A stretch of 36,154 bases of DNA from a virus: IMG/VR virus record IMGVR_UViG_3300001475_000001, positions 1 through 36,154 of that record; one strand, written 5' to 3'. This document shows positions 1 through 36,154 of the stretch, in pieces; position 1 is the stretch's first letter; each line of letters starts with the position of its first letter. A program made the position numbers and the translations under genes. The notes under the pieces are model-generated. The model worked only from the letters and a program-made list of their open reading frames with translations, was not told the DNA's origin and did no database searches.

Positions 1-345
1 GGTCATGTTGGCGAGCGTTGGCGGTAGGCTGCTGATCTCTGCATAGACTTGCTGAGATGCTCGGATAGAATCGGTGATTCTTTGCAATGCGGCATTATCA
101 GAGCCGTTTGATATTTGGTCTAAGGCAATCTCGCCGCGCATCAAGATATTCTTCCATCCGCCAGGGTTCCTGACGAATGCAGCAGCTTGCTCGAATTGCG
201 CTTTCGCTTGGTTCGCTAGCTGGATCGTTTGCCGACCTTGATTGATCAACTGAATCAGATACGCGATATCTTCGCCAAACAAAGCAAAGCAGGGAGTTGC
301 CAATACTCCCATGCCGAGTAGAATGAAACCAATCTTTCTCTTCAT
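1..345 (-). CDS. VirB5/TrbJ-like T4SS protein, 3' end cut by window edge
   Basis: The minus-strand frame opens at 345 with a strong GGAGGTGA ribosome site 4 bases before the ATG and stays open to base 1, so only the first 115 residues are visible. Residues 1-21 (MKRKIGFILLGMGVLATPCFA) form a Sec signal peptide. They are followed by an amphipathic helical stretch rich in Gln and Ala (LIQLINQGRQTIQLANQAKAQFEQ). A secreted, helical, Gln-rich start in a conjugation operon is the usual look of TrbJ/VirB5, the minor pilus or adhesin component placed in the periplasm. The start overlaps the stop of the preceding gene by ATGA. The family call is by pattern and context only; the C-terminal part, which would be decisive, is missing. 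Confidence 0.6.
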   Translation of the reverse strand, partial: MKRKIGFILLGMGVLATPCFALFGEDIAYLIQLINQGRQTIQLANQAKAQFEQAAAFVRNPGGWKNILMRGEIALDQISNGSDNAALQRITDSIRASQQVYAEISSLPPTLANMT

Positions 346-551
346 TGCGTCACCTCCGCGAGTTTGATTTCTCCGCGCATCACTGCGTTCTTTATGCGCT
401 CTTTAAATAAGCTCTCCATCCTCTGCTGAGTGAGGAATATAGTAATCACGACAAGAGCAACAGCACTCCATCCCAAATAAATGGATACCCATCCACAGAA
501 CAAGAGACCCCACGCGCATGGGTCTTTCGCTACTTCACTAATCCTCTTCAT
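342..551 (-). CDS. Small inner-membrane protein of the T4SS operon
   Basis: This 69-residue protein has a hydrophobic central stretch (about residues 12-40, WGLLFCGWVSIYLGWSAVALVVITIFL) that could form one long or two short membrane helices, then a basic, charged tail. The ATG at 551 has a GGAGG site nine bases upstream; a TTG directly before it (554) is an alternative start. It overlaps the VirB3-like gene before it and the VirB5-like gene after it, so it is translated as part of the same operon. I do not recognise the family. Position between VirB3-like and VirB5-like genes suggests an accessory component of the secretion channel. Confidence 0.6.
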   Translation of the reverse strand: MKRISEVAKDPCAWGLLFCGWVSIYLGWSAVALVVITIFLTQQRMESLFKERIKNAVMRGEIKLAEVTQ

Positions 552-846
552 CAATTGAATCCTCCGTAACGATTAAGGTGAATAATTCGCGCTCACAGGG
601 ATCGTAGGCACGATCCAAGAGAAAACGCCAAATCGCAGGAATCAGGCTGACGGCATCCATGTCTTTCCGGCTGACAACCTGCGTTGTCATGCATGACACG
701 AAGAACAGAGCAGCCGCTATATCCCAACGCCAGTTAAAAGCAATGAGGGCGCATACTGCTAGCGCCCCACAAAATACGATCCGATGAGTGTTGAGAATAA
801 CAAGCGGTTCATTGATCACCGCCGGAGTCTCCCTGATGACCTTCAT
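538..846 (-). CDS. VirB3/TrbD-like T4SS inner-membrane protein
   Basis: The 102-residue product has a short polar N-terminus, two closely spaced hydrophobic segments (about residues 23-38 and 42-55) and a soluble C-terminal half containing RAYDP. This matches the size and topology of VirB3/TrbD, a small inner-membrane protein that works with the VirB4 ATPase in pilus assembly. The gene sits two genes downstream of the pilin candidate, as virB3 follows virB2 in many operons. Its start overlaps the previous stop (ATGA). Similarity is by topology and synteny, so the exact assignment is moderate. A VirB4 gene would be expected further downstream, outside the window. Confidence 0.5.
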   Translation of the reverse strand: MKVIRETPAVINEPLVILNTHRIVFCGALAVCALIAFNWRWDIAAALFFVSCMTTQVVSRKDMDAVSLIPAIWRFLLDRAYDPCERELFTLIVTEDSIDEED

Positions 847-980
847 CTCGTCTCCAAGAACTGAATAACCTCATCAGGCCATCCGATACAGATGAGTACC
901 GCAGTCATAAATAAACTCAGCAGCGCCATTGTGTATATATCGCCAGCGTGTTCAGATATCCAAGCCGCTAGTCCTTTCAC
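843..980 (-). CDS. 45-residue single-pass membrane protein in T4SS operon
   Basis: A GTG start at 980 is preceded by a good GGGAGGTAG ribosome site, and the reading frame ends in an ATGA overlap with the VirB3-like gene. The product has an amphipathic N-terminus and one membrane helix (about residues 16-33, YTMALLSLFMTAVLICIG). The longer upstream reading of this frame runs antiparallel through the pilin gene and has no ribosome site, so the short form is preferred. No family recognised. Size and place next to the pilin suggest a small membrane partner of the secretion channel. Confidence 0.5.
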   Translation of the reverse strand: MKGLAAWISEHAGDIYTMALLSLFMTAVLICIGWPDEVIQFLETR

Positions 981-982
981 GT

Positions 983-1264
983 CTACCTCCCGAACGTTTG
1001 TAACCATCCCAGGATCTGATCGGGACGCAACGCGCCCCATCCAGCAATCAAGGCTGTAGCAAGCCCCACTCCCCCGCGTATCCAGGAGAAACTCATGTGC
1101 AGAAACTTGAACACGATGAGAGATCCAACAACGGGGAACGAGATGCGTATCGCCCACTGGTAAACGCCATTCGCTAATGCGTATCCCGGATCTCCACTGG
1201 AAGATACTTGAGCGAACGCCATCACGGACGCTGCCAAAAACAACACGATTAACTTTGATTTCAT
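983..1264 (-). CDS. VirB2/TrbC-like conjugative pilin precursor
   Basis: The 93-residue protein starts at 1264 after an AAGGAAGGAG ribosome site. It has a signal peptide (about residues 1-19, cut after AFAQ), a short hydrophilic region and two hydrophobic helices (about 42-56 and 66-77) separated by a short basic loop (SWIRGG). This is the standard build of VirB2/TrbC pilins, which are processed, inserted in the inner membrane and polymerised into the conjugative pilus. It overlaps the VirB9-like gene end by one base. Sequence identity with known pilins is usually low, so the call rests on topology, length and neighbours. Confidence 0.65.
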   Translation of the reverse strand: MKSKLIVLFLAASVMAFAQVSSSGDPGYALANGVYQWAIRISFPVVGSLIVFKFLHMSFSWIRGGVGLATALIAGWGALRPDQILGWLQTFGR

Positions 1265-2037
1265 TAGCTCTCCTTCCTTTTGAACTTCATGCTTTCTTTG
1301 CCAATTCGCACTTCTAATTGGTCCACTAACGGAAGCTGATACTTGCCCCCTTGGTAAAGAAGCTGTACCTTGTCCGTCTTCCCATCCCGAATGGCCCACA
1401 CTGCCGGTATCTCTTGACCCTCAATTGCCACGTAGGTAAACGTGTCGTCATGCGTGAGAATCGGCTTCATCTTGCCCTTGCCCTTGTGCTCATACATCTC
1501 GTAAGCAAAGAACTTCATCGAATTGACTTGCTTCATGACTTCCTCTGAGCACGAAACAGCCTTGACGGGTTGCGCTATCTTCTGTCTCAGCGCTTCATTC
1601 TCTGCTTGCAACCTGGTTAGATCGGACGCGGGAACGAACTGTGGGTGCCCCGTATCTATCCCGTCCTGTTCTACGATCACCTTGAGGTCGGCGTGCGCTC
1701 CTTTGATCTTCGATACTTCCGTGACTAGAAACGACATGTGGTTCCCGTCAGTGAGCGAGATGCTGACATTCGTTTTCTCGCCTCCATAACCGGGATAGTC
1801 ACGCGCTTTGATGTAGAGCACATTCCCGCTTGCGTTCACTTCAAAGAACTCCGTATTGCCGACTCTCGGGCTGTAGGGCTTGCCGGTCATCACCACTTCT
1901 CCTTTCGGCAAGTTGATTTCAGTAACCATGCCGACTTGTACGGAAATGGGCACGATGTCTTGTTCGTGTACCGTTACGGTCCTGGCCGTGACGCTTGGCT
2001 CCCCCGCAAGCACAGCCGCTAACGCGAATAGCATCAT
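1264..2037 (-). CDS. VirB9/TrbG-like T4SS outer-membrane complex protein
   Basis: This 257-residue protein has a short signal-like N-terminus and an N-terminal domain with DIVPISVQVGMVTEINLP, resembling the start of VirB9 (a beta strand reading xGxxTxIxLP). Its C-terminal domain carries THDDTFTYVAIEGQEIPAVWAI, then DGK and LEVRIG, which parallels the VirB9/CagX pattern of D..TYF....PAvf...G. VirB9 binds VirB7 and VirB10 in the outer-membrane core complex. Between the domains lies a heptad-like stretch (TRLQAENEALRQKI, about residues 140-155). The start ATG at 2037 overlaps the preceding stop by ATGA. VirB7 and VirB10 candidates are not visible here. Confidence 0.65.
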   Translation of the reverse strand: MMLFALAAVLAGEPSVTARTVTVHEQDIVPISVQVGMVTEINLPKGEVVMTGKPYSPRVGNTEFFEVNASGNVLYIKARDYPGYGGEKTNVSISLTDGNHMSFLVTEVSKIKGAHADLKVIVEQDGIDTGHPQFVPASDLTRLQAENEALRQKIAQPVKAVSCSEEVMKQVNSMKFFAYEMYEHKGKGKMKPILTHDDTFTYVAIEGQEIPAVWAIRDGKTDKVQLLYQGGKYQLPLVDQLEVRIGKESMKFKRKES

Positions 2038-2231
2038 TTGCTCTCCTCCCCATTTCCTTCACGTGGCGAAACTAACCACGTGATCAATGCGATGTTTACG
2101 ATTAAATAAGTAAACAAGGTTGTCAGCCCGTATTCGCCCAAGCTCAAATGTTGCGCCAGAGTCGAAATGATAGCGACAATCAAGCCCAAAACGTTAATCC
2201 ACAGAAGCGATAAGGCGTTAGCTCTGCTCAT
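2034..2231 (-). CDS. Two-helix membrane protein of T4SS operon
   Basis: The ATG at 2231 lies inside the end of the upstream gene, as elsewhere in this operon, and gives 65 residues. Two hydrophobic segments (about 7-26 and 35-54) are joined by a short loop, with an acidic tail (REGNGEESK). The stop overlaps the VirB9-like start. I do not recognise the family. It could be a VirB3- or VirB6-associated small subunit or a plasmid-specific membrane protein. Confidence 0.5.
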   Translation of the reverse strand: MSRANALSLLWINVLGLIVAIISTLAQHLSLGEYGLTTLFTYLIVNIALITWLVSPREGNGEESK

Positions 2232-2502
2232 TTGCTTTCCGCTTCGCCTTTCTGAGTACGTTAACACCAGCCTGTTTCAGAATCGCCTGATTGCTTTTCT
2301 CTACCGCTTTCGCGTCAGCATTCGCTTTCTTCTGCCGTTGGATGGCACGGTTATAAATCTCCTCTTGTGCTTTCGCAATGACCTCCTGCAAAGCCGGATC
2401 AGCTAGCGAAGTAATGTTGGCCAAGATCAGGTCGCGTATCTCGCTATATTCTTTTGCTAATTCTGTTGCTGATAACATCAATTCCTCAGTAATTTCTGTC
2501 AA
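2218..2502 (-). CDS. Helical, charged protein of unknown function in T4SS operon
   Basis: The TTG at 2502 is chosen because GGAG lies 8 bases upstream and the gene follows the RHH gene without a gap; the next ATG would remove eight residues. The 94-residue product is predicted almost entirely helical, with acidic N-terminal and basic Lys/Arg/Ala-rich C-terminal halves (NADAKAVEKSNQAILKQAG). No signal peptide or membrane helix is seen, so it is likely cytoplasmic. Lying directly after the RHH gene and before the membrane subunits, it may be a relaxosome accessory protein, but this is inference only. Confidence 0.5.
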   Translation of the reverse strand: MTEITEELMLSATELAKEYSEIRDLILANITSLADPALQEVIAKAQEEIYNRAIQRQKKANADAKAVEKSNQAILKQAGVNVLRKAKRKANEQS

Positions 2503-2676
2503 TTAGTTATCTCCTTTTTCTCGCTGTAACTTTTCCCGGATTGCTTCTCGAATCCAAGCGTATTGCTTGCCCTCTATTTGCCTGACGTGCGCATTCATTT
2601 CTTGCCAAAGTTCATCAGGCATATGCTTTAATGTCCTAACCCTACGTGGTACGGATTTATTCATCTTCTTTTGCAT
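2503..2676 (-). CDS. Ribbon-helix-helix DNA-binding protein (TrwA/Arc-type)
   Basis: The 57-residue product begins with a basic strand (KSVPRRVRTLKHMPDELW) followed by two helices (QEMNAHVRQIEG and YAWIREAIREKL). This is the Arc/CopG/TrwA ribbon-helix-helix layout. In MobF plasmids such as R388, the RHH protein TrwA binds oriT, assists the relaxase and represses its own operon. Here it is the first gene of the T4SS operon and lies divergently from the relaxase across a repeat-rich spacer. An internal ATG at 2664 is a possible start; neither has a clear ribosome site. The fold call is by eye from the pattern. Confidence 0.7.
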   Translation of the reverse strand: MQKKMNKSVPRRVRTLKHMPDELWQEMNAHVRQIEGKQYAWIREAIREKLQREKGDN

Positions 2677-2696
2677 TCACCACAGCTTATCCTCAG

Positions 2697-2760
2697 GTAT
2701 TATTCTTCGTATTACCTTGCGCCTCCATCTGGTATTACTTTAGTATGACTTTAGTAATAC
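2697..2760. repeat. Iterated GTATTAC motif with inverted repeat (operator / relaxosome site)
   Basis: GTATTA(C) occurs at 2697-2702, 2709-2715 and 2732-2738, and inverted as GTAATAC at 2754-2760. The last two are the arms of a perfect 8-bp inverted repeat, GTATTACT (2732-2739) and AGTAATAC (2753-2760). The spacing of 22-23 bases between the last three copies is about two helical turns. Such phased copies are typical of sites for RHH regulators. Confidence 0.6.
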
Positions 2761-2770
2761 TATATGTCAA
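2742..2770 (-). promoter_or_regulatory. Sigma70-type promoter of the T4SS operon
   Basis: Read on the minus strand there is a perfect TTGACA (-35, 2765-2770), a 17-base spacer and CATACT (-10, 2742-2747). Transcription would start near 2735 and give a leader of about 60 bases before the RHH gene. The inverted repeat GTATTACT/AGTAATAC covers the spacer and the first transcribed bases, so a bound repressor would block RNA polymerase. The RHH protein is the obvious autoregulator candidate. Confidence 0.7.
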
Positions 2771-2793
2771 GCCCCGAGAGAAGGGCAATATGT

Positions 2794-2823
2794 CCTTTTA
2801 ATAAATACCCTTTTAATAAATAC
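2794..2823. repeat. Perfect tandem 15-bp repeat upstream of relaxase
   Basis: CCTTTTAATAAATAC occurs twice head to tail (2794-2808 and 2809-2823), ending 24 bases before the relaxase start. It is AT-rich and could act as a protein-binding iteron, a melting site or part of the relaxase promoter. Confidence 0.75.
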
Positions 2824-2847
2824 CTGCACCGACAACGAGGAGAATAG

Positions 2848-3867
2848 ATGCTGCATTGGAATCCGATGAGTGGACAGAACTACGTAGAGTACTTAGAAAA
2901 AGAGAAGGAAGAACCAGTTCACTGGCGTGGCAAATCCGCTGAACTTTTAGGGATAGAAGGCGTGGAAGTGACGCGGGAAAACTTTGCATTACTGGAGCGG
3001 GGAATCGAGCCAATTCACGGTGAAGTTTTACGCCCAAGAGAGCGTTACAACTTGACGCAGGATGGAAAGATTTATGCGCACTCCCGAGTGTTGTATGAAG
3101 TTGTGATTGCTCCACCAAAAAGCGTATCTATTTTGTCGCTAGTAGATGATCGTTTACCAACCGCTCATAAGGAAGCTTTGCGTGCCATTTCGCCTGACAT
3201 GGAATCGTTAGCTTTGGCGCGAGTCCGGAAAGGTGGCGTGAGCGAGAATCGGGAGACGGGAAATCTACTGTACGCGGACTGGCATCATAAGCTTTCTCGA
3301 ACCCTTGACCCTCAACAGCATACCCATCGAATCGTGATGAATATCACCTATGATTCAACGGAGGATCAATGGAAAGCACTGAAGGCCTGGGATCTACTGA
3401 AACAGCGGCACCCCATGACGGAACAATACCGTGAGTTTCTGGCGCACAAGGTTGAGAGTTTGGGCTATTCAGTTGAGGGAAAGCAAGATCGGCAGTTTGG
3501 ATGGGAGTTGTCTGGCGTTTCGCCTGAAGTAATCGCCAAGTATTCACAACGCAGTGAGGAGCGAGACGAGATACTGGCAGAGTTTGAGGAGTATCACGAA
3601 CGGCCCGCGACGTATAAGGAAAAGATTGTACTGATGCGGGGAAACCGGGATGAAAAGAAGTATCTTCCGGCAGAAGAGGCAAAGCAGAAGCAAATGGAAC
3701 GGCTAACCGTATCAGAACGCTCCAGTTTGATACGCCTAAAAGAAGAGTCCCAAGAAAAGCAGGTAAGCTATTCCTGGGACCTTAACGACCATATCACGGC
3801 TGAGTCTGCCACGCCTTATCAGGAGAGGTGGTCTTATGGTGAACGGCCTAAACAACGTGCGTATTAA
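2848..3867 (+). CDS. MobF (TrwC/TraI-type) conjugative relaxase, relaxase domain only
   Basis: The 339-residue protein starts after an AGGAG site. An N-terminal Tyr cluster (Y12, Y15 in NYVEY) corresponds to the catalytic tyrosines. APPKSVSIL (residues 88-96) matches the family's (S/A)PKSVS motif. HKLSRTLDPQQHTH (residues 147-160) holds the three metal-binding histidines H147, H158 and H160. Such enzymes nick oriT and stay bound to the 5' end during transfer. TrwC and TraI are much longer (roughly 970-1760 residues) because a RecD-like helicase follows; here the protein ends soon after the relaxase fold with a charged tail. The second Tyr pair seen in TrwC is not evident. The 3' end overlaps a convergent HNH gene by 20 bases, so truncation by insertion is possible. 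Confidence 0.85.
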   Translation: MLHWNPMSGQNYVEYLEKEKEEPVHWRGKSAELLGIEGVEVTRENFALLERGIEPIHGEVLRPRERYNLTQDGKIYAHSRVLYEVVIAPPKSVSILSLVDDRLPTAHKEALRAISPDMESLALARVRKGGVSENRETGNLLYADWHHKLSRTLDPQQHTHRIVMNITYDSTEDQWKALKAWDLLKQRHPMTEQYREFLAHKVESLGYSVEGKQDRQFGWELSGVSPEVIAKYSQRSEERDEILAEFEEYHERPATYKEKIVLMRGNRDEKKYLPAEEAKQKQMERLTVSERSSLIRLKEESQEKQVSYSWDLNDHITAESATPYQERWSYGERPKQRAY

Positions 3868-4366
3868 CGTATTCAGGGAGTTGATCTCTAGCCGCAATGG
3901 CAGACTCTACGGTGTCGAAGAATCCGATGTGTCTTTTCCTGCCATCAATTGTCAGTTGAAGTTGAAACTTTCCTAAATACGGCCATATTCCCCTGTGTCC
4001 GGTTTGGCTGTGACTAGCTGCCCCGCGTCGGTTCATTGAATTGGCGCGTGGTGTTACTACTCTCAATTTCCCGCGGCGGTTATCAAGAGAGTCGTGATAC
4101 TTATGGTCCACTTGCAAGTGTGCCGGGGCATCCATCAGAAAGCGATGCATGTAAATGGTTCTGTACTCGCCGTTTGCTTTCTCCCTGCAAACAACGTAGA
4201 AACGTCGCCCTCTTGGGCTCCATTGCGCTAGCCATTGGACGTTATGTTCCTGCAGCTTCGGAAGATCCGCGCTATCGACTAAGCAGTGAATGATATCCCC
4301 ATTGCGCCGTTTCAGTTCTATGATTGCGATCTGTCCGTCGTCCGAGACACTGAATTTATTCTTCAT
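3848..4366 (-). CDS. HNH/AP2-type endonuclease (copy 1)
   Basis: This 172-residue protein has an N-terminal beta-rich domain and a central HNH core, MHRFLM...LQVDHKYHDSLDNRR (about residues 75-99), followed by VVT and SMNRRG. A C-terminal AP2-like DNA-binding segment contains GHRGIW, KFQLQLTIDGRKRHIGFF and ESAIAARD. The family comprises free-standing homing-type nucleases common in phages and plasmids. Its start overlaps the stop of copy 2 by ATGA, so the two are co-translated. The C-terminus (EYVNTHVV) departs from the YPGYGG/YPAYDG endings of the other copies exactly where it overlaps the relaxase 3' end. Confidence 0.9.
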   Translation of the reverse strand: MKNKFSVSDDGQIAIIELKRRNGDIIHCLVDSADLPKLQEHNVQWLAQWSPRGRRFYVVCREKANGEYRTIYMHRFLMDAPAHLQVDHKYHDSLDNRRGKLRVVTPRANSMNRRGAASHSQTGHRGIWPYLGKFQLQLTIDGRKRHIGFFDTVESAIAARDQLPEYVNTHVV

Positions 4367-4875
4367 CCGCCATAACCCGGATATTGATTCCTTACCGCAA
4401 GAGCCTGTTCAATCGTTGCGAACAGCCCCATATATTTTCTCTTCCTGTTAATGCTGATCTGCAGAGTAAACTTGCCGCAACAGTGATGAGATATGCCGCG
4501 GTGGCCGGTCTTGCTGTTGCGGTTCGCGCCCGAACGGTTCATCTGATTCATGCTTGTCGTTACCACGCTCATATTCTCGCGTCGGTTATCAAGCGGATCG
4601 TGATACTTGTGATCGACCTCTAAACCGGGCGGAGGCTCCATAATGCAGCTATGTAAATAGAGCTTTCTCCATTTACCATCGACTTTCTTGTTGCCGCGAA
4701 CGTAAAATCTTTGAATTCCTTTGTTCCATAGCGCGTACCAGCGGATATTTAGCTCTTGCAATTTTGGAAGATCGGCAGTATCGACAAAGCAGTGCAGGAC
4801 CTCACCATTTCGTCTTTTAAGGTGTATGATTGCCGTTAGACCATCATCTGAGACCGTGAAGTGGTTCTTCATCAT
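4363..4875 (-). CDS. HNH/AP2-type endonuclease (copy 2)
   Basis: The 170-residue protein is a clear paralogue of copy 1, sharing FTVSDDG, LKRRNGE, ADLPKLQE and the core LEVDHKYHDPLDNRREN. The AP2-like C-terminal part reads GHRGISHH, KFTLQISINRKRKYMGLF, ends in RNQYPGYGG and is intact. The catalytic HNH histidines and the Asn of LDNRR are all present. It starts inside the stop of the upstream 69-residue gene (ATGATG). Two adjacent paralogues suggest local duplication or two invasions. Confidence 0.9.
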   Translation of the reverse strand: MMKNHFTVSDDGLTAIIHLKRRNGEVLHCFVDTADLPKLQELNIRWYALWNKGIQRFYVRGNKKVDGKWRKLYLHSCIMEPPPGLEVDHKYHDPLDNRRENMSVVTTSMNQMNRSGANRNSKTGHRGISHHCCGKFTLQISINRKRKYMGLFATIEQALAVRNQYPGYGG

Positions 4876-5081
4876 TCATTTCTCTCTTTGATTCGTCTGC
4901 TTCTGATCTCTCTCAGTCTGAGTCGTTCGCTACACCACTTACAGGTTTTTGGTCTCAGCGTAAGATGTCCGCATATCGGTGGTCTGCTGGCACGTCCAAA
5001 GGCGCTGGCGAGTTCCGGCACTGTCGCCTGTTCTATGGCCTGTTCAATCACGTGATCTCTAAATTTAGTCTCGTGTTTCAT
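4872..5081 (-). CDS. Small basic Cys-containing protein, unknown
   Basis: The 69-residue product is basic, with a helical N-terminal half (FRDHVIEQAIEQATVPELASAFG) and C-x9-C-x2-C (C37, C47, C50), which may bind zinc. The tail is very Arg-rich (RLRLREIRSRRIKERNE). It overlaps its neighbours by four bases at both ends (ATGA and TGATGA), so translation is coupled. No family recognised; a small nucleic-acid-binding protein is plausible. Confidence 0.5.
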   Translation of the reverse strand: MKHETKFRDHVIEQAIEQATVPELASAFGRASRPPICGHLTLRPKTCKWCSERLRLREIRSRRIKERNE

Positions 5082-5347
5082 TGCTTTGTTCGTTGCTTCG
5101 CATACTTGGCGCGCGGGAAACCGATTCGTCTGGGCGGGAAGATCTTTGCTTCCTCAGGCTCCGGTAACGCATTGCTACGCGCTGCTAGCGCTTTCCTGAA
5201 ATCGATCAGGGCTTCAATGATAAAGAGTCGGCATTCCTCATCTTCCAGCTCCTCTTCATTGGCAGCATTGAGCACTTTCTCGCTTTGCAGAATCGATTCC
5301 TTGGCTAGCTCTTCATCAGAGAAATGGGAGTACAGTCCGGTTATCAT
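5078..5347 (-). CDS. Acidic helical protein, unknown
   Basis: The ATG at 5347 is preferred because GAGG lies seven bases upstream and the start overlaps the preceding stop by ATGA; the longer frame (to 5395) has no ribosome site. The 89-residue product is acidic in its first two thirds (DEELAKESILQSEKV, EEELEDEECR) and helical, then ends in a Pro/Arg/Lys-rich tail. No signal or membrane segment. Unknown function. Confidence 0.55.
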   Translation of the reverse strand: MITGLYSHFSDEELAKESILQSEKVLNAANEEELEDEECRLFIIEALIDFRKALAARSNALPEPEEAKIFPPRRIGFPRAKYAKQRTKQ

Positions 5348-5520
5348 CGAGAGACCTCGTCTGGCGTGGGACGGTATAGCGAAGCATGACACCACGTCTC
5401 ACGGGTTACAGCGATCAGGTGCACATGCACGGTCAGGATGATCTCTTTCTTTTCGGGGTGCCGGGCTAGCATCTTGCGTCCGTAGATCACGGCGCTTTCA
5501 AAGTTTTGAAATGCTAGCAT
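5344..5520 (-). CDS. 58-residue protein, unknown
   Basis: An ATG at 5520 with AGGGAAGTG just upstream opens a 58-residue frame (MLAFQNFESAVIYGRKML...) ending in an ATGA overlap with the next gene. The N-terminal half looks helical, followed by a beta-like stretch (EIILTVHVHLIAVTRE). Overlap with genes at both ends supports it being real despite its size. No family recognised. Confidence 0.5.
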   Translation of the reverse strand: MLAFQNFESAVIYGRKMLARHPEKKEIILTVHVHLIAVTRETWCHASLYRPTPDEVSR

Positions 5521-5663
5521 CACTTCCCTGCTTTCTTGATGTTTGGGTAGATGCTAATAAACCCACTGAGGGCTGACACGGGAACGGTCAACACGGTACC
5601 CCTTGCGTTACGGGTGATCAGTGGCCTATAGTCGGTCTGCTTTACTTTAGTTTTCTTCTTCAT
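5520..5663 (-). CDS. 47-residue basic protein, first gene of the operator-controlled minus operon
   Basis: The frame starts at 5663, 27 bases downstream of a promoter -10 element, and stops in a TGATG overlap with the next gene. The product (MKKKTKVKQTDYRPLITRN...) is short, very basic at the N-terminus, with a central stretch of beta propensity (GTVLTVPVSALSGFISIY). Its first-gene position makes it the most strongly controlled product of this operon. Function unknown. Confidence 0.5.
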   Translation of the reverse strand: MKKKTKVKQTDYRPLITRNARGTVLTVPVSALSGFISIYPNIKKAGK

Positions 5664-5689
5664 CTCTAGCTCTTTTCTCTCTCTACTTG

Positions 5690-5718
5690 ATCTTAGCGTA
5701 CACCGGTGTACGGATCAA
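5690..5718 (-). promoter_or_regulatory. Minus-strand promoter with 16-bp palindromic operator
   Basis: On the minus strand TTGATC (-35, 5713-5718) and TAAGAT (-10, 5690-5695) are separated by 17 bases. The spacer is almost entirely the perfect palindrome CGTACACCGGTGTACG (5697-5712). A dimeric repressor bound there would shut the promoter. It drives the operon of small proteins and HNH genes that begins at 5663. Confidence 0.75.
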
Positions 5719-5730
5719 GCTCTATCTTGC

Positions 5731-5743
5731 GTTTTCCACAGCT
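5731..5743. repeat. DnaA-box-like repeat GTTTTCCACAGCT (copy 1)
   Basis: GTTTTCCACAGCT is identical to 28905-28917 and shares ten bases with 6588-6597. The core TTTTCCACA fits the relaxed DnaA box TTWTNCACA. It lies 13 bases upstream of the minus-operon -35 element and just past the 3' end of the 5753-5962 gene, which it overlaps little or not at all. Confidence 0.4.
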
Positions 5744-5752
5744 CTTTCCAGC

Positions 5753-5962
5753 TCAGCTTGCGTGTTGAGCGCACTTCCTATTTGCCTTTATCCACTTCAT
5801 GTGGTCGTCCCAAGTCGACTCTTTTAGTTTCTCCATTTTGGCGCGAGTTTTTTGGCTGATCCGGGAGTATTGCATTTTGTGGTTGGCAATAGCCTCGCTC
5901 ACTAGAAGAAAATCGTTCATGGTCAGGTTGTCGAGGATAATCGTATAGCGCGGTTCCTTCAT
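5753..5962 (-). CDS. 69-residue protein, unknown
   Basis: The ATG at 5962 follows a clear AGGAGAACGA ribosome site. The product begins with a beta-like segment (YTIILDNLTMNDFLLVSEAI) and continues as a basic helix (RISQKTRAKMEKLKES). It lies upstream of the operator-promoter and reads towards it. It is one candidate for a small regulator of that operator, although no helix-turn-helix can be assigned. A 20-codon frame (starting near 6020) overlaps its start by ATGA and could be a leader peptide. Confidence 0.5.
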   Translation of the reverse strand: MKEPRYTIILDNLTMNDFLLVSEAIANHKMQYSRISQKTRAKMEKLKESTWDDHMKWIKANRKCAQHAS

Positions 5963-6048
5963 TCGTTCTCCTGCTCAGTCAAGTTCATTGCCGTTCTCAT
6001 TCTTTCCCCTTCACCCTTCATATGCGGAGCCTCACGTGTAGCGTCGGA

Positions 6049-6133
6049 ATAATACAAGGGTTTTGTGCGAAGCATCTTGGGGGAACCGCTTGCGGGGGAG
6101 CCAAGACCCGTAGGGCAAATGGCCTTGTATTAT
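6049..6133. repeat. 85-bp inverted-repeat element (MITE-like or structured RNA)
   Basis: Perfect 11-bp ends, ATAATACAAGG (6049-6059) and CCTTGTATTAT (6123-6133), enclose a G-rich core. The core can fold further: CTTGG pairs with CCAAG, CCGC with GCGG across two bases, and CCC with GGG across three. The nested complementarity is consistent with a folded RNA or with a miniature inverted-repeat element. An open frame runs through it (6022-6387), but the nearest well-formed protein begins after it. No known riboswitch or ribozyme consensus could be matched by eye. Confidence 0.5.
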
Positions 6134-6189
6134 GGAGCGCGGAACGTAGTTTTGAACCTGAAGGAGAAGGGGCGCTAACGCGATACGAA

Positions 6190-6387
6190 GTGAGCATATT
6201 ATTCTGCATTCTCGCCTTCATCCTGGGATGTGTGTTTGGCTATTGGGCCTTCACGCCGGGTAAGGACTTAAACCAGGAGAAAGAGCGGCAACCGTACCGC
6301 ATTATTCCGCCGCATCAGGAGCCGAAGCCGTGCGATCACTGCCGCATGACCTTGGAGGAATTTGTAGCGTATCGTAGACATCGCTGA
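6190..6387 (+). CDS. Small membrane-anchored protein with CxxC
   Basis: From a GTG at 6190 the frame gives 65 residues: one N-terminal membrane helix (SILFCILAFILGCVFGYWAF), then a charged cytoplasmic or periplasmic part with CDHC (residues 48-51) near the end. The ribosome site is weak, and the open frame extends upstream to 6022 through the inverted-repeat element, so the true start is uncertain. The stop overlaps the start region of the next gene. Unknown function. Confidence 0.4.
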   Translation: MSILFCILAFILGCVFGYWAFTPGKDLNQEKERQPYRIIPPHQEPKPCDHCRMTLEEFVAYRRHR

Positions 6388-6388
6388 T

Positions 6389-6586
6389 ATGCTAGCGCTG
6401 ATGCAGGGAGCAATCACGCAGTTGCGAATCACGGCCTCACTCGTGCGCCAACTCTTAACTCGTTCTGAGGAGCTAGCACTTGATGAATTCGACACTGAAT
6501 ACACGCTCGAACAATTCCCACAAGTACTCAGCGATCTCGCAACGCATTTAGAGGAACTGCCAGCACGGAAGAATTGGCCTAAATAG
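6389..6586 (+). CDS. Helical 65-residue protein, unknown
   Basis: The ATG at 6389 lies one base after the previous stop. The product is helical with a basic N-terminal half (QLRITASLVRQLLTRSEE) and an acidic C-terminal half (ALDEFDTEYTLEQFPQVLSDL). There is no membrane segment. It ends just before a DnaA-box-like motif and the plus-strand operator promoter, so it belongs to a different transcript from the late cluster. No family recognised. Confidence 0.45.
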   Translation: MLALMQGAITQLRITASLVRQLLTRSEELALDEFDTEYTLEQFPQVLSDLATHLEELPARKNWPK

Positions 6587-6587
6587 A

Positions 6588-6597
6588 GTTTTCCACA
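6588..6597. repeat. DnaA-box-like motif GTTTTCCACA (copy 2)
   Basis: GTTTTCCACA shares ten bases with the 13-base repeats at 5731 and 28905. It lies 20 bases upstream of the plus-strand operator promoter, mirroring the placement of copy 1 beside the minus-strand promoter. Confidence 0.4.
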
Positions 6598-6616
6598 AGA
6601 TAATTTATATCGCTAT

Positions 6617-6644
6617 TTGCTTTGTTAGTACATCGGTGTACAAT
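6617..6644 (+). promoter_or_regulatory. Plus-strand promoter with matching palindromic operator
   Basis: TTGCTT (-35, 6617-6622), a 16-base spacer and TACAAT (-10, 6639-6644) form a sigma70-like promoter. The near-palindrome GTACATCGGTGTAC (6628-6641) overlies the spacer and half of the -10. It differs at one base from the operator at 5698-5711. It lies about 20 bases before the first gene of the long rightward cluster, so one repressor could hold both outward operons off. Confidence 0.7.
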
Positions 6645-6662
6645 GGCAACAGAGAGAAGAGC

Positions 6663-6860
6663 ATGGAACCGACGGAAGAGCGTATTGAAGCAATGAGGAA
6701 GATGCTATTGCTTCTACCTCCTCTTCTTCCGGACCGGAAAGAGGAGGTAGAGAAGTTCTTTGATCTCTTCGTTGGTAGTTTTGGCTGTCTGGACGAAGCG
6801 CTTGAATTTCTCCGTATGAGACGCAATATTGAATCATTCAGAGAGACACATGAAGATTGA
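6663..6860 (+). CDS. 65-residue helical protein, first gene after operator
   Basis: The ATG at 6663 follows GAGAGAAGAG. An ATG-like start inside the promoter (6636) is rejected because it would lie on or before the transcription start. The protein has an acidic N-terminus (MEPTEERIEAMRKMLLLLPPLLPDR) and a helix-rich remainder (VEKFFDLFVGSF, DEALEFLRMRR). It overlaps the next gene by 11 bases. Being first behind a repressed promoter, it is a candidate early regulator. Family unknown. Confidence 0.5.
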   Translation: MEPTEERIEAMRKMLLLLPPLLPDRKEEVEKFFDLFVGSFGCLDEALEFLRMRRNIESFRETHED

Positions 6861-7050
6861 TCCAAAGCCGATACTTAATGCGGGAGAGACCTTCACAATT
6901 GAGGGCATTTATGTGAAAGAGAATCTCTGGCGATGGTTTCTACGGAAGATACGCAAGCAGCCAAGGCGATTGCGGACTTTTCGATTCGATGATTGTTACA
7001 ACCTGAAAGGATTAAATTATGCCAACAGAAACAGAACAACACAACGGTAA
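6850..7050 (+). CDS. 66-residue basic protein, unknown
   Basis: The ATG at 6850 lies inside the end of the preceding gene. The product starts with a beta-like part (ILNAGETFTIEGIYVKENLWRW) and then becomes very basic (LRKIRKQPRRLRTFRF). Its 3' end overlaps the next gene by 32 bases in another frame. It could bind nucleic acid. No recognisable family. Confidence 0.45.
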   Translation: MKIDPKPILNAGETFTIEGIYVKENLWRWFLRKIRKQPRRLRTFRFDDCYNLKGLNYANRNRTTQR

Positions 7051-7240
7051 TAACGGCAACGACAACAACAGCAACATCAAGCCCGATTTGCAAGAGATTG
7101 CAAAAGCACTACAGCAGGTGGCCGAGGCACTACAGCAAGTCGCTACTGAAATCAAGGACGGCTTTAAGGCGCAAGCCGCTGCCCTGATCGGCGTTAAACC
7201 GCCACCAGTCACGCCCGCGAGACGCGAATTTGATGTCTAA
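7019..7240 (+). CDS. Asn-rich and coiled-coil small protein
   Basis: The 73-residue product has a low-complexity head rich in Asn and Gly (residues 7-19), then a repeated helical heptad segment (IAKALQQVAEALQQVATEI) that would form a coiled coil, and a Pro-rich tail. The internal repeat ALQQVA is visible at DNA level. Short phage coiled-coil proteins often serve as structural adaptors or regulators. Family unknown. Confidence 0.5.
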   Translation: MPTETEQHNGNNGNDNNSNIKPDLQEIAKALQQVAEALQQVATEIKDGFKAQAAALIGVKPPPVTPARREFDV

Positions 7241-7523
7241 GAGTAAAGCGGCGAGCGTTTCGAAAAAGCTCTCAGAATGGGATGACGCAATACAGGACAG
7301 GATGGCTGTAGGTGATGCGCAACTGACGAACGGCTTACTCACTCAGCCTGACTTTGTGGTGTCAGACGCCGTTTTTGAGGAAATCAAGAAAAGCATCACG
7401 GAAGATCCGGAATTCTGGGCTGATTTCTGCCAGAAAGTGAGACGGTCTGCCCTCTCCTTGGCAATGCGCGAACCATTTCTCGCTGCTTTGCTGGTTAAGG
7501 TGATTATGAAGGATGAATCATGA
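7233..7523 (+). CDS. 96-residue protein, unknown
   Basis: The ATG at 7233 overlaps the end of the previous gene; a TTG directly before it is a weaker alternative. The product is soluble and helical, with a basic head (SKSKAASVSKKLSEWDDAI), an acidic middle (DAVFEEIKKSITEDPEFWADF) and a hydrophobic C-terminal helix (REPFLAALLVKVIM). The stop overlaps the next start by ATGA. No family recognised. Confidence 0.5.
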   Translation: MSKSKAASVSKKLSEWDDAIQDRMAVGDAQLTNGLLTQPDFVVSDAVFEEIKKSITEDPEFWADFCQKVRRSALSLAMREPFLAALLVKVIMKDES

Positions 7524-7660
7524 GAATTGAACCAGAACTGGAAGTATATTGCTCGCACGGTTGCGTATTTGTGTGGTTTGATTGCCACAACCTAGACAGC
7601 TCTTGCGTTTGGACAACGACCGTCAAGGACTGGTTGGAGGGAATCCATGAAGAAAGCTAA
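7520..7660 (+). CDS. 46-residue Cys/Trp-rich protein, unknown
   Basis: The ATG at 7520 overlaps the previous stop (ATGA), and the frame runs 46 residues (MRIEPELEVYCSHGCVFVWFDCHNL...) with four Cys and two His in the first half. The pattern C-x3-C-x6-C-x6-C could bind zinc. Its 3' end contains the ribosome site and start of the next gene. The gene is short, but overlaps on both sides fit the style of this cluster. Confidence 0.4.
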   Translation: MRIEPELEVYCSHGCVFVWFDCHNLDSSCVWTTTVKDWLEGIHEES

Positions 7661-8405
7661 AGCGCTTTTATCTTTGCTCGCACTCGCCGTCGTTGCTTCG
7701 GCGCAAACCGGATCGAAGAGCTTTATCAAAGAAGTGAACGGCGATTTGTGGTTGACTGCGAATGCCTATTACGATGGCGCGCATTGGCAGCGCGTTGATA
7801 CCAGCAAGGTCGCTTATGGCTTACAACTCCAAGGAACCAATAACATTCCGGGTGAAGTCGTTTCCGGCACAAACCTCTGGGTGGCTCAGCCCGGCCCGAA
7901 TCCCATTAACTCCACCTATGGCGCTGTTGGTGGTTGGTTGCTCGGCACCGTTGTTACAGGAGACCGACAACTCGTCATCGGTGGCGGCGGTATTGAGATC
8001 GACGGCTATGGCGCACCTCCCTACGGAAGAGTCGTGCAGAATCATCAGGGCGGCGTCACGAATACCGGCTTAGTGACGAATCTCTTTACCGATTACAGCG
8101 GCGTCGATAGCGCGTCTCAGTCGTCTTGGTTTGCTGGCATCGTGGGCGACAGCTTTAAGGTGCGACGCGCGCCCGCAGGCTCTACGACTCTTGCCGATCT
8201 GGTGAGCGTTGATCCCATCGGTCGGCTGCAAATGCCCGTCTCGTCTTTTGCCAGTCTGCCCGCGTGCAATCCCGCTACCGAAGGATCGATTAAACCCGTT
8301 GCTGATTCAACGGTTAACACTTGGGGTGCCACGATCAGCGGCAACGGGTCTAATCACGTATTAGCATACTGTAATGCGGTTCATTGGACCGTCATGGCAA
8401 AGTAG
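7647..8405 (+). CDS. Secreted tail-fibre-like protein
   Basis: This 252-residue protein starts after GGAGGGAATCC. Residues 1-19 (ending VASAQ) form a clear Sec signal peptide. The rest is beta-rich, Gly/Ser/Asn-rich and fibre-like. The C-terminal segment (SLPACNPATEGSIKPVADST, then NTWGATISGNGSNHVLAYC and WTV) resembles the terminal receptor-facing domains of phage tail fibres, which also occur in host surface proteins. It lies directly before the terminase genes, not with the other fibres at 23-28 kb. Whether it is a virion protein or an exported coat protein cannot be told. Confidence 0.55.
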   Translation: MKKAKALLSLLALAVVASAQTGSKSFIKEVNGDLWLTANAYYDGAHWQRVDTSKVAYGLQLQGTNNIPGEVVSGTNLWVAQPGPNPINSTYGAVGGWLLGTVVTGDRQLVIGGGGIEIDGYGAPPYGRVVQNHQGGVTNTGLVTNLFTDYSGVDSASQSSWFAGIVGDSFKVRRAPAGSTTLADLVSVDPIGRLQMPVSSFASLPACNPATEGSIKPVADSTVNTWGATISGNGSNHVLAYCNAVHWTVMAK

Positions 8406-8413
8406 CGTATACT
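8384..8413 (+). promoter_or_regulatory. Possible promoter for a near-leaderless terminase mRNA
   Basis: TATACT at 8408-8413 is a good -10 element; the upstream TTGGAC (8384-8389) is only a weak -35. Transcription would begin around 8420, four bases before the terminase ATG, which has no ribosome site. This fits a near-leaderless message but rests on a single good element. Confidence 0.25.
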
Positions 8414-8423
8414 GCTTGTCAAT

Positions 8424-8915
8424 ATGCCTGCAGGCCGTATCACGAGTTACACGCCGGAACTCTGCGACGAGATCGTGAAGCGGACGATGCAGGGCGAATG
8501 GGCGGCTACCGATGAGCAGATCGCGGATTATTGCGGGATTGATCGCTCACTCGTTCGGCGCTGGAGACATAAGTACCCCGAGTTTGACCAAGCGGTACGG
8601 AAAGCGAAGCTTCTGGTCGATAATCGTGTCGAGAGCGCATTGTTTTACCGTGCGAGCACAGGTGATGTTTCTGCTGGAATCTACTGGTTACAGTGTCGAC
8701 GTCCTGCCGAGTGGCGCAACAAGCATGACATCGATGTCCGCACCCCGGACGGAATCCAGATGGAGCATACAGTGCCCGATGTTGCGACGCTCGTGAACCT
8801 ACCCCCTGAGAAGAAAGCAGCCCTCACCCGTTCGTATCGCGCTTACCTCTTGGAATTGCGCGAATGCTCATTACTCCCGAATCCCATCATTGACGTAGAA
8901 AACGACGAGGAATAG
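8424..8915 (+). CDS. terS: Phage terminase small subunit
   Basis: The 163-residue protein has an N-terminal helix-turn-helix (EQIADYCGIDRSLVRRWRHKYPEF, about residues 32-55). The family signature follows: AVRKAK...VDNRVESALFYRASTGDVSAGIYWLQCRRPAEWRNK, in shorter blocks up to about residue 100. TerS recognises the packaging site and recruits the large subunit. The gene is followed four bases later by the large subunit. The start has no evident ribosome site, so it may be near-leaderless or coupled. Length is normal for the family. Confidence 0.85.
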   Translation: MPAGRITSYTPELCDEIVKRTMQGEWAATDEQIADYCGIDRSLVRRWRHKYPEFDQAVRKAKLLVDNRVESALFYRASTGDVSAGIYWLQCRRPAEWRNKHDIDVRTPDGIQMEHTVPDVATLVNLPPEKKAALTRSYRAYLLELRECSLLPNPIIDVENDEE

Positions 8916-8919
8916 CATC

Positions 8920-10539
8920 ATGAGCGCATCGCCTGCCGCAGTCCAGCAGAAAGCGGCGGAAGCGATGGTGCGGCTGTACGAATGGAACGAACAGCTTACT
9001 GCGCCAGAAACCCCGCAAGTGACACGTGCAGCAGCGTTGCTTGATTCGGTATTCAGACCAGAGCAAGCGGCAGAGAAAGCGCTTGCCTCCCGTGTTGCCT
9101 ACTGCTACGCACGCCCCGAGTGGTTTGTCGCGGAGTTCTTTCCCTGGGGTGAGGGCGAATTAGCGCATTATGCCGGGCCAGATACCTGGCAGGAAGGGTT
9201 TCTCCGTGAATGGGGTGAGGAAATACGGCTTAGACGCTTTGATGGCTTGCATCCTGTCATTCCTCTTCGTTTTGCTACGTCTAGCGGTCACGGCATCGGC
9301 AAGACAACGCTTGTCGCGTGGATTGCAGCGTTTCTTCTTTCGACTCGGCCATATTCGCAGGGCACGGTAACGGCGAATACGTTTCCACAGCTAGAAGCGA
9401 AAACATGGAGTGCGATTTGTCGATGGCTGAAACTGTCGAAAACACGACCCTGGTTTCAAATCGGCGCGGACAGGATCTACCAACTGAACCAGCCCGATAG
9501 CTGGTTCCTTCGAGCACTCACGGCACAAAATGAGAAGAGCGAATCGTTTGCGGGTCAGCATGCCGCGAACTCCAGTAGCTATTACATCTTTGATGAAGCC
9601 TCCGCGATTCCCGAGAGTATCTGGCAAGTCGCAGAAGGGGGAACAACCGATGGAGAACCGCATTGGTTTTGTTTCGGAAATCCCACGCGCAATTCAGGAC
9701 GATTTTTTGAGTCTTGCTTTGGGCGCGAAAAGCACCGCTGGAAAGTGCGCTCTATCGATTCGAGAGAATCCGGTATTACCAACAAAACTCAATTAGCCGA
9801 ATGGGTGACGGAGTACGGCGAAGACTCAGACTTCGTGCGAGTTCGCGTGCGCGGGATTCCGCCGCGGGCAGGAGACCTGCAATTCATCGACAGCGAGCGA
9901 GTCTGGGAAGCGCAGAAACGACGTGTCAATGCTTTGGCGGATGAGCCATTAGTTGTTGGCGTCGATGTCGCCAGAGGCGGGATGGACTCGAACGTCATTT
10001 GCTACCGGATAGGCATAGACGCGCGCTCGATCCGCGCGGAGAAGATCCCTGGAGAACAGACGCGCGATCTCACCTTGCTCGTTTCTAAGCTGGCAACGCT
10101 CCTTTCTGATGGCTTGCGAGGGCGTCCAGTCTCTATGATGTTTATCGATGGCGCGGGAGTCGGAGCGGGCCTCTACCATCGGCTCTCGCAGCTCGGATAC
10201 CGCAACGCGACGGAGGTGCAGTTTGGCGGAAAGCCTCCAGACCCGCATTATGCCAACATGAGAAGCTTCATGTGGGGCAAGATGAAGGACTGGCTACTGC
10301 GCGGTTCCATTCCGGACGATACGCAACTGGAGATTGACTTAACTGGGCCGGGCTACTTCCATGACAGACAGGACAGGCTTGTTCTCGAAAGCAAGGACGA
10401 CATGAAAGATCGCGGATTAGCTTCGCCTGATTATGGGGATGCTTTGGCGCTGACGTTCGCGCAACCGGTTGCGCCTGCTCGACCGAAATTGGAATTAAAC
10501 CGTCCGGGCAGTGGCACGAAATTCAGTTGGGGGAGCTAA
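8920..10539 (+). CDS. terL: Phage terminase large subunit (ATPase-nuclease)
   Basis: The 539-residue protein has the packaging ATPase domain first: Walker A SGHGIGKTT (residues 122-130) and Walker B YYIFDEAS (221-228). The RNase H-like nuclease domain follows, with GVDVARGG (D349), FIDGAG (D410) and SPDYGDALAL (D504/D507). It cuts and pumps phage DNA into the prohead through the portal encoded next. A GAGGAA ribosome site precedes the ATG. All key residues are present and the length is typical, so the enzyme looks functional. The sequence group resembles terminases of P22-like and related podoviruses. Confidence 0.93.
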   Translation: MSASPAAVQQKAAEAMVRLYEWNEQLTAPETPQVTRAAALLDSVFRPEQAAEKALASRVAYCYARPEWFVAEFFPWGEGELAHYAGPDTWQEGFLREWGEEIRLRRFDGLHPVIPLRFATSSGHGIGKTTLVAWIAAFLLSTRPYSQGTVTANTFPQLEAKTWSAICRWLKLSKTRPWFQIGADRIYQLNQPDSWFLRALTAQNEKSESFAGQHAANSSSYYIFDEASAIPESIWQVAEGGTTDGEPHWFCFGNPTRNSGRFFESCFGREKHRWKVRSIDSRESGITNKTQLAEWVTEYGEDSDFVRVRVRGIPPRAGDLQFIDSERVWEAQKRRVNALADEPLVVGVDVARGGMDSNVICYRIGIDARSIRAEKIPGEQTRDLTLLVSKLATLLSDGLRGRPVSMMFIDGAGVGAGLYHRLSQLGYRNATEVQFGGKPPDPHYANMRSFMWGKMKDWLLRGSIPDDTQLEIDLTGPGYFHDRQDRLVLESKDDMKDRGLASPDYGDALALTFAQPVAPARPKLELNRPGSGTKFSWGS

Positions 10540-12690
10540 ATGGCTTACGATCATCAGGAAGCGCTGGATTGGTTCGATGACGCGATATCAGCCGATCAGG
10601 AGAACCGCGATCAGTTCGAGCGCAACGAAGAGATGCTGGCTGGTGAGCAGTGGAGCGATAAGGACAAGGCGACTCGCGGAGAAGGCGCCCTCGTTGTCAA
10701 TAAGCTCGATACGCCAGTCATTCTGATTACGAACCAGATTGCCCAAGCATTACCAGGACCACAAGTCTCGCGACGCGATGGACCGGACGATGAGCAAACA
10801 GCGACCGTCTTTGAAGGAATCTTGCGCGATGTCGAGTACTGCTCTAACGCCTCGGAACGCTACTTACGCCAGATCGATTACGCGGCGGGCGGGAACATCG
10901 GATGGTTGCGCCTCTATATCGATTACGTTGCTCCTCTCTCGCTCGATCAGGAGTTAAAGATTGGAGATCTCGCAGACCCGATGATGGTCGTTGCTGATCC
11001 GCAAGCGAGAGAACCAGATAAGAGTGATATGCAGCGCTTGATTGTCCGTCAGCCGATGCGGTTTGCGGAATATAAACGGCGTTTCGGGCAAGATCCGAAA
11101 GAGGCGCATCGTGGTTTCTCTGGTACGGATTTACAGATGGAGACTTGGTTTAAATCCGATAAGACACTCTGGGTAGCGGAAGACTGGCTCATCGAATACG
11201 AGAACACGCGCTTAATACGAGTGGATGGCCGAGATTATTTTGCCGACGACCAGGATTTACCGCTCGCACTGGCGCTATCTCCGAATGGCATTGAAGGCGA
11301 ACGGAAACTGAGTATCCCACGCGTCAAACAGCGTTTGCTCGATGGGACACGGGTACTTGAAACGAAGGATTGGCCCGGATCGACGATTCCGTTCTTTCCG
11401 GTCATCATGGAAGAAAGAGCGGTACGCGGCCGATTACGGAGAAAATCCGCAATCACCGATGCGATCACCTCTCAGCAGTTGCGGAATTACGTTTCTTCTC
11501 AACAGGCTATCGACTTCCGTAACGCACCAACCTCCAAGTTTCTATTAGGGAGTGCGGCCATCACGGGACATGAGAATCAGTACCGCGACGTCTCGAACCC
11601 GGATCAAACCGTACTGCTCTACAACGAATACGATGAACAAGGCCGTCAACTAGCACCACCGATCTATCAGCGCTATGAGACGAACATGCAGAATTACATC
11701 GTTACGATTCAGCAGATTGATGGCGATATTCAGGAAGCAACACGCACGCCTCCGGCAGCTTTGGGTCTCGCTCAATCCGCGAGTGAAAGCGGAAAGAAAG
11801 TCCAGTTACTCCAGCAGCAGAGCGGTTTAGCGAACTCGCACGCCGGGCGGAGCCTGAAGAAGGCCGTACAGTCGCTATATCGGGCGGCTATTGAAGCGAT
11901 ACCGGTTGTCTATAGCAAAGCGCAAGCAAAGCGCATTACGGGTGCGGACAACAAAAAGAGCACGGTTTGGATTAATCAGCACCTCTTAGCCGATACAGAC
12001 AGACAAGCTGATCCGAAAACGGGGCGGGTTAGGCTCCACCAATTAGGCATTGGACGCTACGATGTTTCCGCAAACGTCGGACCCAGCTATCAATCGCAAC
12101 AAGCGGAAACGGCGGATAAGTTGATTCAGTTGACCGGCATTATCCCGCAGATTGCCTTGAAAGCTCCCGACCAAGTGCTCAAGGTGGCGGATCTGGGACC
12201 GCAGGGCGAGGAGATGATTAAGCGTGTCACGCCACCGGAGTATCAGGAGCAACAAGGCCCGGCAGACCCACAAGCGTTAAACCAGCAACTCCAGCAGATG
12301 CAACAGCGAGTTCAGCTCTTGACGGAACAGCTTAACAAAACCTCGCATATCATTGAGACCGATCAGGTCAAGCAACAAGGCGAGATGGATCGAGCGAAGC
12401 TGGCATCCTGGACGACTTTAGAAGCCAAGAAGCTTGATGTCCAGGGCAAGATGGCCGTTGAGGAGCTACAAAGCCAGCTACAAAGCCAGCTACAAAGCCG
12501 TCTTCTGCCACTCGAACATGAGCTAGGATTCCTCAAGGAAGACAGACTACAGCGGCAGGCAGCGGCGCATGAAGCGGCATTGGCGCAACAGTCCCATATT
12601 CATAGACTTACAGAGAAACAGCAAGGGCATGACCACGCGGCGGAAGAGGTAGCCGTGAATGGGGCTATGGGGGCGGTTGATAACTCATAG
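10540..12690 (+). CDS. P22 gp1-like portal protein
   Basis: At 716 residues it matches the large portal of P22 (725 residues). The N-terminal part contains DWFDDAISADQENRDQFERNEEML...GEQWS and then ALVVNKLDTPVILITNQI, standard features of this portal family. The crown/barrel region near the C-terminus is a long Gln-rich helix (QALNQQLQQMQQRVQLLTEQLNK). The portal is the dodecameric ring at one capsid vertex that binds terminase and later the tail. GGGGGAG precedes the start, and the gene follows terL directly. A short tandem repeat lies in the C-terminal helix. Confidence 0.9.
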   Translation: MAYDHQEALDWFDDAISADQENRDQFERNEEMLAGEQWSDKDKATRGEGALVVNKLDTPVILITNQIAQALPGPQVSRRDGPDDEQTATVFEGILRDVEYCSNASERYLRQIDYAAGGNIGWLRLYIDYVAPLSLDQELKIGDLADPMMVVADPQAREPDKSDMQRLIVRQPMRFAEYKRRFGQDPKEAHRGFSGTDLQMETWFKSDKTLWVAEDWLIEYENTRLIRVDGRDYFADDQDLPLALALSPNGIEGERKLSIPRVKQRLLDGTRVLETKDWPGSTIPFFPVIMEERAVRGRLRRKSAITDAITSQQLRNYVSSQQAIDFRNAPTSKFLLGSAAITGHENQYRDVSNPDQTVLLYNEYDEQGRQLAPPIYQRYETNMQNYIVTIQQIDGDIQEATRTPPAALGLAQSASESGKKVQLLQQQSGLANSHAGRSLKKAVQSLYRAAIEAIPVVYSKAQAKRITGADNKKSTVWINQHLLADTDRQADPKTGRVRLHQLGIGRYDVSANVGPSYQSQQAETADKLIQLTGIIPQIALKAPDQVLKVADLGPQGEEMIKRVTPPEYQEQQGPADPQALNQQLQQMQQRVQLLTEQLNKTSHIIETDQVKQQGEMDRAKLASWTTLEAKKLDVQGKMAVEELQSQLQSQLQSRLLPLEHELGFLKEDRLQRQAAAHEAALAQQSHIHRLTEKQQGHDHAAEEVAVNGAMGAVDNS
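12465..12500 (+). repeat. 12-bp tandem repeat in portal gene
   Basis: GCTACAAAGCCA occurs three times in a row (the last copy ends in G) and encodes LQSQ-LQSQ-LQSR inside the C-terminal helix. In-frame copy-number change would alter helix length by four residues per unit. Confidence 0.8.
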
Positions 12691-12717
12691 CAGAATAAAT
12701 AGCTAGACAATCTACCG

Positions 12718-12746
12718 ATGTTTGTGGCACCATTAGCGCAAACATC
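12718..12746 (+). other. Hairpin between portal and scaffold genes
   Basis: GATGTTTG (12718-12725) and CAAACATC (12739-12746) form a perfect 8-bp stem with a 13-base loop in the only sizeable gap of the structural cluster (12691-12771). No U-run follows, so it is more likely an mRNA-processing or stability element than a terminator. It could adjust the scaffold:portal ratio. Confidence 0.5.
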
Positions 12747-12771
12747 CGGGCGTCATCCCGTAACCTGACAT

Positions 12772-13773
12772 ATGGACCCAGAAACATCGATTCCTCCTAC
12801 TTCGACGAAAGAAGGCACGGCAGAAACTTCCGACTTTGCTGCATACAAGCAGCAGCGGGAAGCTGCCGATGCTCGCGCTCCTGAGGTAGAAGAATCCACC
12901 GACGCGCAAGCGGAAACTGCATCAGACGCGGTACCTGATGAAGATACACCTCAGGAGAGTGACGAAACCACCCCTGATTCCCTAGAAGATCCCAAAACTG
13001 GAAAACCCCGGAAACTGTCAGCCGTCGAGCAACTGAAAAGGCTGCGAAGACGAAGTCAGGACGCTGAAAAGCGGAGTCAGGAAGCCGAAGAGCGAGTACA
13101 GAGGCTAGAGAGGCTACTAGAGAGTCAGAAACAGATCGTCCCCCAGGAAGCAGCGAAAACAGAGGAAAAACCAGAAAGACCGAAGCGCCCGAAGTTTGAA
13201 GAGTTCCCGAGTATCGACGAATGGACCAAAGCAGACGAAAAATGGTTGCAGGAATCGATGGGATGGGAGTTCAAGCAATATGATGAGGCTCGGGCGGCCA
13301 AAGAACAGCAACAACGTGAGCAAGCGGAACAAGACCGCATGCGGGAACATTGGAATCAAGTTAGAGACCGTGCGGAAAACGAGTACCCCGGCTTTAAGTC
13401 TTCTATCGAAGCTTTGGAGCGTAAGGGATACGTGACTCGCCCGATTGCTTCTACGATTTTGCTGTTGTCTCAACAGGATGAGGCGGGCGCTATTAAGTTA
13501 ACCCGTGCGCTGACTCGTGATCCGAAAACAGCCGAACGGCTCTCTCGCATGCAACCAAACCTGGTGCCAGTAGAGTTAGGCCGTATCCTCCATTCTCTTT
13601 CCTCCGCTACTACCCCGAAACCTGAGGTTTCCGCTAACCATAAACCCGCACTTGCTGCAACGACAGTCTTGAATGGGTCCGGTCCTTCTAGCTCAAAACT
13701 GGAAGACGCGAAATTCTATCCGGTCTATTCCAAAATACGCGACGAGCAAGAAGCAAAGCGGCGACGGCGATGA
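12772..13773 (+). CDS. P22 gp8-like scaffolding protein
   Basis: The 333-residue product lies between portal and coat genes, the fixed place of the scaffold in P22-like phages. It is highly charged: a disordered acidic head (to about residue 80), a long coiled-coil segment (VEQLKRLRRRSQDAEKRSQEAEERVQRL) and a helical middle. It ends in a basic C-terminal patch (EQEAKRRRR), the expected coat-binding end in P22 scaffold. Scaffold guides coat assembly and then leaves the capsid. Primary sequence is poorly conserved in this family, so the call relies on composition and position. Confidence 0.8.
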   Translation: MDPETSIPPTSTKEGTAETSDFAAYKQQREAADARAPEVEESTDAQAETASDAVPDEDTPQESDETTPDSLEDPKTGKPRKLSAVEQLKRLRRRSQDAEKRSQEAEERVQRLERLLESQKQIVPQEAAKTEEKPERPKRPKFEEFPSIDEWTKADEKWLQESMGWEFKQYDEARAAKEQQQREQAEQDRMREHWNQVRDRAENEYPGFKSSIEALERKGYVTRPIASTILLLSQQDEAGAIKLTRALTRDPKTAERLSRMQPNLVPVELGRILHSLSSATTPKPEVSANHKPALAATTVLNGSGPSSSKLEDAKFYPVYSKIRDEQEAKRRRR

Positions 13774-13785
13774 GGAACCTAATCA

Positions 13786-14994
13786 ATGGCAAATGTGTTT
13801 GCCAATACACTCCCGGTCACTTTCGAGACCCTTTATTTACTGCAACCCAATCTGGTATTTGCAGGCTCCGTTAATAACGACTATTCCAAAGAGTTTGGTA
13901 AGGAAGGAAACAAAGTCGGTGATACGATTCAAATCCGTCTCCCGCAACAGTTTCTAGGCCGAACCGGAACAGCCGTCAATCTAGAAGGCCTCACGGATCG
14001 AACCATTCCGCTCACCCTGACTACCCAGTTTGGCGTGGATTTCGCGGTCACTTCCGCGGATTTGAAGCTATCCATCGACGATGTACGGAACCGCTACTTA
14101 AACAAAGCGGCGATCACCATTGCTAACAAGGTGGATCGGGACGGGTTCACACTCGCGGCGATTACGTCTACAAACCTGGTCGGCACCCCTGGGACGGCCC
14201 TCACTAATGAGGATGTTATTCGGGATGCCACGGTGAAATTAGACGAAGATGAGACGCCTTTGGACGATCAGCGCTATATCGTCATCAACAGTAAACAAGA
14301 GCAAAAGATCCTTTCTGCCACTAAAATCCAGTTCAACGATCAGGCGGAACTAGGCAGGCAATACCGCAAGGGACGCATGGGAACCGCGCTGGGCTTTAAC
14401 TGGACCATGAGTCAAACGACTCCTCGTCTTGTCGCTGGCACGCTAGGTGGTACCCCCACTGTCTCAGGAGCGAACCAGACGGGCGCTTCCCTGGCTATCA
14501 CCGCTTTGGGTGCTAACGCTACGATTCACGTGGGCGATAAGTTCACGCTCGATGGCGTGTATGATGTCGAGAACATTAGCCACATTTCACTCTCGGCTCT
14601 CCAGCAGTTTACCGTTCTAGCAAATAACGTAGCGAACGCTTCTGGCGTTGTGACTCTCTCAATCAGCCCCGCGATCACCCCAACCGGGCAATACCAGAAC
14701 GTCTCTAACTCTCCCGCCGCAGGAACAGCCGTTCGCTTCCTTCCCCCCGCGAATGCCACCTATACCGCTGGTTTGGCCTATCACAGGGATGCGTTCACGC
14801 TCGCCTTTGCTCCTTTGGACTCACCGAAGGGCGTGGAAAGCTCTTCTGTTGCTACTGACCCCGATACGGGTGTTTCCATTCGCTCCGTCCTGTTTTGGAA
14901 TGGCATGACCGATCAATGGATTTACCGTTTTGATTGCTTATACGGATGGGCACCTCTCTATCCGCAAACCTCGTGCGTTATTGCGTCTGACTAA
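13786..14994 (+). CDS. P22 gp5-like major capsid (coat) protein
   Basis: The 402-residue protein starts MANVFANTL...TFETLYLLQPNLVF and continues with GDTIQIRLPQQF, LTDRTIPLTLTTQFGVDFAVTSADL and AAITIANKVDRD. This is the N-terminal arm and core pattern of P22-family coat proteins (P22 has 430 residues). The middle (about 210-330) is Ala/Gly/Thr-rich and probably contains the inserted I-domain-like part, here somewhat divergent. GAGG lies upstream of the ATG. It forms the HK97-fold icosahedral shell together with the scaffold encoded before it. Confidence 0.9.
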   Translation: MANVFANTLPVTFETLYLLQPNLVFAGSVNNDYSKEFGKEGNKVGDTIQIRLPQQFLGRTGTAVNLEGLTDRTIPLTLTTQFGVDFAVTSADLKLSIDDVRNRYLNKAAITIANKVDRDGFTLAAITSTNLVGTPGTALTNEDVIRDATVKLDEDETPLDDQRYIVINSKQEQKILSATKIQFNDQAELGRQYRKGRMGTALGFNWTMSQTTPRLVAGTLGGTPTVSGANQTGASLAITALGANATIHVGDKFTLDGVYDVENISHISLSALQQFTVLANNVANASGVVTLSISPAITPTGQYQNVSNSPAAGTAVRFLPPANATYTAGLAYHRDAFTLAFAPLDSPKGVESSSVATDPDTGVSIRSVLFWNGMTDQWIYRFDCLYGWAPLYPQTSCVIASD

Positions 14995-15009
14995 TCGGAA
15001 AGGGAAACC

Positions 15010-15729
15010 ATGCCAGAAGTAGCCACATCTCTAGGACTCGTTTGTCATTACGTCAACCCGCATGACGGGCGACAACATGCCGCACTCATCATCAAGTTGC
15101 GGACAGATGGAACCGTTAACCTTATTCACTTTGACCCCGAAAGCGGATTGATCCAGCGCCGGGATCGAGTGGCGTATTCGCTCGAACTGGTCGCAAATAC
15201 TTTTCATTGGCAGGACGACCAAAATGAGCCAGTAACGGCAGAAGAGAAGGCGGCGGTGTCTCTCTCTACCGTTTCTAGCGCTCAAACGCTCACTGGGGTG
15301 CCTCCGTCCCACGCGGGTGCTCCTGCAAATCAGGAGCAGTTATCGCAGAAGTCACAGGCCGATGCGCCATTGCTACCCAAGGGGAGCGTCGAGTTGCGCA
15401 TGAGCGATGCGCCAGCAGTACAGCCAATCGCGCAACCGGAGGTGCCAGAGCCAACGATTCCGCCGATTGAAGATCAAGAGCAACAGCCCCCGGAACCGCA
15501 ACCACCATCGGAATCCGAAAATGCTCCCGTCTCTAGTCCGATGAAACCGAGCACCGATACCCAGCTAGCTCCTGTTTCGGCGGAGATCCCGGAACAGCAA
15601 GAGCGGGAAGCGGAAGCTTGGGAACATGACCCCGAGGTGACAGAACAAAGCCCTTTCGACCATCATCCGAGACGAGAGGAGTTCGACAGGCAGCTTCCAG
15701 CAGAATCAACGCCCGAAGAAAGGAGATAA
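15010..15729 (+). CDS. Head-region protein with disordered Pro/Glu/Gln tail
   Basis: The first 85 or so residues are folded-looking (GLVCHYVNPHDGRQHAALIIKL..., VNLIHFDPE, YSLELVANTFHWQDD) with beta character. The remaining two thirds are low-complexity, rich in Pro, Glu, Gln and Ser. GGAAAGGG precedes the start. Its place right after coat suggests a capsid decoration or head-completion factor. Long disordered tails of this type are seen in phage head accessory proteins, but no family was recognised. Confidence 0.6.
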   Translation: MPEVATSLGLVCHYVNPHDGRQHAALIIKLRTDGTVNLIHFDPESGLIQRRDRVAYSLELVANTFHWQDDQNEPVTAEEKAAVSLSTVSSAQTLTGVPPSHAGAPANQEQLSQKSQADAPLLPKGSVELRMSDAPAVQPIAQPEVPEPTIPPIEDQEQQPPEPQPPSESENAPVSSPMKPSTDTQLAPVSAEIPEQQEREAEAWEHDPEVTEQSPFDHHPRREEFDRQLPAESTPEERR

Positions 15730-15733
15730 CCAC

Positions 15734-16114
15734 ATGGCTGAAAAAGCACCTATTTACCCGGTTGAAGGCACTATCTTCGATACCATTCGCAATTACGAAA
15801 TCCATCATATTAAGCAAACGGAGCAAATCCAAAGGGCCGGCCTCGGATTAGGGCGCGATGAGGCTCTGCCACGTCCCCCCACCGATACCCCGTTCCCGCG
15901 CATGCTCTATCACGAGAACTATTTCTCGGAACCAGCACCAGACCAGAAGTCTAAGCACTATCGGATCGTACAAAACGAAGAGGAATCCTCGAAGGCGGGA
16001 TCGGAGGGCTTTATCCATTACGCCGAAGCGTATCACATGTACACCGAAAAGGAGAAAGCCAAACAAGAAAAGGAAAAAGAGCAGAAGGCTAAGGAGCCGG
16101 AGAAAAGGAAATAA
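15734..16114 (+). CDS. Small head-region protein with Lys/Glu tail
   Basis: A perfect AAGGAGATA ribosome site precedes the 126-residue frame. The N-terminal part holds VEGTIFDTIRNYEIHHIKQTEQI and a Pro-rich middle (ALPRPPTDTPFPRMLYHENY). The C-terminal 30 residues are almost only Lys, Glu and Ala, forming a long charged helix. The stop overlaps the next start by one base. Probably a capsid-associated protein; no homologous family named. Confidence 0.6.
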   Translation: MAEKAPIYPVEGTIFDTIRNYEIHHIKQTEQIQRAGLGLGRDEALPRPPTDTPFPRMLYHENYFSEPAPDQKSKHYRIVQNEEESSKAGSEGFIHYAEAYHMYTEKEKAKQEKEKEQKAKEPEKRK

Positions 16115-16860
16115 TGCCTCCTCCGGTTGAGACTCCGCGCGATCTCATCAATGAGACGTTGCAGTGGATCGGCGTGAGCGAGCCGGGCGAGACGCTATCG
16201 GATGCGCAATACACGGATTGCTTGCGTAGTCTCAATTGGATGCTCGATGAATGGAATACTCAGGAGAGCTTACAGCCCGCTCGAACCATTTCCTCTTTTC
16301 AGTTAGTCGCCGGCACCGATGTTTACGAGATCGGACCATACGCCACACCTCCAGGATTCCTGGCGGCGATACCCATCTATTTCCAATTGGCTCATGTGCT
16401 GTGGGGGTCTAAGCCTAACCAGACTCGGATTCCCATCAGCATCCTGTCCATTGAGGAGTGGGCAAGCAGTAACCCGGTTGAACTGCCGGGAACCGCTTAC
16501 CCTTCCTCGATGTATTTTGATCCTGTTTTAAACATAAATGGAAACATGAACGTTGTCTTTTGGCCGAAGCCGACAGTGAGCCTGCCGATTGAGCTAACGT
16601 ATGTCGCTGCACGGCTTAACTCGCAACTCACCCTGACGGATACGTTAGGCATGAAGCCCGGATATCGCCGGGCGATTGTCACCAATCTTGCTGTGGTGCT
16701 CGCCCGAAAGTTCGGCAGCAATCCTCCGGCAGATATCATCCAGCAAGCCGCGACCGCTTTGCGGAACCTTCGTAACCAGAACCGACAGACCATTGAACGG
16801 ACGGATAAGGGAGCTGTCTATTGGTCGATTGTGACTGGGAATTATGAGAAGGTGCACTGA
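16114..16860 (+). CDS. P22 gp4-like head-to-tail adaptor
   Basis: The 248-residue protein begins PRDLINETLQWIGVSEPGETLSDAQYTDCLRSLNWMLDEWNTQ, the hallmark N-terminus of P22 gp4-type tail accessory factors. RTISSFQLVAGTDVYEIGP follows. P22 gp4 is shorter (166 residues), so this is a long version of the family with a C-terminal extension including VARLNSQL-like beta and helix regions. It binds the portal ring after DNA filling and, with the gp10-like protein encoded next, closes the head. Gene order portal-scaffold-coat-gp4-gp10 is P22-like. Confidence 0.85.
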   Translation: MPPPVETPRDLINETLQWIGVSEPGETLSDAQYTDCLRSLNWMLDEWNTQESLQPARTISSFQLVAGTDVYEIGPYATPPGFLAAIPIYFQLAHVLWGSKPNQTRIPISILSIEEWASSNPVELPGTAYPSSMYFDPVLNINGNMNVVFWPKPTVSLPIELTYVAARLNSQLTLTDTLGMKPGYRRAIVTNLAVVLARKFGSNPPADIIQQAATALRNLRNQNRQTIERTDKGAVYWSIVTGNYEKVH

Positions 16861-18398
16861 TGCCTCTGCAGCCGTTCGATGCCTTCATAGGCGGGTATAA
16901 CAAGCGCACCCCAGGGTTTCAGAACACCGAATATACGCAGAACCTGTACTACGAATCGAATGCGGCGGGCGAGCATCCCCGCTCAGGCGGCAGTCTCCTT
17001 AGCACTCCAGGCCTGCAGACGCAAACATACCTCAATCTACCGGAAAACGGCTTCATCTTATCTCTAGCAACCGTTTCCCGGTTAATGCCAAACGGAGTGA
17101 CAGATCCGACTACGTTTGTCGTTGTCGGACGGACGAATGGAGCGGGAAACCCGGCTTTATACCGCTTCAATAACGATTTCTCCCCTGCTACCTTTATCAG
17201 CTATCTACCGTTTGCCGGGCGCTCGAATGACCTGCAACGCATCGTCCCAGGGAATCAAAACCTGATGGTGGTCGATACCTCCATTGCTCAGGCATACGGG
17301 CTATGGCATACCTACTCTTCTAATACGGCGGGCGCGATCGGTCCGACCGGAACCGCGCAGCCACCAGCCGACTTCCCAGGGGGTGCCTACAGTCCCCAAG
17401 GTGGATGGAAAGCTCCTGGGGATGGCGACTTCTCGGACGGCTATTATGTCTACGCGCAGACCGGCAGTGAGAACTTCTTTATCTCGGGGTATCAATCCGC
17501 AACGATCTTCAATGCGCTCGATTTCGCAACGGAAGACGATCTCCCTGACTCGATGATCGGGTTGCGAGCCTGTGCCGGGCGCATCTGGATCTTTGGACGA
17601 AGGCGCATGGTGGCATGGATCAACACGGGCGCGTCCGCGTTCCCGTTTCAGCGCGATACCTCCAGTCGTGCCGATGTCGGCCTTGTCAACGCGAACTCGC
17701 TGATTAAGCTCGAAACTTCGCTGTATTGGATGGGTAGATCTCCAGAGGGAGCAACGCGAGCGTACACGCTCAATGGCTATACGCCAACTCCCATTTCGAC
17801 TCCGGCTATTGAGCAACTCTGGATTGGTCAGTTCATTGATGATTCGTGGGCGTGGGGCTATCAGGAAGAGGGCCACACCTTCTATGTGGTGACCTTCCCT
17901 AGTATCAACCTTACGCTTTGCTACGACCGCGTAGAGAACCGTTGGCATCAAAGGACACACTTCAATAGCGCAACGGGCACGCAAGATTATGTTCCGATCA
18001 CCTGCCACACGCATAATCCGTTTCTGGGCGGTCATATCGTCGGGGATCTCCGCAGTCCTAAGTGCTACCTGCAAAGCCGTAAGTTCTTCACCGAGAATGG
18101 AACAGCCATTCAAAGAAGGCGCGTTTCGCCTCCGGTCTTTGGCAATGGACAGCGCAACCGTTATCAGCGCTTTATCTTAGATACGAACATTTCAGGAGCC
18201 ACACTCCGCTACTCGAACAATAACGGCACTACTTATAATGCGGCGCGCGGTCCTGATGTGCAGAACACGGATCGCCGTGAATGGGTACGGCTAGGAAGCG
18301 CTAGGACGGATCGAGTCTTCGACGTAACATTGACGGACAACAGCAACCCAGTGGTCGTTTCTGGCGCGTGGATTGAAGCAGAAACGGGCATCACATGA
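16860..18398 (+). CDS. P22 gp10-like packaged-DNA stabilisation protein
   Basis: The 512-residue protein begins MPLQPFDAFIGGYNKRTPGFQNTEYTQNLYYES and continues with RSGGSLLSTPGL, which is characteristic of P22 gp10-type tail hub proteins (472 residues in P22). It is beta-rich with repeated Gly/Trp/Tyr motifs (FATEDDLPDSMIGL, LIKLETSLYWMGRSPEG), consistent with the hub's propeller-like fold. It lies directly after the gp4-like gene, sharing the ATGA-style overlap. It plugs the portal and carries the tail needle and tailspikes. Confidence 0.88.
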   Translation: MPLQPFDAFIGGYNKRTPGFQNTEYTQNLYYESNAAGEHPRSGGSLLSTPGLQTQTYLNLPENGFILSLATVSRLMPNGVTDPTTFVVVGRTNGAGNPALYRFNNDFSPATFISYLPFAGRSNDLQRIVPGNQNLMVVDTSIAQAYGLWHTYSSNTAGAIGPTGTAQPPADFPGGAYSPQGGWKAPGDGDFSDGYYVYAQTGSENFFISGYQSATIFNALDFATEDDLPDSMIGLRACAGRIWIFGRRRMVAWINTGASAFPFQRDTSSRADVGLVNANSLIKLETSLYWMGRSPEGATRAYTLNGYTPTPISTPAIEQLWIGQFIDDSWAWGYQEEGHTFYVVTFPSINLTLCYDRVENRWHQRTHFNSATGTQDYVPITCHTHNPFLGGHIVGDLRSPKCYLQSRKFFTENGTAIQRRRVSPPVFGNGQRNRYQRFILDTNISGATLRYSNNNGTTYNAARGPDVQNTDRREWVRLGSARTDRVFDVTLTDNSNPVVVSGAWIEAETGIT

Positions 18399-18835
18399 AC
18401 CGTATCGGCGTCTACAACTTCGCTTCCGCGCTCATTGATCGGGCGAGCGGGAACGCTTCTGATGCCATGCAGAGGTGGATGCTCGCTGTTTATGACTTCG
18501 TAGGGACGCCTTACAAGAAGTTTGCGCCGACCTGTACCGCGCCGGGCTTTGCGCTTTCGACCTATACCTATCGGCTCACTGGCGGCGACTGCCAAGTCAA
18601 CATCCTCTTCAACTTCACGGGCGGCGCTGGCACTGATTACTTGATGAATATCCCGACGCCGGCTCTCAATAACTTTGGACTGCTCACCTGTTACATGAAC
18701 CTGGTAGGACAGCCCGTGGTAGCGGCTGTGGCTCTCATTCTTACGGATGGCAAGCTGCACTTTGCTTTGAGTGGCGCGGGCACGTTTCCGGTGGGCACCA
18801 TCACCTGCTCGATCTCCGGGAGGTACAGCGTATGA
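18395..18835 (+). CDS. Tail-region protein of unknown function
   Basis: The 146-residue product overlaps the gp10-like gene by four bases. It has an N-terminal helical part (GVYNFASALIDRASGNASDAMQRW) and then beta-rich segments with alternating hydrophobics (QVNILFNFTGGAGTDY; VVAAVALILTDGKLHF). Its position equals that of small head-closure genes in P22-like phages. No family recognised. Confidence 0.55.
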   Translation: MNRIGVYNFASALIDRASGNASDAMQRWMLAVYDFVGTPYKKFAPTCTAPGFALSTYTYRLTGGDCQVNILFNFTGGAGTDYLMNIPTPALNNFGLLTCYMNLVGQPVVAAVALILTDGKLHFALSGAGTFPVGTITCSISGRYSV

Positions 18836-19287
18836 TGAGCATCGGACCAACAGAAGATTACGCAGCCGTGCGGGAAATCCTGTTTCATCCGAAGGTCTTT
18901 CATTCACGCTCGGTAGCCGATCACGTGCGCCCGGAAGAGTACCGTTTCCCTAACGGTCTCTACCTATTAGCCCGTGATGAAGAAAAGCCCATCGGGTTCT
19001 TCTACTTCACAGCCGTCAATCCGATTCTCTACGAGGTGCATTGTGCATTCTTGCCGCAGGCGTGGGGGTCAAAAACGACACAGGCGGCGAAAGCAGGGCT
19101 AGCTTGGCTCTCCGTGCATACGGGGTGCCGAATGCTGATGGCCTTAGTCCCTGCATTTAACAAACCAGCACAAGCGTACTTGGAACGTCTCGGGGCGGAG
19201 TACCAGGGACATATCCCACGAGGGGCACAGAAAGGCGGCAAGCGAGTGGCGGAAATGATCTTTTCTTTGGAGGTGCCAACTACATGA
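18832..19287 (+). CDS. GNAT-like acetyltransferase among virion genes
   Basis: The 151-residue protein has the GNAT layout: an N-terminal strand-helix (EDYAAVREILFHP), a central beta sheet (GLYLLARDEEKPIGFFYFTAVNPILYEVHCAFLP), an acetyl-CoA-binding-like region (AWGSKTTQAAKAGLAWLS) and the typical end, NKPAQAYLERLGAEYQGHIPRG. In T7-like phages a GNAT-like protein is an internal virion protein, and many podoviruses keep one between tail and ejection genes. The usual Q/RxxGxG/A loop is only partly matched (PQAWGSKT), so catalysis is uncertain. ATGA overlaps occur at both ends. Confidence 0.7.
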   Translation: MMSIGPTEDYAAVREILFHPKVFHSRSVADHVRPEEYRFPNGLYLLARDEEKPIGFFYFTAVNPILYEVHCAFLPQAWGSKTTQAAKAGLAWLSVHTGCRMLMALVPAFNKPAQAYLERLGAEYQGHIPRGAQKGGKRVAEMIFSLEVPTT

Positions 19288-20315
19288 TTTGGGAGAAATT
19301 GGCGAGAGGACCCTTGATGGACGTCTTCGGAGCCGGAGCAGCCATCGGCGCGGGGACGCAACTAGCCGCTGCAGGCATACAGTCAAAAGCGATTAACCGG
19401 GCTACTGATGCGCAGCAACAAGCAGCGCAACAACAGCTAGGCTTTCAACGCGACGTCTTCAATACGCAACAGCAGAACCTGCAACCGTATCTCGGTCTGG
19501 GGCAACAAGCCATTAGCAGCTTAAGTGGGCAGTTGCAGGGCGGACAGTTCAATAACAATGCCGGTCAATACGCGGGGCAGATCCAGGATTTCAATCCCGA
19601 CTCCATCGTGAGGAATCCTGATTTCAATGCGCCGAACACGCAAACCGCGCAGTTTAACCCGAACGTCAACATGCAACAAGACCCTGGGTATAACTTCCGC
19701 ATGAACCAGGGGCTAGAAGCGCTGCAACGCTCGCATGCTGCCTCTGGTGTCTCGGGAGGGGCAGCGGCCAAAGCCATTCTCGATTACAGCCAAGGGCTCG
19801 CCAGTCAGGAATACGGCAATACCTATAGCAGGGCTTTACAGGCGTCTCAACAGAACCTGGGCATCAATCAAGCGAACTTTGGGCAAGCGGCGCAAGGTTA
19901 CGGCCTCAGCTCAGGGAATCATCAGCAGTGGATTCAGAACGCGATGGGCGCGAACCAAGCGAATAACCAGAACGTACTGAACAGGTTTAACCTGTCGCAG
20001 ACCGGACAAACGAACCAGTTTAACCAGCAAGCGGCACTAGCAGGGTTAGGACAGACCGGGAACAGCCAACTACTCAGTGCGGGCAATGCAGCAGCACAAG
20101 GGATGGGCCAAGCTTACGCGGGCATGGGGAATGCTGCTTCCGCTGGTTCCGCCGCGCAGGGGAACGTGTGGGGCAACCTGACAACCGGGCTAGGCAATAC
20201 CGCGCAGCAGTATCAAATGATGCGGAGCATGGGCTTGGGCGGGCAGGGAGGCGTACAAGGCACGCCACCATTCACTGATCAGACCGTATACCCGTGGAGC
20301 AGCTTAACCGGATAG
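19284..20315 (+). CDS. DNA-ejection/internal virion protein, Gln/Asn-rich
   Basis: The 343-residue frame begins in an ATGA overlap with GGAGG ten bases upstream; an internal ATG at 19317 (MDVFGAGAAIGAGTQLAAAG) also has a good site and may be the true start. The glycine-zipper-like hydrophobic head is followed by a long Gln/Asn/Ala/Gly-rich region with helical segments (ATDAQQQAAQQQLGFQRDVFNTQQQNLQPYLG). Such composition marks P22 gp7/gp20-type ejection proteins that build the channel through the envelope. It is the first of three consecutive genes of this type. Confidence 0.7.
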   Translation: MIWEKLARGPLMDVFGAGAAIGAGTQLAAAGIQSKAINRATDAQQQAAQQQLGFQRDVFNTQQQNLQPYLGLGQQAISSLSGQLQGGQFNNNAGQYAGQIQDFNPDSIVRNPDFNAPNTQTAQFNPNVNMQQDPGYNFRMNQGLEALQRSHAASGVSGGAAAKAILDYSQGLASQEYGNTYSRALQASQQNLGINQANFGQAAQGYGLSSGNHQQWIQNAMGANQANNQNVLNRFNLSQTGQTNQFNQQAALAGLGQTGNSQLLSAGNAAAQGMGQAYAGMGNAASAGSAAQGNVWGNLTTGLGNTAQQYQMMRSMGLGGQGGVQGTPPFTDQTVYPWSSLTG

Positions 20316-20318
20316 CTT

Positions 20319-21887
20319 ATGCCATTAGACGCGAGTATCATATTATCTGGCGCACCGCCAAGAACGGAACCGCTGAATCTGCTCAGCAACTATGCGCAGC
20401 TACAGCAGATTCAGCAGAACCGTATTGCGATGTCCGCTCATCAGCAATCTCTGCAGATGGGCGCTTTGTCGCAAAAAGCGGCTGAACTCCACTTAGCCGA
20501 TCAACAGCTTTCCTCTCAGCAGAATCAGGAAATGCTCGGGATTCTCAAGGAGAACAACGGCAACGTACCCGCAAGCATTCAACAGGGAATGGCTCGGGGT
20601 CTCCCGCAAGCGCAGGAACTGCTGAAGCATCAAGGAGCGGCGGAAGAGTTACTCGCTAAGACGCAGAAGGAACAAGCGGAAGCAGCCAGGGCTACCTATG
20701 ACGTCAAGGCGAAGCAGCGACAATCAGCCATTAATTCGCTTTCGACCTTGCGTGGGTTAGCGCCCGAACTGAAACCGCTCTATTACCAGCATCTCCGCAT
20801 GCAAGCATTACAGGCGGACCCAAACCTAGGACAGCAACTACCGATGAACTGGAGCGCGGAAGCGGAGCAGATGGTAGGGGCTTTACAGAACTCGCTCTTG
20901 AGCCAGAAGGAACGGGAGGATATCGCGCGGAAGGATCAGGAGTTTGGCCTGAAAGAGCAAGAGTTTGGGCTGAAAGAGAAGACGGAACAGGGCAGAGAGC
21001 AACGCTGGGAAGCGCAAACCGAACAAGGCAAGCGCATGGCTGATCTCCGGGAGAGAGAGATTGGGCAAGAAGGAGCGTATCAGCGCGGACGGTTGTCGCT
21101 ATCGCAGAGAGAAGCATCGGAAGCATCTTCACCGATGACGTTATCTCCAGAAGCGATGGCGAACGCGACAGAGGTATATCAGAAAACGGGTGTGATGCCT
21201 CCTCTGGGCATGGGGAAATCAGCGGCAAAGCTTCGCTCCGACATCATGAATTCCGCGGCAAGCCAGTACGGGCATATCGATTTAGCCGCACAACAACAGC
21301 ATTTCAAGAACCAGTCGCAAGCCATGAAAGCGTTCGGCACGGGCACGCAAGGGCAGCAAATCACAGCCATCAATACCGCGATTGGGCATTTAAGCGACGG
21401 ATTAGACGCAGCGGAAGCAATGGGCAATAACTCATTCCGCCCTGGCAATAAGGTCTATAACAAGGTCCGTACCGCTTTCGGCTCCGATGCAGTAACAAAC
21501 TTCGATCAGTTTAAACGCGCCTTGGCTGGTGAAGTCGTGAGGTCTTTAACCGGACGTGTGACGCAAAGCGAGTTGGAGGATTTCTCGAATACCATTAGTA
21601 GCTCATCTAGTCCGCAACAGCTCCGCAAAGCGTTAAAGAATAACGCCGAAATCATGGGATCGAAGCTGAACGCTTTGCAGGATACCGGGAAACGGATGGA
21701 TCTGAAGGATACCGACAAGTACGTATCTCCGCGCAGCAAGGAAGCACTCGGCAAAATGGGGCTTGACCCTGAGACCATGCGCCCGGTATCAAAAGGCGCT
21801 GATCTGTCCCCGAGCGTGCAGAGTGCCATCCAGAACGCACTGCCGAAGGGCGCAAAGATCAAGAGCGTGAAGAAAGTATCCGACTGA
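20319..21887 (+). CDS. DNA-ejection/internal virion protein, coiled-coil type
   Basis: The 522-residue protein is nearly all helical and Gln/Ala/Glu/Lys-rich, with long coiled-coil stretches and a heptapeptide duplication (QEFGLKE twice, near residue 210). A C-terminal region (SPSVQSAIQNALPKGAKIKSV) is basic. Large helical proteins without membrane segments, in this location, are typical of the second ejection protein in podoviruses. The stop overlaps the next start by one base. Function inferred from position and composition. Confidence 0.6.
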   Translation: MPLDASIILSGAPPRTEPLNLLSNYAQLQQIQQNRIAMSAHQQSLQMGALSQKAAELHLADQQLSSQQNQEMLGILKENNGNVPASIQQGMARGLPQAQELLKHQGAAEELLAKTQKEQAEAARATYDVKAKQRQSAINSLSTLRGLAPELKPLYYQHLRMQALQADPNLGQQLPMNWSAEAEQMVGALQNSLLSQKEREDIARKDQEFGLKEQEFGLKEKTEQGREQRWEAQTEQGKRMADLREREIGQEGAYQRGRLSLSQREASEASSPMTLSPEAMANATEVYQKTGVMPPLGMGKSAAKLRSDIMNSAASQYGHIDLAAQQQHFKNQSQAMKAFGTGTQGQQITAINTAIGHLSDGLDAAEAMGNNSFRPGNKVYNKVRTAFGSDAVTNFDQFKRALAGEVVRSLTGRVTQSELEDFSNTISSSSSPQQLRKALKNNAEIMGSKLNALQDTGKRMDLKDTDKYVSPRSKEALGKMGLDPETMRPVSKGADLSPSVQSAIQNALPKGAKIKSVKKVSD

Positions 21888-23317
21888 TGGCGAAATATCG
21901 TGTCGAAACGGACCAGGGAACGTTTGAAGTAGAAACGGACGAATCCCCCGCGAAACCGGATGCTTTTCAACAGGCTGTGAATTACAAAACCGGCAATGCC
22001 CCGGCTGATTTTGCGCTGGGACTCGTGCAAGGAGCGGCGAAAAACGCGGCTGCTACCGGAGTCGGCATTGGCTCCGCTTTCCGCAAAGCAGCGGGCATGG
22101 CTCCTTTACCGGCAGACACGTTTCAAGCCGATACGGAGAAGCACGGCCTTGCCGAGAATATCGGCGGATTCATCGAAGGAGCGGCAGAGTTCGCGATACC
22201 GGGCAGTGCGGTAGCGAAAGCAACAAAAGGAGCCGGGGTAGCCGCTAGGATGCTAGCACAAGGGGCTACAGCGGGCGGGATCGGTGCAGCGCAGTCAGGT
22301 GGGCAACTAGCTCCTACCTTGACAAGCGCAGCACTGGGGGGTGCGGGGCCGTTGCTTGGTGCAGGGGCAAGGGGAATTAAGCAACTCGCCGGACAGCGCG
22401 CCCCAACCCTTGCTAATTATGCGGAATCGTTTGCCGCCACGAGCGGGAAACAGAAGCAGAAGATCAGCTCAGCGTTGGACCTCTTGAAACAGGACGGCAT
22501 TCAACCGGGCGCGAATATCCATGAAATGCAGGGCGCTCTCGAAGGCAAGCTGGCGCAACTGGGCAAGCAATACGAAGCGCTGAAGGCATCGGGAGCGGGG
22601 AGCACCCCGACAGACGCTCAAGGCGTTTTGCAAGGGCTGGAGGATTACGCGAAATCGCTCAAAACGGATGGTGTTCTGTTGAGTGGGAACAAGGCGAAAT
22701 ACTCGCTCGTGCGTGAGCAGATGCGCGATGTAAAGAAACTGGCAGCACAGAATAACGGACAACTCACTTTCGATCAGTTGAAGGAACTTCGCAACATCGT
22801 TAACGAGAAAACGGGCTTTGCCTCCGCCGATTGGGAAAAGGGATTATACGGCAAGCTCGGCAACATCTACCGCTCACAGATGGACCAAGCAGTCCCAGGA
22901 ACCAAGGAACTGAACCGAAGCTGGGCCAAGTACTCGGATCTTCATGAGGAGATCAGTAAGAATATCGCGCAGAACAAAGGGCAGGGAACGAGCGCGTTAG
23001 GCAAGATGTTCGAAGCTTCCGAGATGAAACACTCTGGAGCCGTCATGGGCGGAACGCTCGGAGCAGCTATCGGCGGGGCGCCGGGCGCGTTCGTCGGATC
23101 GATGGCTGGCCGCATGCTTCTCCCCAAAGCGGCAGGGGCGGCAGGACGGATGCTAGAGAGCGCGATGAATACAGGCACCTTTCAGAAGCTGTCTCCTGCT
23201 ACACAGCGCGTGGCGGCCATGGCAGCACAGATGGGCGATACCAAGGCACTCTTACGGCTATTAGGGACAGGGACTGTCCAGGAAAGCGCTCAGCGCATGA
23301 CAAGGAGCAATCAATGA
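21887..23317 (+). CDS. DNA-ejection/internal virion protein with glycine-zipper segments
   Basis: The 476-residue protein begins MAKYRVETDQGTFEVETDE, a small N-terminal beta domain seen at the start of many phage internal virion proteins. Hydrophobic Gly/Ala segments follow (FALGLVQGAAKNAAATGVGIG; AQGATAGGIGAAQSG; GTLGAAIGGAPGAFVGSMAG) that could insert in a membrane, separated by helical coiled parts. This matches the channel-forming ejection proteins. The end overlaps the fibre gene by ATGA. Confidence 0.65.
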   Translation: MAKYRVETDQGTFEVETDESPAKPDAFQQAVNYKTGNAPADFALGLVQGAAKNAAATGVGIGSAFRKAAGMAPLPADTFQADTEKHGLAENIGGFIEGAAEFAIPGSAVAKATKGAGVAARMLAQGATAGGIGAAQSGGQLAPTLTSAALGGAGPLLGAGARGIKQLAGQRAPTLANYAESFAATSGKQKQKISSALDLLKQDGIQPGANIHEMQGALEGKLAQLGKQYEALKASGAGSTPTDAQGVLQGLEDYAKSLKTDGVLLSGNKAKYSLVREQMRDVKKLAAQNNGQLTFDQLKELRNIVNEKTGFASADWEKGLYGKLGNIYRSQMDQAVPGTKELNRSWAKYSDLHEEISKNIAQNKGQGTSALGKMFEASEMKHSGAVMGGTLGAAIGGAPGAFVGSMAGRMLLPKAAGAAGRMLESAMNTGTFQKLSPATQRVAAMAAQMGDTKALLRLLGTGTVQESAQRMTRSNQ

Positions 23318-24918
23318 AAAGAATCTTTCTGTTTTTCCTCGCCAGTGGCGCGATCTGGGCACAATCTGCTGGAACCCCCATGTCGCTGATTTCCATCATC
23401 GACGACAACTTGCTCCCGAATGGTGGCAAAGTGGGCGGCGACTGCACGAACTACAATGTGGCGTATTTTAATGTTGTCCAAGCGCATAGTGTGGCTTGCA
23501 TCAACACGAATCCGTTAAACGTAACGAACGTTGGCAAATGGACCGTCACCAGCGGCGGCACGGGCGGAACGAATTATACAGCCGGAACCGGCCTGACCCT
23601 CACGGGAAACACGTTTGCGGTCAAATACGGAGCGGCTGCGGCGACTGCTACCGAAGGTAATGATGCGCGCATCGGCGCGGGCGGCGGGGCCACCTACACG
23701 GCGGGCACCGGCTTGACTCTCACGGCGAATGCCTTTTCCGTGAACTACGGGACGACGGCGACAACAGCCGCTGTCGGGAACGATTCCAGGATCGTCAATG
23801 CTCTCAATGCCTCTAGCTCGTTAAACGCGACGAACCTACTGAGTGGCACGGTGCCCGCTGGTCGTCTCCCCACACCGACCGTATCGGCGCTCGGAGGCGT
23901 CCAGTCTCTTGCCTGTGCTGCTTCGTCTCATGTGAACTCCATTGGAACGGATGGCCTACCCACCTGCACAGCCGATACGGGCGGTGCTGGAACGACCTAC
24001 ACGGCTGGCACTGGTTTAACGCTGACTGGTAACGCCTTTTCGGTCAATTACGGAACAACGGCGACGACAGCCGCTGTCGGCAACGACACGCGCATTGTGA
24101 ACGCCTTGAACTCATCGAGCTCCCTCAATGCTACGAACCTGCTAACCGGCACCATGCCAGCGGCACGCATGCCAGCACCGACAGCTTCGACTCTGGGGGG
24201 TGTGCAGTCGCTCGCGTGCGCTGCCTCGTCGCATCTGAACGCGATCTCGACGGCGGGCGTACCCACCTGTACGGCAGACGCGGCAGGCGGCGGAGGAGCG
24301 GCTACTGTCCCGATTGGAGGAAGCAGCGCGAATCGACCCGCGACGACTCCTGGTACCTCTTCGCTGTTCCTCCAGACTGATCGTAACGTAGGAGATCAGT
24401 TTAGCTATTACAACGGAACAGCTTGGTATTATCCGGGCGCTGTCGATGCCACCATGACACGCGATGCAGCAACCGGCACCATGGGGGTGAATCCCAATAG
24501 CGTGCCACGCCTCGGAGCTGTCAATAGCTTCACCGCCTCCAACAACATCACGTCTGGTGGCCCGATTCCGCTTACTCTGTCCAGTACCGCGTCTAAGACG
24601 ACCTTCTTTGTTACGAATACCAATTCCAACCCGGCAGGGGGGACGCATGATTGGGATATCTCTGTGACCGAGAACGGCGGCTTTATCATTTGGGACGATT
24701 CGACGAACACCTATATCTTCGTCCGCTCGCCAGACGGCCTACAGACGGGCGTTTCGGGCGGATTAACCATGAACTACGGCAACATGGCGAAACCAGCCTG
24801 TGCTGTCGGCTATCGAGGCATGATGTGGTTTGTCAATGGTGGCGCAGCCGCCGACAGTTACCAGGTTTGCATGTACAACGGTACGGCCTATACGTGGAGG
24901 ACCATTACCATCCCATGA
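23314..24918 (+). CDS. Repeat-containing tail-fibre-like protein with signal peptide
   Basis: The 534-residue protein has an N-terminal Sec-type leader (MKRIFLFFLASGAIWAQ). A fibre-like region follows with two near-identical 101-residue repeats (codons 127-227 and from 228), each starting TYTAGTGLTLT and containing NYGTTATTAAVGND and GGVQSLACAASSH; a 40-residue partial copy precedes them. The C-terminal part is Gly/Thr/Asn-rich beta. Thr/Gly/Asn-rich repeats with sharp turns are characteristic of trimeric phage fibres. A cleavable leader is unexpected for a virion protein, which normally assembles in the cytoplasm. Confidence 0.7.
   Translation: MKRIFLFFLASGAIWAQSAGTPMSLISIIDDNLLPNGGKVGGDCTNYNVAYFNVVQAHSVACINTNPLNVTNVGKWTVTSGGTGGTNYTAGTGLTLTGNTFAVKYGAAAATATEGNDARIGAGGGATYTAGTGLTLTANAFSVNYGTTATTAAVGNDSRIVNALNASSSLNATNLLSGTVPAGRLPTPTVSALGGVQSLACAASSHVNSIGTDGLPTCTADTGGAGTTYTAGTGLTLTGNAFSVNYGTTATTAAVGNDTRIVNALNSSSSLNATNLLTGTMPAARMPAPTASTLGGVQSLACAASSHLNAISTAGVPTCTADAAGGGGAATVPIGGSSANRPATTPGTSSLFLQTDRNVGDQFSYYNGTAWYYPGAVDATMTRDAATGTMGVNPNSVPRLGAVNSFTASNNITSGGPIPLTLSSTASKTTFFVTNTNSNPAGGTHDWDISVTENGGFIIWDDSTNTYIFVRSPDGLQTGVSGGLTMNYGNMAKPACAVGYRGMMWFVNGGAAADSYQVCMYNGTAYTWRTITIP
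23692..24294 (+). repeat. 303-bp tandem repeat in fibre gene (two copies)
   Basis: The codons for 101 residues are duplicated (23692-23994 and 23995-24294) with nearly identical protein and many silent DNA differences. Recombination between copies could change fibre length. A partial third copy begins at 23572. Confidence 0.75.
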
Positions 24919-26291
24919 AACAACTATTCCTTTTCTTCGGCTTAGCTTTGGCAGCGTCCGCCGCTGTGACGGGCGTCACCGCCGATAATATCAGCTATTC
25001 TTCGTGGCGACTAAGATTGACAGGGGGAGGGGCCTACGGTGCTGCCCGTTTCTATTTTTCCGTGGCTCCGCTCTCCTGTCTGACCGTGACAGCAGGCGTG
25101 AAGCTCGAAAGTATCCCGTATGAAAACGGGCTGAAGGCTCCGAATACCGCTTACGCCACTATGGACACTTCTGGGAAAGTTCCCGATACGCTCTATAACG
25201 TGTGCGTGCAGACGAATACAAGCGGCACCTGGACGTATGGCCCTATGATCCAGGTGAGGACATTGCCAGCACCCAGGATGGGTTATCGTATTCCGCCGCA
25301 TGCACTCAAGGTCGATACCAGCTACCCTGCCGACCTCACTGATTCAGCAGTGACCGTCACGGCTACGGTTACGTCTAACTGCTCTTCGTTTCTCACGGAA
25401 TTTAACGCGGCCATTGCTCGGCAAGCAACGAAGAATACCATCATCCTTTTACCGCTGACGACCTGTCAAGGAACCGTTACGCTCGATCAAACGCCCGTTG
25501 ATGTCAAAGTACTCGCGGGCGGAGATGTGCAGGGCGATGGCTCCTTATACGTATTCGCTCATGGCTGGAGTGATAATCAGGCCGTCATTGTAGCGCGATC
25601 GGGCGATTACTCAGGCGCTACTCCCTACGGGATTATTCGCATCCAAGGCGATAATCCACCAGGGTCTGAACGACCAGACGGTCGCCTGTACTATGCGAGA
25701 GTCAAAGACGCTAATACTGTGTTTCTGTGCGAGAAACCACCATCCCAGGGAGGAACCAATATTACCCTTTCCTCCGCAGGAACCGGCACTTACTATGTCA
25801 TGGCGTATCCACGGGCACTGAAGTGGATTATTATCCGCACGGTGACGCCTGATGACCAATTTGTTCCTCCGGGCGTCAGCCTAGGAGCCTTGGGCGGGAC
25901 GGCTTGGATTCCGAAGATGGCTAAGTTTACGAATCCTATTGCGAATCACTCCTATACCGGGCGTCCGATTATCGAGTTTATCGATGCGAACCAGGATGCA
26001 AAGCGACAATCGGTGCTCGCGAATATCCGTTTCATCGGCATTGTCTGGACAGTAGCCGATGACCCGGTTTCCTATACAACCGTTGATCCGCCGTCCTGGA
26101 ATTTCTTTCTATCACCACAGCCTACTCAGCAGAACATTATCATTGATCGCTGTATTTTCATGACGCCTTCCATTCAGCAGCGCGTTTATACCGCGTTCAA
26201 GTTTCAGGGTCTCAATAGCGCCGTTGTGCACAGTATCTTCGACAAAACTATCAACTTTTTCTTTCCGAAAAACGAGGGGGGTGTTCAGTGA
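24915..26291 (+). CDS. Beta-helix tailspike-like protein 1, secreted
   Basis: The ATG at 24915 overlaps the fibre stop (ATGA); the longer upstream frame reads antisense-like through the fibre gene and is rejected. The 458-residue product carries a signal peptide (MKQLFLFFGLALAASAAV). An N-terminal Fn3-like or Ig-like strand region follows. The rest is a right-handed beta-helix-type body with stacked strands (IEFIDANQDAKRQSVLANIRFIGIVW; QQNIIIDRCIFM; VVHSIFDKTI). It ends abruptly in what looks like the middle of the helix, whereas related host proteins run 700-900 residues (from memory), so it may be truncated or completed by the next protein. Confidence 0.65.
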   Translation: MKQLFLFFGLALAASAAVTGVTADNISYSSWRLRLTGGGAYGAARFYFSVAPLSCLTVTAGVKLESIPYENGLKAPNTAYATMDTSGKVPDTLYNVCVQTNTSGTWTYGPMIQVRTLPAPRMGYRIPPHALKVDTSYPADLTDSAVTVTATVTSNCSSFLTEFNAAIARQATKNTIILLPLTTCQGTVTLDQTPVDVKVLAGGDVQGDGSLYVFAHGWSDNQAVIVARSGDYSGATPYGIIRIQGDNPPGSERPDGRLYYARVKDANTVFLCEKPPSQGGTNITLSSAGTGTYYVMAYPRALKWIIIRTVTPDDQFVPPGVSLGALGGTAWIPKMAKFTNPIANHSYTGRPIIEFIDANQDAKRQSVLANIRFIGIVWTVADDPVSYTTVDPPSWNFFLSPQPTQQNIIIDRCIFMTPSIQQRVYTAFKFQGLNSAVVHSIFDKTINFFFPKNEGGVQ

Positions 26292-28132
26292 GAAAGGCCA
26301 TCCTAGGACTATTCGTGCTGCTCCAGACCGCACTCGCTGTGCCTCCTGGCCCGCAGACCTTTACGATTCTAGCGGGACGCTATACGGCGGGAGTCTGGAA
26401 AAGTGTTCTACCGCAAAACATCGTTGTGACGGTTTCAGGCCGTCAGACCGCAACGATTGATCGGCGCATCCTTATTACCTTTCCACTCACCAATACGGCG
26501 ATTCCTAAGATCTACTTGCCCGCTGGCAGTATCGGTGCCTGCTCGGGAGGAACCTGTAATTTTGTCACACAGGACATCACGAACGCGGAGATTGGATGCG
26601 ATATCTTTAGCGGCCAATGGCCTGTAGACGCGCAAGGGCGCATCGCCACGATCATGGTGGGCTGTGTCAATACAGACCCGGAAGGCTGGTTCTGGGGCAT
26701 AACAAGCGCACTGGCTGAGCAGTCGCGTGGAGCGGGCGCTCCGGGAGACGAGGAGGGTTGCCAGTGCATCCAAGGCCCGGATGGACCAGGGCCACTGACC
26801 TGGCGCGGGAATGATACGGCGATGGGCGGCAATCCGTTCCATATGGCTGATGAGGGCGGCCTCTTCGTGCATAAACACGATTACTGGATTTATCGCAACC
26901 ATGTGAATCCTAACTGGGCAGGCATGTTTCATCCGAACAACCCGGAAAGGGACGGCAACATTTACGGAAGTCGCCAACAACAGTTCGAGTGGAAAGGCGG
27001 CAATACCATCACTTTCGAGGGCAACTGGTTTGAGGGCGGGTATCACAGCAGAAGCGGATCATCGACGAGTACGATGATTCTGTTTCGCAACGTGAATGAG
27101 GATAACTCGAACCTACTCATTACCGATAACGTGTTTGAGCATGTCCATGGATTGTTTCTCGCGGGCGATCTCAATTACCCCGCTCTCATCTATCAGGGGA
27201 TAACCAGTCAAAACTTCCTAGCGATCAACAACGTGAGTTGGGACGTTAACGAGAAAGGGCCAGATACCGCGGGCGTCGGCGGCGGCGGGCCGTGGTCCAC
27301 CCCTGCCGGAGTGACGGGCGGGTATGCCGACGTGACGGCAAGCAATCGCGGGTACGGCTGGATGAATCAGGGGCCATCGATGCAAGAAGGACTGGCCTAT
27401 ATCCGCAACACTTTCCCAGACTTCCGAGGCGGCGTACCAGCCCTCAACTATACCTATGGCACGCCGAGTGGTGGACTCTATTACGGAGACAACTTTCTTC
27501 CGATGTCGAAAGACAACAATATGAGCTACTTTGGGATCAAGTCTGAGCGAGCGGTTGAGAATTGCGGTTGCTGTGGTGGCAACTATGGAGGGTTCGCCTA
27601 CCTTTCTTGTTATTATTCTGGCGGATACTCTCTCACCGGAAACGTGTGGTTGTCTCGCGATCAGACGAAAGCCGCGATTGATGCGGACGGTTGGGGCACT
27701 AACAACACGACCCCGGCCAATCCTGCCGATCTGACGGGGATTTGGCCGAAGTACACGGTGAAGGACTGGCATTATCATCTCGATCCAGAAATGTACCGCT
27801 TACCCCTCGGCTCTCCGTATATCGGCAAAGGGGCTGACATCACCAGGTTAAGATCCGCCCTCGGCATGGTCGATCAGCCGCAAGCGCTGTTTGATGCCTC
27901 GAACAATCTAGTGGTTACATGGCTCGCGCCAGACGCGCAAGTCTGCACGATTGACACGTCCTTAGCCACGGGAGACCTGATTAGTGGTTTCACGAGAAAC
28001 AAGGCGGACACAGGCGTAACGAGGGTACGGAAGGTGACGATCCCCTCCGCTGGCTTTACCGCGAACACCAATTACAAGGTGAGGATCAATTGCGAACGTG
28101 AAGCGCCCGTCTTAACCGCACGTAGCAACTAA
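26288..28132 (+). CDS. Beta-helix tailspike-like protein 2, secreted
   Basis: The 614-residue protein has its own signal peptide (MRKAILGLFVLLQTALA). A beta-helix body follows, with repeated N-x-F/N-x-I strands (HDYWIYRNHVNPNWAGMFHP; NTITFEGNWFEGGYHSRSG; LLITDNVFEHVHGLFL; NFLAINNVSWDVNE) and Cys-rich loops (CGCCGGN, CYYSGG). The C-terminal domain is Fn3-like (VTWLAPDAQVCTIDT, FTANTNYKVRINC). Pectate-lyase-like spikes of this fold bind or cut surface polysaccharide. It closes the rightward cluster; its 3' end overlaps the convergent PEP-CTERM gene by 47 bases. Confidence 0.75.
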   Translation: MRKAILGLFVLLQTALAVPPGPQTFTILAGRYTAGVWKSVLPQNIVVTVSGRQTATIDRRILITFPLTNTAIPKIYLPAGSIGACSGGTCNFVTQDITNAEIGCDIFSGQWPVDAQGRIATIMVGCVNTDPEGWFWGITSALAEQSRGAGAPGDEEGCQCIQGPDGPGPLTWRGNDTAMGGNPFHMADEGGLFVHKHDYWIYRNHVNPNWAGMFHPNNPERDGNIYGSRQQQFEWKGGNTITFEGNWFEGGYHSRSGSSTSTMILFRNVNEDNSNLLITDNVFEHVHGLFLAGDLNYPALIYQGITSQNFLAINNVSWDVNEKGPDTAGVGGGGPWSTPAGVTGGYADVTASNRGYGWMNQGPSMQEGLAYIRNTFPDFRGGVPALNYTYGTPSGGLYYGDNFLPMSKDNNMSYFGIKSERAVENCGCCGGNYGGFAYLSCYYSGGYSLTGNVWLSRDQTKAAIDADGWGTNNTTPANPADLTGIWPKYTVKDWHYHLDPEMYRLPLGSPYIGKGADITRLRSALGMVDQPQALFDASNNLVVTWLAPDAQVCTIDTSLATGDLISGFTRNKADTGVTRVRKVTIPSAGFTANTNYKVRINCEREAPVLTARSN

Positions 28133-28610
28133 CACCCATGCCGGCTAAGGCGAGATGCCATGTTTTCGGCTCTGGCGTAACGGTAGCGACATGGTCTGTC
28201 GGCTTGATCGTGAAGCGGTTATGCGCTTCGAATACGTCGGCATCGTGGCTGAGATCAGCGAGATTAAAGGAAGAGATCCCGGCTAGCCTGTTCTCCCGTT
28301 CTCCATTCTCGCGAGTCACAATGGCGGAAATGCCGACTTGCGGAAAGGGAAAGCTTGGCCCCGCGAAGAGCTGAATCTCAATTTGACAGGTCGCACCTCT
28401 CGGTAGATTAGCGCAGGGGCTGACGACGGTTTGTTCGTCCTTCAAGATCCACGTCGGTATCCCACGCCTCGGATCGGGCGGCTGAATATTCGGCAGATAG
28501 CCGTTGGTGACGAAGGTCAGCAAGTCGAAGGACCCATTGCTCAAGGTGTATTCCACCTGAGCGGCGGATAAGGAAGCGGCAGTAAAAGCGAGTGCTAGTA
28601 AGGTTTTCAT
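28086..28610 (-). CDS. PEP-CTERM surface protein (exosortase substrate), antisense moron
   Basis: The 174-residue protein has an N-terminal signal peptide (MKTLLALAFTAASLSAAQ), a beta-rich secreted domain with DADVFEAHNRFTIKP, and the tripartite sorting end: PEP motif TPEPKTW, hydrophobic helix LALAGMGVSCYV and a basic tail RLRRALHVRN. Such proteins are cleaved and anchored by exosortase, usually in exopolysaccharide-making Gram-negative bacteria. No exosortase gene is seen here, so the host would have to supply it. It is the only minus-strand gene inside the late region and sits antisense between the tailspike and the late terminator, like a lysogenic-conversion (moron) gene. Confidence 0.8.
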   Translation of the reverse strand: MKTLLALAFTAASLSAAQVEYTLSNGSFDLLTFVTNGYLPNIQPPDPRRGIPTWILKDEQTVVSPCANLPRGATCQIEIQLFAGPSFPFPQVGISAIVTRENGERENRLAGISSFNLADLSHDADVFEAHNRFTIKPTDHVATVTPEPKTWHLALAGMGVSCYVRLRRALHVRN

Positions 28611-28672
28611 TTGTTTATTTATTCTCTTTTCCTTGTTATGATGCGAGTTGGCTAGGTATCTAGCCTTCTCTT

Positions 28673-28879
28673 TCAGCCCGCGGGTCTGGTGTCCTGCGGG
28701 CTATTTTTTTCGACATACGCTTCCCACATCTTATACACGATTTCTGTATAAGTAGGACGGGCCAATTGCCCCTCTTGGACGCGTAATCTCTCCTGTTCCG
28801 CTTGCAGGAGAGCGAACAGCTCAGCCGAAATACTCAGCGTTCCCGTGCGGCGATTCGGGGCTCTTTTCATGATGTTCAT
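28673..28879 (-). CDS. Second ribbon-helix-helix-like protein
   Basis: GGAGGAAAAAGAAA directly precedes the ATG at 28879. The 68-residue product has a basic head (NIMKRAPNRRTG), a short strand (TLSIS), a helix (AELFALLQAEQERLRV) and a second helix (TYTEIVYKMWEAYV). This matches a CopG/Arc-type RHH layout. It is divergent from the replication/recombination operon and is a natural candidate for its regulator. Fold call by pattern only. Confidence 0.55.
   Translation of the reverse strand: MNIMKRAPNRRTGTLSISAELFALLQAEQERLRVQEGQLARPTYTEIVYKMWEAYVEKNSPQDTRPAG
28675..28710 (+). terminator. Rho-independent terminator of the rightward late cluster
   Basis: AGCCCGC (28675-28681) and GCGGGCT (28696-28702) form a strong GC stem with a 14-base loop, followed by ATTTTTTT (28703-28710). 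It stops plus-strand transcription arriving from the tailspike gene after it has crossed the PEP-CTERM gene antisense. It overlaps the 3' end of the convergent RHH-like gene. A smaller stem, GGCTAG/CTAGCC, lies just before it at 28650-28665. Confidence 0.85.
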
Positions 28880-28904
28880 TTTCTTTTTCCTCCTCTTTCT
28901 CTCA

Positions 28905-28917
28905 GTTTTCCACAGCT
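28905..28917. repeat. DnaA-box-like repeat GTTTTCCACAGCT (copy 3)
   Basis: It is identical to 5731-5743. Extended to the right it shares CCACAGCTTAT (28910-28920) with 2680-2690, next to the RHH gene of the conjugation operon. It lies in the divergent spacer between the second RHH gene and the early operon. Confidence 0.4.
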
Positions 28918-28933
28918 TATTCCAACATCCCAG

Positions 28934-28961
28934 TTGACCAATTCTGTAAAACTGCCATACT
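28934..28961 (+). promoter_or_regulatory. Possible promoter of the replication/recombination operon
   Basis: TTGACC (28934-28939) is a good -35; CATACT (28956-28961) lies 16 bases on and is an acceptable -10, the same -10 hexamer as in the T4SS promoter. It would start transcription about 65 bases before the 29034 gene. Confidence 0.4.
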
Positions 28962-28994
28962 GGTTTCAGGTTCGCACTAAACGGGCCAGATGTC

Positions 28995-29014
28995 AACAAG
29001 GAATAAACCTTGTT
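28995..29014 (+). other. Leader hairpin before early operon
   Basis: AACAAGG and CCTTGTT form a perfect 7-bp stem with loop AATAAA, ending 19 bases before the first ATG of the operon. No U-run follows. It could be an operator or an mRNA leader structure affecting translation. Confidence 0.4.
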
Positions 29015-29033
29015 CTGAAAGAGAGAGAAACAG

Positions 29034-29276
29034 ATGCCATACACCAGGAAATATGAGTTTGAATGCGCGCAATGTCGCACGATGACAGCCACACAGGACC
29101 ATTGCCTCGAATGCGGAGGAACCTTGTGCGTTGAATGCCCACGCACTCTAGGAGATGAGCACTACTGCTCCTCCTGCTACTCGGACGCGCTGAGTTCGCG
29201 CATTCGCAAAAATCGGACCCTCTCCGCGTTTCGTAGACTGCACAGCTCGGTCATCGCCACACTGGAAGCTGCCTAA
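29034..29276 (+). CDS. Small zinc-finger (B-box-like) protein
   Basis: The 80-residue product contains C-x2-C (CAQC), H-C-x2-C (HCLEC), C-x2-C (CVEC) and H-x-C-x2-C (HYCSSC). This is at least eight Cys/His ligands spaced as in double zinc-binding modules. The tail is basic and helical. It is the first gene of the rightward replication/recombination operon and is directly followed by the annealing protein. Likely binds nucleic acid or a protein partner; no exact family. Confidence 0.55.
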   Translation: MPYTRKYEFECAQCRTMTATQDHCLECGGTLCVECPRTLGDEHYCSSCYSDALSSRIRKNRTLSAFRRLHSSVIATLEAA

Positions 29277-29277
29277 T

Positions 29278-30279
29278 ATGGAAAACTTAGACCAATTACT
29301 CATCAGGGAAGATCTCTCTTCCCTCGAACCAGAACAGAGGGCGGCATACTACACGGCGGTCTGTCAAAGCCTGGGACTCAACCCGCTCACCAGGCCATTC
29401 GGTTTCCTCGAACTCGATGGAAAGCTCGTTCTCTACACGAAGCGAGACTGCACGGATCAGCTAAGGAAGCTTCACTCCATCAGCATTAAGATCCTATCCC
29501 GCGAACTGGTCGATAGCGTTTACATCGTTACCGCGCAAGCAGCAACGCCAGAGGGCAGAACCGATGAGTCCATCGGGGCTGTACCTCTTGTGAAAGAGAA
29601 GGGCGATTGGAAGACATCGCAAGGCGGCAAGCGCTATTTCCAAGGAACAGGAGAGTTTAGTCCGCTTCCCCCCGATGCAAGAGCGAACGCTGTGATGAAA
29701 GCTGAGACGAAGAGCAAACGACGCGTCACGCTTTCCATCTGTGGATTAGGAATGCTCGACGAGAGCGAGATTGAAACGGTGCCGAATGCGCGGGTAAAAC
29801 AACCGGAGCAGATTCAGGAAGAACAAAAGCTGATCGATGTCGGGAATAACCCGATGAATAGCCGTGAAGCGCAAGCGTATGTCTTAGACCGAAAGCTCAA
29901 AGATCTGAATGCTGATCCAGAAGCACAAGTAACAAAAAGCTACGCGCGTGTAGAGCCTCCCAGCGTGCCAGCCTCTCTCGCCACACTGCACACGATCCCT
30001 GAGGAAGTTGTCGAGATCTGGAAGCGCATGACGTCGATTGATACGCGTTGCGAAGAGTTCCGCAAGCTCAAAAAAGAGCTACAGGAAGTGGCCGGAAAGG
30101 AAGAGGGCGAGATCTGCTATTACAACAAACTCGCCCTCTTCGACAAGGCCAAGCACGCGAACGAAATAGCCAAACGTCCGCAAGATTCGCGCAAGTGTGC
30201 AGCGGAACTCTGGACGGCCATCCAGAACTACAAGATAGCCGATAACAAAGACATTTCTGATGAGGATATACCCCGATGA
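29278..30279 (+). CDS. RecT/Bet-like single-strand annealing protein
   Basis: The 333-residue protein shows the pattern of the RecT/Bet superfamily: an N-terminal helix pair with YTAVCQSLGLNPLTRPFGF (24-43), a core strand GKLVLYTKRDCTDQLRKLH (48-66), and the signature NAVMKAETKSKRRVTLS(I)CGLGMLDESE (137-164). The last matches the Bet/RecT motif in which an aligned helix (KxExKxxRR) precedes GLG. Such proteins anneal complementary strands in phage recombination and usually act with an exonuclease, which is not seen here. A C-terminal domain of about 160 residues, helical and charged, follows. The start is one base after the previous stop. Confidence 0.75.
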   Translation: MENLDQLLIREDLSSLEPEQRAAYYTAVCQSLGLNPLTRPFGFLELDGKLVLYTKRDCTDQLRKLHSISIKILSRELVDSVYIVTAQAATPEGRTDESIGAVPLVKEKGDWKTSQGGKRYFQGTGEFSPLPPDARANAVMKAETKSKRRVTLSICGLGMLDESEIETVPNARVKQPEQIQEEQKLIDVGNNPMNSREAQAYVLDRKLKDLNADPEAQVTKSYARVEPPSVPASLATLHTIPEEVVEIWKRMTSIDTRCEEFRKLKKELQEVAGKEEGEICYYNKLALFDKAKHANEIAKRPQDSRKCAAELWTAIQNYKIADNKDISDEDIPR

Positions 30280-30488
30280 AAATAACCCGCTTTAACACTA
30301 GATACGGAAGCGTAATTAACTTTCAATCGACAGCGCATTGTCCGCGATGTCACGGCATTATCCCTGGAAATCAGTTAGCTTGCATCGGCTGCTTGCCAGA
30401 GGTCGCACCACGCAAAAAGGCGAAACGGAATCCGCCGAAACCGGATCAGGACGGACTCTTTGATGGCGTGCCAGGGGTGAAGTTATGA
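30276..30488 (+). CDS. Small zinc-ribbon-like protein
   Basis: The 70-residue protein contains CPRCHGIIPGNQLACIGC, two C-x2-C pairs (about residues 24-27 and 38-41), and a basic Pro/Lys-rich tail (RKKAKRNPPKPDQDG). It overlaps the previous gene by ATGA and ends in ATGATG with the next. A DNA-binding accessory of the recombination operon is plausible. Confidence 0.55.
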   Translation: MKITRFNTRYGSVINFQSTAHCPRCHGIIPGNQLACIGCLPEVAPRKKAKRNPPKPDQDGLFDGVPGVKL

Positions 30489-30637
30489 TGCGCGAGTTAC
30501 TAGCGGTCGCACAGTTGATTAATCGCACCAATACAGTACTGCTCGGGTTCGAGGGTCTGCTTTTCGGGGTGATTCTCTTTGGCGGGCTGTTCTTCTATCT
30601 ACAGCACCGCGCTCATAAGCCAGGAGGGTTGCTATGA
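30485..30637 (+). CDS. 50-residue single-pass membrane protein
   Basis: An ATG at 30485 overlapping the previous stop opens 50 residues with one membrane helix (about 18-38, VLLGFEGLLFGVILFGGLFFYL) and a basic C-terminus (QHRAHKPGGLL). The next gene overlaps its end by ATGA. It is the only membrane protein of this operon. Lysis-type (holin or spanin) and superinfection-exclusion roles are possible, but nothing in the sequence decides between them. Confidence 0.45.
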   Translation: MMRELLAVAQLINRTNTVLLGFEGLLFGVILFGGLFFYLQHRAHKPGGLL

Positions 30638-30849
30638 ACCTTCCTCCCATCGAAGAACGTCTCGCCAAGCTCTTATCGCTGGCCGCGTATGAGACAAGGC
30701 CCTGTAAAGCGTGTGGAGCCGTGCTGTACTTCGTGCGGCACCATGCCACGGGCAAAGCAGCACCCTATACGGCCGATGGTGTGAATCACTTTATAGCGTG
30801 CCCTGCGGCTGATTCTTTCCGCAAGAAGAAAGCGGAGAAACCAGCATGA
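30634..30849 (+). CDS. Small phage zinc-finger protein
   Basis: The 71-residue product has C-x2-C (CKAC, residues 24-27), then FVRHHATGKAAPYTADGVNHFIACPAA and a basic end. The order CxxC...GK.AP...DG..H...CP is a recurrent small phage protein in replication modules. Its start follows CAGGAGGG. It probably binds zinc through the CxxC, His and the last Cys. Function unknown. Confidence 0.6.
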   Translation: MNLPPIEERLAKLLSLAAYETRPCKACGAVLYFVRHHATGKAAPYTADGVNHFIACPAADSFRKKKAEKPA

Positions 30850-31352
30850 GAGTCCTGGGGATCGATCCAGGACCCGAGAAAAGCGCTTACGTGCTCTGGG
30901 GGCCTGGTAGCGTCCTCGATGCCTCTTGGATCGATAACGAAGCACTGCGGCACTTCCTACGATCCATCGAGGTCGGGGAGTCGGACCAATGCGCCATCGA
31001 GTCCGTCACCAGCTATGGAATGCCTGTTGGTCGCGAGGTGTTCACCACCTGTATCTGGATCGGGCGCTTTCAGGAATGTTGGGATAGGCGGTCAGGTCAG
31101 GATGCGGAATTAATCCCACGCCCTTACGTCAAGCTTCACCATTGCAATGCGTCACGGGCAAAAGATTCGAATGTCAGGCAAGCCCTCATCGACAAATACG
31201 GCAAGCCTGGAACCAAGGAACATCCTGGGGTCACGTATGGGATCACGGGTCATTTGTGGGCAGCATTCGCGCTTGCTACCTACATGGCGGAAACACTAGA
31301 ACGGTACGACTCCCATAGAAGATCTACCCAAGAAAAAGGAATAGTTATATGA
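30846..31352 (+). CDS. RuvC-like Holliday-junction resolvase
   Basis: The 168-residue protein has the RNase H-like core: GIDPGPEKSAY (first Asp D7), CAIESVTSYGMPVGREVF (E52), and SRAKDSNVRQALIDKYG (around D107). The C-terminal helix is GITGHLWAAFALATYM. Phage RuvC-like enzymes cut branched DNA before packaging. In cellular RuvC the last helix supplies two Asp residues (DxxD); here the same place reads HLWA, so the fourth carboxylate may come from elsewhere or activity may differ. It overlaps both neighbours, so it is co-translated with the replication genes. Confidence 0.75.
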   Translation: MRVLGIDPGPEKSAYVLWGPGSVLDASWIDNEALRHFLRSIEVGESDQCAIESVTSYGMPVGREVFTTCIWIGRFQECWDRRSGQDAELIPRPYVKLHHCNASRAKDSNVRQALIDKYGKPGTKEHPGVTYGITGHLWAAFALATYMAETLERYDSHRRSTQEKGIVI

Positions 31353-31600
31353 GTTGTTTGAAATTACCATCGTCCCTTTACGAGAACGAGAAAGTGCAGT
31401 CTCTCGATGCTTCCGTTCTTAAAACCTGGATCACCATCTTAGCCATACGAGCGGGAATCAGACGATTCCCTTCTGTGGAACGCATTGCCAGCGTTACCAA
31501 GCAAGACCCCAGTGAGATCGAGTCGCATATCTCCCTGCTGATTCAACAGGGTTTATTCGCTATCGACGCGAAAGGAAAGGTCAGGCCCTTAGCGTTATGA
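31349..31600 (+). CDS. Winged-helix-like replication protein
   Basis: The 83-residue product has a three-helix pattern typical of a winged helix: VQSLDASVLKTWITILA, PSVERIASVTKQDPSEIESHISLLIQQG, then a short strand pair LFAIDAKGKVRPL. Recognition helix DPSEIESHISLL is plausible. It immediately precedes the larger HTH protein and overlaps it by ATGA. It may load or recruit helicase at the origin, as DnaD/DnaT-like phage proteins do. Exact family uncertain. Confidence 0.5.
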   Translation: MSCLKLPSSLYENEKVQSLDASVLKTWITILAIRAGIRRFPSVERIASVTKQDPSEIESHISLLIQQGLFAIDAKGKVRPLAL

Positions 31601-32721
31601 AGCGAGAAGCATTGAATCACACAAAGATGAAACGTCTTTGTAGAAGCCTAGATATTCGTCCCTACGAAGCTGTGGGCATCATGGAGTCCTTCTGGCATCT
31701 GACTGCCAAAGAAGCTCCCCAGGGAGACATCGGAAAGCTTTCAAATCAGGATATTGCCGACGCGATCGGCTGGGAAGGATCGGACGAGAAATTCATCGAA
31801 TCCCTGGTTAGCGCCCGCTGGGTCGATCAAGACCCAGATGTGCGGTTATTCGTCCACGATTGGCCTGAGCATTGCGAGGATTCTGTCCATATGAGACTCG
31901 CGAGACTCGGCTTGCTTTTTGCAAACGGGACGAAGCCTAAAATGACCCGTTTGTCGGTGGCCGAACGGAAGAAAGCAGAAACGGTTTATAGGCTGTGCGC
32001 ACAGCGTGCGCTTGCCGTGAGTGCTACCAACGATCAATTTGTAACGACTGGAAATGAGTATGCGCACGACAAAAATGCACCCCCAAATACACCCCCATTT
32101 TCCAGTCAATTTCCACCCCTGTCTGATGAGGATATCTCATTGAAAAGAAAGGAGAACGGAATCCGTGCGCACGACATGCACATGAAAAACGCACCACCAT
32201 GCCTTACCATGCCTTACCTTACCTTATCTTTTAAAGAAGAAGAACTCTCATACCCAGACCCTTTCTCTCTTCCAGATGAGCAAGTGAGTGAGCAAGCTGC
32301 CCCGAGCGCAAACCCCGCGCTCTGTGTGTCGCCTGTTTCCCTCAACGGAAACGGAAACTCACACGGCAAAACAAAAGCCCCGATTCTCAATCCCGAGCAG
32401 CAAACCTGGTTCGATGGCTTCTGGAACGGCTACTGGCGCAAAAACGACAAACACCCCGCTCTCGTCGCCTTCGGTAAGCAAATACGCACCGAATCCGACT
32501 ACCAGCGCCTGGTGGCAGCTTTTGCTCGTGACCGCGCCGATATGCTCACTAGGCCCATCGATAAACGCCCTTGCCTAGGGCCTTGGATCAACAAAAAACC
32601 GTGGCTCGATGACGACCTAGCGAGCGTTCCCGAGCAAGTCAGAACCAGCCCCAAAGAAGCCGCGAACGAAGCCGTGTATCAGGAATTTTTAGCCGATCTC
32701 AGAAAAGGAAAAACCCAATGA
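31597..32721 (+). CDS. Phage replication protein with N-terminal winged helix
   Basis: The 374-residue protein starts MKREALNHTKMKRLCRSLDIRPYEAVGIMESFWHLTAKEAPQGDIG and continues with LSNQDIADAIGWEG, FIESLVSARWVD and FVHDWPEHCEDSVHMRLAR, in short blocks. This is the N-terminal domain common to DnaD/DnaT-like phage replication initiators and primosome proteins. The middle (about 150-260) is low-complexity. The C-terminal part (NPEQQTWFDGFWNGYWRKNDKHPALVAFGKQI) is a small helical domain. It overlaps genes on both sides. It probably starts phage DNA replication together with the next protein. Confidence 0.65.
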   Translation: MKREALNHTKMKRLCRSLDIRPYEAVGIMESFWHLTAKEAPQGDIGKLSNQDIADAIGWEGSDEKFIESLVSARWVDQDPDVRLFVHDWPEHCEDSVHMRLARLGLLFANGTKPKMTRLSVAERKKAETVYRLCAQRALAVSATNDQFVTTGNEYAHDKNAPPNTPPFSSQFPPLSDEDISLKRKENGIRAHDMHMKNAPPCLTMPYLTLSFKEEELSYPDPFSLPDEQVSEQAAPSANPALCVSPVSLNGNGNSHGKTKAPILNPEQQTWFDGFWNGYWRKNDKHPALVAFGKQIRTESDYQRLVAAFARDRADMLTRPIDKRPCLGPWINKKPWLDDDLASVPEQVRTSPKEAANEAVYQEFLADLRKGKTQ

Positions 32722-33311
32722 TTGCAACAGAATTAGCCGCTGAATTGATCAGATCGCTGTCGTGGATGCCCGGTTATCCGACAGGCAGCAAGAGCGGGTT
32801 TAAAGCCCTTCACGACGCGTTGCTGGAACTTGCGGCAGACGAAAAGCACGCCAAGCAAATCATCGGGGATGTGCAGCTCAAGCTGGACCGCTGCCCCATG
32901 CCGAAGCACCTGATCGAGTTCGGCATTGCCTCCGCACCCCGCTATGAGCGTGATTTCAAGCCCCGCCGCAAGTACGCCGACGAGATGGCGTGGAACGGAG
33001 AAGGCATGTTCGGCATCTGGACCAAGCGCGATCTAGCCATTCACCAGCACCTCGCGGACAACGGCAAAACGAAGCATGCGAGAGAGTACGCTTTCCAAAT
33101 GCTCAAAGGCTTCCAGGAATACCAGCAAAGCCATCAACAGAAAGGCTTTGCCAGTGAAACCGAAGCAGGCACCATCCCGTGGAATCCCGATGTCCGTTGC
33201 CACGTCTGCAACGACTCCGGCTACGAGTACATCGAAATCCCCGAGCCGGGATGCGTCGGTACCGTCCGTAAATGCAAGTGCAAAGCCCTGTTCTCGCCGG
33301 TGGCCGCATGA
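32718..33311 (+). CDS. Replication-associated protein with C-terminal zinc knuckle
   Basis: The 197-residue product has a helical N-terminal half (TELAAELIRSLSWMPGYP, LLELAADEKHAKQIIGDVQ), then RRKYADEM, and ends with a zinc-type motif CHVCNDSGY...CVGTVRKCKC. The latter resembles a short DnaJ-type zinc module. Phage genes of this kind follow initiator genes and may act as helicase-loader accessories. It lacks a Walker motif, so it is not itself a DnaC-like ATPase. ATGA overlaps at both ends. Confidence 0.55.
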   Translation: MIATELAAELIRSLSWMPGYPTGSKSGFKALHDALLELAADEKHAKQIIGDVQLKLDRCPMPKHLIEFGIASAPRYERDFKPRRKYADEMAWNGEGMFGIWTKRDLAIHQHLADNGKTKHAREYAFQMLKGFQEYQQSHQQKGFASETEAGTIPWNPDVRCHVCNDSGYEYIEIPEPGCVGTVRKCKCKALFSPVAA

Positions 33312-33574
33312 TCCGAACCATCCTCGACGATCTCCGAAAATCTTTCCAGGAAGTGCACGCCAAAGGCGGATTCTACGGCCTTTCTACCCAGTCCGACTAC
33401 GACGGCCATCAGCGCGTTTTGCGGGTCTATTGGCGCGATTACCTGCAATCTGAGCTTACGGAGCTTTGCACCCTCCCCGAAGGCAGCGCGATCTTCATCC
33501 TCGACAGCATTCTCCAGGAATTGCAGGATCTGCGAACACTCGCGAAGTCTCAGCCCACGGCGGTAGCCGCCTGA
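33308..33574 (+). CDS. 88-residue protein, unknown
   Basis: The ATG at 33308 overlaps the preceding stop. The product is a compact alpha/beta protein with an N-terminal helix (TILDDLRKSFQEVHAKG) and GFYGLSTQSDYDGHQRVLRVYWRDYLQ, and a C-terminal helix (AIFILDSILQELQDLRTLA). Its stop overlaps a further small frame by ATGA. No family recognised. Confidence 0.55.
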   Translation: MIRTILDDLRKSFQEVHAKGGFYGLSTQSDYDGHQRVLRVYWRDYLQSELTELCTLPEGSAIFILDSILQELQDLRTLAKSQPTAVAA

Positions 33575-33816
33575 TGCCATCCCCTCATCAGCAGAAATCT
33601 GGATCGGAACGCAAAACGGTATCTCCCCCGGATCGCCTGATGGCCGAATTTGGAGTTCTTAGGGGTCTAGGATCGATTTCCTGGGTGGGGGGTGCCTCTA
33701 GGGAAAATATTCTTGCGGCATGCCCCTTGTGGCTCGTTTCTGTGCGAAATCGGAAAATGGAAACGAGCACGCTCTACGAAGTCGCTGGCAGTTCTCAGCG
33801 GACAATCCCTGCCTGA
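33574..33816 (+). CDS. 80-residue reading frame of uncertain coding status
   Basis: An ATGA overlap at 33574 opens an 80-residue frame. The product has PPDRLMAEFGVLRGLG, then WVGGASRENIL and LVSVRNRKMETSTLYEVAG. Composition is plausible but there is no ribosome site and no recognisable family. The overlap style of the operon is the main support. Confidence 0.3.
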   Translation: MPSPHQQKSGSERKTVSPPDRLMAEFGVLRGLGSISWVGGASRENILAACPLWLVSVRNRKMETSTLYEVAGSSQRTIPA

Positions 33817-33895
33817 TTCATCCTCTCCTTCGCGCCCGCACACTTGAAATGCGCTGTGCAAAATCTGTTCGAAAGTGGGACGACCAGAAGATCTT

Positions 33896-34090
33896 CTACC
33901 GGAGTGAATCGTCTTTCCTTGTATGCTTTTTCGGAAGAGGATCGATGACGTCTAGAACGAGCGCAACCCCAGGAGCCAGGGGCTTGACGCTGTGTTCCTC
34001 GCATAACCACCTCCCAGGAACTCCTTTCTCGTTCTGCCGAATGAGAGTTACCCTTTCCTCAATGCCACGATTGCAGATTTCACATTTCAT
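33896..34090 (-). CDS. Small zinc-binding protein
   Basis: The 64-residue product has C-x2-C at the N-terminus (MKCEIC) and C-E-E-H after GRWLCEEH, i.e. a C2-C/H zinc site, with an Arg/Lys-rich C-terminus (PKKHTRKDDSLR). The order CExC...EKGVPGRWLCEEH recurs in small phage proteins. It is divergent from the HNH gene, with starts six bases apart, so their promoters overlap. Confidence 0.5.
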   Translation of the reverse strand: MKCEICNRGIEERVTLIRQNEKGVPGRWLCEEHSVKPLAPGVALVLDVIDPLPKKHTRKDDSLR

Positions 34091-34095
34091 CTACT

Positions 34096-34632
34096 ATGAA
34101 GAATAGCTACGATGTCTCACCGGATGGTAAGACGGTAACGATCTGGATTCGGCGCAAGGGAGAGGATCTCGCTTGCCTCATCGATGCCTCCGACTTGCCC
34201 AAAGCTGCCAGCATCGATCACACCTGGCACGCACAATGGGACCCCGATATGTCCGATTACTACGTTGTCAGCTATTACCGCAAGGCTGGCGTGCGCCATA
34301 AATGGTACTTACATCGTCTGCTGATGGATGTGCCCGATCGCTTGCATGTCGGCCACTGGAATCATCTAACGTTAGATAACCGTCGAGCTAACCTCCGCAT
34401 TGCCACCAATAGCGAAAGCCAAATGAACCGACAGGGCGCGAATTGGCAGAATCCAACCGGCTGTCTTGGCATCCGTCTTTACCGCAAGGCGGCGAAACCT
34501 TACAAAGTCCGTATCACAATCGATGGCAAAGAAAGGCAAATCGGCTCATTCCTTACTCTCGAAGAGGCTATCACTGCTCGAAACAAATATCCTGCTTATG
34601 ATGGAACGTCGCAATTTCACGAAAATAGTTAA
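34096..34632 (+). CDS. HNH/AP2-type endonuclease (copy 3, altered active site)
   Basis: The 178-residue protein is a distant member of the same family as copies 1 and 2: NSYDVSPDG, DLPKAASIDHTWHAQWDP, LHRLLMDVPDRL, LDNRRANLRIAT, QMNRQG, then AP2-like RKAAKPYKVRITIDGKERQIGSF and ARNKYPAYDG. The HNH core reads VGHWNHLTLDNRR; the Asp preceding the catalytic His in the other copies (VDHKYHD) is Gly here, and Lys and Asp nearby are changed. The fold is kept, but cleavage may be reduced. It lies between the replication module and the coupling-protein gene. Confidence 0.85.
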   Translation: MKNSYDVSPDGKTVTIWIRRKGEDLACLIDASDLPKAASIDHTWHAQWDPDMSDYYVVSYYRKAGVRHKWYLHRLLMDVPDRLHVGHWNHLTLDNRRANLRIATNSESQMNRQGANWQNPTGCLGIRLYRKAAKPYKVRITIDGKERQIGSFLTLEEAITARNKYPAYDGTSQFHENS

Positions 34633-34870
34633 TGGGTATCGATGGGTGCTCAGCGAACGGCACGGCATATTTCGAGCGCATGCGCGAAAAATGATTCCTG
34701 ACGGCAAGGGCCACTCGTACTCTAGGCACGTAGGTATTGCTGTCTGTTTCCATAACGAACAGAAACGTGCGGAGTTTGTGAAGTCTACGGATATTGAAGC
34801 GTTCGTGATAAGAGTCAGTAATGGATTGGGCGATTTATTGACCAGTCAGCAGGTTTGGATATTCATGTAA
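34598..34870 (+). CDS. 90-residue protein of unknown function
   Basis: An ATGATG at 34598 overlaps the end of the HNH gene and opens a 90-residue frame to 34870. The product is basic and mixed (IVNGYRWVLSERHGIFRAH, HVGIAVCFHNEQKRAEFVK, FVIRVSNGLGDLLTSQQ), with no recognised motif. Its 3' end overlaps the convergent coupling-protein gene by eight bases. The first 12 codons are shared with the HNH gene in another frame, so the real start may lie later. Confidence 0.4.
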   Translation: MMERRNFTKIVNGYRWVLSERHGIFRAHARKMIPDGKGHSYSRHVGIAVCFHNEQKRAEFVKSTDIEAFVIRVSNGLGDLLTSQQVWIFM

Positions 34871-36154
34871 GGTGAACACTGTCCTCACTCGCCTTCACTT
34901 GCTTCGCCTTGTACGGCTTGCGTGTGGCTTCCTTTTCTTTCTTGGGTTTCTCGGGAGCTACCCACGCGGGCCACACCCTCGGCACAAATCCAGGCTGTAC
35001 CTGCTTTGACGGTCTCCATGGCACCTCGATCTTTGTTATCCCTAGACCGCGCATCTTCACGTAGCCGTGCCCATCTTCTAGCATCTGCATCTCGCCACCT
35101 AGGACAGCGCTTTCCATCGGTAACTCTGAACTGTAGCTATGATGCTGCTTGCTCCAGTCCTTCAACTGGTTCGCGTCCCTCGATTCCTTGATCCGCATCA
35201 ACTGAGAAGGCAAGCCTAAGAGATCGCCCGTGTACTTCGCTTCCTCTGGTTCATCCATCGCTAGCGTGATCTTCGTAGCAGGATTAGAAACAATCGTCTT
35301 GGTCCGCTCGTTTCCGTAGTGCAATCGAAGCTGAGAGAAGTTCTGGAATGCTGAGATGATCGGATTGCCAGAGCTACGGTTAATCGTTAACGCCTTCTCG
35401 TACGTCGGTATCTCGCCATACACCCCGATCTCATCGAAAATACAGCATCCTGGACCGGGATACTGCTGCATTCCTGCCAACAGCATGTCGATCATCAGCG
35501 CTTGCAAGCCCTGTTGCGCCGGGAAGTCGCTAGGACTGCTCACAAAGAAGATGTTGCCCTTCCTTTCCCTCCCTGCCTTGCACCATTCGCGGATACAGAA
35601 CGGTTTGCCCTCCTCTTGCGGTAAGAGACTTAGTGGAGCTACCGCGTTACTGAGATTGCCCATGAATCCATAGGGGCCTTCTCCTTCGCCTTCTAGTAGA
35701 CCCTCCTGCCCTGAACCATACAAAGCATCCTGTAGCTTGGCTTTGTCCTTCGCCAGCGCTAGGATCTCACGCACGGGCAAATGGAGGCATCCGAGCATGA
35801 AGGCCAGCATCTCCCTGGCTCCATCGAGAAAGAAGCGGATACTGTTCTCATACTCTTTGACCATCGCGTGTGCAATCGTTTTCGCTTCGAGCTTGCTCGT
35901 AAATTCTTCGTTTAGCATCCATCGAACACACCTTGCGTCGGCAAAGTTGATAAGATAATCTACATTAGGCTGGTAATACTCTGAAGCGTAGGACTTGCCT
36001 CCTTTGAGATCAGTGAAGATACAGGGCCATCCTCTCCGGATGGCCTGATCTGCAAATCCAAGCAATATGCTGGATTTCCTGGTACCCGTAGCGCCCACGA
36101 CTAGCACATTGTGGGCCTCCCGGTCTCTCGGGACAAAGAGTTTCAACCTCCAGT
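34863..36154 (-). CDS. VirD4/TraD-like conjugative coupling ATPase, 5' end cut by window edge
   Basis: The frame stays open to the window end, so the N-terminal membrane anchor is missing; a TTG at 36146 has no properly spaced ribosome site and is unlikely to be the start. Counting from that codon, the P-loop region reads VVGATGTRKSS (16-26), Walker B is CCIFDEIG (234-241), and NRSSGNPIISAFQNFSQLRLHYG (256-278) is the conserved coupling-protein sensor block. TNATK-like SNPATKITLAMD and the end LLGLPSQ also fit. These ATPases carry the relaxase-DNA complex to the T4SS. The P-loop Gly before Lys is Arg here, an odd change. The basic tail (PKKEKEATRKPYKAKQVK) is typical. Confidence 0.85.
   Translation of the reverse strand, partial: WRLKLFVPRDREAHNVLVVGATGTRKSSILLGFADQAIRRGWPCIFTDLKGGKSYASEYYQPNVDYLINFADARCVRWMLNEEFTSKLEAKTIAHAMVKEYENSIRFFLDGAREMLAFMLGCLHLPVREILALAKDKAKLQDALYGSGQEGLLEGEGEGPYGFMGNLSNAVAPLSLLPQEEGKPFCIREWCKAGRERKGNIFFVSSPSDFPAQQGLQALMIDMLLAGMQQYPGPGCCIFDEIGVYGEIPTYEKALTINRSSGNPIISAFQNFSQLRLHYGNERTKTIVSNPATKITLAMDEPEEAKYTGDLLGLPSQLMRIKESRDANQLKDWSKQHHSYSSELPMESAVLGGEMQMLEDGHGYVKMRGLGITKIEVPWRPSKQVQPGFVPRVWPAWVAPEKPKKEKEATRKPYKAKQVKASEDSVHLT

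Follow-up and report, generated by a model that had tools for sequence, protein, structure and literature searches.

Opposite the end of its late genes, a viral contig of P22 type carries a gene whose product is, by its sequence, exported and ends in a PEP-CTERM sorting signal that has all its parts but is weak. Similar phage-borne PEP-CTERM proteins recur elsewhere, and this one belongs to their class. The window, by which we mean the whole 36,154-nucleotide stretch analysed, encodes a P22-type portal (P22_portal, 334.9 bits) and coat protein (P22_CoatProtein, 126.1 bits), and scaffold and terminase genes were also found on it. Our preferred reading, a tentative one, is that the PEP-CTERM gene is genuine and serves a P22-like phage or phage-plasmid as an accessory gene, whose product would be exported, sorted by an exosortase and alter the cell surface, limiting the entry of phages or plasmids.

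The PEP-CTERM reading frame and its two signals

The reading frame, recognized from the list of open reading frames (ORFs) and by PF07589, occupies positions 28086-28610 on the minus strand, starts with ATG and encodes 174 residues. Its N-terminus, MKTLLALAFTAASLSA followed by AQVE, is signal-peptide-like in a simple rule-based test (not SignalP), residues 1-16 (28563-28610, minus strand) forming the predicted Sec signal peptide. The C-terminus, TPEPKTWHLALAGMGVSCYVRLRRALHVRN, matches the PEP-CTERM family PF07589, which has a curated cut-off of 20.7 bits, with 22.9 bits (E = 5.6e-6) in a search of the whole record, over the cut-off, and with 20.0 bits in hmmscan, slightly under it. The sorting signal spans residues 145-168 (28107-28178, minus strand); we asked for a match ending within about 10 residues of the C-terminus, and this one ends at residue 168 of 174. 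All three parts of a PEP-CTERM tail are present in the correct order, 6 residues from the C-terminus: the near-invariant Pro-Glu-Pro, here TPEP at residues 145-148; the hydrophobic helix of about 14 residues expected after it, here LALAGMGVSCYVRL with a mean KD of 1.46; and a basic cluster, with four Lys or Arg within the last 10 residues. The KD value is the lowest among seven phage examples (1.77-2.25 in the others). The PEP-CTERM signal of this ORF is complete, yet the weakest that we encountered, and because it is the weakest of the phage set and borderline in hmmscan, the protein may be poorly processed, or decaying.

A custom hidden Markov model (HMM) was built from the tails of eleven PEP-CTERM-bearing loci, with the window left out; three spurious C-terminal PEP pattern matches were included, which weaken the profile and do not help it. 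With this profile the ORF ranks first in the window, at 15.1 bits compared with 3.4 bits for the next, and none of 300 shuffled windows reached its score (best, 11.9). Random 700-bp stretches contain an ATG ORF of at least 174 residues in 0.4% of cases (P about 0.004), and the codon-position GC content is 0.55/0.47/0.62, like that of adjoining genes. That the frame is a chance antisense ORF and not a gene, as its antisense location and lack of homologs might suggest, is hardly credible in view of its length, a tail not reproduced by shuffling, a signal peptide exactly at the start, a PEP-CTERM signal exactly at the end, and the absence of any PF07589 match from 93 of 97 other phage contigs. 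The frame is a gene, and its sorting signal has every part but is weak.

No homologs of the protein body were found in phage records (one chance match, E 0.6), in viral contigs or 84,980 species genomes, or among PDB sequences (a single chance match, E 0.8). The protein has no Pfam match besides PEP-CTERM and no PHROG match, does not fall in the P22 Gtr or SieA families, and yielded no usable structure in single-sequence AlphaFold (mean pLDDT 38). The missing homologs, the weak tail and a poor ribosome-binding site would all fit a host gene that was captured once, has fallen out of use and survives as a pseudogene-like remnant. We consider this very unlikely, as the frame runs unbroken between its two signals, at the N-terminus and the C-terminus, and its codon-position GC is like that of its neighbours.

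The contig encodes no exosortase. Together with the weak, borderline tail, this would suit a protein that stays in the inner membrane after removal of the signal peptide, its C-terminal helix inserted, its periplasmic domain facing outward and its PEP motif unused, and that works as SieA-type exclusion proteins do, during entry or lysis; P22 has such an inner-membrane exclusion protein, SieA, in the neighbouring slot (PMC10883804). Such a role seems quite unlikely to us, given the three ordered PEP-CTERM parts so near the C-terminus and the textbook PEP-CTERM tails seen in other phages.

Layout and transcription signals of the locus

The PEP-CTERM gene converges with the gene for the last fibre/spike-like protein (26288-28132, plus strand; ORF list), which has 614 residues, a signal-peptide-like start by the rule-based test and no homolog found; the two ORFs overlap by 47 bases (28086-28132). 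Beyond the PEP-CTERM start, hairpin and fold analysis place an intrinsic terminator of the late transcript at 28675-28702 (plus strand), with a 10-bp stem containing eight G-C pairs, a run of seven T extending to about 28710, and a fold z-score of -6.1. The earlier note on this DNA had described a secreted protein with a full PEP-CTERM signal, encoded on the opposite strand of a mobile element or phage, between the last spike gene and a strong late terminator and overlapping the former by 47 bases; the layout and both ends typical of an exosortase substrate are borne out here, and the P22-type portal and coat agree with the proposed origin.

The terminator looks real, and no other strong plus-strand terminator was found between the spike stop codon and 28675-28702. 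Late RNA that reads through to this point, antisense to the PEP-CTERM ORF, is therefore plausible, as is silencing of the gene by such RNA. The hairpin lacks a T run when read on the minus strand, and a leftward transcript from the ORF to its right could therefore extend into the PEP-CTERM gene. This 68-residue ORF (28673-28879, minus strand) has a strong ribosome-binding site, and its predicted structure contains two confident helices; a ribbon-helix-helix class is only suggested by the model, and no Pfam, PHROG or fold match was found. The PEP-CTERM ORF follows 62 bases after this ORF with its good ribosome-binding site; the two are probably transcribed together, the PEP-CTERM gene perhaps standing second in a pair.

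No convincing promoter was found directly upstream of the PEP-CTERM gene. Sigma-54 sites have been reported for many PEP-CTERM genes; in the window their count is not above chance, and none lies upstream of this one. A perfect inverted repeat, GGCTAG-GTAT-CTAGCC (28650-28665), lies 40 nt upstream of the PEP-CTERM start and could be an operator or leader hairpin; it occurs as a single copy, with no further copies within the window. A search for RNA families gave no match. To the right of the 68-residue ORF, a rightward early module begins at 29034, with a weak sigma-70-like promoter (9/12) at 28934-28961 (plus strand), of a kind not above chance in number. The first long gene of this module (29278-30279, plus strand) encodes a phage protein of recombination type, relatives of which occur in 63 viral contigs.

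The element and its probable host

Besides its phage genes, the contig carries conjugation genes for a MobF relaxase, VirB9/CagX and a TraD-type coupling protein. The element is incomplete, because ORFs run off both contig ends: TraD is cut at the right end and another exported-protein ORF at the left. The conjugation region comprises 1-2500 (minus strand), 2848-3867 (plus strand) and 34863-36152 (minus strand), with MobF relaxase, VirB9 and truncated TraD, and small ORFs within it resemble other parts of a type IV secretion system (T4SS). The T4SS block apparently continues past both ends, pointing to a circular conjugative phage-plasmid that assembly has cut open. Three paralogous ORFs of HNH/AP2-like homing-endonuclease type are also present (3848-4366 and 4363-4875, minus strand; 34096-34632, plus strand), with relatives in viral locus L029.

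VirB9 matches Granulicella plasmids only, TraD has its best matches on Granulicella and Acidisarcina plasmids, and the direction of the genes from VirB9 to TraD equals that in those plasmids when the two contig ends are joined. The tail motif of the PEP-CTERM protein, TPEPKTW, resembles TPEPSTW of Tunturi_5, a phage of Acidobacteriota. On the basis of these plasmid matches and this likeness, the host is probably an acidobacterium from soil. In the literature on exosortases we found nothing on Acidobacteriota. Neither an integrase nor a repressor was recognized in the window, and it is the conjugation genes that lead us to assume a carrier state.

PEP-CTERM genes in other phages

A set of 97 further viral contigs was assembled by kinship in RecT, terminase or coat, with no attention to the PEP-CTERM motif; in four of them (G046, G050, G085 and G091) PF07589 scored over the cut-off. 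A targeted scan with a canonical tail gave five more: G051, G052 and G053, close kin of G046, and G054 and G055. None of these contigs encodes an exosortase. In G046, two paralogous PEP-CTERM genes surround a methyltransferase and adjoin terminase and portal; the gene of G050 lies near a nuclease and an integrase, that of G091 beside RecT among replication genes, and that of G054 converges on the last of the late genes. Host contamination was rejected for G046, G050, G054, G055 and G091 by the phage genes on the flanks of their PEP-CTERM genes; the G085 match falls within the first 200 bases of its contig, with the flank checked on one side only. The loci of the G046 family include L160 3644-4180 and 6653-7195, on either side of a DNA methyltransferase, and also L162, and in G053 frameshifts, from assembly error or decay, break both PEP-CTERM reading frames.

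G055, of a separate lineage, repeats the layout of the window: its PEP-CTERM gene is a lone leftward gene, with signal-peptide-bearing spikes on one side and the early module on the other. It has a good ribosome-binding site and a near-consensus leftward promoter (11/12), which overlaps a divergent rightward promoter. Between this gene and the early module, L185 9304-9370 contains face-to-face near-consensus promoters with a TTGACA-TTTGTCAA palindrome, and looks like a switch region. This arrangement favours leftward expression while the late genes are off.

The cultured jumbo phage Tunturi_5 (PP885688) has two PEP-CTERM genes detected by HMM, gp97 and gp179, both annotated as hypothetical, and these loci (L204 4879-5517 and L203 4108-4704) lie among replication genes. 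A BLAST search of isolate phages with two canonical tails gave no match; as the HMM found two Tunturi_5 genes where BLAST found none, BLAST is blind to such tails. Lytic cycles have been shown for the Tunturi isolates, including Tunturi_5, and their genomes contain putative integrases or recombinases (PMC11924767). With two PEP-CTERM genes among the replication genes of a lytic isolate, lysogeny cannot be assumed as a general rule, and phage PEP-CTERM genes need not be linked to it.

Between lineages the bodies of the phage proteins are unrelated, except for the G046 pair. Across three phages the G046 gene has a dN/dS of about 0.2-0.45, a rough value from few differences, and the family appears to be under purifying selection. 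PEP-CTERM proteins evolve fast, mostly lack homologs and are linked to exopolysaccharide (PMC1569441), and mutually unrelated phage-borne bodies are what repeated pick-up predicts. The window gene might accordingly encode an exported accessory protein taken from the host PEP-CTERM repertoire for some other host-directed job, such as exopolysaccharide binding, aggregation or biofilm formation, that helps the infected host. We are rather doubtful of this account: recurrence in compact genomes and purifying selection on the G046 family demand a benefit to the phage, and the presence of such genes in a phage with a lytic isolate is hard to square with host benefit alone.

Signal-peptide-like starts on fibre/spike-like proteins

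The spike gene at 26288 is one of four for fibre/spike-like proteins in the window with signal-peptide-like starts in the rule-based test; the labels rest on position and sequence character, with no homolog found. The others, all on the plus strand, encode a small fibre-like protein (7647-8405; MKKAKALLSLLALAVVASA), a repetitive tail-fibre-like protein with an internal repeat (23314-24918; MKRIFLFFLASGAIWA) and a further fibre/spike-like protein (24915-26291; MKQLFLFFGLALAASA). Within the repetitive gene, 23692-24294 is a 300-nt direct repeat, 71% identical, with a spacing of 303. For comparison, such a start was found in 4 of 400 ORFs of at least 300 residues from 144 other viral loci, at most one of them fibre-like. 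Sec signal-peptide-like N-termini on fibre/spike-like genes are rare in other phages. They occur on both G055 spikes (L185 2547-4523 and 4496-6391), on one G002 fibre, and on five genes of the fibre/spike block of Tunturi_1, a cultured acidobacterial podophage (L202 10371-23028); in Tunturi_3 and Tunturi_4, no structural gene within the first 50 kb was found to have such a start.

A wider proposal, which we think unlikely as a whole, is that these phages form a recurring, undescribed class in exosortase-bearing bacteria, combining PEP-CTERM proteins of their own with the host exosortase so that the infected cell is recoated. A subset, with the window and G055, would also export fibre/spike proteins of the late block through Sec, two exported products then remodelling the surface.

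Comparison with known systems

In the accepted model, a PEP-CTERM protein crosses the inner membrane, loses its signal peptide, is held by its C-terminal helix and is released by exosortase to the surface or exopolysaccharide (PMC1569441). The window protein resembles substrates of this sorting by EpsH or XrtA in its signal peptide, homolog-free body, PEP motif, helix and basic end (PF07589; PMC1569441), but its gene lies on a phage without exosortase and its helix is weaker than usual. Moreover, the usual PEP-CTERM gene stands behind a large intergenic region, whereas this one adjoins an opposite-strand phage gene.

In P22 (NC_002371), the tailspike gene is flanked by sieA-orf59a-mnt, just in front of it, and by gtrC/B/A, which follow it directly and lie on the opposite strand. 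Like the gtrABC O-antigen conversion cassette, the window gene is directly downstream of a spike gene, on the opposite strand and convergent with it, and a surface-changing role, proposed for the window gene, would be shared. There is no sequence relation, and gtr products are membrane and glycosyl-transfer enzymes, unlike an exported, tagged protein; the window gene thus appears to occupy the gtr slot by analogy of place, not of sequence. The sieA-orf59a-mnt unit is likewise short, beside the spike and on the opposite strand, with a small regulator-like gene upstream of one for an envelope protein, although SieA lacks a signal sequence and contains three membrane helices (PMC10883804), and the regulator class of the 68-residue ORF is a suggestion. 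The P22-like slot is no rule, as the G046 gene lies near terminase and those of G091 and Tunturi_5 among replication genes.

The Tunturi_5 proteins (host Tunturiibacter) share a hydrophobic export-type start and a PEP-CTERM tail with the window protein, TPEPSTW being found in gp97; they differ in belonging to a jumbo phage with PEP-CTERM genes in a co-directional replication region, and relatedness of the bodies is not established. TIGR03118 proteins, for which bacterium-to-virus transfers were reported in Yellowstone viruses as a count alone, also have a putative exosortase-interaction C-terminus but form a differently named family (PMC11003980).

Proposed role

From sequence we read the gene with its two signals, where it lies and on which strand, the terminator, the recurrence in phages and the fact that the contig encodes no exosortase; from these we infer, for the window gene, host, processing, surface location, timing, antisense effect and exclusion function. 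The protein would be made from the leftward unit 28879-28086, at an early stage or while the element is in its carrier state, and late rightward transcription, ending only at 28702, would pass antisense through the PEP-CTERM gene. Sec would export the protein, with cleavage of the signal peptide, and the C-terminal helix would anchor it in the inner membrane with the PEP motif at the periplasmic face. A host exosortase would then cut at PEP and hand the protein to the outer surface or exopolysaccharide, and the altered surface would most likely lower the entry of related phages or of a second copy of the conjugative element.

The likeliest gain to the phage appears to be a changed surface that excludes competitors, with aggregation or host benefit as the main rival. 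The gene and this exclusion reading are supported by a tail beyond chance, the signal peptide, the P22-type head genes, the gtr-like slot and the recurrence in phages. The earlier note's observation is confirmed and its interpretation, in which the protein may block superinfection or adjust pilus contact, partly supported, the surface-modifying idea gaining from the P22 gtr-like position and from the recurrence.

Surface conversion by phages is known mainly through sugar-altering enzymes, small lipoproteins and inner-membrane blockers. In the literature searched we found no description of phages using the exosortase route, except for the TIGR03118 count in one virome study (PMC11003980). Phages may exploit the surface-sorting machinery of their hosts, other phages, including a cultured one, having similar genes. 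With Tunturi_5 and its host in culture, the function of phage PEP-CTERM proteins is directly testable, and such a phage system would also open a way into what PEP-CTERM proteins do in general, a matter still poorly understood.
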